Assembly (NCBI RefSeq): GCF_002127265.1
Contig: NZ_NFUU01000001.1
Coordinates: 682,001 to 746,000 of the forward strand
Length of the DNA: 64,000 nt
Direction: 5' to 3'
DNA from: Hydrogenophaga sp. IBVHS1
GTDB lineage: Bacteria > Pseudomonadota > Gammaproteobacteria > Burkholderiales > Burkholderiaceae_C
Under the pieces are notes generated by a model, which worked only from the letters and a program-made list of their open reading frames with translations, searched no databases and had not been told where the DNA came from. A program made the translations under genes and the position numbers. The first letter of the stretch is position 1, and each line of letters starts with the position of its first letter. Below are positions 1 to 64,000 of this stretch, one piece after another.

Positions 1-257
1 TGCCCGAAGGAAGACACGGGGTAACGCCCGGCGATGGAAACCACGCCATTCACCTCGTCGCGCTCGATCACGTACTCGTCCCCACGCAGTTCGAAATAGG
101 CCACGCGGTTGGCGTGGAGGACTTTGCACAGCATCTGGCTGGCGGTGCCCTGGATTTCCACAGGGTCGGCCAGAGGCCGCAGCGCGTCTTTGAGAGCGAG
201 CAGATGGGCGTGGCTGGACCGGGCGGTGGGTAGGTAGGCCACAGGGTTGGCGGTCAT
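1..257 (-). CDS. GAF-domain signalling protein, N-terminal part (runs off the left edge)
   Basis: The reverse strand reads an open frame from ATG at 257 to the window edge, about 85 residues with no stop. The visible part (LRPLADPVEIQGTASQML, then NRVAYFELRGDEYVIERD) looks like the start of a GAF sensor domain, as found at the N-terminus of histidine kinases and diguanylate cyclases. The output domain lies outside the window, so the full function cannot be given. The 292 bp between this start and katE hold no gene I can support and must carry both divergent promoters. Confidence 0.7.
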   Translation of the reverse strand, partial: MTANPVAYLPTARSSHAHLLALKDALRPLADPVEIQGTASQMLCKVLHANRVAYFELRGDEYVIERDEVNGVVSIAGRYPVSSFG

Positions 258-549
258 GGGCACCTTTCTTCCTGGGGAGCAGGCCACCTTCCCGGCAATC
301 GGCGTGCCTGCTGCTCCAGCCCCTGTGCCTCGGGAAGGCGAGGTCGCGCAACCACTTTCAGTCATTCTTGCCGCAGATTCCGCCATCGCTGGGTGCAAGC
401 CCCTTCGTTGATGGTCCTGCCACCCGCCCGATCGGGCACGCGCATTGCCGAAGAGGGTGGCGTCCGACCGCGTGACCAGCGCGGTAACGATGCCAGCCGC
501 CTGAATGCAGGTGGTTGGGAGCACTTTTCTTCGCATCGGAAAACTCACC

Positions 550-2937
550 ATGGCCAAATCAAAGAACCCCACGCGCAGCGATTCACCCGCTGCCGCCCGC
601 AACACCGACAGCGCGCCTTCCCAGGTGAAGGCCGCCGACGACACCGCCTCGCAACAGGCGGTGCAGACCCACGACATGGTGGCCGGCATGCCCTTCAACG
701 CCGGCAAGGCGGGTGAACACGGGTTCGACAACGGACTGCACCCCCAGCCCGGGGCCACGGTGGAGCCGGCATCGCGCCTGCCCACCGGCAGCACGCTGTC
801 GGAAGAAAACGTGTCTGCCAAAACCGGCACCCAGGCCGCCGAAGGCGTGAACTGGACCATCGAGGCGCTAGACCGCGTGCGGGTGGATTCATCGGGCCAG
901 AGGCTCACCACCAACCAGGGTGTGCCGATTGCAGACAACCAGAATTCACTGAAGTACGGGGTGCGCGGCCCCGTATTGCTGGAAGATTTCATCCTGCGCG
1001 AGAAACTCACGCACTTCGACCACGAGCGCATTCCAGAGCGCATCGTGCACGCGCGTGGCTCGGCAGCGCATGGCTTCTTCGAGTGTTACGAGCCGCTGAC
1101 CGACATCACCAGGGCCTCCGTGTTCAAGGAGGCCGGCAAGATCACGCCGGTGTTCGTGCGCTTCTCCACCGTGCAGGGCGAACGCGGCTCGAAAGACACC
1201 GCGCGCGATGTGCGCGGCTTCGCCGTGAAGTTCTACACCGACGAAGGCAACTGGGACCTGGTGGGCAACAACATGCCGGTGTTCTTCATTCAGGACGCCA
1301 TGAAATTCCCGGACCTGGTGCACGCCGTCAAACCCGAGCCGCACAACGGCATGCCGCAGGCCGGCAGCGCGCACGACACCTTCTGGGATTTTGTTTCGCT
1401 CATGCCCGAGTCCACCCACATGCTGATGTGGGCCATGTCCGACCGGGGCATTCCGCGCAGCTATGCCACCATGCAGGGCTTTGGCGTGCACACCTTCCGC
1501 ATGGTCAATGCCGAAGGCGAATCGGTGTTTGTGAAGTTCCACTGGAACCCGGTGTACGGCACGCATTCGCTGGTGTGGGACGAGGCCGTGAAGATCTCCG
1601 GCGCCGACCCGGACTACCACCGCCGCGACTTGTGGGAACGCATCGAAGCCGGTGCCTACCCCGAATGGGAACTGGGCCTGCAGGTGTTCACCGAAGAGCA
1701 GGCAGACCAGTTCAGCTTTGACATTCTCGACGCCACCAAGCTGATCCCGGAAGAGCTGGTGCCGGTGCGGCCGGTGGGGCGCATGGTGCTGAACCGCAAC
1801 CCCGACAACTTCTTTGCAGAAACCGAGCAGGTCGCTTTCTGCACCGCGCACATCGTGCCCGGGCTCGATTTCTCCAACGACCCCCTGCTGGCCGGTCGGA
1901 TTCACTCGTATGTCGACACGCAGATCACCCGCCTGGGTGGGCCTAACTTCCACGAGATTCCGATCAATTCACCGCTGGCCCCGGTGCACAACAACCAGCG
2001 CGATGGCATGCACCGCCAGGCCATTCCGCGTGGTCGTGTGAGCTACGAACCCAACTCCCTGGGCGGTGGCTGTCCCTTCCAGGCTGGCGCGCAACAGGGC
2101 TTTGTGTCCGTGCCCGCGCGCATTCAGGCCAAGGAAGAGCAGGGCAAGGTGCGCGCCAAACCCGAGAAGTTTGCCGACCACTACACCCAGGCCACGCTGT
2201 TCTTTGAAAGCCAGAGCCCGGTGGAGCAGGCCCACATTGCGGCTGCGTTCCGCTTCGAGCTGTCCAAGGTCACGGTGCCCGCCATTCGAGAACGCATGGT
2301 GGCCTCGCTGCGCAATGCCTCTGAAGCACTCGCCCAGCAGGTGGCCCAGGGGCTGGGCATGGCGGTGTTGCCCGACGCCATGCCGCGTGCGCTGGAGAAC
2401 CCCACCATGCCCGAAGTCACCCGATCGCCCACCTTGTCGCTGCTGGCCCGGCCTGGCGATGGCTCCATCAAGGGGCGCAAGGTTGCGCTGCTTGTGGCCG
2501 ACGGCGCAAATGGCCAGAGCGCGATGAACGTGCACGCCGCGCTGTTCGCCGAAGGCGCGGTGCCGCGCTTCGTGGGTCCGCGCATCGGTCCCGTCAAGAC
2601 ATCGGACGGGGTGGCGATCGACGCCGATGCCTCGCTGGAAAACGAGCCCGGCTTCCTGTTCGATGCACTGGTGCTGCCCGATGGCGATGGCGTGGCCGAC
2701 GCGCTGGCGAAGGACGGCCACACGCTGGAGTTCATCCGCGATCAGCACCGCCACTGCAAAGCTATTCTGGTGATGCCGGCTTCCGACGCGCTGTTGCAGG
2801 CGGCGGGCGTGGCGCCCACCTTGCCATCGGGTGAGGCCGATCCCGGCATCGTGCAGGGCACGGATGTGGACGCGTTCATCGACGCGATGGCCAAGCACCG
2901 CCACTTCGAGCGGGAGACGGACCCGCCGATGGTTTAG
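550..2937 (+). CDS. katE: Large-subunit catalase, HPII type
   Basis: Haem catalase that dismutates hydrogen peroxide in the cytoplasm. The 795 residues match the large-subunit (clade 2) class: a polar N-terminal extension of about 120 residues, the catalase core, and a C-terminal flavodoxin/DJ-1-like domain (about 650-790). Visible core motifs are the distal histidine in [10 protein letters not shown] (about H167), the substrate-channel stretch [20 protein letters not shown], and the proximal haem-ligand tyrosine in [11 protein letters not shown] (about Y454). An in-frame ATG lies 45 bp upstream at 505. I prefer 550 because MAKSKNPTR resembles the usual start and the upstream residues do not. 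Unlike many stress catalases it has no linked oxyR. Confidence 0.95.
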
Positions 2938-2970
2938 CGACACATCGAACTTGCGGCCTAGAATTTGTTC

Positions 2971-3753
2971 ATGCCGCAAGATCGAGTTGTCATTGGTGCC
3001 AGTCGGAACGTGCTGGTGGAACGTGTGCGTTGGCATGAAGCGGCGCCCCAATGGAGCCCCCTGTATCGCACGCCAACCCGCAGGGTGGTCTTGCCGGGAA
3101 GTGGAGCTGCGCAACTCCGCAGCGGCGATAGCGAAGTGCTGATCGACGGCCTGACTGCCTTTGGCCTTGCAGAAGCGATTCCCTATCAGATCAAGCCAGA
3201 GCAAGGATCGAATGGCCGAGCCGGTGTGGTGGTGAGTGCAACCGCCAGACACTGCGTGAAGGTGCCCACCGAACCGCAAGCTTGGCTGTTGCCCCCTTCC
3301 GCTTTGTTTCACCTGAGGCTCCACTGGCTCAATCTCGAAGCGGGTAGAACCCTGGCAGCGCAAACCGTTGGCATAGTCGACTCCGCATTCAGGTCCGCGG
3401 TCCTTTTGCATCCGAGTCGTGCGTGCGTTGGGCACGTATCGCGCGCGCGAAGCCTCCTGATGCGTGAGCGAGGCGACCGTGTGACGGTTCAGGATGTCTG
3501 CGATGCGGTCCATGTTTCTCCTTCCCACTTGGCGCGTTCGTTCCGACGACACGTTGGAGTGAGCCTGCACGAATACCGACAGCGTTTGCGTCTTTGCGTG
3601 GCATTGGACCGGCTTGAGGCGGGCGAGAATGATCTTGCCGGACTCGCTCACGATCTGGGGTTTTGTCACCAGAGTCATTTTGGCCATGCGTTTCGAACGG
3701 AAGTGGGACTGACGCCTGCCCAGGCGCGCCAAGCTTTCAGGAACGCCCGCTAA
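2971..3753 (+). CDS. AraC-family transcriptional regulator
   Basis: 260-residue regulator. The N-terminal half is a cupin-like ligand domain (VLPGSGAAQLRSGDSEVLIDGLTAF). The last 100 residues form a double helix-turn-helix of AraC type: VTVQDVCDAVHVSPSHLARSF, then DLAGLAHDLGFCHQSHFGHAF and GLTPAQARQ. The ATG at 2971 is preceded in frame by a TTG at 2965. ATG is chosen as the more usual codon. The gene sits 33 bp after katE on the same strand and could control katE or the EamA gene that follows. The target and ligand are unknown. Confidence 0.85.
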   Translation: MPQDRVVIGASRNVLVERVRWHEAAPQWSPLYRTPTRRVVLPGSGAAQLRSGDSEVLIDGLTAFGLAEAIPYQIKPEQGSNGRAGVVVSATARHCVKVPTEPQAWLLPPSALFHLRLHWLNLEAGRTLAAQTVGIVDSAFRSAVLLHPSRACVGHVSRARSLLMRERGDRVTVQDVCDAVHVSPSHLARSFRRHVGVSLHEYRQRLRLCVALDRLEAGENDLAGLAHDLGFCHQSHFGHAFRTEVGLTPAQARQAFRNAR

Positions 3754-3805
3754 CTGAGCAGGATTTTGATATTCGCCGGGGTTGTCTCGTCGCAGACTCC
3801 CGGCG

Positions 3806-4693
3806 ATGAATTGCAGATATCTCCTGGGCCTGTTCGCCGCCTTTGCTGCCGCCGTGATCGGTGCTGGCTGGCAGATCGCTTCCCGGCACGGCGTCACCAC
3901 CACGCTTGGCCCCATGGAACTGGCGGTGCTGCGCTACGCCATCCCAGCGTGTCTGCTCGGTCCGATTCTGTTTCGAACCCCATGGCCAGCAAACCTGACC
4001 TGGAGAGCGGTGGCCCTGCTCGTCGCTTGTGGGGGATTGCCATTCGGTTTGCTCGTCCTGGCAGGTGCGCAGTTTGCTCCCGCCGCGCATGTCGGCGTGT
4101 TCATGGCCGGCACGATGCCCTTGTTCACCGCCTTGGTGTGCCGGTTCGTGCTCGATGAGCGTGTGCAGGGCTTGCAGTGGCTGGGGCTGACTTTGGTGGC
4201 GATAGGCGTGTTTTCGCTGGGAGCGTCCAGCCTGCGCGCTGGCGTGGCGGGAAGCTGGCGGGGTGATTTGCTGTTCATGGTGGCTGCTGCGCTGTGGGCG
4301 ATTTACACGGTGGCGTTTCGCCGCAGCGGTCTGAATGCACTGCAGGGCGCGGCGCTCGTCAACACCGGGTCGGCTTTGTTCCTCGTTGTCCCACTCGCGG
4401 TGTGGGGTGCGCCTTTGTTGTTCACAGCGCCCCTCCACGATGTGTTGCTGCAAGTACTTTGGCAGGGAGTGATCGCCGGCGTTCTGGGTTTGGTGACGTA
4501 CTCGGTGGCCATAGCGCGCCTCGGCGCGGCTCGAGCCTCATTGTCTGCGGCGCTGGTGCCGCCCATGACGGCTGTGGGTGCGGCGCGCCTGCTGGGTGAG
4601 GAGCTGGGCTGGGTAACCGCATCGACATCCTTGCTGGTGGCGATCGGCATTGCCTTCGCCAGCGCACCACGTGCAAGCGGCGGTCCGCGATGA
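3806..4693 (+). CDS. EamA/DMT-family inner-membrane exporter
   Basis: 295-residue protein with about ten hydrophobic segments in two repeats of five, the layout of EamA (drug/metabolite transporter) permeases such as RhtA or YdcZ relatives. The first EamA repeat ends near LGLTLVAIGVFSLG and the second near EELGWVTASTSLLVAIGIAFA. Such proteins usually export amino acids, metabolites or drugs; the substrate cannot be read here. A TTG at 3782 is in frame upstream, but the first hydrophobic segment starts right after ATG 3806. The stop codon region overlaps an alternative start of the next gene, so the two are probably cotranscribed. Confidence 0.88.
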   Translation: MNCRYLLGLFAAFAAAVIGAGWQIASRHGVTTTLGPMELAVLRYAIPACLLGPILFRTPWPANLTWRAVALLVACGGLPFGLLVLAGAQFAPAAHVGVFMAGTMPLFTALVCRFVLDERVQGLQWLGLTLVAIGVFSLGASSLRAGVAGSWRGDLLFMVAAALWAIYTVAFRRSGLNALQGAALVNTGSALFLVVPLAVWGAPLLFTAPLHDVLLQVLWQGVIAGVLGLVTYSVAIARLGAARASLSAALVPPMTAVGAARLLGEELGWVTASTSLLVAIGIAFASAPRASGGPR

Positions 4694-4740
4694 CGCGTTT
4701 TTCCTATACGCCGGCCATCCGCTCAGCTAACTTCGCTGGC

Positions 4741-5064
4741 ATGAAACCCAGACATCTGCTTGCAGCCATTGCCGTCGTTGGCCTCCTGCTCCCCTGGTTC
4801 TACAACCTGCAGTACTTTGCCCATGGCGGGAGCGTGCTGCCTGGCGTGTTCTTCCAGCACGCCTTCGCCAATCCGCTTGCCACCGCCATCACGTTCGACG
4901 TGTACCTGGCCGCCATCGCGTTCAGCGTCGGCGTGGGCATGGACCGCGCGGCGGGTGGGTTGCGGTGGTGGGCGATTCCCCTCACGTTTCTGGTGGGTCT
5001 GTCTTTTGCGCTGCCGGGCTACCTGTGGTGGCGGTTGGGGCGGGGCGCTGGTGCGGTGCGCTGA
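4741..5064 (+). CDS. DUF2834-family small membrane protein
   Basis: 107-residue protein with three hydrophobic helices: LLAAIAVVGLLLPWFYNL, then ITFDVYLAAIAFSVGVGM, then WAIPLTFLVGLSFALPGYLWW. The order and the FDVYLAAIAFSV stretch match DUF2834 proteins, whose function is not known. An ATG at 4690 overlapping the stop of the EamA gene is in frame. I chose 4741 because MKPRHLLA matches the normal short N-terminus of the family. The 3' end overlaps the start of a short AraC-like frame. Confidence 0.75.
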   Translation: MKPRHLLAAIAVVGLLLPWFYNLQYFAHGGSVLPGVFFQHAFANPLATAITFDVYLAAIAFSVGVGMDRAAGGLRWWAIPLTFLVGLSFALPGYLWWRLGRGAGAVR

Positions 5065-5407
5065 AAGCTGGCGGGGCAGGCAGCGGCGGGCGCTGCTGCT
5101 GCAAGTGCAGCGCCATGTGGAGCAACACGCTGCCGACGCCGAGTTGACGCCCGCCACCGTGGCTGCTGCCTTCGGCCTCTCGGTGCGTTCCCTGCATGCG
5201 CTGTTCACGCTGTCGGACTGCAGCTTCCAGCAGTTCCTCACCCGCACCCGCCTGCACCACGCACATGCCTTGCTGCGCGACCCGCATGCCCAACACCTGG
5301 ACACCGCCAGCATCGGCTTCACCGCCGGCTTCGGCGAGGTGTCCACCTTCTACCGGCGCTTCAAGCAGCGCTATGGCGTCACACCGGGCGCCTGCCGCTT
5401 GGCGTGA
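5051..5407 (+). CDS. AraC-type DNA-binding domain without a sensor domain
   Basis: About 118 residues that are almost entirely an AraC double helix-turn-helix: LTPATVAAAFGLSVRSLHALF, then TASIGFTAGFGEVSTFYRRFK, ending YGVTPGACRLA. The N-terminal ligand domain found in full AraC regulators is missing. Upstream in this frame lies only the overlapping DUF2834 gene. The start is uncertain: a GTG at 5051 inside the DUF2834 gene is the best I can see. It may be a working domain-only regulator or the 3' remnant of a truncated gene. A further AraC gene follows 26 bp downstream. Confidence 0.55.
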   Translation: MRCAESWRGRQRRALLLQVQRHVEQHAADAELTPATVAAAFGLSVRSLHALFTLSDCSFQQFLTRTRLHHAHALLRDPHAQHLDTASIGFTAGFGEVSTFYRRFKQRYGVTPGACRLA

Positions 5408-5433
5408 CGCGCGGGCGTTCGTAAGATGTCGCG

Positions 5434-6252
5434 ATGCTGCAGGTCTTCGCCGTCCCTCATCCGCTGTCGCAATGGCTCGATGGCGCGGTGATCATTCGCA
5501 TGGGCGCTGACCAGCACGAGTCGCGTTTCCCGGCCATGCCACGCGCCATGCTGACGATGCACCTGACGCGCACCGAACCCGATGCGCGGTGGTCCATTGC
5601 GCAGGCCGCCTCCTTTCACACCCTCACCACCGAGCCCACGGCGTACGCCCACGCGGGCGGCATCACGGCACTGGGCCTGATCGTGCGGCCCGCTGCGGCG
5701 GCCTGTCTGCTTCACCCAGTGTGCGGCGCCGCCACCAACACCGCCTTGCCTTGGAGCAGCGTGGTGGGCGAAGCTGAAGCAGCGCGGCTGGCGGAGGAAC
5801 TCGGCCCGCTGGACAACGAGTGGGCCTGCCTGCACGCGCTGACGGCAAGCTTCAGCCGCGCCATGCACAGCGTTTCCGCTGAACAGTGGCAGCAGGCCGA
5901 GCAACTGTGTGAAGCGTTGGGACGCCTGGGCGCGCAGGCTGGCGTGGCGCTGGGCATTGGCCCCCGCCAGCTGGAACGGCGCTGCCGGAGCGTGCTGGGC
6001 ATCTCACCCAAACACTTCGAGCGGCTGGAGCGCTTTCATCGAGCGCTCACAGCCGTGGTCACGCAGGATGACGCTTCGCTCGCGCAGGAGTCGATCGACG
6101 CCGGCTACTACGACCAGTCGCACCTGGCGCTGGATGCGCGGCAACTGGGTGGCGCGAGTGTGCTGCAGATGACATCGCAGGCTGCGGCTGACAGGCCTTG
6201 GTGGGCGTTGTCCACGCCGAAGGCTTTGCAGACTGCGCGTGAGGATCTCTAG
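5434..6252 (+). CDS. AraC-family regulator with DUF6597-like N-terminal domain
   Basis: 272-residue regulator. The N-terminal half (about 1-140, GGITALGLIVRPAAAACLL) resembles the beta-rich DUF6597 input domain. The C-terminal half carries the AraC helix-turn-helix: GALGIGPRQLERRCRSVLGIS-like first motif, then SLAQESIDAGYYDQSHLALD. The second helix pair is degenerate compared with the usual GFADQSHF. The ATG at 5434 is the first in frame. It ends 87 bp before the RdhA-like gene, also on the plus strand, which makes that gene a plausible target. Confidence 0.8.
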   Translation: MLQVFAVPHPLSQWLDGAVIIRMGADQHESRFPAMPRAMLTMHLTRTEPDARWSIAQAASFHTLTTEPTAYAHAGGITALGLIVRPAAAACLLHPVCGAATNTALPWSSVVGEAEAARLAEELGPLDNEWACLHALTASFSRAMHSVSAEQWQQAEQLCEALGRLGAQAGVALGIGPRQLERRCRSVLGISPKHFERLERFHRALTAVVTQDDASLAQESIDAGYYDQSHLALDARQLGGASVLQMTSQAAADRPWWALSTPKALQTAREDL

Positions 6253-6339
6253 CCGTTGGCACCGATGCCAGTCGGATGAGTTCGGTCGCCAGACGCGGGG
6301 CGCTTGATATATTGCGACCTCCCCCCAGAAGGAGGCTTC

Positions 6340-8445
6340 ATGCCCCGTCTCTTCTCCAACCGAGATCGCCACTTCGATCTCGGCGTGTTGCCCACCGAGC
6401 TGCTGCCGCGTGCTGCGGTGGAGCCCGCAGCGGGCGTGCGTCAACCAGATGACGCGATGCCGCCCGGCGCCGACTCGGTGCTGGGCGCGCTGCCTGAATA
6501 CAGAGCGCTGTTTCAGGCTCACCTGGATGGGCCGGTTGCGCCTGCGCGCGCGCCGGTGCCGGATGACCTGGAAACCCGTGCGCGCAACCTCAAGGCGTCT
6601 GCGTACTTTCTGGAATGCACGCTCGCCGGTGTCTGTGAAATCCATCCGCAGGACTGGTTGCAACCAACCTCTTCACCGCACAGCCATGCGTTCGTGTTCC
6701 TGGTGGAGTTCAGCCGCGAGCCGAAGCCTGGCGAGCCGGGCGCCGAATGGATCGTGGGCACCCACGCCGAACGCACTGACCTGCGTTGCGCCGAGGTGGC
6801 GGCGGTGATGGCGGGCTACATCCGCGCGCTGGGCTGGTCGGCGCGCGGGCACGTGGCCGGCCATACCGATCTCGATCTGGCTGCACTGGCCCAGCGCGCT
6901 GGCGTGGCCAAAGCGGTTGATGGCGTGCTGGCCATGCCGTTTTCCAAACGCGGCTTTCGCGTGGGTGTGGTCACCTCCGACTATGCCGTGGCGGTGGACC
7001 AGCCCATCGCACCGGATGCGTCCCTGGCCTGGCCGGACTCCGACACCTACATGGGCGCCCTCGGCACGCGGCCTGGCTTTGAGGACGATGAACTCGCGCG
7101 GCGGCCGGTGCACATGGGCCGCTACGAGATGGAGCGCATCCGCCGGGTGGACGAGCCCACCACGTTGCTGCTGCGCGACGAGATTCGCCGCGTGCCCAAG
7201 CGCGCCGATCTGTTCACCCGCGCGCTGGCCGGCGACCTGGGCGAAAAGGCCCGGATCGAGCGCACCCGCTTTGCCGTGAAGCACCCGCTGGCCTTTGCCA
7301 TGACGCCATTGATCCGCGCACTGGTGCCCCTGCAGGGCACGCGCGAACCGCTGCAGCCCACCGGCCTGGGCGGTGATCTGTCGGACCCGCAGCGCAACGC
7401 AGACGCCATCAAGGCCCTGGCCCATGTGCTGGGCGCTGATCTGGTGGGCATCTGCAAAGCCGAGCCGTGGATGTACTACTCCCACGACGAAGTGGAAGGG
7501 CGCCCGATCGGGCCCTACCACCGGTACGCCGTGGTGATGCTGATGGACCAGGGCTTCGAGACCATGGAAGGCGCCTCCGGGGATGACTGGATCTCGGGCG
7601 CGCAATCGATGCGCGCCTACCTGCGCGGCGCCACCATGGCGGGCGTGATGGCCGCCCATGTGCGGCGCATGGGGTATTCAGCGCGCGCGCACTCCAACGC
7701 CCATTCCGAGCTGCTGCACCTGCCCGCCGTGTTGATGGCTGGCCTGGGTGAACTCTCCCGCATCGGCGAGTTGATCCTCAACCCATTTATTGGCCCGCGT
7801 TCCAAGTCTGTATTGATCACGACCGACCTGCCGCTGGTGGTGGACAAGCCGATCGACTTCGGCCTGCAGGCCATGTGCAACCTGTGCATGAAGTGCGCGC
7901 GCGAGTGCCCTTGCAATGCCATCCCGTTCGGCCCCAAGGTGATGTTCAACGGCTACGAGATCTGGAAACCCGACGTGGAGAAATGCGGAAAGTACCGGCT
8001 GACGAACATGAAGGGTTCCGCCTGCGGCCGCTGCATGAAAACCTGCCCCTACAACCGCGAAGACCTGGTCGAATCCGAGCGGCTGCTGTGGTTGTCCATT
8101 GAAGTGCCTTCCTCGCGCCGCCAGCTCATCGAGCACGACGACGCCACCGGCGGCGGCCAGCGCAACGCGGTCAAACGCTGGTGGTTCGATCTGGAGATCG
8201 TGGACGGCATCGCCGTGAAGCCACCCGGCGGCGTGAACGAGCGCGACCTCGACCCGTCGCGCACCGACAAGCTGGCGCGTGCGCAAAAGCTCGCCTTCTT
8301 TCCACCTGAGCTGCAGCCTCCGGGCGGCACCACCCTGCAAACCGTTGCGCCGCTGGATCGCGCGGCGGGCCTGGGGGCTTACGCGGCGGCCGAGTCGCCG
8401 CTGGCGGCGCGCCGGCGGCGGGGCAGGGGCGTGCCAGAGAAATAA
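6340..8445 (+). CDS. RdhA-like (reductive dehalogenase family) 4Fe-4S protein, cytosolic
   Basis: 701 residues. The C-terminal half has the RdhA core: a cobalamin-domain-like region (ALAHVLGADLVGICKAEPWMYYSH), the family stretch VLMAGLGELSRIGELILNPFIGPR, TDLPLVVDKP, then two iron-sulfur motifs, CNLCMKCARECP (about 513-524) and CGK followed by CGRCMKTCPYN (about 549-571). The N-terminal half looks like a degenerate copy of the same fold (ARNLKASAYFLECTLAGVCEI, ALGWSARGHVAGHTDLDLAAL), so the protein seems duplicated. There is no Tat signal and no RdhB anchor gene nearby, as in the soluble catabolic NpRdhA/BhbA group, but the C-terminal ferredoxin-reductase domain of that group is absent. ATG 6340 follows a strong GGAGG. 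Whether it dehalogenates is unknown. Confidence 0.75.
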   Translation: MPRLFSNRDRHFDLGVLPTELLPRAAVEPAAGVRQPDDAMPPGADSVLGALPEYRALFQAHLDGPVAPARAPVPDDLETRARNLKASAYFLECTLAGVCEIHPQDWLQPTSSPHSHAFVFLVEFSREPKPGEPGAEWIVGTHAERTDLRCAEVAAVMAGYIRALGWSARGHVAGHTDLDLAALAQRAGVAKAVDGVLAMPFSKRGFRVGVVTSDYAVAVDQPIAPDASLAWPDSDTYMGALGTRPGFEDDELARRPVHMGRYEMERIRRVDEPTTLLLRDEIRRVPKRADLFTRALAGDLGEKARIERTRFAVKHPLAFAMTPLIRALVPLQGTREPLQPTGLGGDLSDPQRNADAIKALAHVLGADLVGICKAEPWMYYSHDEVEGRPIGPYHRYAVVMLMDQGFETMEGASGDDWISGAQSMRAYLRGATMAGVMAAHVRRMGYSARAHSNAHSELLHLPAVLMAGLGELSRIGELILNPFIGPRSKSVLITTDLPLVVDKPIDFGLQAMCNLCMKCARECPCNAIPFGPKVMFNGYEIWKPDVEKCGKYRLTNMKGSACGRCMKTCPYNREDLVESERLLWLSIEVPSSRRQLIEHDDATGGGQRNAVKRWWFDLEIVDGIAVKPPGGVNERDLDPSRTDKLARAQKLAFFPPELQPPGGTTLQTVAPLDRAAGLGAYAAAESPLAARRRRGRGVPEK

Positions 8446-8496
8446 GACTAGCCGGAGCAGCGCACCACGGAGCGGCTGAAGACCACGTGGTACCTG
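8446..8496 (-). pseudogene. Duplicated 3' end of the lipoprotein gene (51-bp repeat copy 1)
   Basis: This 51-bp stretch matches 9885-9935 at 49 of 51 positions, in the same orientation. On the minus strand it encodes RYHVVFSRSVVRCSG followed by stop, against RYHVVFSRYLVRCSG at the end of the lipoprotein gene at 9887. Beyond the repeat the sequence diverges completely. It is best read as a leftover fragment of a second copy of that gene. It begins directly at the stop codon of the RdhA-like gene. Confidence 0.75.
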
Positions 8497-8574
8497 CCCG
8501 CGACCGAGCCTTGTACGCCCACAGGTGGTGCGGTATGGAGATGCGGGCCAGCGGTCTGTCTGCTCCCCTCCAGT

Positions 8575-9279
8575 TCAGGCGACTTCGGCTTGCGGTTTCG
8601 CCGCCCGCGCAAACGCCAGGAGCTCGTGCGTCCACGCGGTGAACCAGGCGTACACCTTGTCTACTCGCTCCAGCGCGTCGCGCCGCTGCGCGTCATCCAG
8701 GGCGATGAGTGCCAGTTCGGCGTGATCGTTGTTCATTGCGTGGCCTGACTCCAGGTTGAAATGGAACTCGCCGCAATAGCGCAGCTCGACGCCAGTCTCC
8801 TTCTGGTACTGCGTGGCAATGCGCGAGGTGAGCTCGAACAGCACGTTCCCGGTTTCCTCGATCGCCTCGATGATGGCCAGGCGGACCACCGGCTCGGCGC
8901 CCCAGATCAGGTGGGCCAGGCGATGCGCCAGCAGCCGGTTCTGGATCGTCGCATCGCTGTAGAGAAAGCGCAGCGTTTCCCCGGGCGCTTGCCGCGTCCC
9001 GTCGTGGCCCAGCTTGGCATAGTCCTCGAGGTACCAGGGCCAGTGGTGATCATCCTCGTAGGTGTGGGCGTTGATCATCTTGAGGTAGGGGTCCTCGGTT
9101 GGCTCCTCGCGCAGCACCAGGCGATTGAGGTCGCCGAAACTCATGATGAAGGACGCCATGCAGGGGAAAAAGGCGAGCCGGTCGCGAGCCGGGATGCCCT
9201 CGTCGCGCAGGAAGTCGAAGAAAGGCAGCTGCGCGTACTCGCGCTTGAGCAGGAAGATGTGCTTGAGGACAGGTTTCAT
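8575..9279 (-). CDS. Heme-oxygenase-fold-like protein, possible diiron enzyme
   Basis: 234-residue, mostly helical protein that I do not recognise by name. It has well-placed metal-ligand candidates: E75/H78/H79 in TYEDDHHWPW, E141/E142 in IEETGNVLFEL, H173 and E177 in EFHFNLESGH, and D185/H186 in NNDHAEL. This E..H, E, H...E, D-H pattern resembles the heme-oxygenase-like diiron oxidase and TenA-like superfamily. The enzyme activity is not known. ATG 9279 is the first in frame. The gene stands alone between two pieces of decayed DNA, inside the pair of 51-bp repeats. Confidence 0.6.
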   Translation of the reverse strand: MKPVLKHIFLLKREYAQLPFFDFLRDEGIPARDRLAFFPCMASFIMSFGDLNRLVLREEPTEDPYLKMINAHTYEDDHHWPWYLEDYAKLGHDGTRQAPGETLRFLYSDATIQNRLLAHRLAHLIWGAEPVVRLAIIEAIEETGNVLFELTSRIATQYQKETGVELRYCGEFHFNLESGHAMNNDHAELALIALDDAQRRDALERVDKVYAWFTAWTHELLAFARAAKPQAEVA

Positions 9280-9419
9280 GGGAGGCTGAAAAAAAGGAGT
9301 TGGTTGCAGCGTTCGATCAGGTTGAGCAGGAAGCTGCTCTTCCCGTCACGTCGCACGGGGCGTGCAGACAGTGCATGCCAATGTATGCAGCGGGCCTTCT
9401 TGCGGCCACGTGAAATTCG

Positions 9420-9880
9420 TCATGGGTCGATGCACTCACCATGAGCCCGAATGCAGCCGGCGCGAATACAGAGGCAGCTTGTCCCAGCGCCACGATCAGC
9501 GCTACCACACGCGGCACGTATTCTTTGGCAAACTTCGCAAGCGCGATGACCGGCGGCAGCGAGGTCGCATTGCCGATGCCTGAGCCGAACAGCGCCACGC
9601 TGAGCAGGACCCATGCGATGTGCTGTTCGCTGGTCAGCAGCAACATCATCGAACCCGACAGTTGAACGCCGTAGGCCAATGCCGCGACGATGCGGTAGTT
9701 GGCGTCAGTGGGCAGCACACTCGCCACAACCATGCGCCCGTTCATCGCACAAGTGGTTGCAAGGCCCGTCGCCAGTCCCGCTGCTTGTGCGCCTGGCGCA
9801 GGAACCAGCAGCGAGAAAAGATGCGCAAGCAATCCGATCTGCGCAAACAGGCCCGCCGCCATACCCAGCGGTGATGAAAA
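9420..9880 (-). pseudogene. MFS transporter remnant (3' part only)
   Basis: The minus strand encodes a C-terminal piece of a major facilitator transporter: AGLFAQIGLLAHLFSLLVPA, GNATSLPPVIALAKFAKEYVP, RVVALIVALGQAASVFAPAAFGL, about four helices. The first half of a normal MFS protein (about 200 residues) is missing. The homologous frame stops right at the 51-bp repeat at 9885, where a stop codon closes it, and the residues after about 9420 (AARRPAAYIGMHCLHAPCD) no longer look like MFS sequence. It is therefore a truncated gene, not a working transporter. Confidence 0.75.
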
Positions 9881-9884
9881 GTGA

Positions 9885-9935
9885 GACTAGCCGGAGCAGC
9901 GCACCAGGTAGCGGCTGAAGACCACGTGGTACCTG
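9885..9935. repeat. 51-bp direct repeat, copy 2
   Basis: Same sequence as 8446-8496 with two mismatches, 1439 bp apart. This copy is the intact 3' end of the lipoprotein gene. The MFS remnant is cut off at its left edge, so the repeat marks a rearrangement junction. Confidence 0.8.
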
Positions 9936-10420
9936 TCCTCCTGATCGCTCGGTAGCGGCACCGGGTCCAGGTTGGAACGACGACCCAGCTCCCGCCAGTT
10001 CGGCACGAAGGTGTAAGCCGACTTGCCCGACCAGTTCAGCGCCGGCACGGGCGTGGTGAGAGGGTTCACCGCCTCACGGTCGTTGTCGCCCACATCCAGC
10101 ACCCGAATGCGCCACACGCTGTCGTTCGCCGCGCGAGCGCCTTCGGGCAGCACGCCCAGGCCTCCCCAGGTGCCGTCGCTCATGGTGGCGCACGCCACCC
10201 GCACGACCCGCCCGGCCGAGATCACCTCGGCGCTGACGCCCGCCGCCTGCAGCGCAGCCCGCATCCGCACGGCGTGTGAATGCCCCGCCACAAGATCAGC
10301 CGGTGCAACGGTGGCCTGCACAGCCACCGTGGCCACGCTGTTCACGGGCGGCGCCGATGCGCAGGCGCCCAGCAAGCCCAGGGCGATGACGCTGACGGCT
10401 AGACGGAGATGATGGATCAC
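9887..10420 (-). CDS. Hypothetical lipoprotein
   Basis: 177-residue protein with a lipoprotein signal: MIHHLRLAVSVIALGLLGAC, lipobox LGAC with Cys at about 20. The mature part (VAPADLVAGHSHAVRMRAALQAAG, ending RYHVVFSRYLVRCSG) is not one I can place. It contains two more cysteines, one in VACATMSDG and one at the C-terminus, which may pair. GTG 10420 is chosen because AAGAGG lies six bases upstream and the signal begins there. A TTG at 10453 would add 11 residues. The 120 bp upstream, to the end of tctA, contain no other gene. Confidence 0.65.
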   Translation of the reverse strand: MIHHLRLAVSVIALGLLGACASAPPVNSVATVAVQATVAPADLVAGHSHAVRMRAALQAAGVSAEVISAGRVVRVACATMSDGTWGGLGVLPEGARAANDSVWRIRVLDVGDNDREAVNPLTTPVPALNWSGKSAYTFVPNWRELGRRSNLDPVPLPSDQEDRYHVVFSRYLVRCSG

Positions 10421-10540
10421 GGCAGGCCTCTTGGAGGGAGTGTGCGATTTCAAGCGATGTGAGTTTGCGGTCTCAGCGGATTTTCATGCAAATCGAAAGC
10501 AGCGCGGCCGGACCATGTTGATGCGGCAGGGAAGTGAGGA

Positions 10541-12052
10541 TCAGGCTGCTCCGAGCTTTACATCCCGTCGCGCAGCCAAAGTTCTCATTCCGATCGGCAC
10601 GAACAGCATCAGTCCAGCCGCTGCCCACAGGCCAATGGCGATGGGGCTGCCCACCAGGATGCTGGCGTCACCATTGCTGATGGACAGGGCACGGCGCAGG
10701 TTCTGCTCCATCATGTCGCCCAGCACAAAGCCCAGGATCAGCGGCGCCATGGGGATTCCCTGCTTTCGCAGCAGGTAGGCCGTGAAACCCAGGCCGGTCA
10801 TCAGGACCAGGTCAAACGTGGTGGCGTGTACCGCGTACACGCCCACGCTGCTCACGGCCACAATGCCCGGGACCAGCAACCAGTTGGGCACGCTCAGCAC
10901 CTTGGTGAACACGCCTACCAGCGGGATGTTGAGCACCAGCAAGATCACGTTGGCCACGAACAGCGAGGCGATCAGGCCCCACACCAGATCCGGTTGCTGG
11001 GTGAACAACGCCGGGCCGGGCGTGATGTTGTAGAGCGAAAGCGCGCCGACCATCACCGCCGTGGTGCCGGAGCCAGGCACACCCAGCGTGAGCATGGGCA
11101 CGAAGGAGCCTGTGGCGGCCGAATTGTTGGCCGCTTCGGGCGCGGCCACACCTCGGATATCGCCCTTGCCGAACGTGCCTTCCTTGTCGGTCAGGCTTTT
11201 CTCCATCGAGTAAGTCATGGCGCTGGCAATGGTGGCGCCTGCTCCTGGCAACACGCCAACACCGAAGCCCACCACGCTGGAGCGCACCGTGCCCCACCAG
11301 GTGGCTTTGAGTTCACTCCAGTTGAACAGCATGCGACCGGTCTGCGTGACCATGCCGGCGCTGGTGTGGTGTTGTTGCAGCATGAGCAGCAGCTCGCTGA
11401 TGGAGAACACGCCGATCACCACCACCACGAACTGAATGCCGTCTGAGAGGTGGACGTCACCGCCAGTGAAGCGGTAGACACCCGAGTTGGAATCCAGCCC
11501 CACGCACGACATGGACAGGCCGATGAGCGCAGCCAGACCGGCTTTAACCGGCGCGTCACCCATCAGCCCGGCGATGCAGGCGAAGGCAAAACACATGAGC
11601 GCGAAATACTCTGCCGGACCGAACGAGAGCGCCCAACTGGCCAGCAGCGGTGCGAACAGCACGATGCCGATGGTGGCCACCAGCGAACCCACGAAGGAGC
11701 TCCAGGCCGAGATCGACAGCGCCACCCCGCCCTGGCCATTTCGCGCCATCGGGTAGCCATCCAGCGCGGTCATGATGGCGCCCGCGTCGCCCGGCACATT
11801 GAGCAGGATGGACGAGATGCGCCCGCCGTATTCGCAGCCGATGTACACCGCAGCCAGCAGGATCAACGAAGTCTCCGGCGGCAGCTTCATGGCGAATGCC
11901 AGCGGCATCAGAATGGCCACGCCGTTGATGGGACCCAGGCCGGGCAGCAGGCCGACGATGGTGCCGATGAAGCAGCCCAGCGCGGCAATCAGCAGGTTGG
12001 TCGGGGTGAGCGCCACGCCAAAGCCCAAGATCAGGTGTTGTAGCACTTCCAT
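10541..12052 (-). CDS. tctA: Tripartite tricarboxylate transporter, large permease TctA
   Basis: 503-residue inner-membrane permease of the TTT family with about twelve hydrophobic segments. Family signatures are visible: LGCFIGTIVGLLPGLGPING near residue 30, YIGCEYGGRISSILLNVPGD near 75, and PLILGFVLGDMMEQNLRRALSISNGD near the C-terminus. With TctB and the periplasmic binding protein it takes up tricarboxylates or other carboxylates by cation symport. The ATG is 1 bp past the tctB stop, so translation is probably coupled. It is the last gene of the tctDE-CBA run. The substrate is not shown by sequence. Confidence 0.93.
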   Translation of the reverse strand: MEVLQHLILGFGVALTPTNLLIAALGCFIGTIVGLLPGLGPINGVAILMPLAFAMKLPPETSLILLAAVYIGCEYGGRISSILLNVPGDAGAIMTALDGYPMARNGQGGVALSISAWSSFVGSLVATIGIVLFAPLLASWALSFGPAEYFALMCFAFACIAGLMGDAPVKAGLAALIGLSMSCVGLDSNSGVYRFTGGDVHLSDGIQFVVVVIGVFSISELLLMLQQHHTSAGMVTQTGRMLFNWSELKATWWGTVRSSVVGFGVGVLPGAGATIASAMTYSMEKSLTDKEGTFGKGDIRGVAAPEAANNSAATGSFVPMLTLGVPGSGTTAVMVGALSLYNITPGPALFTQQPDLVWGLIASLFVANVILLVLNIPLVGVFTKVLSVPNWLLVPGIVAVSSVGVYAVHATTFDLVLMTGLGFTAYLLRKQGIPMAPLILGFVLGDMMEQNLRRALSISNGDASILVGSPIAIGLWAAAGLMLFVPIGMRTLAARRDVKLGAA

Positions 12053-12053
12053 G

Positions 12054-12500
12054 TCAGCTACCTCCCAGCAGCGCAGCCAGCGGGCCGGTGGGCAGCACCA
12101 CATCGAGCAGCTTGTCGAACAGCAGGAACAGCACCAGGCCCAGCGCGGCGCCACCGGCGAATGACTGTTTCCAGCTGCCGCCAAACACCATGCCCACCGG
12201 CACGGCCATCAGTGCCGTGGCCAGTGCAAAACCCAGCCACTGGAACAGCAGCGCATAGACCAGTACGGCGGCTGCACACAAGGCGGTGGCCTTCCATGGA
12301 ACACCGTGGAAGGACTCTGCACCAGCGGTGGGGCGCAGCACCAGCCAGAGGCCACAGAGACCCAGACCGCAGGCCAGCAGCAGCGGAAAGGCGCGCGGGC
12401 CAACGGGTTCGTAGGAGATGGCGGCGGCGTAGTCCTGCGCGGCCCAGGCCATGGCGGCGGACGCAACAACACACACCGCACCGAGGACGCGGTCACTCAT
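12054..12500 (-). CDS. tctB: Tripartite tricarboxylate transporter, small permease TctB
   Basis: 148 residues with four hydrophobic helices (VLGAVCVVASAAMAWAAQ, FPLLLACGLGLCGLWLVL, ALCAAAVLVYALLFQWLGFALATALMAVPVGMV-type stretch, AALGLVLFLLFDKLLDVVLP). Size and the closing LLFDKLLDVVLPTG stretch match TctB, the poorly conserved small subunit that pairs with TctA. It lies between tctC and tctA in the usual order. Confidence 0.9.
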   Translation of the reverse strand: MSDRVLGAVCVVASAAMAWAAQDYAAAISYEPVGPRAFPLLLACGLGLCGLWLVLRPTAGAESFHGVPWKATALCAAAVLVYALLFQWLGFALATALMAVPVGMVFGGSWKQSFAGGAALGLVLFLLFDKLLDVVLPTGPLAALLGGS

Positions 12501-12527
12501 GGGGTACTCCGGGGAAAAGGGGGGCGG

Positions 12528-12567
12528 GCCACCATCAGGGTGGCGCCGCCATGCAGGGCCGAGGCCC
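12528..12567 (-). other. Hairpins between tctC and tctB
   Basis: In the 75 bp between tctC and tctB there are two short inverted repeats: GCCACC/GGTGGC (12528-12544) and GGGCC/GGCCC (about 12556-12567). There is no U-run, so these are not clear terminators. Such hairpins can stabilise the binding-protein message and lower permease expression. That role is inference. Confidence 0.4.
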
Positions 12568-12575
12568 CGCAGATG

Positions 12576-13565
12576 TCACTTGGCGGGCACGACGTTCAGG
12601 CCGAACTCTTCGGCCAGCTTGCGGTAGTCGGCCACCTGCTTCTTGACGTAGGCGTCCAGCGGCGCACCCGTCAGGGCCATGGGGAACAGGCCGCGCTCGC
12701 TGCGCAGCTTGTCGTAGGCGGGCGTGGCCATCAGCTTGGTGAAGGTGTCGGCCCAGATTTTGTAGTCGGCGTCGCTCACCTTGGGGCCCAGGTAGAAGCC
12801 GCGCACGATGGGCCATTCCACGTCATAGCCCTGTTCAGCGGCCGTAGGAATGCTGGCCATTTCGCCAGCGAGGCGCTTGTCGTTCATCACCGCCAGGATG
12901 CGAACCTTGGCGCCGGCCTTGATCTGTTGTCCGGCCTCGGCCGCGTCGCCGGTGAACACGTGGATGTGGCCACCCTGCAGCGCGGTCAGCGCTTCGCCGC
13001 CGCCCTCAAAGGCCACGTAGCGCATGGTCTTGGGGTTCACACCGGCGGCGCGTGCGGTCAGCGCGGCCTTCATCCAGTCCTGGCTGCCCACGGTGCCACC
13101 GGCGCCCAGAACCACCTTGGTGGGATCGGCCTTGATGGCCGTCATCACGTCCTTGAGCGATTTGAAGGGCGAGTTCTCGGCCACGACGACAGCGCCGTAG
13201 TCGGTGCCGATGGCGGCGAGCCAGCGCACGTCGTTCTCGGTGTAGCGGCCAAACTTGCCTTGGGCCAGGTTGAGCAGCGAGCCACCCGAGAAAGCAACGA
13301 TGGTGTTGGCTGCATCGGGCTTCTGCGCGATCACGGTGTTGTAGGCCACGGCGCCGATGCCGCCGGGCATGTAGGTCACGCGCATCGGGTCGGCGACGAA
13401 CTTGCCCTCCTGCAGTGCGCTTTGAACAAGCTTGCACGTCAGATCGAAACCGCCGCCGGGTTTGGCGGGCGCGATGCACTCGGTTTTTTCAAGCGCGCCA
13501 GCGGCGAAAGCGGTGACGGCGCTGGCCGAGATGGCCAGAACAACCAAGCGGGATGTGATGCTCAT
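12576..13565 (-). CDS. tctC: Tricarboxylate-binding periplasmic protein, Bug/TctC family
   Basis: 329-residue periplasmic binding protein with a Sec signal peptide (about 1-22, ITSRLVVLAISASAVTAFAAG). The mature protein has the Bug/TctC pattern: KTECIAPAKPGGGFDLTCKL, MPGGIGAVAYN, and a C-terminal helix set ending FGLNVVPAK. It delivers substrate to TctAB. The residues around CIAPAKPGGGFD differ from common Bug proteins and agree with TctC-like tricarboxylate binders. ATG 13565 has AGGAGA upstream. Candidate TctD sites lie 70-120 bp upstream. Confidence 0.93.
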   Translation of the reverse strand: MSITSRLVVLAISASAVTAFAAGALEKTECIAPAKPGGGFDLTCKLVQSALQEGKFVADPMRVTYMPGGIGAVAYNTVIAQKPDAANTIVAFSGGSLLNLAQGKFGRYTENDVRWLAAIGTDYGAVVVAENSPFKSLKDVMTAIKADPTKVVLGAGGTVGSQDWMKAALTARAAGVNPKTMRYVAFEGGGEALTALQGGHIHVFTGDAAEAGQQIKAGAKVRILAVMNDKRLAGEMASIPTAAEQGYDVEWPIVRGFYLGPKVSDADYKIWADTFTKLMATPAYDKLRSERGLFPMALTGAPLDAYVKKQVADYRKLAEEFGLNVVPAK

Positions 13566-13637
13566 GAAAGTGTCTCCTCTGGGGGTGAAACGCTCGCAAC
13601 GGATTTGCTGCGAAGAGGGCACTGTAGAAAAAGCGTA

Positions 13638-13684
13638 CTTTCAAGCCGCTTTCAGAAATGGGGCAGATTCTTCAGGGTTAACCC
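13638..13684 (-). promoter_or_regulatory. Candidate TctD operator/promoter region of tctC
   Basis: The gap between tctE and tctC holds a direct repeat CTTTCA at 13638-13643 and 13649-13654. The 11-bp spacing is one helical turn, typical of OmpR-family response-regulator half-sites. A perfect 10-bp palindrome GGGTTAACCC lies at 13675-13684. Location just upstream of tctC and the linked tctDE genes make these the likely control sites. Binding has not been shown. Confidence 0.4.
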
Positions 13685-13701
13685 GTAAAAGTGGCCGGAG
13701 C

Positions 13702-15108
13702 TCAGGCGCGGGCCAAGGTCATGGTGACCTCCAGCCCGAGCCCCTCGGGTCCGGCATTCACCTTCATCTCGCCGCCATGGCGCCTGGCCACCGTGCGCGC
13801 AATCGCCAGCCCCAGCCCGGAGCCAGGCAACGGGCCGTGGTGGCCGCGGAAGAACCGCTCGCCCGCGCGCGCCAGTTCGTCGGGCGGCAGGCCGGGGCCG
13901 TTGTCGACCACGCTGAAGCGCACGCCATCGTCGCTGTGGTCCACAGCCAGCGTCACCTGGCAGCCTGCACCGCCGTAGCGGATTGCGTTGTGCAGCAGAT
14001 TGGACAAGGCTTCCTTCAGCAGACCGGCTTCGCCGTGAAAGGACAGCGTGGTCATGGGTGCGTGCAAGCCCAGGTCGACTCCCTGTTCGCGCGCCACAGG
14101 CCACCAGCGGCTCACCAGGTCTTCGGCCAGCACCACCGCGTCCACCGGCTCGGGTTCCGGCGCGGCGCTGTCCGCCTTGGCAAGCGAAAGCATCTGGTTG
14201 GTCTGGCGAATGGTTTCGTCCAGCTGCTGGCGGATGTTGTCCATCACCTCGCGAAGCGCGGCAGGGTCTTGCTCGCGCTGGGCAAAAGCCACCTGGGTGG
14301 CCAGCGTGGTCAGCGGCGTGCGCAACTGGTGCGAGGCGTCGTCGATGAAACGTCGGCGCGCTTCGGCCTGCTCCCGGTTGCGCCCGATGTGGTGGTTGAT
14401 CGCACCCACCAGCGGCAACACCTCGGCGGGCACACCCTCGCTGTCCATCGGGGTGAGATCTTGCGGCGGTCGGGCCTCCACATCCTGGCGCAGGCGCGCC
14501 AGTGGGCGCATGGCCCAGGCAATGGCCAGACCAAACAAGGTGCTGGCCACCACCACCAGCAGGAAGTCGCGCGCCACCGATTGCAGCACCAGGGCACGCC
14601 GGAAGTCGGTGCGGGCTTCCAGGGTTTCGGCCACCTGAATCACCACTCGCTGCGGTCCTGGCTGGCCCGCCAGCGGCGTGGAGAGCTCGCGCGCGTAGCT
14701 GCCCACACGAACCGGTTCTCCGAAATACACACCCTCGTGAAACTGGGGTTGGCCCGATTGCAAGAGACTGGGCGGGGGGGGCAGGTCGGAGCTGCCGATC
14801 TCCACCAGGCCGTCTTCGGTGGCCACCCTGTAGTACACCTGCCCTTCGGCGGTGAGCTCGAAGAACTCCAGCATGCGGTAGGGAAGTTCCACAGCCAGGC
14901 CTCCGCTGGCGGTGGAAATGCTGGAGTCGATGGACTTCACCGCGCCCAGCAACGACCGGTCGTAGGCGGCGTCTGCCGCTTCGCTGGCGGTGCGCGAGGC
15001 CAGCCAGAGTTCGGCCGAAAACACCAGCAGCATGCCCGGCACCAGAACCACCAGCAGTGTGCGGCGGATGCTGCCGCCCAGCCATCGCGGAGGTTTCACG
15101 CGGGACAC
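13702..15108 (-). CDS. tctE: Sensor histidine kinase TctE
   Basis: 468-residue membrane kinase. Order: transmembrane helix (about 15-35), periplasmic sensor domain (about 36-175), second helix (about 182-202), HAMP-like linker, HisKA with phospho-acceptor H260 in DDASHQLRTPL, and a HATPase domain with N box NLLHNAIRYG, G1 VVDNGPGLPPDE and G2 GSGLGLAIART. It is expected to sense tricarboxylates outside and phosphorylate TctD. Its start overlaps the tctD stop by 13 bp, so the pair is cotranscribed, ahead of tctCBA. Confidence 0.93.
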   Translation of the reverse strand: MSRVKPPRWLGGSIRRTLLVVLVPGMLLVFSAELWLASRTASEAADAAYDRSLLGAVKSIDSSISTASGGLAVELPYRMLEFFELTAEGQVYYRVATEDGLVEIGSSDLPPPPSLLQSGQPQFHEGVYFGEPVRVGSYARELSTPLAGQPGPQRVVIQVAETLEARTDFRRALVLQSVARDFLLVVVASTLFGLAIAWAMRPLARLRQDVEARPPQDLTPMDSEGVPAEVLPLVGAINHHIGRNREQAEARRRFIDDASHQLRTPLTTLATQVAFAQREQDPAALREVMDNIRQQLDETIRQTNQMLSLAKADSAAPEPEPVDAVVLAEDLVSRWWPVAREQGVDLGLHAPMTTLSFHGEAGLLKEALSNLLHNAIRYGGAGCQVTLAVDHSDDGVRFSVVDNGPGLPPDELARAGERFFRGHHGPLPGSGLGLAIARTVARRHGGEMKVNAGPEGLGLEVTMTLARA

Positions 15109-15764
15109 TCCAGCAGGTAACCCATCCCTCGCAGCGTGGTGATGCGCACAGGAGACGCTTCAAGACGCTTGCGCAGGCGGTGCACCAGCACCTCGATGGC
15201 CTCGGGGCTCACGTCTTGTTCGTCGGAGAACAGGCGTTCCAGCAACTCGCGCTTGGACAGTGGCTCGCCGGGGTGCTGGATAAGGGCGCGCAGAAGCGCA
15301 TGTTCGCGCGGCGTAAGACTCAGCACGTCATGCTTCAGCCGAAACTGTTTGGACGCGCTGTCGTAGCCCAGCGGCCCGCAAGTGAAACGCGGATGGTCCT
15401 GTCCCCGGGAGCGCCGGATCAGTGCGACCAACCGCGCCTCCAGTTCCGCCACATCGAACGGTTTGGCCAGGAAGTCGTCTGCGCCACCGTGCAGACAGCT
15501 GACGCGCTCCATGAGCGAGTCGCGCGCCGTGAGGACGAGCACCGGCAGGCGCTCATCTGCTTCGCGCAGATCGGCCAGCACGTCGTGGCCGCCCAGGCCG
15601 GGCAGGCCCAGGTCAAGAATGAGTGCGTCGTACTTTGTGGCTTTGAGGCTGCGGCGCACCATGCGGCCGTCGTTCACCCAGTCGACCTGAAAGTCGCTCT
15701 GGGCCAGGGCCTTGGTCAACCAGTTTCCAAGGTCGGTTTCGTCTTCGGCAAGCAGGATGCGCAT
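15096..15764 (-). CDS. tctD: Response regulator TctD (OmpR family)
   Basis: 222 residues. Receiver domain 1-115 with acidic pocket E7/D8, phospho-acceptor D51 in LILDLGLPGLGG, T in LVLTARDS and K in FLAKPFD. C-terminal OmpR-type winged helix (about 125-220) with LTPREHALLRALIQHPGEPLSKREL and VHRLRKRLE. ATG 15764 is chosen because MRILLAEDE is the standard receiver start; the open frame upstream to 15890 is not receiver-like. It probably activates tctC in response to TctE. Confidence 0.94.
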   Translation of the reverse strand: MRILLAEDETDLGNWLTKALAQSDFQVDWVNDGRMVRRSLKATKYDALILDLGLPGLGGHDVLADLREADERLPVLVLTARDSLMERVSCLHGGADDFLAKPFDVAELEARLVALIRRSRGQDHPRFTCGPLGYDSASKQFRLKHDVLSLTPREHALLRALIQHPGEPLSKRELLERLFSDEQDVSPEAIEVLVHRLRKRLEASPVRITTLRGMGYLLECPA

Positions 15765-15796
15765 GGCCCGAGTCCGCTCGAAGTTCAGACAGGCCC

Positions 15797-16819
15797 CTAC
15801 GCGTACTCTTTCCGAAGCTGCTTCGCCGCAGCCACCATGTTTTCCAGCTTGCCCTGCGCCACTTCCCTCGGCAGGTACTTCATGCCGCAATCCGGCGCCA
15901 GAATGATCTGCTCGGGCTTCACATGCACCAGCGCTTTGCGCACGCGATCGGCAATCACCTCGGGCGTTTCCACGTTCAGATCCGACAAATCAAGACATCC
16001 CAGCAAAAACTGCTTGCCCTCCAGCTGGCGCAGCACCGACGTGTCGAGGTGGGACTGCGCGGTTTCGAGCGATACCTGCTTGCACCGGCACCCCGAGAGT
16101 TCGGGCAAAAAGGAATAGCCCGTAGGCCGCTCGTGGATGATGGCGGCGTAGCCAAAGCAGATGTGCACGCAGGTGGTGCCCTGCACACCCTCTAGCGCGC
16201 GGTTCAACGCGGCCAGGCCGTATTGCCGGGCCTTCTCCGGCCGGGCCTGCATGTAGGGTTCGTCGATCTGCACCACGTCGGCACCCGCAGCAAACAGGTC
16301 CTTGATCTCTTCGTTCACGGCCGCCGCGTAGTCCATGGCGGCTTCTTCTTCGCTTTTGTAAAAGTCGTTCTGAGCCTGCTGGAGCATGGTGAACGGGCCG
16401 GGCACGGTGATCTTGGTTCGCAGCTTGGTGTGCTTCTTCAAAAACTGCAGGTCCCCCACCTCCACCGCGTGCATGCGCCGGATCTTGCCAACGATGCGAG
16501 GCACCGGGTTCGGGTGCCCTGAACGGTCCAGCGCCGAGCCCGGGTTGTCCAGGTCCACACCCTCCAGCGCCGTGGCGAAGCGGTTGGAATAGCTCTCGCG
16601 GCGGATCTCACCGTCAGAGACGATGTCCAGCCCCGCGTCTTCCTGCAGGCGAATCGCAATGAGGGTGGCATCTTCCTGCGCCTCGGCCAGGTAGGCCTCT
16701 GGAATGCGCCACAGCTCCTTTGCTCGAACCCGGGGCGGGAACCTGCCGGCCAGCTTGGCGCGGTCGATGAGCCAGTCGGGCTGAGGAAGACTGCCGACGA
16801 CGGTGGTGGGAAACAACAT
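15797..16819 (-). CDS. Cobalamin-independent methionine synthase core (MetE C-terminal-like) protein
   Basis: 340 residues, a stand-alone MetE catalytic domain. Full MetE is about 750 residues with an N-terminal half that is absent here. Visible features: FPTTVVGSLPQPDWL at the start, DIVSDGEIRRESY, VQIDEP, the zinc-ligand region HICFGYA (about H219) and APDCGMKYLPR (Cys about 312). Such short proteins can transfer methyl from a corrinoid protein or other donor instead of methyltetrahydrofolate. The donor is unknown. No riboswitch is recognisable upstream. It is 33 bp from tctD on the same strand. Confidence 0.85.
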   Translation of the reverse strand: MLFPTTVVGSLPQPDWLIDRAKLAGRFPPRVRAKELWRIPEAYLAEAQEDATLIAIRLQEDAGLDIVSDGEIRRESYSNRFATALEGVDLDNPGSALDRSGHPNPVPRIVGKIRRMHAVEVGDLQFLKKHTKLRTKITVPGPFTMLQQAQNDFYKSEEEAAMDYAAAVNEEIKDLFAAGADVVQIDEPYMQARPEKARQYGLAALNRALEGVQGTTCVHICFGYAAIIHERPTGYSFLPELSGCRCKQVSLETAQSHLDTSVLRQLEGKQFLLGCLDLSDLNVETPEVIADRVRKALVHVKPEQIILAPDCGMKYLPREVAQGKLENMVAAAKQLRKEYA

Positions 16820-17292
16820 GGATACACCCTTTCAGTGGAGGAATGGCTGGCCGCGGCACATCGTACAACTTGATACCCATGGGGGGTACTGGTACCGAAG
16901 CTCGACGCAACGAGTAAGCACCCGGCTTCGCCAGACCCGTCGATATACTGCGCCGGTCACGTCACACAAATACGTGGCCGGGTGCTCGACTAGATGAACC
17001 TGCAGCCACAACACGAATGACCGAGAGACATGAAAGCTACTGGACCTGCGGATGGACATTAATTCAGCCGGTCGCTTTGTAGTCTTGCCTGCCTTGTCTT
17101 CATTCAGACCCCGGACATCCCCGGATGTGCGACCGATTCCACGTCGCGTCGAAGTACGACGGAGCAATCACCCTAGGCTGGGCAACTTTGTGTCAGTATG
17201 GTTCTTTGGCTGAAGCTCACATCCGCAAGAGATGAGCCACATAGGGAGGGGCCTATCGGGCCTGTGGACAGTTCAACTGACTTGGATTGAAG
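16820..17292. other. 473-bp gene-free stretch at the left edge of the insert
   Basis: I find no convincing gene here. The single frame on the minus strand (16832-17167) has atypical composition and no recognisable motif. The stretch must carry the divergent promoters of the MetE-like gene and the large helicase gene. It contains one copy of an 11-bp repeat (16913-16923) and a perfect inverted repeat ACATCC/GGATGT with a 2-base centre at 17115-17128, which could be an operator for the helicase gene. Confidence 0.5.
16913..16923 (+). repeat. 11-bp direct repeat, left flank of the two-gene insert
   Basis: AGTAAGCACCC occurs here and again at 25294-25304, on the other side of the lower-GC two-gene insert. 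The right copy forms the last codons of the DUF1993 gene. It may be a target-site or attachment-site duplication. No integrase is present and the match is short. Confidence 0.35.
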
Positions 17293-20200
17293 ATGGCGCA
17301 GCTCGACTGGAAGCAAACAGAACATGAAAACCCGAAGCCAGACACAACCGAATCGGTAGATGTCGTGCGTGAACTTCGGCTGGAAGCTGCGTTTTCAACC
17401 AAGCTGAATCTCGCTGATTTTCAGAACTCGGTTCCATTGCTCCGAGAACTGCAGGTAGTCAGCACACTTACCGAGGAATCCAAAGGCCTGGAGTTGGTGC
17501 TCGAATCCATCCCTGCCTTTGTTCGAGCCAAGAGATGGCGGCTCGATTCGGTTGGGGCCGGTCAATCCTATCGAGTGCAAGAGCTGGACGTTCAACTCGA
17601 TGGAGTGCTGCTGAGCAAGCTCACCGAGGCAGAGCAGGCAACGGTCACGCTCACCCTCAAACGGGCCGATGCAGGTCCGCAAGACGATCCCGTCGTCATT
17701 TCTCGCAAAGTCGAACTTCTCCCTCGTAACCAATGGGGCGGAATCGCGCACATGCCGGACATGATCGCGGCCTTCGTCCAGCCCAACGAACCTGCGATTG
17801 ACCGGCTTCTCAAGAAGGCTGCGGATGTGCTTCGAGACAACGGCAAGGATGCCTCTCTTGATGGCTACAAGGGTGGACCCAAGCGCGCGTGGGAAATCGC
17901 ATCGGCCATCTGGGGTGCTGTCGTCGGCATGAAGCTTGACTACGCACTGCCACCAGCGAGTTTTGAGCACTCAGGACAGAAGATTCGGTCTTCGGGACAA
18001 ATCGCGGATTCAGGTCTCGCGACGTGCCTTGACCTGGCTCTTCTCTTTTGCTCGGCCTTGGAGCAAGCCGGTCTCAACCCCTTGCTGATATTTACCAAGG
18101 GACATGCGTTCGCAGGCGTTTGGCTCAAACACGAAGAGTTTTCCTCCTCTGTGGTGGATGACATCACCGCGCTGCGCAAACGCGTGAAGCTCAAAGAACT
18201 GGTGTTGTTCGAGACCACCCTCGTGGCGCAGAGACCAGGGGTTCCCTTTCGATTCGCAGCAGACAACGGTACGTCCCAAGTCTCAGAAGAGCAAGCCGAG
18301 AGGTTCGAGCTCGCGGTAGATGTGCGGCGGGCGCGATTGCAACGCATCAAGCCGTTGGCAAGCAATGAAACGCCTCTCCACCAGGCAAAGCCGGAGGATG
18401 ACGGACCGACGGTAGTCCCCTTCGACGAGGCCCCGGATCTTCCAGACGACATCATTGTTGAAGGCAAGCCCTCGACACTGGACCCGAAAGACAGACTCGC
18501 GCGCTGGCAGCGCAAGTTGCTTGACCTGTCGATGCGCAACAATCTGCTCAACTTCAAGGCGGGAAAGAAATCGCTGAAGCTGGAGGCGCCAGATCCCGGA
18601 GCACTTGAGGACCTCATGTCCGACGGCAAGGAAGTGCGACTGTTGCAACGGCCTGATCTGATGGATGGTTCGGACCCCAGGAATCAGGCCATCCATGAAG
18701 CGCGTGAGCGCGAAAACCTGCGCCGCACCCACGCCGTCGATGCGCTGAAACGCAGGGAGGTTTTTGTCAGCCTCCCTCAGGAGGAACTCGAAACCCGACT
18801 GGTTGACTTGTACCGATCGGCAAGGACAACCCTACAAGAAGGTGGCGCGAACACCTTGTTTCTTGCTCTGGGTTTTCTCACCTGGACCCGCGACGAGAAA
18901 GACGAGAAAACCTTCAAGGCGCCTCTTGTACTCTTGCCCGTGACGTTGAACCGCAAGAGCGTCCGGTCTGGTTTCTCGTTGACCATCCACGAAGATGAGC
19001 CTCGCTTCAATCCCACGCTGATTGAGATGTTGCGCCAGGACTTCAAACTGGAACTGGGGATCCAAGGCGGTGAGCTTGCCCAAGACGATGCTGGCGTGGA
19101 CATCGCGAAGATCTGGCGTACCGTGTCAGCGGCAGTCAAAGACATCAAGGGCTGGGAGGTTTCGGAAGATGTTTACCTCTCGATGTTCTCCTTTGCCAAG
19201 TACCTGATGTGGGTGGACTTGGTGCAGCGTACCGACCAGCTGCGACAGAACAACGTGGTCAAACACCTCCTCGACACGCCACGGGATCCCTTTCCGAGCA
19301 CGTCCTCTTTTCCCAATCCAAAGGTACTCGACCGCGACTTCGGACCCGAGCAGACATTCTGCCCCCTGCCCGCTGATTCGTCTCAATTGGCGGCCGTGAT
19401 GGCCGCAGCCAGGGGCAAGGATTTTGTGCTGATCGGGCCTCCTGGTACGGGTAAGAGCCAGACGATCTCCAATCTCATCGCTCAGTGCCTGGCCGAGAAC
19501 AAACGTGTGTTGTTTGTCTCAGAAAAGATTGCCGCGTTGGACGTCGTCTACAGACGCCTGCGTGAGGTCAAGCTCGGCGAATTTTGTTTGGAGTTGCATT
19601 CGAACAAAGCCAGAAAGCTCGACGTGCTGGCTCAGCTCAAGACGGCCTGGGAGGCCAAGGGTGACATTGATCCGGAAGCTTGGGCGGCGGAGGCCCGGAG
19701 GCTGAAGCGTCTGCGCGACGAACTGAACGTGTATGTCGAGCGGTTGCATCACAAGCATTCGAACGGCCAATCCATATTTGATGCCATTGGTGTGGTCGTG
19801 GCGGGCGCCGACATGCCCGCGCTGGGACTGTCCTGGTCTTCGCATTCGGCACACGGTGCCAAAGACACCGAGAAACTCCGCGAGGTGGTAGACCGATTGG
19901 CGGTCAACGCATCTGCCGTCGGCCCAAACGCTCTCACATCAGGGCCACTCAAGGATGTTGGCCAGGATGATTGGTCACCGACCTGGCAGCAGATGCTGAT
20001 CGATGCGGCTCGGGCTGTGGTTCCTGTGGCTGAGCGAATCCAGAACACGGCCGAGTCGTTCTGCCAGGCGATTGGCCTGGAAACAGGACAACTGACGCGC
20101 CGGCGCCGCACCGCGCTGGCCACCTTGAGCCGGGCGCTTCCCATGGCTTCCGGAAAAGACTGGCGATTCGCATTCAGGGCGGATGCAAAGACCATTTCGG

Positions 20201-23200
20201 AAGCGCTCAGTGCTGGATGCAAGTTGGTGGTCGAGCATGCCCAGTTGAATGCTGAGCTCTCGCCCGGCTGGACTGCAGGAGTCGTGCACGATGCAGAGAG
20301 CGGCGCAGATCTCTTGGCCAGGCGCACAGATCTGGTCGGAAGCCTCGCAAGACCGTGGCCCGCAGACGCACAGGAAAGCATCGCGAACGGTGTGAAGCTG
20401 CTGGAGCGGCTGGAGTCGCTCGGGAAGACGCTCTCTGTCCGCTACTCCGACGGTATTGAGCAGGTGAATGTCTACCTGCTGCACCGAGAGTACGCCAAGG
20501 CACAGAAGTCGGTATGGCCAATGTCGTGGGCCGGCAAGAGAAAGGTCCGAAAGATCCTGGAGGCACTTGTGGCTGGCGATGGTGAACCCAGCGTTGCCAA
20601 CGACTTGACTGCCTTGGTCGCCATACGAGACACGCGGTCGGCGATCGAAAAACACGACATCGGTCCCGAGGCGTCGGGCATCTGGTTCGGACTGAAGTCC
20701 CGTGCAGAAGTCCTGACGGGCGCCTTGAAGCTCCAAGCAGCCGCTGCCGCCGTCAAACAAGGCTTGGCTTGGACCGACGAAGGACTGGACGCATTGGCCG
20801 CTGGCCGAGGGGGTGAGACTCTGGCTGGAGAGGTGCAGAAACTCCGTTCCATCGGCGAACTTGATCAGCGCATCAACGCCTTCCCCAACCTGCGCAGTCA
20901 AACGGGTGGCCTTTGGAGAGGGCTTGAAAGTGATGTTCACATCTTGCGCGTAGCGACCATATTCGCGCGCCTCCTTGAGATCATCCGCTCACGGGGAACC
21001 ATGGAGGGCGAGCTGCAGTTGGTTGCGACGGGAGCATGTGGCGAGATGTTCTCCCGTGATCACCAGCTGCTTGCAAAGCGCACAGCATGTGAACGCCAAC
21101 TGTCCTCCTTCGACCAACTCGGCATGTCAACTCATGGCGTCTGGAAAGGGCTGGACACCGACGTTCAGGATGTTGAAAAGGCTATCCGGTTTCAGGGTTC
21201 CATTGCCGCAGCGATATCGAACCTTGCCCTCGCACCGTCCGAGGTACCTGCTGTTTCAGCGGTGCTTGAACGACTGGTGGTTGACGGAAATGGGCTGCTG
21301 GATGTGAATGGTCCGGTCGCAGGCAGGGGCCAAGACTATCTGGACGCATGGGCCAAGCTGCAGCCGGCCGTGGACAAGCTGGCGCAACAAGGGCACTTCT
21401 CTGACCTGGCACAAGCGGACTTCCAGGAAATTGACATCGAGAGCTTGGTTGGGCGTTGCAAGAATCTTGTGCAATCCGAAGCGCGCCTTCATGCTTGGTG
21501 TCCGTGGCGGAAGGTACGAGGGGAAGCAATAACTTTGGGCCTCAGCCCAATGGTTGCCGGCCTGGAGAATGGTGCCGTCGCACCTGCAGACGTGATGAAG
21601 GCGTTTGAGACGAATTACTGCCGATGGTGGCTCAACGCGGTCGTCGATAGTGAGCAAGTCATCCGGACCTTTGTCTCCGCAGAACACGAGAAGCGTATCG
21701 CTGATTTTCGGGCGCTGGACAGCAAATTTACTGAACTGACACGTGCCTGGGTGAGAGCATCGCTCTGTTCGGGATTGCCCTCGCCGGAGGACGTGACTCG
21801 CAATTCCGAGTGGGGGCTGTTGCGCCGCGAGATCACGAAGAAGCGTGCCCACCTCCCACTGCGTGAGCTGATCGGAGGAATTCCTACTGCGATGGTGAAA
21901 CTCACGCCATGCTTGTTGATGAGTCCGCTTTCGATCGCGCAGTACCTTGCGCCAGATTCGGAGCAGTTCGACGTTGTGGTCTTTGACGAGGCCTCGCAGA
22001 TTCCGGTGTGGGACGCCATCGGCGCGATTGCCCGCGGCAAGCAGGTTTTGATGGTCGGAGACCCCAAACAGCTTCCCCCAACTGCATTCTTTGACAGAGC
22101 CGAGTCGTCGCTCGATGACGAAGAGGTCGAAGGTGACATGGAAAGCATCTTGGATGAATGTCTGGGAGCAAATCTTCCAACGCTCGATCTTTCTTGGCAC
22201 TACCGCAGCCGCAACGAGAGCCTCATCGCCTTCTCCAATCACCGGTATTACGGCGGTGAACTGGTCACCTTCCCCTCACCAGTGACAGAAGACAAAGCCG
22301 TCAGCTTTCACTACGTCAAGGGCGTCTATGAAAAGGGTGGCGCCAGGATCAACAAACCCGAGGCAAAGGCGGTGGTTGCAGACGTCGTCGCAAAACTGAA
22401 GTCGCCAGGGTTCAGAGCTTCGAAACACACGATTGGCGTGGTCACCTTCAATTCGGAGCAGCAAAAACTCATTGAAGATCTCTTGGACGAAGAGCGGCGC
22501 AAGGATCCTTCGATCGAGCCTCACTTCTCCGAAGCCGAACTGGAGCCCTTGTTCGTGAAGAACTTGGAGAGCGTTCAAGGGGATGAACGCGACATCATGT
22601 ACTTCTCCATTTCCTATGGTCCTGACATGAGCGGTGCAGTCTCGATGAACTTCGGCCCCATGAACCGCGATGGTGGAGAGAGGCGCTTGAACGTGGCCAT
22701 CACGCGAGCCCGTCAAGAGCTGCGCGTGTTCTCAAGTCTCAAACCCGATCAGATGGACCTCTCCCGCACGCAAGCGCATGGTGTCCGTGACCTCAAGCAT
22801 TTCCTTGAGTTTGCAGAACGCGGTCCGAAAGCCTTGGCAGAGGCCACACGCGGCAGCCTCGGTGACTTTGAGAGTCCGTTCGAAGAGGCCGTTGCCGGCG
22901 CGCTGGCGGCAAAGGGGTGGGAGCTGCACGCACAAGTCGGCGCCTCATCGTTTCGGGTTGATCTTGCAGTTGTGCACCCAGATGCTCCTGGTACCTATCT
23001 CTCTGGAATTGAATGCGACGGGGCGACGTATCACCGCTCAGCCACCGCGCGCGATCGAGACAAACTGCGTGAGCAAGTGCTGCGAGGCTTGGGCTGGGAC
23101 ATTCTGCGCATCTGGTCCACCGACTGGTGGGTCGACAAGAATGGAACACTTGATCGTATCCACGCGAAGCTTGCGGCGCTGCTTGAGGTCAGCCGTAAGA

Positions 23201-23922
23201 GACGTGCCGAAGAGGCAGAAATGGCTGCAGCAAAGGAAGCTGCTGAGGCCGCCCTGCGAAAGGCCCACGCCACGGTGCCTGCAGCGAATAAACACCCTGG
23301 TGAAGCAACGCGAAGTGGCACCGCTCTCTCCGAAGAGTCCGTCGAGGTTTTTGACGAGGTGTATGCCAGGAATGCAGCTCAGCAGGGATCGAGTGACCTC
23401 ACGAGCAGCCAAGGGCAGTTTTACCGGGAGGTGCCCACGGAAGAACTGGAGGGGGCGGCTGTGGCTGACAGGTTTTATGAAGCTTCGTATGAGTCAGTCT
23501 TGATCGCCATGATTGAGCACGTGATTCAAACCGAAGGACCAATTCTTGATTCTGTGTTGGCACGTCGTATCAGTCGTGCGCATCAATGGCAAAGAACCGG
23601 CGGTCGCATTCAGGAGCGTGTTGAAGCGATCGCTCGCCAGCGGTTCAAGAACTCCAAAGAGGACGTCGGCACCTTTTATTGGCCTCAAGCGCTTCCCCCA
23701 GGTTCTCCAGTTGCCTTCAGGCGCCCCCCCGAGGAGCAGCAACGCTCGATTGACGAGGTTTGCATGCCAGAGCTCCAGGCGCTGGCACAGATGTGCCACG
23801 ACCCTGTAAACACCGACGATGAAAACTTGGTGAGCATGGCGAGGGCCCTAGGTATTCAGCGCTTGCGCGCAGCCAGTCGAGTCCGGCTTGAGGAGGCCCT
23901 GCGTGCAGTCAACAGGCGGTAG
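17293..23922 (+). CDS. Giant transglutaminase-like/DUF4011/SF1 helicase/Vsr-like nuclease/DUF3320 protein, probable defence gene
   Basis: 2209 residues. Order: beta-rich domain (about 1-190); transglutaminase-like fold with Cys245 (GLATCLDLALLF), His271 (GHAFAGVWL) and Glu307 (VLFETT); DUF4011 (from about 402, LLDLSMRNNLLNF); SF1 helicase with Walker A GPPGTGKS (715-722), then about 840 inserted helical residues, Walker B DE 1565-1566 (VVFDEASQIP), GDPKQLPPT and motif VI NVAITRARQE (about 1800); Vsr/MTES_1575-type nuclease with E1864/1865, D1890 and ECD 1907-1909; C-terminal DUF3320 (about 2065-2120). DUF4011-helicase-Vsr-DUF3320 is, as I recall, the architecture of the single-gene anti-phage system Hhe. 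ATG 17293 follows an in-frame TTG at 17287. Confidence 0.88.
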   Translation: MAQLDWKQTEHENPKPDTTESVDVVRELRLEAAFSTKLNLADFQNSVPLLRELQVVSTLTEESKGLELVLESIPAFVRAKRWRLDSVGAGQSYRVQELDVQLDGVLLSKLTEAEQATVTLTLKRADAGPQDDPVVISRKVELLPRNQWGGIAHMPDMIAAFVQPNEPAIDRLLKKAADVLRDNGKDASLDGYKGGPKRAWEIASAIWGAVVGMKLDYALPPASFEHSGQKIRSSGQIADSGLATCLDLALLFCSALEQAGLNPLLIFTKGHAFAGVWLKHEEFSSSVVDDITALRKRVKLKELVLFETTLVAQRPGVPFRFAADNGTSQVSEEQAERFELAVDVRRARLQRIKPLASNETPLHQAKPEDDGPTVVPFDEAPDLPDDIIVEGKPSTLDPKDRLARWQRKLLDLSMRNNLLNFKAGKKSLKLEAPDPGALEDLMSDGKEVRLLQRPDLMDGSDPRNQAIHEARERENLRRTHAVDALKRREVFVSLPQEELETRLVDLYRSARTTLQEGGANTLFLALGFLTWTRDEKDEKTFKAPLVLLPVTLNRKSVRSGFSLTIHEDEPRFNPTLIEMLRQDFKLELGIQGGELAQDDAGVDIAKIWRTVSAAVKDIKGWEVSEDVYLSMFSFAKYLMWVDLVQRTDQLRQNNVVKHLLDTPRDPFPSTSSFPNPKVLDRDFGPEQTFCPLPADSSQLAAVMAAARGKDFVLIGPPGTGKSQTISNLIAQCLAENKRVLFVSEKIAALDVVYRRLREVKLGEFCLELHSNKARKLDVLAQLKTAWEAKGDIDPEAWAAEARRLKRLRDELNVYVERLHHKHSNGQSIFDAIGVVVAGADMPALGLSWSSHSAHGAKDTEKLREVVDRLAVNASAVGPNALTSGPLKDVGQDDWSPTWQQMLIDAARAVVPVAERIQNTAESFCQAIGLETGQLTRRRRTALATLSRALPMASGKDWRFAFRADAKTISEALSAGCKLVVEHAQLNAELSPGWTAGVVHDAESGADLLARRTDLVGSLARPWPADAQESIANGVKLLERLESLGKTLSVRYSDGIEQVNVYLLHREYAKAQKSVWPMSWAGKRKVRKILEALVAGDGEPSVANDLTALVAIRDTRSAIEKHDIGPEASGIWFGLKSRAEVLTGALKLQAAAAAVKQGLAWTDEGLDALAAGRGGETLAGEVQKLRSIGELDQRINAFPNLRSQTGGLWRGLESDVHILRVATIFARLLEIIRSRGTMEGELQLVATGACGEMFSRDHQLLAKRTACERQLSSFDQLGMSTHGVWKGLDTDVQDVEKAIRFQGSIAAAISNLALAPSEVPAVSAVLERLVVDGNGLLDVNGPVAGRGQDYLDAWAKLQPAVDKLAQQGHFSDLAQADFQEIDIESLVGRCKNLVQSEARLHAWCPWRKVRGEAITLGLSPMVAGLENGAVAPADVMKAFETNYCRWWLNAVVDSEQVIRTFVSAEHEKRIADFRALDSKFTELTRAWVRASLCSGLPSPEDVTRNSEWGLLRREITKKRAHLPLRELIGGIPTAMVKLTPCLLMSPLSIAQYLAPDSEQFDVVVFDEASQIPVWDAIGAIARGKQVLMVGDPKQLPPTAFFDRAESSLDDEEVEGDMESILDECLGANLPTLDLSWHYRSRNESLIAFSNHRYYGGELVTFPSPVTEDKAVSFHYVKGVYEKGGARINKPEAKAVVADVVAKLKSPGFRASKHTIGVVTFNSEQQKLIEDLLDEERRKDPSIEPHFSEAELEPLFVKNLESVQGDERDIMYFSISYGPDMSGAVSMNFGPMNRDGGERRLNVAITRARQELRVFSSLKPDQMDLSRTQAHGVRDLKHFLEFAERGPKALAEATRGSLGDFESPFEEAVAGALAAKGWELHAQVGASSFRVDLAVVHPDAPGTYLSGIECDGATYHRSATARDRDKLREQVLRGLGWDILRIWSTDWWVDKNGTLDRIHAKLAALLEVSRKRRAEEAEMAAAKEAAEAALRKAHATVPAANKHPGEATRSGTALSEESVEVFDEVYARNAAQQGSSDLTSSQGQFYREVPTEELEGAAVADRFYEASYESVLIAMIEHVIQTEGPILDSVLARRISRAHQWQRTGGRIQERVEAIARQRFKNSKEDVGTFYWPQALPPGSPVAFRRPPEEQQRSIDEVCMPELQALAQMCHDPVNTDDENLVSMARALGIQRLRAASRVRLEEALRAVNRR

Positions 23923-24067
23923 GGGCATCAGGTACTGGCGGACATGGCTCTCGACACATCAAGCAGCTCTCTGTCGCGTGCCGGATTCGTTTGCTCACGC
24001 GCACATGGATGCGGGAGCACAGTTTTTGTGAGATCAGTTTTCAACAAACCGTGAGGAGGAAAATTCT

Positions 24068-25177
24068 GTGGACTTCATCGATCAGTTACGCGTTCTGGCA
24101 TCAAGAATCTCAGTCACTAAAGACATGATCCAGACTGAGGAGGCGACCAAGAATTCGATGGTTATGCCTTTCATTCAGATCTTGGGATACAACCCTTTCG
24201 ATCCGCTGGAAGTCACGCCAGAGTTGATTGCGGACATCGGCACAAAAAAAGGCGAGAAGGTGGACTACGCCATCCTGCGTGATGGCAAACCAATCATGCT
24301 CTTCGAGTGCAAAAAAGCTGGCGGAGATCTCAGCATCAATCATGCGGGTCAGCTATTCAGGTACTTCCATGTCACCGCCGCCAGGTTCGGTGTGCTCACC
24401 AACGGATTGGTGTACAAATTCTTCACAGATCTTGAGCACCCGAACAAGATGGACGAAAAGCCATTCTTCGAGTTCAACATTCTCGACTTCAGAGATCGTG
24501 ATGTCGAAGAGCTCAAGAAATTTGCGAAAGCAGCGTTCGACTTGGACACGATCCTGACTACGGCGAATGAGCTCAAGTACACAAGAGCCATTCAGAACAA
24601 GCTGTCTGCCTGGATTGAGAATCCCCCAGAGGAGGTCGTCCGTTTACTTGCGACCGATTTGATCGGCAACAAAAAATTCACGGTGGCGATTCGCGAGCAG
24701 TTCACGCCCATTGCAAGACGAGCATTCGAACAACTCATCGGCGAGCGCATCAATGCCCGCTTGAAAGGCGCGATGTCTCCTGAGGCTGTTTCGGTCATCA
24801 ATCTTCAGCCGCCAGCCACACCCATGCAGAACACTGCTAATCCCATACCCCTTGCGACGAGTGCGACACAAGCGCAAGTTGACACATCCATGGAGGAGTT
24901 CGAAGCATTTCATCTGGTCAAAGCCATCCTTCGAGACGTTGTCTCACCAAAGCGAATTTTCATTCGCGATGCTCAGTCCTACTGCGCCGTACTCCTAGAT
25001 GACAACAACCGCAAGCCGATTTGCCGTCTGAGGTTCAACAACAATCAGAAGTTGCGATTGGGCCTTTTTAGTACCAGCAAGGAAGAGGAAGTGATGAACA
25101 TAGAGGCCGTCGATGACGTGTTTCTGTACGCTGATCAGCTAAGAGCAACTGCAACTTTTCACCTGAGCCAAACGTGA
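24068..25177 (+). CDS. Type I restriction HsdR-N-like PD-(D/E)XK nuclease protein
   Basis: 369 residues. The first 160 match the stand-alone HsdR N-terminal nuclease family: a conserved entry helix (EEATKNSMVMPFIQILGYNP) and the catalytic core D66...E80-x-K82 (KVDYAILRDGKP, FECKKAG), then a beta strand/Gln motif HAGQLFRYF. The C-terminal part (about 275-365, FHLVKAILRDVVSPKRIF) is a separate small domain that looks like the one following such nucleases. GTG 24068 is the start, preceded by a strong AGGAGG. It has no HsdM or HsdS partner. It lies 145 bp after the giant helicase gene and shares its lower GC (about 50% in the row I counted), so they likely arrived together. Confidence 0.8.
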   Translation: MDFIDQLRVLASRISVTKDMIQTEEATKNSMVMPFIQILGYNPFDPLEVTPELIADIGTKKGEKVDYAILRDGKPIMLFECKKAGGDLSINHAGQLFRYFHVTAARFGVLTNGLVYKFFTDLEHPNKMDEKPFFEFNILDFRDRDVEELKKFAKAAFDLDTILTTANELKYTRAIQNKLSAWIENPPEEVVRLLATDLIGNKKFTVAIREQFTPIARRAFEQLIGERINARLKGAMSPEAVSVINLQPPATPMQNTANPIPLATSATQAQVDTSMEEFEAFHLVKAILRDVVSPKRIFIRDAQSYCAVLLDDNNRKPICRLRFNNNQKLRLGLFSTSKEEEVMNIEAVDDVFLYADQLRATATFHLSQT

Positions 25178-25291
25178 TCTCTTCGGGTTGGCTTGTGCCT
25201 GGAAAGTAGGAATCCCCGCCGGCAGCTATCGCCGCAATTCCACCATCCATAAACCAACGTCGCACGCCCGAAACGGGTCGGCCATCTAGCC

Positions 25292-25801
25292 TCAGTAAGC
25301 ACCCATGTAGTCACGTTTCCCGATCTCAACGCCGTTGTGGCGCAAGATGGCATAGGCGGTGGTCACGTGGAAGAAGAACTGCGGCAGGCCGTAGTGCAGC
25401 AGATAGGCGCTGGCCATCAGCTTCTTTTCCTTCGGCGTGCCGGGGCGCAGCACGATCTCGCGGCTCTCACTTGCATCAAATTGCTCCGGCTTGAAGGAGC
25501 CAACATGGGCCAAAGCCCTGGTGATCAACGCTTGCAGGTCCGCGAAGCTGACCTCGGTGTCGGGCCAGGACGGCACCTCGGCACCCGCCAGGCGGGAGGA
25601 AATGCCCTTGGAGAAGTCAGCGGCAATCTGTACCTGACGGATCAGCGGCAACATGTCGGGAAACAGCCGCGCCTGGAGCAGCGCATTGGGATCGATGTTC
25701 TTTTGCGTGGCGTGGTCTTCGGCTTTCTTGAGCACGTCCGACAAGGCCTTCAGCATCTGCTGCAGGACGGGAACGGAGGCGGTGTACAGAGGGCTGGTCA
25801 T
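25292..25801 (-). CDS. DUF1993 family protein
   Basis: 169 residues matching DUF1993, helical proteins of about 165-175 residues with a DinB-like four-helix layout: ASVPVLQQMLKALSDVLKKAE near the start, LFPDMLPLIRQVQIAADFSKG in the middle and LPQFFFHVTTAYAILRHNGVEIGKRDYMG at the end. The histidine in FFFHVTTAYAILRH is in the usual place. Function is unknown. The start ATG 25801 fits the family N-terminus; an open frame extends upstream to 25885. Confidence 0.88.
   Translation of the reverse strand: MTSPLYTASVPVLQQMLKALSDVLKKAEDHATQKNIDPNALLQARLFPDMLPLIRQVQIAADFSKGISSRLAGAEVPSWPDTEVSFADLQALITRALAHVGSFKPEQFDASESREIVLRPGTPKEKKLMASAYLLHYGLPQFFFHVTTAYAILRHNGVEIGKRDYMGAY
25294..25304 (+). repeat. 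11-bp direct repeat, right flank of the two-gene insert
   Basis: Second copy of AGTAAGCACCC, overlapping the stop and last codons of the DUF1993 gene on the minus strand. The 114 bp between the nuclease gene stop and the DUF1993 stop contain no gene. Confidence 0.35.
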
Positions 25802-25894
25802 GATGGATGAATTCACTTTTGCTGGGGCAAGATCGCCGGGGTTGGCATGGCGGAAGCCCTGCCGACCACGTGAGGCTACCAGCATGCGTCCAGC

Positions 25895-28272
25895 CTAGGT
25901 GCCCACCGCCCGCAACACCTCTTCCGCCGTCGCCGGCGCATTCATCGCCTCTGCATTCCCGCCCGCCTGCGCCACCGCATCGCGCAGCGCCTCAAACACG
26001 CTGATCGCCAGCATGAAGGGCGGTTCGCCCACGGCCTTGCTGCCGTGCACGTTGTCTTCCCGGTTGGCCTCGGGCCAGAGGTCGGTCTTGAAGTGTTCGG
26101 GGATGTCGCCGGTGGCGGGGATCTTGTAGGTGCTGGGGGCGTGGGTCTGCAGGTAGCCCTTGTCGTTCCACACCAGTTGTTCGGTGGTGAGCCAGCCCAT
26201 GCCTTGTACGAAGCCGCCTTCGATCTGGCCGATGTCGATGGCTGGGTTGATGCTGTGGCCCACGTCGTGAAGGATGTCGACCTTGAGCACGCGGCTCTCG
26301 CCGGTGAGCGTGTCGATGGCCACTTCGGTCACGGCGGCGCCGTAGGCGAAGTAGTAGAACGGCCGGCCCGTCAGGGTGGTCTTGTCGTAGTGGATCTTGG
26401 GCGTGCGGTAGAAGCCGTCGCTCCAGAGCTGGATGCGGTTGGCGTACGCGGCGCTCACCACGTCTTCAAACTTTCGCGTGGTGGTGGGCGTGATCACCTG
26501 GCCGCCTTCGAAACGCACGGCGCCGGCACCGCAGTTGTCCAGGCCGGAGACGAACGCGGCGAGGTTGTCGCGCACGTGGCGGGCGGCAAACTGCGCGGCG
26601 CGGCCGTTCAGGTCGGTGCCGCTGCTGGCGGCGGTGGCGCTGGCGTTGGGCACCTTGCTGGTGTCTGAAGCGGTCGACAGCACCTTTTCAAACGGCACGC
26701 CGAGTTCGTCGGCCACGATGGCGGCCACCTTGGTGTTCAGGCCCTGGCCCATTTCGGTGCCGCCGTGGTTCACCTGCACGCTGCCGTCGGTGTACACGTG
26801 CACCAGCGCGCCGGCCTGGTTGAACAGCGTGGCGGTGAAGCTGATGCCGAACTTCACAGGCGTGAGCGCAATGCCTTTCTTGATGACGGGGCTCTGCGCG
26901 TTCCAGTCGGCAATCTGCTCGCGGCGTTCGCGGTAGCCGCTGGTGTGGGCCAGCGTGGTCATCAGCGGTTCGAGAATGTTGTCCTCCACCTTCATCTGGT
27001 AGTGGGTGACGTTGCGTTCTTCAATGCCGTACAGGTTGCGCAGGCGCACGTCCAGTGGGTCCAGCCCCAGCGCGCGGGCGATATCGCTCAGGATGCGTTC
27101 GATGACGATGACACCCTGCGGGCCGCCGAAGCCGCGAAACGCGGTGTGGCTTTGTATGTTGGTCTTGCAGCGGTAGCTGGAGATGGCCACGTCTTCCAGG
27201 AAGTAGGCGTTGTCGGCGTGGAAGATGGCGCGGTCGGCCACGGGGCCGGAAAGGTCGGCGCTGAAGCCGCAGTTGGCCAGCATCTCCAGCTCTAGCCCGC
27301 AGAGCTGGCCGGTGGCATCGAAGCCGGCGCGGTAGTGGTAGGCGAAGGGGTGGCGCTTGCCGGTGACCATGAAGTCGTCGTCGCGGTCCAGCCGCAGCTT
27401 CACCGGGCGCTTGAGCTTGTTGGCGGCGATGGCGGCCCACACGGCCAGGTTGCCGGCCTGCGTTTCCTTGCCACCGAAGCCGCCACCCATGCGCCGGCAT
27501 TCCACCGTCACGGCGTGGTTGTCCAGCCCCAGCGCGTGCGAAACCCAGTGCTGCACCTCGCCGGGGTGCTGGGTGCTCGAATACACCCACCACTGGTCTT
27601 GCTCCAGCGGCAGCACATAGGCCACCTGGCCTTCCAGGTAAAAGTGTTCCTGCCCGCCGATCTCGAAGGTGCCTTCAATCACCTGCGGTGCGCGCGCCAG
27701 TGCGGCGGCGGCGTTGCCGCGTTTCACATGCACCGGTGGCAACACGTAGCTTTGCAGCGCGTGCGCCTCGTGCACGCTGATCACAGCCGGAAGGGGCTCA
27801 ATGTCGAACTTCACCAGCCGTGCGGCGCGGCGCGCGGTCATCACGTCGTCGGCCACCACGAGCGCGGCCACCTGGCCAAGGAACTGCACGGTGTCGGTGG
27901 CGAACACGGGCTCGTCGTGCGCGAAGGCGGCGAGCATCGGGTCGCCGGGGATGTCGGCGGTGCTGAACACGCCGCGCACGCCCGGCACGGCGAGCGCGGC
28001 GCGGGTGTCCATGCCGCGCAGCTTGCCGTGCGCCACGGGCGAGCACACCGGCGCGGCGTGCAGCGTGCCGCGCACTTCGGGGATGTCGTCTATATAAGTA
28101 GCGCCACCGGCCACCTGGGCACGCGCGCTTTCGTGGAAGCGGGAGACGCCGGCGGCGCGTTCGGCTTTGGGTTGCGTCGGTGTGGTCGGGATGGGGGTTT
28201 CGGGAGCGATCTCGGCGTCCCCTCGGGAGGAGATCACCACCGGCGTGTCGGTCGGGTTTTTGTCGCGTGCGT

Positions 28273-28276
<4 letters not shown>
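25895..28276 (-). CDS. xdhB: Xanthine dehydrogenase, molybdopterin-binding subunit XdhB
   Basis: 793-residue large subunit of the two-subunit bacterial xanthine dehydrogenase. It oxidises hypoxanthine to xanthine and urate. Visible: the a/b hammerhead domain (ATYIDDIPEVRGTLHAAPV), the molybdopterin motif RRMGGGFGGKE, the active-site arginine region AFRGFGGPQG, and the C-terminal EPPFMLAISVFEALRDA with the catalytic glutamate in VGEPPF. Its ATG overlaps the xdhA stop as ATGA, so translation is coupled. The usual chaperone gene xdhC is not next door. Confidence 0.96.
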
Positions 28277-29766
<1,490 letters not shown>

Positions 29767-29798
29767 GCGCGCCAGCATAGCGCCGGCCCCATGGCACA

Positions 29799-29818
29799 AC
29801 ATATGCTCCGTCATATGT
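29799..29818. promoter_or_regulatory. Inverted-repeat operator between xdhA and the LysR gene
   Basis: ACATATG-N6-CATATGT, a perfect 7-bp inverted repeat, sits in the 94-bp divergent region. A third CATATG lies at 29847-29852, just before the LysR start. The layout (one strong palindrome plus a weaker site) is typical of LysR binding and activation sites. Binding by the adjacent regulator is inferred. Confidence 0.55.
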
Positions 29819-29860
29819 CCAGAATGCCCAAAACACCATTCACCAGCATATGACACCGGT

Positions 29861-30805
29861 ATGAAATACGGGGCCATGTTCGACAAGATAGACCTGCACC
29901 TCATTCGCGTGTTGCACACCGTGCTCACCGAACGCAGCGTCTCGCGTGCGGCGATCCGGCTGGGCATGTACCAGCCGGCGGTGAGCGCGGCCCTGAAGCG
30001 CCTGCGCGAACTCGCCGGAGACCCCCTTCTGGTGCGTTCAGGCTCAGGCATGGTGCCCACGGTGGCCGGCCTGCGCATGATCGAGCCGGCGGCCGACATC
30101 CTGCGCAGCGCCGAGGTGCTGTTTTCCGACGCGCGCAGTTTCGATCCCGCCACCGCCCACCACAGCTTCAGCCTGGCCGCCAGCGACTATCTGGATCCGC
30201 TGTTCCTGCCCCAGCTGGTCACGCAGATCAAGAGCCTGGCGCCGCACTGCCCGATCGACATCCACCCGCTCTCGCGCGATTCCGATTACCGCAACCACCT
30301 GGCCCAGGGCGATGTGGACGTGGTGATTGGCAACTGGGCGCAGCCGCCGGACGATCTGCACCTGGGGCGGCTGTTCGGTGACGAGGTGGTGTGCCTGGTG
30401 TCGAACCAGCATCCGGCCGCGCGGCGCGGCTGGGACGTGGAGGCCTGGCTGGGCGCCGAGCACATTGCGCCCACGCCCACCCACCCCGGCGCGCGCGGCT
30501 TCATCGACGACCACCTGGCCAGCCTGGGTCTGGTGCGCAACATCACCGCGCGCTGCCCCCATTTCGGGCTGATTCCGGCCATGGTGGCGGGCAGCCTGCT
30601 GGTGCTCACCACCGGGCGCCAGTATTGCGAGCGCTTCACCAGTGTGCTGCCGGTGAAGGTGCTGCCCAGCCCGGTGGAATTCCCCCGGATGATGTATTAC
30701 CAGCTCTGGCACGAGCGCACCCACGCATCGAACGCGGCGCGCTGGCTGCGCGAACAGATCAAGACGGTCGCCGCTTCGCTCAAGCGGCTGGACGCCGAGT
30801 CCTGA
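29861..30805 (+). CDS. LysR-family regulator of the purine locus
   Basis: 314 residues. Winged helix at 10-70 (IDLHLIRVLHTVLTERSVSRAAIRLGMYQPAVSAALKRLRE-type pattern) followed by the two-lobed effector domain (HHSFSLAASDYLDPLFLPQLV, LAQGDVDVVIGNW). ATG 29861 or ATG 29876 could start it. It diverges from xdhAB and runs in the same direction as the ABC importer genes, 23 bp ahead of the ATPase, so it may be cotranscribed with them. The likely ligand is a purine or urate-type compound, by context only. Confidence 0.9.
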   Translation: MKYGAMFDKIDLHLIRVLHTVLTERSVSRAAIRLGMYQPAVSAALKRLRELAGDPLLVRSGSGMVPTVAGLRMIEPAADILRSAEVLFSDARSFDPATAHHSFSLAASDYLDPLFLPQLVTQIKSLAPHCPIDIHPLSRDSDYRNHLAQGDVDVVIGNWAQPPDDLHLGRLFGDEVVCLVSNQHPAARRGWDVEAWLGAEHIAPTPTHPGARGFIDDHLASLGLVRNITARCPHFGLIPAMVAGSLLVLTTGRQYCERFTSVLPVKVLPSPVEFPRMMYYQLWHERTHASNAARWLREQIKTVAASLKRLDAES

Positions 30806-30828
30806 CCCCACCCACAAGAAGGAGACAC

Positions 30829-32370
30829 ATGACCACACCCCGACTTCAATTGAGCGGCATCACCAAGCGCTACCCCGGTGTGGTGGCCAACAGCGATGTC
30901 TCGCTCACCGTGCAGCCCGGCGAGGTGCACGCCGTGCTGGGCGAAAACGGCGCCGGCAAATCCACGCTGATGAAGGTGATCTACGGCTCGGTGAAACCCG
31001 ACGAAGGCACGGTGATGTTCAACGGCAAGCCGGTGCACATCCGCAACCCGCAGGAGGCGCGCGCGCTGGGCATCAGCATGGTGTTCCAGCACTTCAGCCT
31101 GTTCGACACGCTCACCGTGGCAGAAAACGTGTGGCTGGGGCTGGACAAATCGCTCACCCTGCCGGCGGTGGCCGCGAGCATCACCGCCAAGGCAGCCGAG
31201 TACGGGCTGGACATCGACCCTTCGCGGCCCGTGCACACGCTGTCCGTGGGTGAAATGCAGCGGGTGGAAATCATCCGCGCGCTGCTCACCAACCCGCAGT
31301 TGCTGATCCTCGACGAACCCACTTCGGTGCTCACACCGCAGGCGGTCGAAAAGCTCTTTGTGGTGCTGAAGAAGCTGGCCTCGGAGGGCTGCAGCATCCT
31401 CTACATCAGCCACAAGCTGCACGAGATTCGCGAGCTCTGCAACGCCTGCACCGTGTTGCGCGGCGGCAAGGTCACCGGCGTGTGCGATCCGCGGCAAGAA
31501 AGCAATGCCTCGCTCTCGCGCCTGATGATCGGCGCCGAACCGCCGGCACTCAACGTGCGCGAACTTCACGCGGGCGCAGCGGTGCTGGAAGTGAGCGGCC
31601 TCACGCTCGCGAGCGACGACCCCTTTGGTACGCAACTGAACGACATCGCGCTCACCGTTCGGGCAGGCGAGGTGGTGGGCATTGCCGGGGTGTCGGGCAA
31701 CGGCCAGAGCGAGCTGCTGTATGCGCTCTCGGGGGAAGACCGCCGCGCGCCGGCCGGCAGCATCCGTGTGAGCGGGCAAGATGCTTCGCGCTACGCGCCC
31801 GGCAGGCGCCGCGCGCTGGGCCTGCACTTTGTGCCTGAGGAACGCCTGGGGCGTGGCGCGGTGCCCACGCTTTCGCTGGCGCACAACCTGCTGCTCTCGC
31901 GGCGCGATGCGCTGGGCGCGGGCGGCTGGATCAAGGTGAACGCACTCAGGAAGCAGGCGGAAGACGTGATTGCGCGCTACAACGTGAAGGCCAACGGGCC
32001 GGATGCGGCGGCCAAATCGCTCTCGGGCGGCAACCTGCAGAAGTTCATTGTGGGCCGCGAGATCGAGGCCAAACCCAAGCTGCTCATCGTGAGCCAGCCC
32101 ACCTGGGGGGTGGACGTGGGTGCCTCGGCGCAGATTCGCGGGCAGATTCTGGCGCTGCGCGACGCCGGCTGCGCGGTGCTGGTGGTGAGCGAAGAACTCG
32201 ACGAACTGTTCGAGATCAGCGACCGCCTGCACGTGATTGCCAAGGGCCGACTCTCGCCCAGCATGGACCGCAAGGACGCCACCATCGAACGCATTGGCGA
32301 GTGGATGTCGGGCCTGTGGGAAACCTCCGCACCACACAACAGCAAGGAGGCTGCCCATGCTGCGGCTTGA
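30829..32370 (+). CDS. Purine/nucleoside ABC importer, duplicated ATPase
   Basis: 513-residue ATPase with two nucleotide-binding domains. NBD1: Walker A GENGAGKST (about 40-48), signature LSVGEMQRVEI, Walker B LLILDEPT. NBD2: a degenerate Walker A GVSGNGQSEL, signature LSGGNLQKFIVGRE, and Walker B LLIVSQPTWGVD where the usual DEPT is SQPT, so NBD2 probably does not hydrolyse ATP. This is the double-ATPase type paired with BmpA binding proteins (NupA/YufO class). AAGAAGGAG precedes the ATG. The following permease start overlaps its end by 14 bp. Confidence 0.93.
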   Translation: MTTPRLQLSGITKRYPGVVANSDVSLTVQPGEVHAVLGENGAGKSTLMKVIYGSVKPDEGTVMFNGKPVHIRNPQEARALGISMVFQHFSLFDTLTVAENVWLGLDKSLTLPAVAASITAKAAEYGLDIDPSRPVHTLSVGEMQRVEIIRALLTNPQLLILDEPTSVLTPQAVEKLFVVLKKLASEGCSILYISHKLHEIRELCNACTVLRGGKVTGVCDPRQESNASLSRLMIGAEPPALNVRELHAGAAVLEVSGLTLASDDPFGTQLNDIALTVRAGEVVGIAGVSGNGQSELLYALSGEDRRAPAGSIRVSGQDASRYAPGRRRALGLHFVPEERLGRGAVPTLSLAHNLLLSRRDALGAGGWIKVNALRKQAEDVIARYNVKANGPDAAAKSLSGGNLQKFIVGREIEAKPKLLIVSQPTWGVDVGASAQIRGQILALRDAGCAVLVVSEELDELFEISDRLHVIAKGRLSPSMDRKDATIERIGEWMSGLWETSAPHNSKEAAHAAA

Positions 32371-33412
32371 AGTCCGTCCCCAGCCGTCGGCGCGCTGGGG
32401 CTACGCCTCGCCTTTGCTGGCCCTGCTCATCACCGTGGTGATCGGCGTCATTCTGTTCGCCGTGCTCGGCAAGGACCCGGTGCGCGGCCTGCAGGTGTTC
32501 TTCTGGGAGCCCATCAAGAGCACCTACGCGCTCTCGGAGCTCATGGTCAAGGCCACGCCGCTGCTCATCATCGCGCTCGGGCTGGCGGTGTGCTTTCGCT
32601 CCAACGTGTGGAACATCGGCGCCGAAGGGCAATACATCTTTGGCGCCATCTGCGCGGCAGGCATGGCGCTCACCGCCACCAAAGACACCGGCGCGTGGAT
32701 CGTGCCGGCCGTGCTGGCCGCCGGTGTGCTGGGCGGCATGCTGTGGGCCGGCATCACCGCGTTGCTTCGCGACCGCTTCAACGCCAACGAAATCCTGGTG
32801 AGCCTGATGCTGGTGTATGTGGCGGTGCAGGTGCTGAACTTCCTGGTGTACGGACCGTGGAAAGACCCGCTCGGCTACAACTTCCCGCAGACCAAGACCT
32901 TCGAGTCGGTCACGCAGATTCCGCGGTTGATGAGCGGCTCTCGCGTGAACATCGGCCTGCTGCTGGCGCTGGCCGGTGTGGCCGCCGTGTGGGTGTTTCT
33001 GTTTCGCACCTACTCGGGCTATGCGCAACTGGTGGGCGGCCTGGCGCCTGCTGCGGCGCGTTATGCGGGCTTCTCGTCGCGCAAGGCCTTGTGGATCGCG
33101 CTGCTCACCTCGGGCGGCGCCGCCGGCCTTGCGGGCGCGCTGGAAGTGGCCGGGCCCATTGGCCAGCTCACGCCCTATGTGCCGGCAGGCTACGGCTTCG
33201 CGGCCATCATCGTCGCCTTCGTGGGGCGGCTGCACCCGGTGGGCATCGTGTTCTCCGCCATTCTCATGAGCATGTTCTACATCGGCGGCGAACTCGCGCA
33301 GTCGCGCCTGGGCTTGCCCAAATCAATCACCGGGGTGTTCCAGGGTCTGCTGCTGTTTGCGCTGCTGGCTTGCGACACGCTCATTGCCTACCGCCTGGTC
33401 TGGAAGAAGTGA
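32357..33412 (+). CDS. Purine/nucleoside ABC importer, permease 1
   Basis: 351 residues, about ten hydrophobic segments, of the BPD_transp_2 permease family. The conserved stretch NVWNIGAEGQYIFGAICAAG (about 80) and SGGAAGLAGALEVAGPIGQL (about 240) are the family landmarks; the insert LNFLVYGPWKDPLGYNFPQT is typical of the larger permease of BmpA systems. Start ATG 32357 has AAGGAGG and overlaps the ATPase gene. Confidence 0.92.
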   Translation: MLRLEVRPQPSARWGYASPLLALLITVVIGVILFAVLGKDPVRGLQVFFWEPIKSTYALSELMVKATPLLIIALGLAVCFRSNVWNIGAEGQYIFGAICAAGMALTATKDTGAWIVPAVLAAGVLGGMLWAGITALLRDRFNANEILVSLMLVYVAVQVLNFLVYGPWKDPLGYNFPQTKTFESVTQIPRLMSGSRVNIGLLLALAGVAAVWVFLFRTYSGYAQLVGGLAPAAARYAGFSSRKALWIALLTSGGAAGLAGALEVAGPIGQLTPYVPAGYGFAAIIVAFVGRLHPVGIVFSAILMSMFYIGGELAQSRLGLPKSITGVFQGLLLFALLACDTLIAYRLVWKK

Positions 33413-33419
33413 GGAAGAC

Positions 33420-34340
33420 ATGGAATCCATCGCACTGCTTTTCGCCGCCTCGCTCAACGCGGGCACCGTGCTGGCCATTGCCTCGCTGGGCCTGTTGATC
33501 AACGAGAAGGCCGGCATCGTCAACCTGGGTGCCGAGGGCATGATGCTCTGCGCCGCGCTCGCCGGTTTTGCCACCGTGGTGCACACCGGCAGCAGCACGC
33601 TCGGCTTTCTGGCCGGCATGGGCGCCGGGGCTTTGCTGGCGGCCATCTTCGGCGGGCTGGTGATCTGGCTCAACACCAACCAGTACGCCACGGGGCTCGC
33701 ACTCAGCCTGTTCGGTGCCGGTTTCTCGGCGTTTGCGGGCAGCAGCTACGTGCAGGAAAAGCTGCCCGAGCAGACGCAGTTCGCCATTCCGTTCCTGAGC
33801 GAGATTCCGCTGATCGGCCCCGCGCTGTTCCGCCACCACCCCATGGTGTACGCCTGTGTGGCGCTGGTGCTCGGGCTGATCTGGTTTCTGTACCGCACGC
33901 GTGCAGGCCTGGTGCTGCGCAGCGTGGGCGAGAGCCCGGAATCGGCCCACGCGCTGGGCTACCCGGTGCGTCGCATCCGCATGATGGCGGTGATGGCCGG
34001 TGGCGCGCTCTGCGGTCTGGCGGGCGCCTACGTGTCCACCGTGTACACGCCGCTGTGGGTGGAAGGCATGATCGCCGGCAAGGGCTGGATCGCGCTGGCG
34101 CTCACCACGTTTGCCACCTGGCGCCCGGCCCGCGTGCTGCTGGGTGCCTACCTGTTCGGCGGCGTCACCATGCTGCAGTTCCACCTGCAGGGCATTGGCG
34201 TGAACGTGCCCAGCCAGTTCCTGACCATGATGCCGTACGTGGCCACCATCGTCGTGCTGGTGCTCATCTCGCGCAACCCCACGTGGATTCGCATCAACAT
34301 GCCCACGTCCATCGGAAAACCCTTCTACCCGGGTGCATAA
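33420..34340 (+). CDS. Purine/nucleoside ABC importer, permease 2
   Basis: 306 residues, the smaller BPD_transp_2 permease. NEKAGIVNLGAEGMMLCAAL near residue 30 and GALCGLAGAYVSTVYTPLW near 205 match the family. Eight or so membrane segments. It starts 7 bp after permease 1, with GAGGAAG upstream, and is followed by the binding-protein gene. Confidence 0.92.
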   Translation: MESIALLFAASLNAGTVLAIASLGLLINEKAGIVNLGAEGMMLCAALAGFATVVHTGSSTLGFLAGMGAGALLAAIFGGLVIWLNTNQYATGLALSLFGAGFSAFAGSSYVQEKLPEQTQFAIPFLSEIPLIGPALFRHHPMVYACVALVLGLIWFLYRTRAGLVLRSVGESPESAHALGYPVRRIRMMAVMAGGALCGLAGAYVSTVYTPLWVEGMIAGKGWIALALTTFATWRPARVLLGAYLFGGVTMLQFHLQGIGVNVPSQFLTMMPYVATIVVLVLISRNPTWIRINMPTSIGKPFYPGA

Positions 34341-34416
34341 TTTACCGATACCGTACCGTACCCAGACCTGTATTCAACCCCGTTTTCCCACCACCCTTCT
34401 CACACCGAGGAAACCC

Positions 34417-35574
34417 ATGACAGACCTGAACAAACGCTCCCTGATGAAGGTTGCCGCGTTGACCGCGTTGACCAGTGCCGTGCTGATCGGCTGCGGCAAG
34501 AAGGAAGAGGCCGCTGCGCCCGCCGCCGCGCCTGCGCCGGCCCCGGTCGCCGCCGCCCCGGCACCGAAGCCCGAGCCGCTGAAGATCGCGTTTGCCTATG
34601 TCGGCCCGGTGGGCGATGGTGGCTGGACCTTCGCCCACGACAACGGCCGCAAGGCGGTGGAGAAAGAGTTCGGCGACAAGGTGGTGACGAGCTTCGTGGA
34701 GAACGTGCCCGAGAGCGCCGACGCCGAGCGCGTGCTGCGCGACATGGCCAGCCAGGGCAACAAGCTGGTGTTCGGCACCACCTTCGGCTACATGGAGCCC
34801 ATGCTCAAGGTCGCGCCCGATTTCAAGGACGTGAAGTTCGAGCACGCCACCGGCTACAAGACCGCCGACAACATGCGCACCTACGACAGCCGCACCTACG
34901 AAGGCGCGTACATGGCCGGCATCATCGCGGGCAGCATGACCAAGACCAACACGCTGGGCGTGGTGGCCTCCATCCCAATTCCCGAAGTGATCCGCAACAT
35001 CAACAGCTTCACCATGGGCGCGCAGTCGGTGAACCCCAAAGTGAAGACCAAGGTGGTCTGGGTGAACGGCTGGTTCGACCCACCAAAGGAAACCGAAGCC
35101 GCTACCTCGCTGATCAACGGCGGCGCCGACGTGCTGATGCAGAACACCGACTCGTCGGCCGTGCTGCAGACCGCCGAGAAGCTGGGCAAGCGCGCCTTCG
35201 GCTGGGATTCGGACATGACCGCCTACGGCCCCAAGGCCCACCTGGGTTCGGCTGTGATCAACTGGGCGCCTTATTACATCAAGGCCACCAAGGACGCGCT
35301 GGAAGGCACCTGGACCACCGGCGGCGTGTGGTGGGGCGTGAAGGAAGGTGCGATCGACATGGTCTCCGTGGCCGACGACGTCCCTGCCGAAGCCAAGGCC
35401 AAGGTGGACGAAGTGCGCGCAGGCCTGAAGGCCGGCACCTACAACATCTGGAAGGGCCCGCTCGTGGGTCAGGACGGCAAGGAAGTGCTGGCCAAGGACG
35501 CAGTCGCTGACGACAAGTTCCTGGGCGGCGTGAAGTTCTACGTCAAGGGCGTTGAAGGCAAAGTGCCGAACTAA
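34417..35574 (+). CDS. BmpA/PnrA-family purine-binding lipoprotein
   Basis: 385 residues. Lipoprotein signal (ALTALTSAVLIGC, lipobox LIGC) then a low-complexity Ala/Pro linker of about 35 residues, then the BmpA-type periplasmic binding fold: IAFAYVGPVGDGGWTFAHD, FGTTFGYMEPMLKVA, ATGYKTADNMRTYDSRTYEGAYMAG. The family binds purine nucleosides or bases. The linker probably lets it reach from the membrane. It is the last gene before a strong terminator. Confidence 0.92.
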   Translation: MTDLNKRSLMKVAALTALTSAVLIGCGKKEEAAAPAAAPAPAPVAAAPAPKPEPLKIAFAYVGPVGDGGWTFAHDNGRKAVEKEFGDKVVTSFVENVPESADAERVLRDMASQGNKLVFGTTFGYMEPMLKVAPDFKDVKFEHATGYKTADNMRTYDSRTYEGAYMAGIIAGSMTKTNTLGVVASIPIPEVIRNINSFTMGAQSVNPKVKTKVVWVNGWFDPPKETEAATSLINGGADVLMQNTDSSAVLQTAEKLGKRAFGWDSDMTAYGPKAHLGSAVINWAPYYIKATKDALEGTWTTGGVWWGVKEGAIDMVSVADDVPAEAKAKVDEVRAGLKAGTYNIWKGPLVGQDGKEVLAKDAVADDKFLGGVKFYVKGVEGKVPN

Positions 35575-35594
35575 GTCCACAGACCGTGGAAAAA

Positions 35595-35622
35595 GAGGCC
35601 GCCTCCGGGCGGCTTTTTTTGT
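35595..35622 (+). terminator. Rho-independent terminator after the first BmpA gene
   Basis: Stem GCCGCC (35598-35603), 4-base loop, GGCGGC (35608-35613), then seven T. It follows the binding-protein stop by about 20 bp and ends the importer operon, only 5 bp before the Rieske gene start, so that gene depends on read-through or on a promoter inside this short gap. Confidence 0.85.
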
Positions 35623-35626
35623 TTGA

Positions 35627-37665
<2,039 letters not shown>

Positions 37666-37690
37666 GGGGTGCATGCGGCGAAACTGCAGC

Positions 37691-37756
37691 CTATTCGCCG
37701 CATTTTCTGCGGCGAATAGCGGTTTCATGCGGTGATTGACCGCATAATCGCCGCAT
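37691..37756. promoter_or_regulatory. Two inverted repeats upstream of the Fic gene
   Basis: First: CTATTCGCCGCA/TGCGGCGAATAG, perfect 12-bp arms with a 5-base centre (37691-37719). Second: ATGCGGT/ACCGCAT, 7-bp arms with a 5-base centre (37727-37745). The half-site TCGCCGCAT (37695-37703) recurs at 37748-37756 over the Fic start codon. The first repeat could also act as a terminator for adenine deaminase, but no T-run follows. Autoregulation by the winged helix of Fic is the simplest reading. Confidence 0.6.
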
Positions 37757-38894
37757 GAAAAGCGGTGATTACCGAAACGATGCACGTTATATCTGGCAGT
37801 CGCCCGACTGGCCTGCGCTTCGCTACGACCTGCCCGCTTTGAGTGGCCCGCTGAGCGAGGTCAGTCGTGCCCAGGGTTTGTTGCTGGGCCGCATGGCCGA
37901 TGTAGGGCTCGCCTTGCGCGACCGCGCCACGCTGAGCGCAGTGACCGACGACGTGCTCAAGACCAGCGAGATTGAAGGCGAACAACTCGATGTGGACGCG
38001 GTTCGCTCGTCGGTGGCACGGCGACTGGGCGTGGACATCGGCGCACTTGCTCCAACCGACCGGCATGTGGAAGGCGTGGTCGACATGGTGCTGGACGCCA
38101 CGGCCAACTGTCAGCTCCCCTTGAGCGCCGGACGGCTGTTCGGCTGGCACGCGGCCCTGTTTCCCACGGGCTTTGGCTCGCTCACGCGAATCAGGGTGGG
38201 AGCCTGGCGCAACGATGCAGCAGGCGCCATGCAGGTGGTGTCGGGGTCCGTGCAGCGGCAGCGAGTTCACTTCGAGGCGCCTCCCGCGCAGCGGCTGGAC
38301 GAAGAGATGCGGTGTTTCCTGGACTGGGCCAATGCCCCCACGGGCGAGGCCGCCGTGATCAAGGCGGGTCTCGCGCACCTGTGGGTCGTTACGCTGCATC
38401 CCTTCGACGACGGCAATGGCCGAATCGCGCGCGCTGTGGGAGACCTGTTCCTGGCGCGCGGCGACGGCAGTCCACAGCGCTTCTACAGCCTTTCATCGCA
38501 GATTCAACGCGAACGCAAGGGGTACTACGAGGTTCTGGAACGCACGCAGCGCGGCAATCTGGATGTGACCGCCTGGCTCGCGTGGTTCATCAACACCTTG
38601 CAGCGCGCGGTCGACAGCGCGCACCACACGCTGGACGCAGTGTTGCGAAAGTCGACGTTCTGGCAACGCTGGGCGCAGACATCGCTCAACGAGCGACAGG
38701 TGGCCATGCTGAACCGCGTGCTCGACGGTTTCGAGGGACGTCTGACCAGCGGGCAGTGGGCCAAGCTGACCAGATGTTCCTCAGACACCGCGTTGCGCGA
38801 CATCCAGCATCTCGTGTCGCTCGGCGCGTTGCGCAAGACCGAGGACGGTGGACGCAGCACGGCTTACGAAGTGGTGACGGGCGGACCCGCGTAA
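37755..38894 (+). CDS. Fic-family AMP-transferase with C-terminal winged helix
   Basis: 379 residues. DUF4172-like N-terminal region (YIWQSPDWPALRYD), an inhibitory-helix motif TSEIEG (S/T-x3-E-G, about 75) that blocks ATP, the Fic motif HPFDDGNGRIAR (about 215), and a C-terminal winged helix (TSLNERQVAMLNRVLDG, LRDIQHLVSLGAL). It would transfer AMP to a protein target once its own inhibition is released. The target is unknown. It interrupts an otherwise purine-only gene run and has its own inverted repeats and terminator. Confidence 0.92.
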   Translation: MKSGDYRNDARYIWQSPDWPALRYDLPALSGPLSEVSRAQGLLLGRMADVGLALRDRATLSAVTDDVLKTSEIEGEQLDVDAVRSSVARRLGVDIGALAPTDRHVEGVVDMVLDATANCQLPLSAGRLFGWHAALFPTGFGSLTRIRVGAWRNDAAGAMQVVSGSVQRQRVHFEAPPAQRLDEEMRCFLDWANAPTGEAAVIKAGLAHLWVVTLHPFDDGNGRIARAVGDLFLARGDGSPQRFYSLSSQIQRERKGYYEVLERTQRGNLDVTAWLAWFINTLQRAVDSAHHTLDAVLRKSTFWQRWAQTSLNERQVAMLNRVLDGFEGRLTSGQWAKLTRCSSDTALRDIQHLVSLGALRKTEDGGRSTAYEVVTGGPA

Positions 38895-38905
38895 AATCCG
38901 CCCCC

Positions 38906-38937
38906 AGCGAGCCCGGTGCTTCCCCGGCTCGCTTTTT
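38906..38937 (+). terminator. Rho-independent terminator after the Fic gene
   Basis: AGCGAGCC (38906-38913) pairs with GGCTCGCT (38926-38933), followed by five T. It lies 12 bp after the Fic stop and insulates the following binding-protein gene. Confidence 0.85.
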
Positions 38938-38966
38938 CATTCACGGAAGCCATGTAGAGGAACACC

Positions 38967-40070
38967 ATGTACAAAAACCTCGTGACCCGGCGCGCCTTGT
39001 GCGTGCTGGCAGTTGCCAGCTTTTTATCTCCCCTGTCCATCACCCAGGCACAGACGTCGCCGCCACCGTTGAAGGTCGGCTTCGTCTACGTGGCGCCGCT
39101 TACCGATGCCGGCTGGGTACGTCAGCATGAGCAAGGGCGCCTCGCGGTGCAGGCCGCGCTGGGCAGCCGCGTGGAGACGCGTTATGTGGAGAACGTGCCC
39201 GAGGGCGCGGATGCCGAGCGTGTGATCCGCGATCTGGCGCAGCAGGGTGCGCGCATCATCTTCACGCCCAGCTTCGGCTACATGGAGCCCACGCTGAAGG
39301 TGGCGCGCGAGTTTCCGGATGTGAAGTTCGAGTCCGTCACCGGCTACAAGACGGCGCCCAACGTGGCCACGGCCAACGCGCGCTATTACGAAGGCCGCTA
39401 CCTGGCCGGTGTCGCCGCCGGCCGCATGGCCACGCAGGCGGGCTATGTGGCGGGCTTTCCCATTCCCGAAGTGATTCAGGGCATCAACGCCTTCACGCTG
39501 GGCATGCGCTCGGTGAACCCGCGTGCCACGGTGAAGGTGGTGTGGCTGGGCGAGTGGTTCAACCCTCCGCGCGAGCGCGATGCGGCCATGACGCTGATGA
39601 ACCAGGGCGCCGAGGTGCTCGCCTTTCACACCGGGTCCACCGCCGTGATGACCGCCGCGCAGGAGCGCGGCAAGCTCGCCGTGGCCTACCACTCCGACAT
39701 GCGCAGGGTCGCGCCCGATGCGCAGGTGGTGGCGGTCACGCACCTCTGGGGCGACTACTACACGCGCCGCGTGCAGGCGGTGCTGGACGGCACCTGGCAG
39801 AGCGGCGGCGTATGGGGCGGCGTGAAAGACGGGATGATCCGCGTCGATGCGTTCGGCAGCAAGGTGCCCGCCGCTGTGCGCGACGAAGTGCTGGCGCGCC
39901 AGGCCGACATGGCTGCAGGCAAGTTGCCCGTGTTCACCGCCGCACGCACCGCGCCGGTGCGCGACAACCAGGGCAAGACCGTGATTGAAGCCGGGCAGGG
40001 CCTGAGCGACGCGCAGATTCTCGGCATGAACTGGCTGGTTGAAGGCGTGCAGGGTTCTGTGGACCGTTGA
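38967..40070 (+). CDS. Second BmpA-family purine-binding periplasmic protein
   Basis: 367 residues, related throughout to the binding protein at 34417 (ENVPEGADAERVIRDLAQQG against ENVPESADAERVLRDMASQG; FGYMEPTLKVA; VTGYKTAPNV). It has a normal Sec signal (about 1-28, ending ITQAQ) instead of a lipobox and lacks the Ala/Pro linker, so it is probably soluble in the periplasm. No second set of permease genes is present, so it likely shares the upstream importer. Confidence 0.9.
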   Translation: MYKNLVTRRALCVLAVASFLSPLSITQAQTSPPPLKVGFVYVAPLTDAGWVRQHEQGRLAVQAALGSRVETRYVENVPEGADAERVIRDLAQQGARIIFTPSFGYMEPTLKVAREFPDVKFESVTGYKTAPNVATANARYYEGRYLAGVAAGRMATQAGYVAGFPIPEVIQGINAFTLGMRSVNPRATVKVVWLGEWFNPPRERDAAMTLMNQGAEVLAFHTGSTAVMTAAQERGKLAVAYHSDMRRVAPDAQVVAVTHLWGDYYTRRVQAVLDGTWQSGGVWGGVKDGMIRVDAFGSKVPAAVRDEVLARQADMAAGKLPVFTAARTAPVRDNQGKTVIEAGQGLSDAQILGMNWLVEGVQGSVDR

Positions 40071-40143
40071 CCCACGGCGGCGGTATGGGCCCTATCGGCA
40101 GGGCGTTATGCCGTCGCGCGCATGAGGCGTTAAGCTCGTTCAA

Positions 40144-41436
40144 ATGAGAGCCTACCGCGCCGCCATCCTCCGTTTTGCCGACGACCAGAGCCCCGTGTAC
40201 GAGGCCGATGGCCTGCTCGTGGTGGGCCCCGATGCACAAGGCCGGCGTGTGGTGCGTGCGGTGGGCGACCATGACACGCTGATCGGGAACTTCCCCGGCG
40301 TTTCGGTGGAAGACCTTCGCGGCAAACTCATCGCGCCGGGCTTTGTGGACATGCATGTGCACTACCCGCAGACCGATGTGATCGGTGCGCCGGCGGCGGG
40401 CCTGCTGCCCTGGCTGGAAAACTACACCTTCCCGCACGAGACGCGTTTCTCCGACCCTGAGCATGCGCGGGAGGTGGCCGGCTTCTTCTTCGACGAACTC
40501 GCGCGCCATGGCGTGACCACGGCGCTTACTTTCGCCACTTCGCATCCGGCCTCGGTGGACGCCGCGTTCGAGGAGGCGCGCGCGCGCGGCCTGCGCTTCA
40601 TCACCGGCAAGGTGCTGCAGGACCGGCACAGCCCGGACGGCGTGCGCGACGAGACCGAGCAGAGCCTGATCGATACCGAATCGTTGATTCAGCGCTGGCA
40701 TGGCGTGGACCGCCTGGGCTATGCGATCACGCCGCGCTTTGCGCCCACCAGCACGCCGGCGCAGTTGCGCGGCGCGGGTGAGCTGGCGGCGAAGTACGGC
40801 GATGTGTGGATCCAGTCGCACGTGGCAGAAAACCGCGACGAGGTGCGCTGGGCGGCAGAGCTGTTTCCCGATTCGCGCAGTTACCTGGGCGTGTACGACG
40901 ACTTCGGGTTGCTTCGAAAGCGCGCCGTGTACGCGCACTGCATCCACCTGGACCAGGCCGACCGCGAGCTGATGGCGCGCACTGGCACAGTGGCCGCGGT
41001 GAGCCCGACGAGCAATCTGTTTCTGGGCAGCGGGTTCTTCGACTACGCGGCGGCGGACGCGGCGGGCATGGGCTACGGGCTGGCGAGCGATGTGGGTGGG
41101 GGCACCAGCTTCTCGCCTTTCCACACCATGCTGGCCGCTTACTGCGTGGGCCGAGAGGGCCACACCAAGACCGGCCTGAGCCTCACGCCGGGGCAGCTCT
41201 GGTGGCAGCACACGGCGGGGGCTGCGCGGGCTTTGGGATTGGAGGGCGTGGTGGGGAATCTGCAACCCGGCAACGAGGCCGATTTTGTGGTGCTCGATCC
41301 GCAGGCCACGCCTTTGCTGGCTCGCAAGACATCGCAGGCTCGCAGCCTGGACGAGTTGCTGTTTGCGTTGATTGTTCTTGGGGACGATCGTTTGGTTTCG
41401 CGTACGGTGGTGGCTGGGGCTGATTTCTCTGGTTGA
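40144..41436 (+). CDS. guaD: Guanine deaminase
   Basis: 430-residue amidohydrolase that converts guanine to xanthine. Zinc site MHVHYPQTDVIG (H-x-H near residue 70), the GuaD stretches QSHVAENRDE and YAHCIHLD, SPTSNLFLGSGFFD and the C-terminal zinc Asp in LASDVGGGTSFSPFH. All are characteristic of bacterial GuaD. It completes the route guanine to xanthine to urate with XdhAB. Its stop codon directly abuts the stop codon of cioB on the other strand. Confidence 0.95.
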   Translation: MRAYRAAILRFADDQSPVYEADGLLVVGPDAQGRRVVRAVGDHDTLIGNFPGVSVEDLRGKLIAPGFVDMHVHYPQTDVIGAPAAGLLPWLENYTFPHETRFSDPEHAREVAGFFFDELARHGVTTALTFATSHPASVDAAFEEARARGLRFITGKVLQDRHSPDGVRDETEQSLIDTESLIQRWHGVDRLGYAITPRFAPTSTPAQLRGAGELAAKYGDVWIQSHVAENRDEVRWAAELFPDSRSYLGVYDDFGLLRKRAVYAHCIHLDQADRELMARTGTVAAVSPTSNLFLGSGFFDYAAADAAGMGYGLASDVGGGTSFSPFHTMLAAYCVGREGHTKTGLSLTPGQLWWQHTAGAARALGLEGVVGNLQPGNEADFVVLDPQATPLLARKTSQARSLDELLFALIVLGDDRLVSRTVVAGADFSG

Positions 41437-42441
41437 CTACGTATACGTCAAGGCCCGCGCTTTTCCCCAGAACACCCGGTACATGTAGATCGTGTACACG
41501 ATGATCACCGGCAAGGTGATTGCCACACCCACAAACACGACGGTGAGCGACTCGGTGGAAATGGCGGCTTCCCACACCGTCATGCGGCCGATCACGATGT
41601 CCGGAAAGATGCTGTAGGCCAGACCGAAGAAGGCGAGGATGAAGATCAGCACCGTGGCCGCAAACACCACCCAGCCGTAGCCCGCCTTCACCACGTTCGG
41701 GTGCGTCACCACCCAGCGCACCGCGAAGAAGGCGATGGCGCAGCTCAGCGGAATCGGCATCAAGCCGAACACTTCGGGCACGCTGAACCATTTCGCCACC
41801 ACGCCGGGATTTACCAGCGGTGTGGCCGCCGAAATGGCCACCAGCGCAAAGCCCATGGGCCACAAAACGCGGGCGGCCCAGCGCACCGCGTGCGTCTGCA
41901 ATTTACCCTCGGTCTTCATGATCAGCCAGCCCGCGCCGAGCAACACATAGGCCGCAGGCAATGTGATCGCAATGCCCAGGCTGAACGCCAGGCCGATCCA
42001 GCCGCTGTCGAAGCCCGTGATGTAGCTGCCCAGCATCCAGCCCTGCGAGCTGCTCGCCAGCAGCGAACCCACGAAGAACGAGCGGTTCCAGAAAGGTACG
42101 TATTTCGTCGGCGCCTTCACGCGGAAGTCGAACGCCACGCCGCGCAGGATCAGGCCGATCAGCATCACCGCCACCGGCAGGTACAGCGCCTGCAACACCA
42201 GGCCGTGTGCCATCGGAAAAGCCACCAGCAGCACGCCCACGCCCAGCACCAGCCAGGTCTCGTTGGCGTCCCAGAACGGGCCGATGCTGGAGATCATGGT
42301 GTCCTTCTCTTCCTTGCTCTGCGCCAGCGGCAGCAGCAGGCCCACGCCGAGGTCGTAGCCGTCGAGGATCACGTAGGCCAGCAGCGCCAGGCCCATCACG
42401 GCGAGAAAGATCAGAGGCAGGATTTCGGCCCAGGTGGTCAT
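41437..42441 (-). CDS. cioB: bd-type quinol oxidase subunit II (CioB/CydB)
   Basis: 334 residues, about eight hydrophobic helices, matching subunit II of cytochrome bd: MTTWAEILPLIFLAVMGLALLAYVILDGYDLGVG, then FWDANETWLVLGVG and RGVAFDFRVKAP. The shorter sequence and pairing with a short CioA point to the cyanide-insensitive CIO subclass. Start ATG 42441 is 16 bp after the cioA stop. There is no CydX-like small gene after it. Confidence 0.93.
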   Translation of the reverse strand: MTTWAEILPLIFLAVMGLALLAYVILDGYDLGVGLLLPLAQSKEEKDTMISSIGPFWDANETWLVLGVGVLLVAFPMAHGLVLQALYLPVAVMLIGLILRGVAFDFRVKAPTKYVPFWNRSFFVGSLLASSSQGWMLGSYITGFDSGWIGLAFSLGIAITLPAAYVLLGAGWLIMKTEGKLQTHAVRWAARVLWPMGFALVAISAATPLVNPGVVAKWFSVPEVFGLMPIPLSCAIAFFAVRWVVTHPNVVKAGYGWVVFAATVLIFILAFFGLAYSIFPDIVIGRMTVWEAAISTESLTVVFVGVAITLPVIIVYTIYMYRVFWGKARALTYT

Positions 42442-42457
42442 GTGGTGTTCCCTTCGA

Positions 42458-43831
42458 TCAGACGCCGGCCTTGCCAAGCGCCGCGCCGGCCGGGGCCTCG
42501 GGGGCGTGCTTGAAAGGATGCTCGGCCATGTACTTGAGCACACCCACGTAGGTGATGAGCAGCAGGCCGTAGACGATGAGGTAGGCCGTGAGCGTGAGCG
42601 CGATCATGGGCGGCGCGATCTGTGTGGCCACATCGGCAGTGCGCAGGTGGCCGTAGACGACGAAGGGTTGGCGGCCGATTTCAGTGACGTACCAGCCCGC
42701 GAGCGTGGCCAGCCAGCCCGAGAAGGTCATGCCCGCCAGCGTCCACAACAGGGGGCGTGGCAGCTTCACACGGCCATCGGGATGCGCACCTTCTCTGCGC
42801 TGGCGCCACAGCATCCAGGCACCCCACCAGGCCACCACCAGCATCAGAGAACCCACACCCACCATCACGCGAAACGCCCAGAAGATCGGCGCCACCGGCG
42901 GATGCGCGCCGGGAAATTCGTTCAGGCCCTTCAGCTCCGCGTCCATGTCGTGCGCCAGTATCAGGCTCGCCATCTTTGGAATCTTCACGGCGTAGTGCGT
43001 GGTGCCCGCCGCTTCGTCGGGAATGCCGAACAGCGTGAGCGGCGCGCTCTTCTCGGTGTGCCAGATGCCTTCGAGTGCGGCGATCTTGGCGGGCTGGTGC
43101 TCCAGCGTGTTCAGACCATGCATGTCGCCGGCCACAAACTGCAACGGCATGGCCACAGCGGCAGCGATCAGGGCCGTGCGCAGCGCCTTGTGCGTGCCGT
43201 GCGTGGCGCTGCCCTTCAGCAGCTGCCAGGCGCACAGGCCAGCGATGAGGAAGGACGCGGTGAGTGTGGAGGCCAGCAGCTTGTGCGCGAAGCGGTAGGG
43301 GAACGAGGGGTTGAACACCACGGCGAGCCAGTCGACCGGAATGAACTTGCCGTCCACGATCTCGAAGCCGGCGGGTGTCTGCATCCACGAATTCAGGCTC
43401 AGGATCCAGAACGCCGACATGGTGGTGCCAAACGCGACCAGCATGGTGGCGGCCAGGTGCACGCGCTCGCTCACGCGGCCACGGCCGAACAGCATGATGC
43501 CCAGGAAGCTGGCTTCCAGGAAGAACGCGGTGAGCACTTCGTAGCCCAGCAGCGGGCCCGAGATGTTGCCGGTCTTTTCCATGAAGCCCGGCCAGTTGGT
43601 GCCAAACTGAAAGCTCATGACAATGCCCGACACCACGCCGAGCGCGAAGGTCAGCGCGAACACCTTGGTCCAGAAGTAGTAGGCCTCTTCCCAGGCCGGG
43701 TCGCGCGTTTTGAGGAAGCGCAGCCGGAAGAACAGCAGGAACCAGCACAGCGCAATGGTGATGGTGGGGAACAGGATGTGAAAGCTGATGTTGGCCGCGA
43801 ATTGGATGCGGGAGAGGATCAGGGCGTCCAT
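42458..43831 (-). CDS. cioA: bd-type quinol oxidase subunit I (CioA/CydA)
   Basis: 457 residues. Haem ligands in the expected places: His near 18 (FHILFPTITI), His about 185 (RFAHKLLAS) and Met in the middle region (ALKAMPLQF-like MPLQFVAGDMHG). The quinol-binding Q loop (THYAVKIPKMASLIL) is short, as in the CIO/short-loop class. GWYVTEIGRQPFVVYG near 390 is the family signature. It oxidises ubiquinol and reduces oxygen to water at low oxygen or under respiratory stress. Confidence 0.94.
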   Translation of the reverse strand: MDALILSRIQFAANISFHILFPTITIALCWFLLFFRLRFLKTRDPAWEEAYYFWTKVFALTFALGVVSGIVMSFQFGTNWPGFMEKTGNISGPLLGYEVLTAFFLEASFLGIMLFGRGRVSERVHLAATMLVAFGTTMSAFWILSLNSWMQTPAGFEIVDGKFIPVDWLAVVFNPSFPYRFAHKLLASTLTASFLIAGLCAWQLLKGSATHGTHKALRTALIAAAVAMPLQFVAGDMHGLNTLEHQPAKIAALEGIWHTEKSAPLTLFGIPDEAAGTTHYAVKIPKMASLILAHDMDAELKGLNEFPGAHPPVAPIFWAFRVMVGVGSLMLVVAWWGAWMLWRQRREGAHPDGRVKLPRPLLWTLAGMTFSGWLATLAGWYVTEIGRQPFVVYGHLRTADVATQIAPPMIALTLTAYLIVYGLLLITYVGVLKYMAEHPFKHAPEAPAGAALGKAGV

Positions 43832-43847
43832 GGGTTTGATCTCCTGT

Positions 43848-44444
43848 TCAGGCGGCGTCGGGCAGCTTCTCGGGCCGCGCGCCGCGCGCGCCTTTGCCGG
43901 TCAGTCGGTCCTTGAGTTCGAGCACACGCGTCACCGTAGCGCCCATGCCCATGAGCTGCATCGCGGTCTCGGGCGCGAGCTTCTGCACGTCGTCGAACCA
44001 GGTCATGAGCCGGTCGATCAGATCGTGCATCTGCCGCATGCGCTCCTGGGCGTGCTGCTCGGCCTCTGTCCTGGGGGTTTCCAGCAGCGCGGTGCGCAGC
44101 ATCGAGAGCGTGGGCTCCACCTCGCGGCGGCGCCGTTCTTCGGCCAGCACGCGAAAGATTTCCCAAACATCGGCCGGCGCCTCGAAGTACTCGCGCCGGT
44201 CGCCCGGCTGGTGGCGCAGGCGCACCAGGCGCCAGGCCTGCAGTTCCTTCAAGCCCATGCTCACGTTCGAGCGCGAGAACTCCAGCGTCTCGGCAATCTC
44301 GTCGGCGTTGAGCGCGTTGGGCGAAATGAAGAGCAGGGCGTAGATCTGCCCCACGGTGCGGTTGATGCCCCATCGGCTGCCCATTTCCCCGAAGTGGGCG
44401 ACGAATTCTCGGTTCAGCGGGGGGAGGTGGTCTTGCAGCGGCAT
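43848..44444 (-). CDS. GbsR/MarR-type regulator of the cio operon
   Basis: 198 residues. Winged helix in the first 90 residues (TVGQIYALLFISPNALNADEIAETLEFSRSNVSMGLKELQ-type pattern), followed by a coiled helical tail. It matches GbsR-like MarR regulators. It is the first gene of the run gbsR-cioA-cioB, 16 bp before cioA. GTG 44453 is an alternative start three codons upstream of ATG 44444. A perfect palindrome lies 30 bp upstream, so it probably represses its own operon. Confidence 0.88.
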   Translation of the reverse strand: MPLQDHLPPLNREFVAHFGEMGSRWGINRTVGQIYALLFISPNALNADEIAETLEFSRSNVSMGLKELQAWRLVRLRHQPGDRREYFEAPADVWEIFRVLAEERRRREVEPTLSMLRTALLETPRTEAEQHAQERMRQMHDLIDRLMTWFDDVQKLAPETAMQLMGMGATVTRVLELKDRLTGKGARGARPEKLPDAA

Positions 44445-44474
44445 GGGCGCCACTGTATCGCGTTCAGATTGAAT

Positions 44475-44492
44475 TTTCAGTAATTACTGAAA
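44475..44492. promoter_or_regulatory. Perfect 18-bp palindrome, candidate GbsR operator
   Basis: TTTCAGTAATTACTGAAA lies in the divergent gap between gbsR (start 44444) and dcd (start 44561). Length, perfect symmetry and AT-rich core fit a MarR/GbsR site. It is the only AT-rich palindrome nearby and the best candidate for control of gbsR-cioA-cioB. Confidence 0.6.
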
Positions 44493-44560
44493 TTCCGGAA
44501 AGTTCATGGGGGCTCTGACGAAGGCGGGCGCGCCCGGCGCGCCACCTACAATGCCGCCCC

Positions 44561-45133
44561 ATGAGCATCAAAAGCGACAAATGGATCCGCCGCATGGCCG
44601 AACAACACGGCCTGATTTCACCCTTCGAGCCCGGCCAGGTGCGCGAGGTGGATGGCCGCAAGGTGATCAGCTACGGCACCAGCAGCTATGGCTACGACAT
44701 CCGCTGCGCGCCCGAATTCAAGGTGTTCACCAATATCCACAGCACGGTGGTGGACCCGAAGAACTTCGACGAGAACAGCTTCGTCGACATCAACAAGGAA
44801 GTGTGCGTCATCCCGCCCAACAGCTTCGCGCTGGCGCGCACCATGGAGTACTTCCGCATCCCGCGCAATGTGCTCACCATCTGCCTGGGCAAGAGCACCT
44901 ACGCGCGCTGCGGCATCATCGTTAATGTGACGCCCTTCGAGCCCGAGTGGGAAGGTTATGTGACGCTGGAGTTCAGCAACACCACGCCACTGCCGGCCAA
45001 GATTTACGCGGGCGAAGGCTGCGCGCAGGTGCTGTTTTTCGAGAGCGACAAGGACGATGTGTGCGAGGTCAGTTACAAGGACCGTGGCGGCAAATACCAG
45101 GGCCAGGTCGGGGTCACGCTACCAAAAGCCTGA
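44561..45133 (+). CDS. dcd: dCTP deaminase
   Basis: 190-residue enzyme turning dCTP to dUTP for thymidylate synthesis. Family landmarks: [18 protein letters not shown] near 45, [30 protein letters not shown] with the catalytic glutamate near 138, and [16 protein letters not shown] with [11 protein letters not shown] at the C-terminus. Length is standard. ATG 44561 is the only sensible start. Confidence 0.97.
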
Positions 45134-45145
45134 GCACGCTTCAGT

Positions 45146-45163
45146 CCTTGACCTGCGTCAAGG
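45146..45163. promoter_or_regulatory. FNR/CRP-type palindrome upstream of the desaturase gene
   Basis: CCTTGAC-CTGC-GTCAAGG, a perfect 7-bp inverted repeat with a 4-base centre. The core TTGAC-N4-GTCAA is close to the FNR/ANR box TTGAT-N4-ATCAA. It lies 35 bp upstream of the desaturase start. Which regulator uses it is not known; it may also act as a weak hairpin after dcd. Confidence 0.5.
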
Positions 45164-45197
45164 CCATCGGAGGAGGGCGGGTCTAGCATCCCCGCCC

Positions 45198-46301
45198 ATG
45201 TCCAGTCTCCCTCCCTCCTTCACACTCCCCGATCCCGTTCCCGCTGGCCAGCCGCTGCCACACCGCAAGGTGATACGCGGTTGGCTCGCGCCCATTGTCG
45301 AGCGCCGCACCGTGCAGGCCGTTGCACTGCTGGTGTTCGACTGGCTCGTGTTCGGCGCCCTCATGTCCGGCACGGTGCTGCTCGGCGCGTGGTGGGCCAA
45401 GCTGCTGTGCGGCCTGGGCGCGGGCTTCATGATCGGCCGCCTCTTCATCATTGGCCACGACGCCTGCCACCAGAGCTACACGCCGCACCGGAGCTTGAAC
45501 CGCGTGCTGGGCCGCATCGCCATGCTGCCTTCGCTCACGCCCTACAGCCTGTGGGAGGTGGGGCACAACGTGGTGCACCACGGTTACACCAACCTCAAAG
45601 GCGTGGATTTTGTGTGGGCGCCGCTCACGCGCGACGAATACGAGGCCCTGCCGCCGGCCCGCCGCGCCATGGAGCGCGCCTACCGCAGCGGCTTCGGCCC
45701 GGCACTGTATTACCTGGTGGAAATGTGGTGGCGCCGCATGTTTTTTCCGCGCAAGGCTTACATGGGCACGCGCCGCGCCGAGTTCGTGTGGGATGGCCTC
45801 TTCGTCGTTGCCTCCGCCCTGGTCTGGATCGGTGGGCTGGTGGTCGCTGCGTTGGCCACCGGCCAGTCGGTCTGGCTGCTGCTGGGCATGGGCTTCGCCG
45901 TTCCCTTCCTGTTCTGGAACGCCATGATCGGCTTTGTGGTCTATGTGCACCACACTCACACGGCGGTGCAGTGGCACGACGACAAAGCCGCCTGGGCCAG
46001 GGCGGCACCGTTCGTTTCCACCACCGTGCACCTCACCTTTCCCCTGCGCATCGGTGCGCTGCTGCACCACATCATGGAGCACACCGCGCACCACGTGGAC
46101 ATGAGCATCCCGCTCTACAAGCTCAAGGGCGCGCAGCGCCTGCTGGAAAGCGCGCTGCCCGGGCGCATCATCGTGCAGCGCTTTTCCTGGCGCTGGTATT
46201 TCGACACCGCGCGCCGCTGCAAGCTCTACGACTTCAGCCGCCGATGCTGGACCGATTTCCAGGGCCGTCCAACCAGCCCGGTGGCGGCCGCAACGGTGTG
46301 A
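45198..46301 (+). CDS. Membrane fatty-acid desaturase
   Basis: 367-residue integral-membrane diiron desaturase. Histidine boxes HDACH (about 95), HNVVHH (about 130) and a third set HHTHT plus HHIMEHTAHH near 255-300, with four hydrophobic helices around them. It inserts a double bond into fatty-acyl lipid using oxygen and an external electron donor. Close relatives act on phospholipid acyl chains or on carotenoid-like substrates; which one is not clear. ATG 45198 follows GAGGAGGG. Confidence 0.88.
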   Translation: MSSLPPSFTLPDPVPAGQPLPHRKVIRGWLAPIVERRTVQAVALLVFDWLVFGALMSGTVLLGAWWAKLLCGLGAGFMIGRLFIIGHDACHQSYTPHRSLNRVLGRIAMLPSLTPYSLWEVGHNVVHHGYTNLKGVDFVWAPLTRDEYEALPPARRAMERAYRSGFGPALYYLVEMWWRRMFFPRKAYMGTRRAEFVWDGLFVVASALVWIGGLVVAALATGQSVWLLLGMGFAVPFLFWNAMIGFVVYVHHTHTAVQWHDDKAAWARAAPFVSTTVHLTFPLRIGALLHHIMEHTAHHVDMSIPLYKLKGAQRLLESALPGRIIVQRFSWRWYFDTARRCKLYDFSRRCWTDFQGRPTSPVAAATV

Positions 46302-46358
46302 GGTGCGCCCCATAATGCAGGTACCCGCGGCCGTATTTGCGCCGCCGAGGAGCCACGC

Positions 46359-47255
46359 ATGAAATGGGAAAACAACCGCGAATCCGATCAGGTGGAGGAC
46401 CGTCGCTCACAACCGGGTGGTGGTGGGGGCTTCGGCGGCCTGGGCGGTGGCGGCCGTGGGAGAGGCATCGGCATTGGCACCATCGCTGTGGCGCTGGTGG
46501 CGGGCTGGATCTTTGGCATCAATCCCCTCACCATTCTGGGCGCCTTGAGCGGTGGCGACATGGCGCCGACCGCTCAGGTGGAGCAGGCGCAGGGCCCGGC
46601 ACAGGCGCCCACCGACGACATGGGCAAGTTCGTGGCTTCTGTGCTGGGGGGTACCGAAGATGTGTGGGGGCAGGTGTTTCAGCAAGCCGGCTCTCAGTAC
46701 CAGAAGCCGCGCCTGGTGCTCTTTCGTGGCGCCACGCCCACCGCCTGCGGCACAGGCCAGTCGGCCATGGGGCCGTTTTACTGTCCGGGCGACCAGAAGG
46801 TCTACATCGACCTGAGCTTTTACGAAACCTTGCGCCGCCAGCTGGGCGCGCCCGGCGACTTCGCGCAGGCCTACGTGATCGCGCACGAGGTGGGCCACCA
46901 CGTGCAGAACCTCATGGGCATCACCGACCAGATGGAGAAAATGCGCGGGCGCGTGAGCGAGCGCGAGTACAACGCCATGTCGGTCCGGCTGGAACTGCAG
47001 GCCGACTGTTTCGCCGGCCTTTGGGCACACCACAACCACAAGTCCAAGGCCATTCTGGAACCCGGCGATGTGGAAGAGGCGCTGACGGCCGCCGCCGCCA
47101 TTGGCGACGATGCCCTGCAGCGCAAAAGCCAGGGCCAGATCGTGCCCGACAGCTTCACCCACGGCACCAGCGCGCAGCGTCAGCGCTGGTTCAATGCCGG
47201 CCTTCAAAGTGGTCAGGTTCAATCCTGCGACACGTTCAAGGCCGCCGCACTTTGA
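46359..47255 (+). CDS. ypfJ: YpfJ-family neutral zinc metallopeptidase-like protein
   Basis: 298 residues. Gly-rich N-terminus, one transmembrane helix ([21 protein letters not shown], about 38-60), then a zincin-like domain with [15 protein letters not shown] (H-E-x2-H, about 172) and the C-terminal [13 protein letters not shown], whose Glu is the third zinc ligand. [17 protein letters not shown] precedes it. The family is common; its substrate is not known. It is likely anchored in the inner membrane facing the periplasm. Confidence 0.92.
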
Positions 47256-47335
47256 TCCCCCCGCGCCGCCTGCGGCGTCACCCCCAAGGGGCGGCACCTG
47301 CGGCCCGGCAAAGCCGGTTCCGCGGTGCTCCTAAG
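47253..47335. repeat. GC-rich REP-like palindromic element
   Basis: After the ypfJ stop comes a run of short GC-rich inverted repeats (CGCCGCCTGCGGCG, CCCCCAAGGGG, CCGGCAAAGCCGG). This arrangement, stop codon followed by CCGCGCCGCCTGCGGCGTC and CCCCAAGGGG, is common downstream of genes in Comamonadaceae and looks like a dispersed extragenic palindrome. It may stabilise or end the ypfJ message. Copy number cannot be judged from one window. Confidence 0.55.
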
Positions 47336-47414
47336 GGTCCATTTGCAGGCGTAAAGCTCACTTTTGGGCCAAAAGTCGTCAAAGTGAGACAATACCGGGC
47401 TAACTTTGAAGTCC

Positions 47415-48902
47415 ATGACCCAATCCTTTTCCGAACTTTCCCTCTCGCCTGCCATTGAGCGAGCCGTGGCCGAAATGGGCTACGAGACCATGACGCCGAT
47501 CCAGGCGCAGGCGATTCCGGTGGTGCTCGAAGGTCGCGACGTGATGGGCGCCGCCCAGACCGGCACCGGCAAGACCGCCGCGTTCACGCTGCCTTTGTTG
47601 CAACGCATGCTCAAGCACGAGAACGCCTCGACCTCGCCCGCCCGGCATCCGGTGCGCGCCCTGGTGTTGCTGCCCACGCGCGAACTCGCAGATCAGGTGG
47701 CCGATCAGGTCAAGCTCTACGCCAAGTACACCAACCTGCGCAGCACGGTGGTGTTTGGTGGCATGGACATGAAGCCGCAGACCGCCGAACTCAAGAAGGG
47801 CGTGGAGGTGCTGGTGGCCACGCCAGGGCGCCTGCTGGACCACATCGAAGCCAAGAACTGCGTGCTCAACCAGGTTGAATACGTGGTGCTCGACGAAGCC
47901 GACCGCATGCTCGACATCGGCTTCCTGCCCGACCTGCAGCGCATCCTGAGCTATTTGCCCAAGCAGCGCACCACGTTGCTGTTCTCGGCCACGTTCTCGC
48001 CCGAGATCAAGCGCCTGGCCAACAGCTACCTGCAGGACCCGGTCACGATCGAGGTGGCGCGATCCAACGCCACCGCCTCCACGGTGGAGCAACATTTTTA
48101 CCGCGTGGAAGACGACGACAAGCGCGGCATCCTCAAGCAAATCCTGCGCGAGCGTGGCCTGAAGCAGGCCTTTGTGTTCGTCAACAGCAAGCTGGGTTGC
48201 GCGCGTCTGGCGCGTTCGCTTGAGCGCGAAGGCCTCAACACCACGGCATTGCATGGCGACAAGAGCCAGGACGAGCGCCTGAAGGCACTCGATGCTTTCA
48301 AGAGCGGTGCTGTCGACCTGCTGGTCTGCACCGATGTGGCAGCGCGCGGCCTCGACATCAAGGACGTGCCGGCGGTGTTCAACTTTGACATCCCGTTCAA
48401 CGCCGAAGACTACGTGCACCGCATCGGCCGCACGGGCCGCGCCGGCGCTTCCGGTCTGGCGGTGTCGTTCGTCAGCGGGCGCGACGCGCGCCTGATGGGC
48501 GACCTGGAAAAGTTGCTGGGCAAGAAGCTGGAACTCGAAGCGCTGGAATTTGAAGCCGACCGCCGCCCCGCTGGCCGCTTCAATGATGGTCAGCGCGCCT
48601 GGCAGGCACCGGCTGACGATGACACCACCGAACGCCGCGAAGCGCGTGCCAGCCGCGAGCGACCGGAGCGCACCGCGGCGCCGGGCCGGCCACCCGCACG
48701 CGCCCCGCGCGCGCCAGCCGATCCGCTGTTCGACAAGCCCTACGAACCCTCGGCCGCCAGCGATGCGCCGCCTTCCTGGGAAGTGGCTCAGCGCGCCACC
48801 ACACGCACCGCCTCGCCCAACATCAAGACCCGCAAAAAGGTGCCCGCGCTGTTCAAGAGCGCACCCGCTCCAGCGCCTGCGCCGGTGCCAGAAGAAAGCT
48901 GA
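47415..48902 (+). CDS. rhlE: DEAD-box RNA helicase, RhlE type
   Basis: 495 residues. Q motif (FSELSLSPAIERAVAEMGYETMTPIQAQAIP-type start), Walker A AQTGTGKTAA (about 50), DEAD box as VVLDEADRML (about 160), SAT motif LFSATFS, and HRIGRTGRAG near 340. The last 120 residues are a low-complexity Arg/Pro/Ala tail that likely binds RNA. It unwinds structured RNA in ribosome assembly or RNA decay. ATG 47415 was preferred over an upstream TTG at 47406. Confidence 0.94.
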   Translation: MTQSFSELSLSPAIERAVAEMGYETMTPIQAQAIPVVLEGRDVMGAAQTGTGKTAAFTLPLLQRMLKHENASTSPARHPVRALVLLPTRELADQVADQVKLYAKYTNLRSTVVFGGMDMKPQTAELKKGVEVLVATPGRLLDHIEAKNCVLNQVEYVVLDEADRMLDIGFLPDLQRILSYLPKQRTTLLFSATFSPEIKRLANSYLQDPVTIEVARSNATASTVEQHFYRVEDDDKRGILKQILRERGLKQAFVFVNSKLGCARLARSLEREGLNTTALHGDKSQDERLKALDAFKSGAVDLLVCTDVAARGLDIKDVPAVFNFDIPFNAEDYVHRIGRTGRAGASGLAVSFVSGRDARLMGDLEKLLGKKLELEALEFEADRRPAGRFNDGQRAWQAPADDDTTERREARASRERPERTAAPGRPPARAPRAPADPLFDKPYEPSAASDAPPSWEVAQRATTRTASPNIKTRKKVPALFKSAPAPAPAPVPEES

Positions 48903-48928
48903 GGGCAGCGCCCTTGCCCGACCCTGCC

Positions 48929-48950
48929 AGGCGGCTCGCGCCGCCTTTGC
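48929..48950. terminator. Stem-loop between convergent rhlE and apaH
   Basis: AGGCGGC-TCGC-GCCGCCT, perfect 7-bp arms (48929-48946), followed by only two T. It lies in the 49-bp gap between the two stop codons and could act as a weak two-way terminator. Confidence 0.45.
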
Positions 48951-48951
48951 T

Positions 48952-49791
48952 TCAGGACTTTCCAGGCTTGCGGGCCTGGTCGCAGCGCACGGAAATCCGC
49001 TCGACTTCGCCGGGCTTCTGGCCGTCGATGCGCGCGGCCGTGAGGCACCCACCCCACACGCATCCGGTATCGAGCGCCTGCAGGTCGCCCCGGTCCACAG
49101 TGCCCAGGGTGGACCAGTGGCCGAATGCGATCGGCACGCCTTCGGTTCGGCGGCCCGGCACGTCGAACCAGGGCATGAAGCCCTCGGGCGCTATGGCCGC
49201 GCTGCTCTTGACCTCGAACTCCATCACGCCCTGGGCGGTGCAGAAGCGCAGCCGTGTCAGTGCGTTGACCACCACGCGCAGACGCGAAGCGCCAGTGAGC
49301 GATTCGCTCCACAGGGGCGGCTCGTTGCCGTACATGGCGTGCAGGAATTCGATCCAGTCGGCGCCGCGCAAGACTGCCTGCAGCTCACCTGCCAGCGCCA
49401 TCGTCTGGTCCACGTCCCACTGCGGCAGCACGCCCGCATGCACCATGAGCCAGCCATGCTCGTGCAGGGCCATCGGCCGTGCGCGCAACCAGTCGAGCAG
49501 GGCATCGCGGTCTGGCGCGTTCAGGACGTCGTCCAGTGTGTCGCTTCGGTGCAGCTTGCGCACCCCGTGCGCCACCGACAGCAGGAACAGGTCGTGGTTG
49601 CCCAGCAGACAATGCGCCGACGTGCCGAGCTCCATCAGCCGGCGCATCACCGGCAGCGATTCGGGGCCGCGGTTGACCAGGTCGCCCAGCAGGTACAGCG
49701 TGTCCCGGCTGGGCGAGAACCCGATGTGGTCGAGCAGGCGGCCCAGCGCGGAGTCGCAGCCCTGCACATCACCAATCATGTAAATTGACAT
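48952..49791 (-). CDS. apaH: Symmetrical Ap4A hydrolase
   Basis: 279-residue metallophosphoesterase that splits Ap4A into two ADP. Motifs: GDVQGCDSALGRLL (usual GDVHGC; here the His is replaced by Gln), LYLLGDLVNRGPES, LLGNHDLFLL, and HAGVLPQWD near 130, all as in ApaH. Length is standard. ATG 49791 lies only 9 bp from the start of the divergent CNNM gene. Confidence 0.95.
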   Translation of the reverse strand: MSIYMIGDVQGCDSALGRLLDHIGFSPSRDTLYLLGDLVNRGPESLPVMRRLMELGTSAHCLLGNHDLFLLSVAHGVRKLHRSDTLDDVLNAPDRDALLDWLRARPMALHEHGWLMVHAGVLPQWDVDQTMALAGELQAVLRGADWIEFLHAMYGNEPPLWSESLTGASRLRVVVNALTRLRFCTAQGVMEFEVKSSAAIAPEGFMPWFDVPGRRTEGVPIAFGHWSTLGTVDRGDLQALDTGCVWGGCLTAARIDGQKPGEVERISVRCDQARKPGKS

Positions 49792-49800
49792 CCACGCATT

Positions 49801-51111
49801 ATGGATATCCTCCTCATCGTCTTTCTCACCGTGCTCAATGGCGCGTTCGCCATGTCCGAGCTGGCCCTGGCGTCCAGCCGCAAGGCGCGTCTGATGGCCA
49901 TGGCCGAGGCCGGTGACAAGGGCTCGATCACCGCACTCAAGCTGCTGGAAAATCCCACGCAGTTCCTGTCGTCGGTGCAGGTTGGCATCACGTCCATCGG
50001 CATGCTCAACGGCATCGTGGGCGAGGCCGCGTTCAGCGACGACCTGGGTCTCTGGTTTGAGGCCAATGGCTTCACGGTGGCCACTTCCAACGTGCTCTCC
50101 ACCGCTATCGTGGTGGTGGTGATCACCTTCATCACCATTGTGTTCGGCGAGCTGGTGCCCAAGCGCATCGGCCAGCTGTATCCCGAGGCGGTATCGCGCT
50201 GGGTTTCGCGTCCCATGGCTTTCGTGGCCAAGGCGGCAAAGCCTTTCGTGTGGCTGCTTACGCACACCACGCAGTGGGTGCTCAAGCTGCTGCGCATCGA
50301 CACCAATGCGGTGCAGCATGTGACCGAAGAAGAAATCAATGCCAGCCTGGAAGAGGGCGTGGACGCCGGCATCATCGAAGAGCATGAACACCAGATGGTG
50401 CGCAACGTGTTCCTGCTCGACGACCGGCAGCTCACTTCCATCATGGTGCCGCACTCCGAAATCAAATGGCTGGATGCGCAGGACAGCATCGACGTCGCGG
50501 TGCAGAAGGCCTGGACCACCGGCCACTCCTGGTACCCGGTGTGCCGCAACGGGCTCGAAGACGTGGTGGGTGTGATCCACCTGCCGCGCATGCTCGCCCT
50601 CCAGGCCGAAGGCAACAACGAACCCTTGATGCGCCACGTGCAGCCGGCGGTGTTCGTGCCGGAAACGCTCACCGGCATGGAGTTGCTGGAGCAGTTTCGC
50701 GAGCGCGCCACGCGCATGGTGTTCGTGGTCGACGAATACGGTGTGGTGCAGGGCCTGCTCACGCCGCTGGACATGCTCGAAGCCATCACCGGCGAACTCT
50801 CGCCACGTACCTCGGTGGATGCCTGGGCCACGCAGCGCGAAGACGGCGCCTGGCTGGTGGACGGTGCCATGCCGGTTGCCGAACTCAAGTCGCGCCTGGA
50901 CATTGAAGAATTGCCCGACGAAGACAAGGGCCGCTACAACACCGTGGCCGGGCTCATGCAGACCGTGGCGGGCGACCTGCTGGAAAAGGACGACAGCGTG
51001 GACTGCGCGGGCTGGCGCTTCGAGGTGCTGGTGCTCGACGGCCGGCGCATCGACCAGGTGCTGATTTCGCGCCTGCCTGAAATCGAACCCGCCATTGACG
51101 CGGGCATCTGA
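49801..51111 (+). CDS. CNNM/CorC-type transporter with CBS domains (hemolysin family)
   Basis: 436 residues. DUF21 membrane domain with four hydrophobic segments (about 1-180, AFAMSELALASSRKARL, FITIVFGELVPKRIG), a pair of CBS domains (about 210-340, MVPHSEIKWLDA, VFVVDEYGVVQGLLTPLDMLEAI) and a C-terminal CorC/HlyC domain (about 350-430). Such proteins are linked to magnesium or cobalt efflux and sometimes called hemolysins; no toxin activity is implied. It diverges from apaH. Confidence 0.92.
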   Translation: MDILLIVFLTVLNGAFAMSELALASSRKARLMAMAEAGDKGSITALKLLENPTQFLSSVQVGITSIGMLNGIVGEAAFSDDLGLWFEANGFTVATSNVLSTAIVVVVITFITIVFGELVPKRIGQLYPEAVSRWVSRPMAFVAKAAKPFVWLLTHTTQWVLKLLRIDTNAVQHVTEEEINASLEEGVDAGIIEEHEHQMVRNVFLLDDRQLTSIMVPHSEIKWLDAQDSIDVAVQKAWTTGHSWYPVCRNGLEDVVGVIHLPRMLALQAEGNNEPLMRHVQPAVFVPETLTGMELLEQFRERATRMVFVVDEYGVVQGLLTPLDMLEAITGELSPRTSVDAWATQREDGAWLVDGAMPVAELKSRLDIEELPDEDKGRYNTVAGLMQTVAGDLLEKDDSVDCAGWRFEVLVLDGRRIDQVLISRLPEIEPAIDAGI

Positions 51112-51114
51112 TTC

Positions 51115-53391
51115 TCAAATACCCCACCACGGGGGCAGCAGGCGCCGCACCTCGGCGCGGTTGAACCGGTCGTCCATCAGCACCACCACGCCTTCGTCCT
51201 GCGGCCCGCGAATCACGCGCCCTGCGGCCTGCACCACCTTCTGCAGGCCGGGGAACAGGTAGGCGTAGTCGTAGCCCTGGCCGAAGCGCGTTTGCAGCCG
51301 CTGGCGCAGATGTTCGTTAACCGGGTTTACCTGCGGCAGGCCGAGCGTGGCAATGAAAGCACCGATGAGGCGGCGGCCCGGCAGGTCGATGCCCTCGCCG
51401 AAGGCGCCGCCCAGCACCGCGAAGCCGATGCCCTGGCCCTCATCGGTGAAACGGGCCACAAAGGCATCGCGCTCGGGTTCGTTCATGCCACGCGACTGCG
51501 CCCACACGGGAATCGCGGGGTGGTGTTCCTGCAATCGGTCGAACGCCTGCCGCAAATACTCGAAGCTGCTGAAGAAGGCGAGGTAGTTGCCCGGGCGCTC
51601 CGCGAATTGCGTGGCCATGACATCCACGAGGCGGTTGAGCGATTCGTCGCGGTCGTTGTAGCGCGTGGAGATGTCTGGCGTCACGCGCACGCGCAGTTGC
51701 GAAGGATCAAAGGGTGAAGGCACTTCAAGCCGCGCAGTGTCGTCGGGCAGGCCGAGCAACTGGCTCACGTAGTCCATGGGGCGCAGCGTGGCCGAGAACA
51801 GCGTGGCGCTGTGTGCGGCCTCCCAGCGTGGCTTCAGCAGCGGGCCGGGGTCGAGGTTGCGAATGTTCAGCACCGGGTGGCGCGCGCGGCCTGGTGCGGC
51901 TTGCGGGCGCGTGAGATCGACCATGGAGTGATCGGCAAACACCTCGGCCACGCGCAGGAAATGCAGCACCTCGAACAGCCAGGCTTGCAGATCGCCATGG
52001 ACATCGTCACGTTCGTTGGCGAGGTGGTCGGAGAGCTCGCCGCCGTGGCGTTGCAGCGCGTCGATGAATGCACCGGGCAACTCGTGAAGAATCTCGTGGT
52101 CTTGCAACTGTGAGCGGGCGAGGGCGCTCCACTGCCGATGCAGCCGGTCCATGGATTTCTTCAGCGCGGCGGGGGTGGTCTTTCGCACGGCCTGGAAGGA
52201 CGCTGGGTGAAGCTCAGCGCTGTACATCAGCCGGGCGCGCTCGATCAGGTTGTGCGCCTCGTCCACCAGCAGGCCCACCCGCAGTTCCTGATTCAGCGTG
52301 AGCGCCCAGGCACCCGCGCTGAGGTCGAAGAAATGGTTGAAATCGCCCACGACCACATCGCTCCAGTGCAGCATGTCCTGACCCAGGTAATACGGGCACA
52401 CGCCGTGCTGGAGCGCAACGGCACGCAGCGCGGGCTTGTCGAGCCAGCCGGCTTGTGCAGCGTCTTCGCGGGCTTGCGGCAGGCGATCGTAGAAGCCCCG
52501 CGCGAGCGGGCAAGCATCCCCGTGGCAGGCTTTGTCGAGGTGCTCGCAGGCCTTCTCTCGTGCCACGAGTTCCAGCACGCGCAGCGGCCGCACCTGCAGG
52601 CGTTGCAGGGCATGCAGCGCCAGCTGGCGACCAGGCGTTTTGGCCGTGAGGTAGAAGAGTTTGTGTGTGCCTTGCTCTGGCGCAGCGCGCAGCGCCGCGA
52701 ACAGCGCGGCCATGGTCTTGCCGATGCCGGTGGGTGCCTGCGCGAGCAGGTGGCGCCCGGCGCCGTGAGCGCGGTACACGGCGGCAGCCATCTCGCGCTG
52801 GCCTGGTCGAAATGCCTCAAACGGAAACCCCAGCGACTGCAGCGCCGCGTCGCGCGCCACGCGGTGCAGGCCTTCGGCGCGTGCCCAGCCGGCGTAGCGG
52901 GCGCACAGCGTTTCAAAAAATGCCTTCAACTCCACGGCGCTGTGCCACACCGGCAGCACGGTTTCCTGAGCGGTGTCGATGTTGAAGTAAACCAGCGCCA
53001 CTTCGATGCGCTGCAGCCCGAGTTGCTCGCACAGCATCCAGGCGTACACGCGGGCTTGCGCCCAGTGCAGGGCGCGGTGGTTGTCGGGGATGCGGTCGGC
53101 ATCTCCCCGGTGGGTCTTGATCTCTTCCAGCCGTGGCGTGGTGGCGTCGAAGCCGTCGGCGCGGCCCTGCACCAGCAGCTCGCCGAAACGCGCGCTGAGT
53201 CTGACTTCGCGCTGGTAGCCCGCCTTGCGCCGAGCGGTGACGGTGGCGTGTCCCTGAATGCCGTCCTGCGCGCTGGGCGAGGGCGTGAAACGCAGGTCCA
53301 GATCGCCGGTCTTGGCCGCGAACGCGCAGAGCACACGCACCGCCACCGGGGTCGGGGCTGGCGTTTCGTCGGACAGGAAAGAGGCAGGCAT
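51115..53391 (-). CDS. Cas4-like nuclease fused to XPD/DinG-type iron-sulfur helicase
   Basis: 758 residues. N-terminal PD-(D/E)XK domain of the Cas4/RecB type: D79 (VQGRADG) and E90-I-K92 (EEIKTHRG). Then an XPD/DinG-like SF2 helicase: Walker A APTGIGKTMA (about 240), four Fe-S cysteines in EKACEHLDKACHGDACPLA and HGVCPYY, DEAH box LLVDEAHNL, motif with SATLRPMDY, and VVQAAGRVIRGPQDEG. It likely unwinds DNA and cuts it, in repair. ATG 53391 faces the MmcB-like gene across a LexA-type box. Confidence 0.88.
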   Translation of the reverse strand: MPASFLSDETPAPTPVAVRVLCAFAAKTGDLDLRFTPSPSAQDGIQGHATVTARRKAGYQREVRLSARFGELLVQGRADGFDATTPRLEEIKTHRGDADRIPDNHRALHWAQARVYAWMLCEQLGLQRIEVALVYFNIDTAQETVLPVWHSAVELKAFFETLCARYAGWARAEGLHRVARDAALQSLGFPFEAFRPGQREMAAAVYRAHGAGRHLLAQAPTGIGKTMAALFAALRAAPEQGTHKLFYLTAKTPGRQLALHALQRLQVRPLRVLELVAREKACEHLDKACHGDACPLARGFYDRLPQAREDAAQAGWLDKPALRAVALQHGVCPYYLGQDMLHWSDVVVGDFNHFFDLSAGAWALTLNQELRVGLLVDEAHNLIERARLMYSAELHPASFQAVRKTTPAALKKSMDRLHRQWSALARSQLQDHEILHELPGAFIDALQRHGGELSDHLANERDDVHGDLQAWLFEVLHFLRVAEVFADHSMVDLTRPQAAPGRARHPVLNIRNLDPGPLLKPRWEAAHSATLFSATLRPMDYVSQLLGLPDDTARLEVPSPFDPSQLRVRVTPDISTRYNDRDESLNRLVDVMATQFAERPGNYLAFFSSFEYLRQAFDRLQEHHPAIPVWAQSRGMNEPERDAFVARFTDEGQGIGFAVLGGAFGEGIDLPGRRLIGAFIATLGLPQVNPVNEHLRQRLQTRFGQGYDYAYLFPGLQKVVQAAGRVIRGPQDEGVVVLMDDRFNRAEVRRLLPPWWGI

Positions 53392-53405
53392 CACGCGGCA
53401 TGGTA

Positions 53406-53421
53406 CTGGATATATAGTCAG
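53406..53421. promoter_or_regulatory. LexA-type SOS box between two DNA-repair genes
   Basis: CTG-GATATATAGT-CAG matches the LexA consensus CTG-N10-CAG with the AT-rich middle typical of SOS boxes. It sits between the divergent starts at 53391 and 53425, close enough to control both. Only the outer CTG/CAG and the AT core match; the consensus CTGT...ACAG is imperfect. Confidence 0.6.
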
Positions 53422-53424
53422 TAA

Positions 53425-54219
53425 ATGGACCCGATTGCCGCCGCCCTTACACGCCACCACCACCGGCGCCTGCGCGAGATTCACCGCTCCGCGGGCTGGC
53501 CCTGCCACGACATGCTGGAGGTGGAACTGCTCGCCGCCGGTCTGCTGGAGCGCAGGCTTTCACCCGAGGGCTGCGAGACGCTGCGCGTGAGCGACGCCGG
53601 CATCCATTGCCTGGCCACGGTGTTTGCGCACAACAAAGCCGTGCGCACGCCGCACGAGGCACTGGTGGAGCGGGTGGCCATCGCCATGGCTCAGGCGGGG
53701 CGGCTCGCCTGGCGCGGCCTGATGCTGCGCGTGCCTTTGCCATCTGAACTGTTCGAGGCCGATAACGAGGTGTCAACGCCGTCACACCAACTCAGCGCTT
53801 TCGAGTGCGAGCCACCCGCGATGGCCCCGGACCACATGTGGTGCATGGCCTGCCCCGATGTGTTTTCGGTGCGCCACACCACGGTGGAGGCGTACCTGGA
53901 ACCGGTGGTGCACGAGATCAAGGTCAGCCGCGCGGATCTGCTGGGTGACCTTCGGCGGCCTGCCAAGCGCGCTGCTTACCTGGGCCTGGCCAGCGCCTGC
54001 TGGTATGTGCTGGGGCAGGACGCAAAAGGCCGACCGATCGCCCAGCCTGAAGAAGTGCCACCCGAATGCGGTGTGCTGCAGCTCGAAGGCGAGCGCCTGG
54101 TGGTGGCGCGCGAAGCACCGCGCCGCGCCGTGCCGCAATTGCCATTCCACGTGTGGATGGCGCTGGCGCGCAGCGGGCCGGCCGCGCGCCCGGAGGACGA
54201 CGCGCAGTCGCTGTTGTGA
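53425..54219 (+). CDS. MmcB-like PD-(D/E)XK DNA-repair protein
   Basis: 264 residues. The middle carries the MmcB-type core: a CPDVFSVRHTTVEAYLEP strand with Asp, then VVHEIKVSRADLLGDLRRPAKRAAY (E-I-K) and the following ACWYVLG, ending with GVLQLEGERLVVAREAP. This matches the nuclease family around MmcB. The first 110 residues resemble a winged helix (VELLAAGLLERRLSPEGCETLRVSDAG). It starts 4 bp after a LexA-type box, opposite a repair helicase, which supports a role in damage response. Confidence 0.72.
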   Translation: MDPIAAALTRHHHRRLREIHRSAGWPCHDMLEVELLAAGLLERRLSPEGCETLRVSDAGIHCLATVFAHNKAVRTPHEALVERVAIAMAQAGRLAWRGLMLRVPLPSELFEADNEVSTPSHQLSAFECEPPAMAPDHMWCMACPDVFSVRHTTVEAYLEPVVHEIKVSRADLLGDLRRPAKRAAYLGLASACWYVLGQDAKGRPIAQPEEVPPECGVLQLEGERLVVAREAPRRAVPQLPFHVWMALARSGPAARPEDDAQSLL

Positions 54220-54302
54220 CGGCTTGCGTGCATCCCCGCTGGCGCAGGCGGGCGACTCTGGCGATGATGTTTACCCGGGGCCGCCCTGACAGGAGACACA
54301 CC

Positions 54303-54824
54303 ATGAAAACCCTCAACGACCAGCTGAGCAATTACGCCGCCTACCACCGCGACCGGCGCAACATCGTCACGCACTTCATCGGCATTCCCATGATCGTGCT
54401 CTCCGTCGTGGTGCTGCTCGCGCGCCCGGCGTTCGAGCTGGCGGGGCTGTCGTTGACACCCGCCACGTTCGCGGTGATCGCCGCCACGCTTTACTACCTG
54501 CGGCTGGACCTGCGTTACGGCATCGTCATGGGCTTGCTGCTCGCGGCCTGCCTGGCGTTTGCCCACACCACCGCCACGCTGTCCACCGGCACCTGGGCCA
54601 CGCTCGGCATTGGCCTGTTTGTGGTGGGCTGGGTGATCCAGTTCGTGGGCCACATCTTCGAGGGCCGCAAGCCGGCCTTTGTCGACGACATCATGGGCCT
54701 CATCATCGGCCCACTCTTCGTGGTCGCCGAGTTCGGCTTCCTGCTCGGTTTGCGCCACGAGGTGGAGGCGGTGATCGAGTCGCGCGCGGGCGCGGTGCAT
54801 TCGGGCCGCGCGCTGGCGAAATAG
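54303..54824 (+). CDS. DUF962 (Mpo1/YGL010w-like) membrane protein
   Basis: 173 residues with four hydrophobic helices. The family landmarks are visible: YAAYHRDRRNIVTHFIGIPM near the start and IQFVGHIFEGRKPAFVDD near 120, with the conserved histidines. The yeast member Mpo1 is an iron-dependent dioxygenase acting on 2-hydroxy fatty acids; bacterial members are probably related oxygenases. Start ATG 54303 follows CAGGAGAC. Confidence 0.9.
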   Translation: MKTLNDQLSNYAAYHRDRRNIVTHFIGIPMIVLSVVVLLARPAFELAGLSLTPATFAVIAATLYYLRLDLRYGIVMGLLLAACLAFAHTTATLSTGTWATLGIGLFVVGWVIQFVGHIFEGRKPAFVDDIMGLIIGPLFVVAEFGFLLGLRHEVEAVIESRAGAVHSGRALAK

Positions 54825-54860
54825 CTCAATTCCCCTCGAGCGGGAGGGGCATCCTGATTT

Positions 54861-54883
54861 CATGTAACCTCAGAAGTTACATG
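54861..54883. promoter_or_regulatory. Inverted repeat over the start of the Rrf2 gene
   Basis: CATGTAAC-N7-GTTACATG, perfect 8-bp arms, covering the ATG of the Rrf2 gene at 54881. It is the likely operator for autorepression. Confidence 0.65.
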
Positions 54884-55351
54884 AAACTCGATAGCCGACT
54901 CTCCTCCATTCTTCACCTCCTGCTGCACATGGCGCAGAGCGATGCGCCCATGACCTCTGAGGCGTTGGCAGCTTGCCTGCAGGGCAGTCCGGTGGTGGTG
55001 CGCCGCACATTGGCTGGTCTGCGCAACGCAGGCTTCGTGAGCTCTGAAAAGGGCCATGGCGGCGGCTGGGTGCTGGCTTGCAATCTGCACACGGTGACGC
55101 TGCGCGACGTGTACGAGGCCGTGGGTGCGCCCGCCGTTTTCGCCGTGGGCCACCGATCGGACAAGCCCGACTGTCTGGTCGAACAGGCCGTCAACGAGGC
55201 CCTGTCGGGCGCGCTGCAGGAAGCTCACAGCTTGCTGGTGCAGAGGTTGGGTCGCGTCACCCTGGCCGACCTTGCGGCCGATTTCAACCGGCGCTTTGCC
55301 GAACACCCCCATGCCAGCCACCACCATGAACACCTCCACCGAATCCCTTGA
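54881..55351 (+). CDS. Rrf2-family regulator
   Basis: 156 residues. N-terminal winged helix of Rrf2 type: KLDSRLSSILHLLLHMAQ, MTSEALAACLQGSPVVVRRTLAGLRNAGFV, and the wing SEKGHGGGWVLA. A single cysteine in KPDCLVEQ is in the place where iron-sulfur members have a cluster of three, so it is more likely a redox or ligand sensor without a full cluster. The end overlaps the next gene by 26 bp. An inverted repeat covers its start. Confidence 0.88.
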   Translation: MKLDSRLSSILHLLLHMAQSDAPMTSEALAACLQGSPVVVRRTLAGLRNAGFVSSEKGHGGGWVLACNLHTVTLRDVYEAVGAPAVFAVGHRSDKPDCLVEQAVNEALSGALQEAHSLLVQRLGRVTLADLAADFNRRFAEHPHASHHHEHLHRIP

Positions 55352-56225
55352 CGCCATCGTGATTGGCGGCAGCTACGCCGGCATGTCCGCCGCGCTGCAA
55401 CTGGCACGCGCGCGCCGACGCGTGCTGGTGGTGGACTCGAACCTGCGCCGAAATCGCTTCGCCAGCGCATCGCATGGCTTCCTGGGGCGTGATGGGCAGG
55501 CACCTGATGCCATCGCGGCCGAAGCCAGAGCGCAGCTGCTGGCGTATCCGAACCTGCGATGGCTGGATGGCACGGCGACGCAGGCAGAGCGCGAGGGCGA
55601 TGGATTTCGCGTGTCGTTGCCCGATGGTCAGATCGCGCAGGCGAGCAAGCTGGTGCTGGCCACGGGAGTGGTTGATGAGTTGCCCGCCATCGATGGTCTG
55701 CGCGAGCGCTGGGGTGTGAGCGTGTTCCATTGCCCCTACTGCCATGGCTACGAACTCAATGAGGGCCGCATCGGTGTGCTGGCATCGAACCCCATGTCGA
55801 TGCACCACGCACTCATGCTGCCCGACTGGGGCACGACCACGCTGTTCCTCAACGACGCCTTCGTGCCCGACGGCGAGCAGCGCGCTGCGCTGGCCGCGCG
55901 TGGCGTGAAGGTGGAGGAGGGCGCGGTGACGCGGCTTGTGGATGCATCCACCGTGGAACTGCGCGACGGCCGGCGGTTCGTGATGGACGGCCTCTTCTCC
56001 GTGACCAGAACCCGCGTCGCCAGCGCCGTCGCGGATCAGCTCGGTTGCGAGATGGACGAGGGACCCACCGGAGAGTTCATTCGCACCGATGCGATGCAGG
56101 CCACCACCGTGCCGGGTGTTTTCGCCTGTGGCGACGCTGCGCGCGCGGCCGGCAACGTGGCGATTTCGGTGGGGGCTGGCGCCATGGCGGGCGCCTCGGC
56201 ACACCGATCGATGATGTTCGGCTGA
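55326..56225 (+). CDS. Thioredoxin-reductase-like FAD/NAD(P) oxidoreductase
   Basis: 299 residues. FAD motif AIVIGGSYAGMSAALQLARARRRVLVVDS (GxGxxG-type variant GGSYAG), redox motif FHCPYCHGYE (C-x2-C, about 140), and the closing GVFACGDAARAAGNVAISVGAGAMAG. It matches the thioredoxin-reductase-like family of about 300 residues. The NAD(P) domain is short and weakly conserved. It is cotranscribed with, and likely controlled by, the upstream Rrf2 gene. Confidence 0.9.
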   Translation: MNTSTESLDAIVIGGSYAGMSAALQLARARRRVLVVDSNLRRNRFASASHGFLGRDGQAPDAIAAEARAQLLAYPNLRWLDGTATQAEREGDGFRVSLPDGQIAQASKLVLATGVVDELPAIDGLRERWGVSVFHCPYCHGYELNEGRIGVLASNPMSMHHALMLPDWGTTTLFLNDAFVPDGEQRAALAARGVKVEEGAVTRLVDASTVELRDGRRFVMDGLFSVTRTRVASAVADQLGCEMDEGPTGEFIRTDAMQATTVPGVFACGDAARAAGNVAISVGAGAMAGASAHRSMMFG

Positions 56226-56235
56226 ACGTGTCGGC

Positions 56236-57030
56236 TCAGGTGGCACGCGCCACGTCAAGGCGCGTCGCGAGCTGCAGTTCAAACGCCTGACTGGTTGCCA
56301 CGTGGTCCCATTGCTCGACCACGCAGACACCCTGATCGGCCGACCAGCGCAACACGTTCACCGAGTTGGGCACGTCCCGCCGCACACGGCTCGACACGGC
56401 GGTGCCCGCCTGCACCGCCCACATGCGCCGCGCCAGACCGGGCAACGCCAGCACATAGGGCAGGTGGATGTGTCCGCCCAGGACGATGTCGGCACCCGCT
56501 GCCGCCCAGGCCTGTTGCGCCGCCGTGTGGCCAATGAGGCGATCGGGTTCATCCTGCGGCCGCATCACTTCAATGGGCTGGTGCACCACCACCACGCGCA
56601 GTTGATCGGTACGGGCATTCTTCAACCGCTCTGCCACGCGCTGCACCTGGGTCGATGAGACCTCGCCGTTCTTGTGGCGCAGCGCGCGCGTGGTGTTCAC
56701 CGCCAGCACCAGCAGATCTCGGGATTCGAATTCAGGTTCGAGTTGCCCACCAAAGGACGCCTGGTGGTTCGCATACGGGTGCGCCAGCCGCGCCCACAGG
56801 TTCATCAATGGAATGTCGTGGTTGCCGGGCACCGCCAGCAACGGCGCGTCGATGCGGCTCACAAAAGCTTTTGCCGCCTCGAACTGTGCGGCGCGTGCGC
56901 GCTGGGTGATGTCGCCCGAGAGCACCAACAGATCCGGTTTCAGTTGCGAGGCCAGACGCGCGAGGGCTTCCACCACCTTGGGCACCTCGGTGCCGAAATG
57001 CGGATCGGAGATCTGCAGGGCGACGCTCAA
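56236..57030 (-). CDS. Calcineurin-like metallophosphoesterase
   Basis: 264 residues. Metal-binding motifs in order: QISDPHFG (D-x-H), LVLSGDITQRA (GD), AVPGNHDIP (GNHD), VVVHQP and LGGHIHLPY (GH-x-H). The layout resembles CpdA/3',5'-cyclic nucleotide phosphodiesterase-like enzymes; the substrate cannot be assigned. It overlaps the upstream lipid kinase gene as ATGA, so both are cotranscribed. Confidence 0.9.
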   Translation of the reverse strand: MSVALQISDPHFGTEVPKVVEALARLASQLKPDLLVLSGDITQRARAAQFEAAKAFVSRIDAPLLAVPGNHDIPLMNLWARLAHPYANHQASFGGQLEPEFESRDLLVLAVNTTRALRHKNGEVSSTQVQRVAERLKNARTDQLRVVVVHQPIEVMRPQDEPDRLIGHTAAQQAWAAAGADIVLGGHIHLPYVLALPGLARRMWAVQAGTAVSSRVRRDVPNSVNVLRWSADQGVCVVEQWDHVATSQAFELQLATRLDVARAT

Positions 57031-57995
57031 GCCGCGTCCTTCGCGGTGGTGTCCCGCTTCAGCAGGTACAGCGGTTCGGGCATCACGCGAAACCGCAGCG
57101 GCGGCGCCATGCGCGCCACCTCGCCGTCGAACGCCACCTTCATGCGGCGCAGTCGCATCACGCTCGGCGGTTTCACCACCATGTGCTCGAACTCGAAATG
57201 CTCGATCCCCTCGGCCTCGCCGAGCGAACCCAGGGCGCCGCTCAGCATCAGCCGCAGCATGCCCAGCGTGCCAATGGGCTTGAGCACCACAGCCGTCACG
57301 CGGCCGCTGTCCGGCTTTGCTGCGCCAGTTTTCTGCTCTGCCACCCCAACCTGTTCCAGCTGCAGCCGGTTGTTGCCCACGAACAGCGTGAGCGTGCGCA
57401 ATTCGCGCTTGATGCCGTCGAGCTCGATGCTCAGCTTCAGGCGGTTCGGTGTCCGCATCAAGGTGGCAAAGGCCGCGCCCAGGGCCACCAGCCGGTTGCG
57501 CCCGAAGCGCGACTTCCAGGCCTCCCGGTCTTCCAGCAGTTGCGGGTACAGGCCCACACTGGCATTGACGAGAAACACCTGTTCGTTGATGGCAGCGACC
57601 TGCACCGGCACGGGCCGTGCGGCCAGCAGCTGCGCGGTGGCTTCGGCCACGTCGAGTGGCAGGCCGTGCGTGCGAGCAAAGTAGTTGAAGGTGCCGCGCG
57701 GGATCACGCCCATGGCGCAGCCCGATGCATGCGCGGCTTGCGACACCGCGTTGATGGTGCCATCACCGCCCACGGCCACGATGGCCGAACGCTCCGCCAG
57801 CGCCTGCCTGGCCGCCCTGGCCGCGACTTGTGGCAGTTCGCCGGGCTCGCAATAGTTCAGTTCGCCGGCCCGGCCAGCCGCCTGCAGTGTGGATTCGATC
57901 GCTGCGCGGGTGCCGTCGCCGTCCTGGCTGCCGGACCGGCCGTTGAGAATGAAGCGCAGTGTGGCGGTGGGATCAAGGTCGGGTGGGGTAGCCAT
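57027..57995 (-). CDS. Diacylglycerol/lipid kinase family protein
   Basis: 322 residues. ATP-binding motif FILNGRSGSQDG at 14-25, catalytic GGDGTINAV (about 77) and PRGTFNYFARTHGLP, matching DgkB/YegS-type lipid kinases. The C-terminal part (DGEVARMAPPLRFRV) carries the conserved Asp-Gly-Glu. It phosphorylates diacylglycerol or a related lipid. It precedes the metallophosphoesterase in the same run. Confidence 0.92.
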   Translation of the reverse strand: MATPPDLDPTATLRFILNGRSGSQDGDGTRAAIESTLQAAGRAGELNYCEPGELPQVAARAARQALAERSAIVAVGGDGTINAVSQAAHASGCAMGVIPRGTFNYFARTHGLPLDVAEATAQLLAARPVPVQVAAINEQVFLVNASVGLYPQLLEDREAWKSRFGRNRLVALGAAFATLMRTPNRLKLSIELDGIKRELRTLTLFVGNNRLQLEQVGVAEQKTGAAKPDSGRVTAVVLKPIGTLGMLRLMLSGALGSLGEAEGIEHFEFEHMVVKPPSVMRLRRMKVAFDGEVARMAPPLRFRVMPEPLYLLKRDTTAKDAA

Positions 57996-58025
57996 TCGGG
58001 CCAGTTTAGCCCGCGCTGTTCAGGC

Positions 58026-61000
58026 CTAGGGTTCGCGGGGACACCCGCTGCCTGGGCTGCCGTCGAGGTGGGCCAGCAGCACCGGCCCCATCGAGCGCAG
58101 GATCTGCACCGGCAGGCCCGAGGTGAACCGGTACTTCGCCGCGTCGGGCCCCACCACGTAGGCGGTGATGCTGCCGAAGTGCCGGGGACCAAGGTAGAAC
58201 ACGAAGGTGGCGGTGCGGTTCATGGCCTGGCCGCTGCGTCCCTTGATCACCACGCGGTTGTCACCGGTGCCGGTCTTGCCCCCCGGCGACAGGTCTTCCC
58301 CGGTTTTGCTCTGGAAGCTGCCGGCCAGCCGCCGCGCTGTGCCGGCCTCCACGACCTCCGACAAAGCCTTCTTCAGCGCCTGCGCCACCTCCGGCGCCAT
58401 CACGCGTTCGCCTTCGGCGGGCGTCGGGCGCAGCTCGGTTTCCCAAGGCGTGCCTTGCGCGAACTTCACGTCGGCAATGCGGTGCGTGGGTCGGCGCACG
58501 CCGCCGTTGACGATGATGCCCATCAGTTCGGCCAGCGCTGCGGGCCGGTCGCCCGAACTGCCGAGCGAGGTGGCCAGCGAGGGCACCAGGTGACCGAAGG
58601 GGTAACCCAGGCGGGTCCAGCGGCGGTGGATTTCCAGGAAGGCCTCTACCTCCAGGATGGTGTAGATGCGGGTGTCCTGTGCGTCCTTGGCGCGCGTGCG
58701 GAACAGCCAGCGGTAGACCGCCTGGCGTTCGGCGGCGCTGGCCGCAATGGCTTCGCCCAGTGTGGCCTGGGGATGCTTCAGCCGGTAGGCCACCAGCCAG
58801 AGTTCGAGCGGGTGCACGCGGGCCACATAGCCGCGGTCCGGCAGGTCGAAGGCCTCGAGCGCAAAGCGCTCGTGCAGGCTGACCAGGCGTTCGGCTTCCG
58901 GTGTCCTGTCTCCCAGCCGCGTGGCCAGGAAGACACCCAGCGCTTCGGGCGAGGCCTCGGGCTCCAGGTAGCGGAACACGGCGCTCAACCGATCGGCATT
59001 GGGGGTCAATCCATCGAGCAGCATCGCGCGCAGTTCCTGCGGCGTCTGGTTGTCGGTTTTGCGCCAGAAGCGGCGCAGGAAGGCCTGGCCCTCGCGGTCG
59101 GCGAAGAGCGCCAGGTAGGCCTCTCGGCGCGGATCGAGTTCGTCTTCCAGCAGCTTCGCCGTGCTGCCGGGCACCTGGTACATGGTGTGGCGCACCACCT
59201 CGCGCATGAGGCGCACGAAGGGCAGGTTGATGGACGCCTGCATGGATTCACGCAGGGTCGGGTTGCGGGCGTCGTCGGAGCGGTTGAAGTTGTGGAAGCT
59301 GTGCAGCCCACCACCGGTGAAGAACTGCTCGCCGGGATCGGCGGAGAAACGCCGATCCATGGCGGCTTCCAGCATCGCGGGGAGGCTGGTGTCGCTCTGG
59401 CCGCTCAGATGGTCCACCGCCCAGCGGGTCAGCGTGTCCTGCCGGCTCACTTCGGTGGCCCGCAGCGCAGCCGGCTCCAGGGTGGCGAGCCTGGCGTGCA
59501 GTTCGGACACCAGTTCGAGGTAGGTGGCGAGCACGCGAAGTTTGGCGGTGGAGCCCAGCTCGAGCTTGCTGCCTTCGTTGATGTCCAGCGGCTGCTGCGT
59601 GGTGTCGGTCTGCACCCGCACCAGGTTGCCCTGCGGCGTGCTCTCCAGCAGGGTGAAGCTGTAACGCACCTCCGTGAGCGTGGCCGGCTGAAGCAGGCGC
59701 TCGCCCATGAGCTGTTGCGAGCTGGCGAAGTCCGGCTCGTTCAGTCGGCCCAGGTAATCGCTCACGGCCTCCTGCAGCTTGCCGTTCAGGGTGGTGCTGG
59801 CCTCGGCGTCAAGCCGGTCCAGGCTGTACAGCGACGTGCCGAGCATACCCGCGAGCCGCGTGCGCACGGCGGTGGTGCCCTTGCTGGCGGTGGAGGGCAG
59901 CAGCGGAGGGTCCTTCTCCATGTCGCGGAACACCAGCGTCTGCCGCAGGGCAGCGTCGCGCCAGGCGTTGTCGATGATGCCGGCCGTGGCCAGCAGGCGC
60001 AGGTGGGAGTCGGTGCTTTGGTCCAGGTCCTTGCGGCCCTGGCCGAGGTAGTGGGAAGGGCGCCGGTGCGCAATCATCAGCGCCACCGCCTGTCGCAGCA
60101 CTTGCCCCTTCGCGTCGGCCTCGGCAGACGGGTCGGTGAGCAGACTTTGCGCTCGTTCGAAGTCGGTACCGAACCACACCCACAGGCCGTCCGCCAGACC
60201 GTGCACCTCGCCGTGGCGCGGCGCGGCAGAGAGCGGGACGGTGTTCATGTAGTCCAGCACCAGCTGGCGGCGCGCCGGCATGGTCTGCGTGCCCTGCTGG
60301 TAGGCCCGCACCGAGGCCGAGATCATCTGCCGCAGTTTTTCGCGCGCATCGTGGGTGATGCCACCGGGCGAATGGCGGTACTTTTCGATCTGCGTGGACA
60401 GCGTGCTGCCGCCGTGTGTGTCGATGTCGGGATCGATCTGGCTGCCCAGTTGCGAGATCACCGCGCGCGTGAAGCGCACCCAGTCCACCGCCGGGTTCAT
60501 TTCGGGGCGTTCGGCATCGAGCAGGTCGCGGTTCTCGATGAACAGCAGCGCCTGCACCACCACCGGCGGCAGGCTCTCGAAACGCTCGAAGCGCCGGTAG
60601 GGGTAGCGAAACGCGTGCAGCGGCTCACGGCTGCAATCGAGCACGGTCAGGCCGGTGTGGGTTTTTTCGGCGTACGGGGCGAACCAGCCGCGCGCCAGGT
60701 GGGCCTGCAGCGATTCGCTCTGGCGTGCTTGCCCGGTGATCTGGAAGCCACGCGCCCGAAGGCGCTCTGCGAAGCCCGGAATGGCCACATAGCCAAGCCT
60801 TTCGTCGAATGGCCCTTCGGTCGGGAAGCGGATCTGCTCTGCCGGCCCCGGCGCCACATGGTGACGCAGGCCGGCGGCGTAGCTGTTGAGCTCCCGGGCC
60901 TGCCAATAAGAGGTCTGCACTTCGTGCCAGATCAGCATGGCCAGCACCGCACTCACGGTGAACAGGATCAGCAGGGCCATGCGCTGGCGACGGCTCATGC

Positions 61001-61109
61001 GTCGGGGCGGCTGGTAGCCGGGCGGATCGCCCAGCCCGGCGGTATAGGGTTCCTCACCGAACCGCTGTTCGATCATCGGGGCTTCCCATGGATGCAAGAC
61101 ACCTGACAT
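58026..61109 (-). CDS. Divergent class A penicillin-binding protein (transglycosylase/transpeptidase)
   Basis: 1027 residues. One transmembrane helix (MALLILFTVSAVLAMLIW, about 44-61); glycosyltransferase-51 domain with ALLFIENRDLLD near 190 (the canonical E-D-x2-F-x2-H is altered) and GGSTLSTQIEK (usual GGSTITQQ); penicillin-binding domain with S-x2-K in LGSTAKL (about 525), S-x-N in SINLPF (about 650) and KTGT in GGKTGTGDN (about 965). All three transpeptidase motifs are intact. It likely builds or repairs cell wall under special conditions. An upstream start at MIEQRFGEE (12th codon) is also possible. Confidence 0.85.
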   Translation of the reverse strand: MSGVLHPWEAPMIEQRFGEEPYTAGLGDPPGYQPPRRMSRRQRMALLILFTVSAVLAMLIWHEVQTSYWQARELNSYAAGLRHHVAPGPAEQIRFPTEGPFDERLGYVAIPGFAERLRARGFQITGQARQSESLQAHLARGWFAPYAEKTHTGLTVLDCSREPLHAFRYPYRRFERFESLPPVVVQALLFIENRDLLDAERPEMNPAVDWVRFTRAVISQLGSQIDPDIDTHGGSTLSTQIEKYRHSPGGITHDAREKLRQMISASVRAYQQGTQTMPARRQLVLDYMNTVPLSAAPRHGEVHGLADGLWVWFGTDFERAQSLLTDPSAEADAKGQVLRQAVALMIAHRRPSHYLGQGRKDLDQSTDSHLRLLATAGIIDNAWRDAALRQTLVFRDMEKDPPLLPSTASKGTTAVRTRLAGMLGTSLYSLDRLDAEASTTLNGKLQEAVSDYLGRLNEPDFASSQQLMGERLLQPATLTEVRYSFTLLESTPQGNLVRVQTDTTQQPLDINEGSKLELGSTAKLRVLATYLELVSELHARLATLEPAALRATEVSRQDTLTRWAVDHLSGQSDTSLPAMLEAAMDRRFSADPGEQFFTGGGLHSFHNFNRSDDARNPTLRESMQASINLPFVRLMREVVRHTMYQVPGSTAKLLEDELDPRREAYLALFADREGQAFLRRFWRKTDNQTPQELRAMLLDGLTPNADRLSAVFRYLEPEASPEALGVFLATRLGDRTPEAERLVSLHERFALEAFDLPDRGYVARVHPLELWLVAYRLKHPQATLGEAIAASAAERQAVYRWLFRTRAKDAQDTRIYTILEVEAFLEIHRRWTRLGYPFGHLVPSLATSLGSSGDRPAALAELMGIIVNGGVRRPTHRIADVKFAQGTPWETELRPTPAEGERVMAPEVAQALKKALSEVVEAGTARRLAGSFQSKTGEDLSPGGKTGTGDNRVVIKGRSGQAMNRTATFVFYLGPRHFGSITAYVVGPDAAKYRFTSGLPVQILRSMGPVLLAHLDGSPGSGCPREP

Positions 61110-61226
61110 GTTCCTTCTGTGGGCGTCTGTCGCCTGCCTGCATTGTCAGGGTTCTCCGCGCACGCCCTCACGCGCGCGGGACGGGCGGTGCAGTCCCTCC
61201 GACCGGCACGAAGCGAATGTGATCGC

Positions 61227-61252
61227 TGTCACAAAATGGCGGCTGAAACGTC
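61227..61252 (+). promoter_or_regulatory. ECF41-type promoter of the sigma factor gene
   Basis: TGTCACA (61227-61233), 15 bp, CGTC (61249-61252). This matches the ECF41 promoter pattern. The -10 lies 2-8 bp before the two candidate ATGs (61255, 61261), so the transcript would be leaderless or nearly so. Confidence 0.75.
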
Positions 61253-61254
61253 TG

Positions 61255-62160
61255 ATGAACATGCCGACCGACACCTTCAACCGATTGCGCCCGCGACTGC
61301 AGGGCATGGCCTACCGCATGCTCGGCACGTCCGCCGAAGCCGAGGAGGTGGTGCAGGACGCCTGGCTGCGCTGGCACGAGAACCGCCCGACGGACATCGA
61401 CAACGCCGAGGCCTGGCTGGTCACCGTCACCACGCGACTGGCGATCGACCGGCTTCGAAGCGCCAAAGTGCAGCGCGAGCACTACATCGGCACCTGGCTG
61501 CCCGAGCCGCTGATGGCGGAATCGCCGGTTACACCGGAACAATTGGTCGAACGCGCCGACGACGTCTCGGTGGCGTTGCTGGTCCTGCTCGAACGCCTGG
61601 CGCCCGAGGCGCGCGCGGCCTTCCTGCTGCGCGAGGTGTTCGACGCCGATTACGGCGAGGTGGCTCAGGCCCTGGGCAAGACGGAAAGCGCCTGCCGCCA
61701 GATCGTGCACCGCGCCCGCGAGCAGTTGAAGGACGAGCGACCGCGCCACACCGTCTCGCGCGAGGACCAGCTCCGGTTGCTGCGCGGGTTCGCTGAAGCG
61801 GCTTCCAGCGGGCGTTTCGACGACCTCAAGAACCTGCTGGCCGAAGACGCCCAACTGGTGGGCGACGGCGGCGGCAAAGTGCCCAGCTTCGGCGTGCCCA
61901 TCGTGGGCGACCGTCGGATCGCTCAACTCTTTTACGCCACCCACCGACGATTCGGTGACGCCGTGCGCTTCGAGGTCGTGGTGCTCAACGGGCAGTGGGG
62001 CTTGCTGCGCTTCGTCAATGGCGCGCTGGAATCGGCACAGTCGTTCGTGACGGACGGCCAACGCATCCTTCGCCTGCACGTGCAGCGCAACCCCGACAAG
62101 CTCGCGCGCATCGCCACCGCACTCGGTCGCGAAGGGTCTGTCACAAAGCCGCCGACCTGA
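61255..62160 (+). CDS. ECF41-group RNA polymerase sigma factor with fused SnoaL-like domain
   Basis: 301 residues. Sigma region 2 (MAYRMLGTSAEAEEVVQDAWLRW) and region 4 (LEREVFDADYGEVAQALGKTESACRQIVHRAREQL-type pattern), then a C-terminal SnoaL-like domain with the three ECF41 hallmarks WLPEP (linker, about 82), DGGGK (about 204) and NPDK (about 281). In ECF41 the tail controls the factor without a separate anti-sigma. The following genes are a carboxymuconolactone decarboxylase and an epimerase, the known ECF41 partners. ATG 61255 or 61261; an open frame to 61108 is not sigma-like. Confidence 0.93.
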   Translation: MNMPTDTFNRLRPRLQGMAYRMLGTSAEAEEVVQDAWLRWHENRPTDIDNAEAWLVTVTTRLAIDRLRSAKVQREHYIGTWLPEPLMAESPVTPEQLVERADDVSVALLVLLERLAPEARAAFLLREVFDADYGEVAQALGKTESACRQIVHRAREQLKDERPRHTVSREDQLRLLRGFAEAASSGRFDDLKNLLAEDAQLVGDGGGKVPSFGVPIVGDRRIAQLFYATHRRFGDAVRFEVVVLNGQWGLLRFVNGALESAQSFVTDGQRILRLHVQRNPDKLARIATALGREGSVTKPPT

Positions 62161-62165
62161 CCGTC
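62139..62165 (+). promoter_or_regulatory. ECF41-type promoter of the carboxymuconolactone decarboxylase gene
   Basis: TGTCACA (62139-62145), 16 bp, CGTC (62162-62165), inside the last codons of the sigma factor gene and 38 bp before the next start. Together with the copy at 61227 it shows the sigma factor probably controls both itself and this operon. Confidence 0.8.
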
Positions 62166-62203
62166 TTGTGAGGTGTATCCCAACCACCTCATCAAGGCGA
62201 ATC

Positions 62204-62662
62204 ATGAAAACCGCAAGACTTCCCTGGACCGACATCGCACCCAAGACTTTCCAGGCCATGGTGGCCGTGGGCGCCACCACCGCAGGCTCCACGCTGGGCG
62301 TACCGCTCATGGACCTGGTGAAAACGCGCGTTTCGCAGCTCAATGGCTGCGCGTTCTGCGTCGACATGCACGTGCGCGACCTGCGCAAGCACGTTGAAAC
62401 CTGGCAGCGCATCAACAGCCTCGTCACCTGGCGCGAGGCGGACCTCTACAGCCCGCGCGAGCGCGCTGCGCTGGACTGGGCGGAGTCCCTGACCCGGCTG
62501 GTGGAACACCACGGAAGCCGCGACACCGAGTTCGCCGCACTCCAGGCGCAGTTCAGCGACCAGGAGATCGTCGAGCTGTGCTGGACCATCGCGCAGATCA
62601 GTGCCTGGAACCGCGTGTGCGTGGGCCTCCGCGCGCCGGTGCCCGAAAAAGACATCGCCTGA
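62204..62662 (+). CDS. Carboxymuconolactone decarboxylase/AhpD-family protein
   Basis: 152 residues. AhpD-type motif NGCAFCVDMHVRD (C-x2-C-x3-H, about 49-57) with a helical layout around it. Family members are peroxidase-like or decarboxylases; in ECF41 loci they are the main target gene. ATG 62204 is preceded by AAGGCG. It starts the operon driven by the ECF41 promoter at 62139. Confidence 0.92.
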   Translation: MKTARLPWTDIAPKTFQAMVAVGATTAGSTLGVPLMDLVKTRVSQLNGCAFCVDMHVRDLRKHVETWQRINSLVTWREADLYSPRERAALDWAESLTRLVEHHGSRDTEFAALQAQFSDQEIVELCWTIAQISAWNRVCVGLRAPVPEKDIA

Positions 62663-62685
62663 AACCACTCACACAAGGAGATCCC

Positions 62686-63423
62686 ATGAACATCGTGATC
62701 ATCGGAGGCACCGGCCTCATCGGAAAACAGCTCACCCGCCTGCTCGAACAGGCGGGACACGCCGTCACCCCTGCCTCGCCTTCCAGCGGCGTCAACGCCG
62801 TCACCGGTGAAGGGCTGGACGCAGCCCTGGCGGGCGCGCAGGTGGTGGTGGACGTGACCAATTCGCCTTCGTTCGAGGACGAGGCCGTGATGCACTTTTT
62901 CCGCTCGTCCACCCGCCACCTGCTGGAGGCCAGCGCGCGCGCTGGCGTGCAGCACTACGTGGCGCTGTCGGTGGTGGGCTCGGAGCGTGTGCCCGACAGC
63001 GGTTACTTCCGAGCCAAGGTCGCGCAGGAAGCATTGATCCGCGCGGGTGGCGTGCCTTTCACCATCCTGCGCGCCACGCAGTTCCACGAGTTCCTGATGC
63101 CGATCGCCCAGGTGAACACCGAAGGGGAGACCGTGCGCCTGCCCTCGGCACCGTTGCAGCCCATTGCTTCGGCCGATGTGGCGGCTGCGCTGGCGGACGT
63201 TGCCGTGCAGGCGCCTGCCAACGGCATGCTGGAAGTGGGCGGGCCGGAGGCGGTGCCGCTCGACGCCCTCATCCGGCGGGTTTTCCAGGCCCGGCAAGAT
63301 GCGCGCGAAGTCGTCACGGATGACCAGGCGCGCTACTTCGGTTCCCGCATTGGCAAAGACACGCTGATTCCCGGGCCCGGCGCGCGCCTGGGAGCGATCA
63401 CGGTGGCGCAATGGCTCGGCTAG
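62686..63423 (+). CDS. NAD(P)-binding NmrA-like epimerase/oxidoreductase
   Basis: 245 residues of the atypical short-chain dehydrogenase type. NAD(P) motif MNIVIIGGTGLIGKQLTRLL at the very start, VVVDVTNSPSF near 50, a YFRAKVAQE motif near 105 and PFTILRATQFHEF near 120, matching NmrA/SDR-like proteins. It follows the decarboxylase by 23 bp with AAGGAG, the normal third member of ECF41 loci. Substrate unknown. Confidence 0.9.
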   Translation: MNIVIIGGTGLIGKQLTRLLEQAGHAVTPASPSSGVNAVTGEGLDAALAGAQVVVDVTNSPSFEDEAVMHFFRSSTRHLLEASARAGVQHYVALSVVGSERVPDSGYFRAKVAQEALIRAGGVPFTILRATQFHEFLMPIAQVNTEGETVRLPSAPLQPIASADVAAALADVAVQAPANGMLEVGGPEAVPLDALIRRVFQARQDAREVVTDDQARYFGSRIGKDTLIPGPGARLGAITVAQWLG

Positions 63424-63430
63424 CGCGAGA

Positions 63431-63829
63431 ATGCGCGCCATGCGCACGCCACACCACCTCTGCCTGATCGTCCTTGCCTGTCTTCTTGCCCCACCGGTCT
63501 GGAGCCAGGCCACGCTGGATGGCAACTGGCGCGCCACCTTCGCCACCGAGGGTGCAGAAGGTCGCGAGGCCATGGTGGAGCTGAAGGGTGGCACCGGCAC
63601 CTGGACCACCTACGCCCGCAGCGACAAGGACAAGCGCGACGCCTGTGTGGGCCGGCCGCTGCCGCTGTCCATCACCGGTGACCCTGCCGCCAGGCTGGAC
63701 CTGAAGCTGGATGCTTCGAGCGCTGTTGCCGGCTGCCGCGACCGCAAGGCCACGCTGCAACGCACCGACGACAAAACGCTCGAAGGCACCTTCGACAACG
63801 GGCGCACGATCAAGCTCGTGCGGCAGTAG
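63431..63829 (+). CDS. Hypothetical secreted protein
   Basis: 132 residues with a Sec signal peptide (about 1-26, HHLCLIVLACLLAPPVWSQ). The mature part is small and beta-rich (LDGNWRATFATEGAEGREAMVEL, KTLEGTFDNGRTIKLVRQ), like small lipocalin-like or DUF proteins, with two cysteines that may pair. I do not recognise a family. It begins 7 bp after the epimerase gene and may be part of the same transcript. Two ATGs, 63431 and 63440, are possible. Confidence 0.65.
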   Translation: MRAMRTPHHLCLIVLACLLAPPVWSQATLDGNWRATFATEGAEGREAMVELKGGTGTWTTYARSDKDKRDACVGRPLPLSITGDPAARLDLKLDASSAVAGCRDRKATLQRTDDKTLEGTFDNGRTIKLVRQ

Positions 63830-63838
63830 CCGCAGCGT

Positions 63839-64000
63839 TCAATAGTGCGGCGGCAGCTCGTCGCGCGGATCGCGGGGGGCCACGGAAGCGCCACTTTCTC
63901 CGCGCTGGCGCAGGCGGCTCACCTCGCGCAGCAGCAATTCGATCTGATCCTGCTGGCGCGCGACCTGCTGGTTGAGGGTGTCGAGCAGGTCCTCGGCGTA
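63839..64000 (-). CDS. slyX: SlyX family protein, C-terminal part (runs off the right edge)
   Basis: The minus strand encodes 53 residues ending ELPPHY: YAEDLLDTLNQQVARQQDQ then a coiled-coil segment with REVSRLRQR and the closing PPHY. This is the SlyX pattern, a small coiled-coil protein of unknown role. The 5' end is outside the window. It converges on the secreted protein gene. Confidence 0.88.
   Translation of the reverse strand, partial: YAEDLLDTLNQQVARQQDQIELLLREVSRLRQRGESGASVAPRDPRDELPPHY

Follow-up and report, generated by a model that had tools for sequence, protein, structure and literature searches.

Do two neighbouring genes of Hydrogenophaga sp. IBVHS1, one coding for a giant multidomain protein and the other for a stand-alone nuclease, form a two-gene anti-phage module, or have they come to lie side by side by chance? 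Both are located in a stretch of 64,000 nucleotides (contig NZ_NFUU01000001.1, positions 682,001 to 746,000), which was analysed as a whole and is called the window here. A first-pass annotation had read the pair as one lower-GC insert, had named the giant as the single-gene system Hhe and had suggested the nuclease as an added effector. Its two open reading frames of 2209 and 369 residues were recovered as described, the giant starting with ATG at 17,293 and the nuclease gene running from 24,068 to 25,177. The giant has 2211 residues if the TTG at 17,287 is taken as its start, and a frame that stays open for 2211 codons and encodes this order of domains is not a product of chance. The features of the locus are as follows.

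15,767–25,901, no strand: stretch between two blocks, both conserved in relatives but lying apart there, holding the MetE-like gene, the giant, the nuclease and DUF1993 (flank DNA comparison)
17,287–23,922, + strand: giant, predicted defence protein of the ProA family, PADLOC PDC-S37 (ORF, Pfam, PADLOC, NCBIfam, alignment)
17,365–18,504, + strand: modelled N-terminal stretch, Ig-like domain and putative transglutaminase-like peptidase domain (model, alignments)
18,514–19,032, + strand: DUF4011, residues 410–582 (Pfam, 2.5e-52)
19,375–22,734, + strand: SF1 helicase, Upf1/SMUBP2-like, with a long insert between the motor halves (Pfam AAA_11/AAA_12, alignment, structure search)
22,879–23,172, + strand: Vsr-type nuclease MTES_1575, residues 1865–1962, predicted to be catalytic (Pfam, 1.2e-33)
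23,467–23,616, + strand: DUF3320, residues 2061–2110 (Pfam, 5.5e-19)
24,068–25,177, + strand: stand-alone HsdR-N-type PD-(D/E)XK endonuclease, phrog_4225, 369 residues from GTG (ORF, Pfam, PHROG, alignment)

Domains and motifs of the giant protein

The giant is built of an Ig-like domain, a transglutaminase-like peptidase domain, DUF4011, an SF1 helicase, a Vsr-type nuclease (MTES_1575) and DUF3320, in this order. The last four had been named before, and each was matched in Pfam. The helicase motifs GPPGTGKSQ (residue 717), DEAS (1567), GDPKQLPP (1591) and VQGDERD (1763) are invariant in 18 aligned sequences, as are the nuclease residues D1892, E1909 and D1911; the helicase and nuclease motifs are thereby intact. 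GPPGTGKSQ is the Walker A motif. SMUBP2, Sen1, DNA2 and Upf1 are the solved structures nearest to the helicase, and helicase relatives were the only matches.

The transglutaminase-like domain gave no Pfam match at E ≤ 0.01; nevertheless, its earlier annotation was borne out by matches of the modelled fold in the PDB. A model of 380 residues (27–406), calculated from 17 sequences, reached a mean pLDDT of 77.8 and a pTM of 0.61; the single-sequence model (pLDDT 35) was unusable. The best Foldseek rows were a putative cysteine protease, 3isr, and transglutaminase 2 (E about 5e-4, with low TM-scores). Most VIA-align rows fell on the Ig-like domain (model residues 1–122), a common fold. The transglutaminase-like core was aligned with PNGase 3esw (Z 9.9, 166 residues, 5.2 Å) and with protease 3kd4 (Z 9.2, 137 residues, 3.3 Å). 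C247, H273, D291 and D292 are all invariant in the 18 aligned sequences. A 17-sequence alignment included two copies of greater divergence, taken from viral contigs; these have E in place of D291, while C247, H273 and D292 remain invariant throughout. The latter three may form a Cys-His-Asp triad, and together with the moderate fold matches they place the N-terminus in the transglutaminase-like superfamily.

The architecture is close to one described in 2013. Anantharaman et al. (PMC3710099) describe giants that combine HEPN, a transglutaminase-like peptidase, an SF1 helicase, a Vsr nuclease and winged helices, lack associated modification genes and are proposed to act alone on invading DNA. 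DUF3320 is reported there to overlap a winged helix. The MTES_1575-type giants of that paper resemble that of the window in their domain types, the MTES_1575 nuclease, DUF3320 and the lack of a modification gene. They differ in having an N-terminal HEPN RNase domain (PMC3710099), for which no Pfam family was matched in the window's giant at E ≤ 0.01, the structure model spanning residues 27–406 alone.

In several relatives (loci L124–L126, L127, L128, L135 and L004) the match ends at about residue 1970–1987, and the fused DUF3320 end is absent. A separate downstream ORF of 200 residues in L127 (6630–15129) matches residues 2039–2205; in that locus the C-terminal part may thus be encoded separately.

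Family assignment

The NCBIfam equivalog model NF058533 (antiphage_ProA) was matched over the whole profile (giant residues 41–2192 to positions 1–1903 of 1903) at 2348.6 bits; its curated cut-off is 1500. The Hhe model NF042953 gave 837.4 bits, below its cut-off of 2000, and PADLOC ranked PDC-S37 (1266.6 bits) about twofold above Hhe (580.2). With a score above the ProA cut-off and below that of Hhe, the giant is assigned to ProA (PADLOC PDC-S37), and the identification as Hhe in the first-pass annotation is rejected. Hhe is a related but different family, whose alignment with the giant lies over the second helicase half and the nuclease (best stretch residues 1351–1989). Nothing tested separates the giant from ProA/PDC-S37, and in the loci read an adjoining nuclease is no characteristic of the family. 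By its assignment to a named family, the giant is a known kind of defence gene, with a predicted anti-phage function.

A literature search, with most subscription journals outside its scope, found no paper behind the ProA name or PDC-S37, and none for HyoA. HyoA is NF058534, the accession next to ProA in NCBIfam; it was considered as a partner and rejected, being absent from the window's genome.

The HsdR-N nuclease

The second gene was confirmed as a stand-alone HsdR-N-type nuclease, as annotated earlier. Pfam HSDR_N was matched at 7.9e-15 and phrog_4225 (endonuclease) at E 4e-113, protein residues 2–362 aligning to profile positions 3–351 of 357. D66, E80 and K82 (D-ExK) are invariant in 14 aligned sequences, the window's own included. 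No solved structure was matched at a meaningful E-value. Profile searching for defence systems had been proposed for both proteins; with PADLOC it identified the giant as PDC-S37 but gave no match for the nuclease at E ≤ 0.01.

Relatives of the nuclease were found in 18 phage records, 51 plasmid records and 3 contigs of the viral collection, and also on chromosomes. The window copy, a near-full-length match to phrog_4225, is chromosomal, and no phage gene was recognised among its neighbours examined. Five plasmid stretches with the nuclease are dissimilar, having an AAA ATPase/UvrD pair, transport genes or metabolic genes as neighbours. On a plasmid of Variovorax sp. RA8 (L170, 8001–12973) a homologue immediately precedes an AAA ATPase/UvrD-helicase pair, which presumably resembles Gabija.

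Recurrence of the pair

An operon would be compatible with the arrangement of the two genes, which share a strand and are separated by 145 bp. In a promoter scan, sites did not exceed the level of shuffled sequence, and none lay upstream of the giant or between the two genes.

The giant was matched in 9 of 67 genomes of the genus (E ≤ 1e-10) and is near full length in its own genome and in three of the 66 others; the nuclease was found in one of the 67, its own, and in none of the 66 others. The family sample held the giant in 30 of 399 genomes (E ≤ 1e-50) and the nuclease in 13 (E ≤ 1e-8), both together in the window's own genome only, with about one such genome expected by chance. The corresponding numbers for the class were 18 and 13 of 369 (E ≤ 1e-50 and E ≤ 1e-20), with both genes in two genomes, the window's own and G461. 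The latter is a draft of 270 contigs, in which the two genes lie on different contigs and the giant match is partial. Many of the giant matches in the family (30) and class (18) are partial or distant relatives. Both samples were even draws; shared handles and equal numbers indicate that one draw served both queries.

No nuclease relative is encoded in any of 32 giant loci, which represent 31 distinct places (L021 and L119 are one contig) and nine of which have less than 2.5 kb on one side. With ORFs called in giant and control loci by a longest-ORF heuristic, no gene family was common to three or more of the 32. The sole three-member cluster joins two giant loci with the window ORF at 30,391–32,370, outside the insert. 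Just two giant loci share each of 24 further clusters; 12 of these join the duplicates L021 and L119, and none includes the window. The nuclease was likewise absent from six viral-contig giant loci and four plasmid giant stretches. Conversely, the giant was absent from the loci of nuclease relatives that were read, namely seven from the family, three viral contigs and five plasmid stretches; these 15 include two repeats, L172 being the place of L115 and L161 looking like that of L110.

The giant and the nuclease thus co-occur at about chance level and are adjacent in no other genome examined. The first-pass annotation had staked its two-gene module on the genes being neighbours elsewhere; in the samples examined they do not recur as such, and the module of giant and HsdR-N nuclease was rejected. 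Since they are not neighbours across the genus, family, class, viral and plasmid loci, and DNA similarity is confined to the genes, both appear to travel alone.

Composition and mobility

Both genes have a lower GC content than their surroundings, as described earlier, and look like foreign DNA. The giant has 58.2% GC and the nuclease 50.3%, compared with 62.9–67.3% for five measured neighbour genes and 60.4% for DUF1993. GC3 is 65.5% and 62.2%, respectively, compared with 81.5–88.4% for five flanking genes and 77.8% for DUF1993. The MetE-like gene is host-like in composition. The ORF at 13,652–15,163 was left out of this comparison as it is in the wrong frame, a sensor kinase gene lying there. 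Both genes are real and intact, and they were very probably acquired.

In a tree of 26 giants, the window copy groups with that of Chitiniphilus eburneus, a member of another family (72% identity; SH-aLRT 99, by a quick method), and the three near-full-length giants of the same genus belong to another clade. In the loci compared, DNA similarity to relatives does not extend beyond either gene, giant or nuclease. The difference in GC (58% versus 50%) and the end of DNA similarity within each gene point to separate arrivals, so the reading as one two-gene insert was not upheld.

Giant relatives occur on plasmids, two of which were read and typed as conjugative, and on six contigs of the viral collection. 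The latter were detected by a search with an alignment; the same collection searched with the single giant protein gave no match. Any match to the giant was found in 437 plasmid records, 244 of them from Klebsiella. Relatives of about 42% identity are carried by many Klebsiella and Raoultella plasmids (H35–H53), and two of the Klebsiella records listed have the match broken into pieces, with IS21 genes annotated in the gaps.

The genomic site

To its left the giant is flanked by a gene for a MetE-like protein; to its right the nuclease is followed first by DUF1993 (Pfam) and then by a molybdopterin-binding/FAD-FeS dehydrogenase pair of the xdh type; all three had been annotated correctly. To the left, a block of tct-type transporter and two-component genes is shared by at least 19 of the other 65 genus genomes, and matches to it end at window positions 15,755–15,788. 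The right block starts at 25,895–25,920 in most of the listed relatives reaching its end.

Four relatives carry both blocks on a single large contig, at widely separated positions: 0.93 and 3.40 Mb in G028, 2.45 and 3.34 Mb in G047, 4.17 and 0.29 Mb in G005, and 0.76 and 0.09 Mb in G023. The flanking blocks are not adjacent in the relatives that allow a reading, so a clean empty site is lacking. None was found via DUF1993, the MetE-like gene or flank DNA in relatives, where the first-pass annotation had proposed to look for one. DUF1993 orthologues of six relatives are 81–92% identical, with no dehydrogenase block in the surroundings fetched. The MetE-like gene has only 37–39% identical matches in the genus, in four of 65 other genomes at E ≤ 1e-60. 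Variability may extend over the entire stretch from 8.4 to 25.9 kb, since G015 has a gene like that at window 6,323–8,438 at a distance of about 5 kb from its dehydrogenase genes. The locus represents a breakpoint in synteny or a hot spot, at which there were probably several separate arrivals.

At least 19 relatives share almost the same end point of the transporter/two-component block itself (10,586–15,767). In six that were read, the DNA past it differs from that of the window, as if the block had moved as a cassette.

Possible defence islands around giants

In the 80 ORFs nearest to giants 64 PADLOC models were matched, compared with 12 in 80 control ORFs; these numbers count models rather than proteins, and several models match one protein. 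The near-giant set was taken from 185 neighbour ORFs of at least 130 residues (the nearest 81 minus one giant fragment) and the control set from 103 ORFs. The 12 control models include PD-Lambda-1 and PDC-S35. As the models are redundant and the proteins were uncounted, the difference hints at defence islands but does not amount to a measured enrichment. In the window, the flanking genes examined (transporter, two-component, MetE-like, DUF1993, dehydrogenase) include no defence family in Pfam.

On a plasmid of Comamonas antarctica (L175), genes annotated as a PDDEXK nuclease, a TIR-domain protein and an AAA ATPase/UvrD pair lie near the giant, and these surroundings are likely a defence island. 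ORFs around the DUF1993 orthologues (L104–L109) gave PADLOC matches to PD-Lambda-1, PDC-S35 and PDC-S46, and the DUF1993 locus may be a hot spot in relatives too. A DUF4011 gene is given as core flank of one defence hot spot of P. aeruginosa in a 2023 paper (PMC10250203).

Discussion

It is highly likely that the giant is a single-gene ProA anti-phage protein and that the nuclease is an unrelated mobile endonuclease, which arrived separately and is a chance neighbour in a variable region. The earlier proposal of a defence module holds for the giant, which is anti-phage by family, but not for the pair, which is not recurrent and is adjacent nowhere else examined.

A two-gene module, with the HsdR-N nuclease serving the giant as an additional effector, would explain the shared strand, the spacing of 145 bp and the low GC of both genes; within the genus, the nuclease is missing from all 66 other genomes and the near-full-length giant is present in three. 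Nevertheless, among the 399 genomes of the family sample only the window's own has both genes; the class sample (369) holds one further such genome, in which they lie on separate contigs and the giant match is partial. Moreover, no nuclease is encoded in the 32 giant loci, the six viral-contig loci or the four plasmid stretches, the GC of the two genes is 8 points apart and neither gene shows DNA similarity to relatives past its own ends. Such a module is very unlikely. Recruitment of the nuclease in this strain alone, for a second cut or a wider phage range, would make a young, lineage-private two-gene form of ProA, which we regard as very improbable.

The nuclease might instead be a defence gene in its own right, with two independent systems sharing one hot spot. 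The PADLOC models near giants (64 versus 12, 80 ORFs each), the variability of the region among relatives and the homologue beside the AAA ATPase/UvrD-helicase pair on the Variovorax plasmid speak for this. However, PADLOC gave no match to the nuclease at E ≤ 0.01, no Pfam defence family was found among the window's flanking genes examined, and the PADLOC comparison is redundant by model, with defence-like matches in the controls as well. We consider this reading possible, though somewhat doubtful. A housekeeping role of the giant in repair would be in line with the resemblance of its helicase to SMUBP2, Sen1, DNA2 and Upf1, but is highly improbable in view of near-full-length giants in just three of 66 other genus genomes, relatives on plasmids and a curated anti-phage family.

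As a single-gene ProA protein, the giant could act in this strain in several steps. The C-terminal DUF3320/winged-helix region, perhaps with DUF4011, would contact invading DNA, the SF1 helicase motor would load and translocate, and the Vsr-type nuclease would cut. Cleavage or crosslinking of a protein by the transglutaminase-like domain may follow as a second step or serve as an activation switch. No methyltransferase gene recurs beside the giant, so it probably distinguishes self from non-self by means other than DNA modification.

With these results the false lead of a two-gene Hhe variant is removed and the giant receives its right name. The giant of the window is most likely a new member of a known anti-phage family, beside a chance neighbour.
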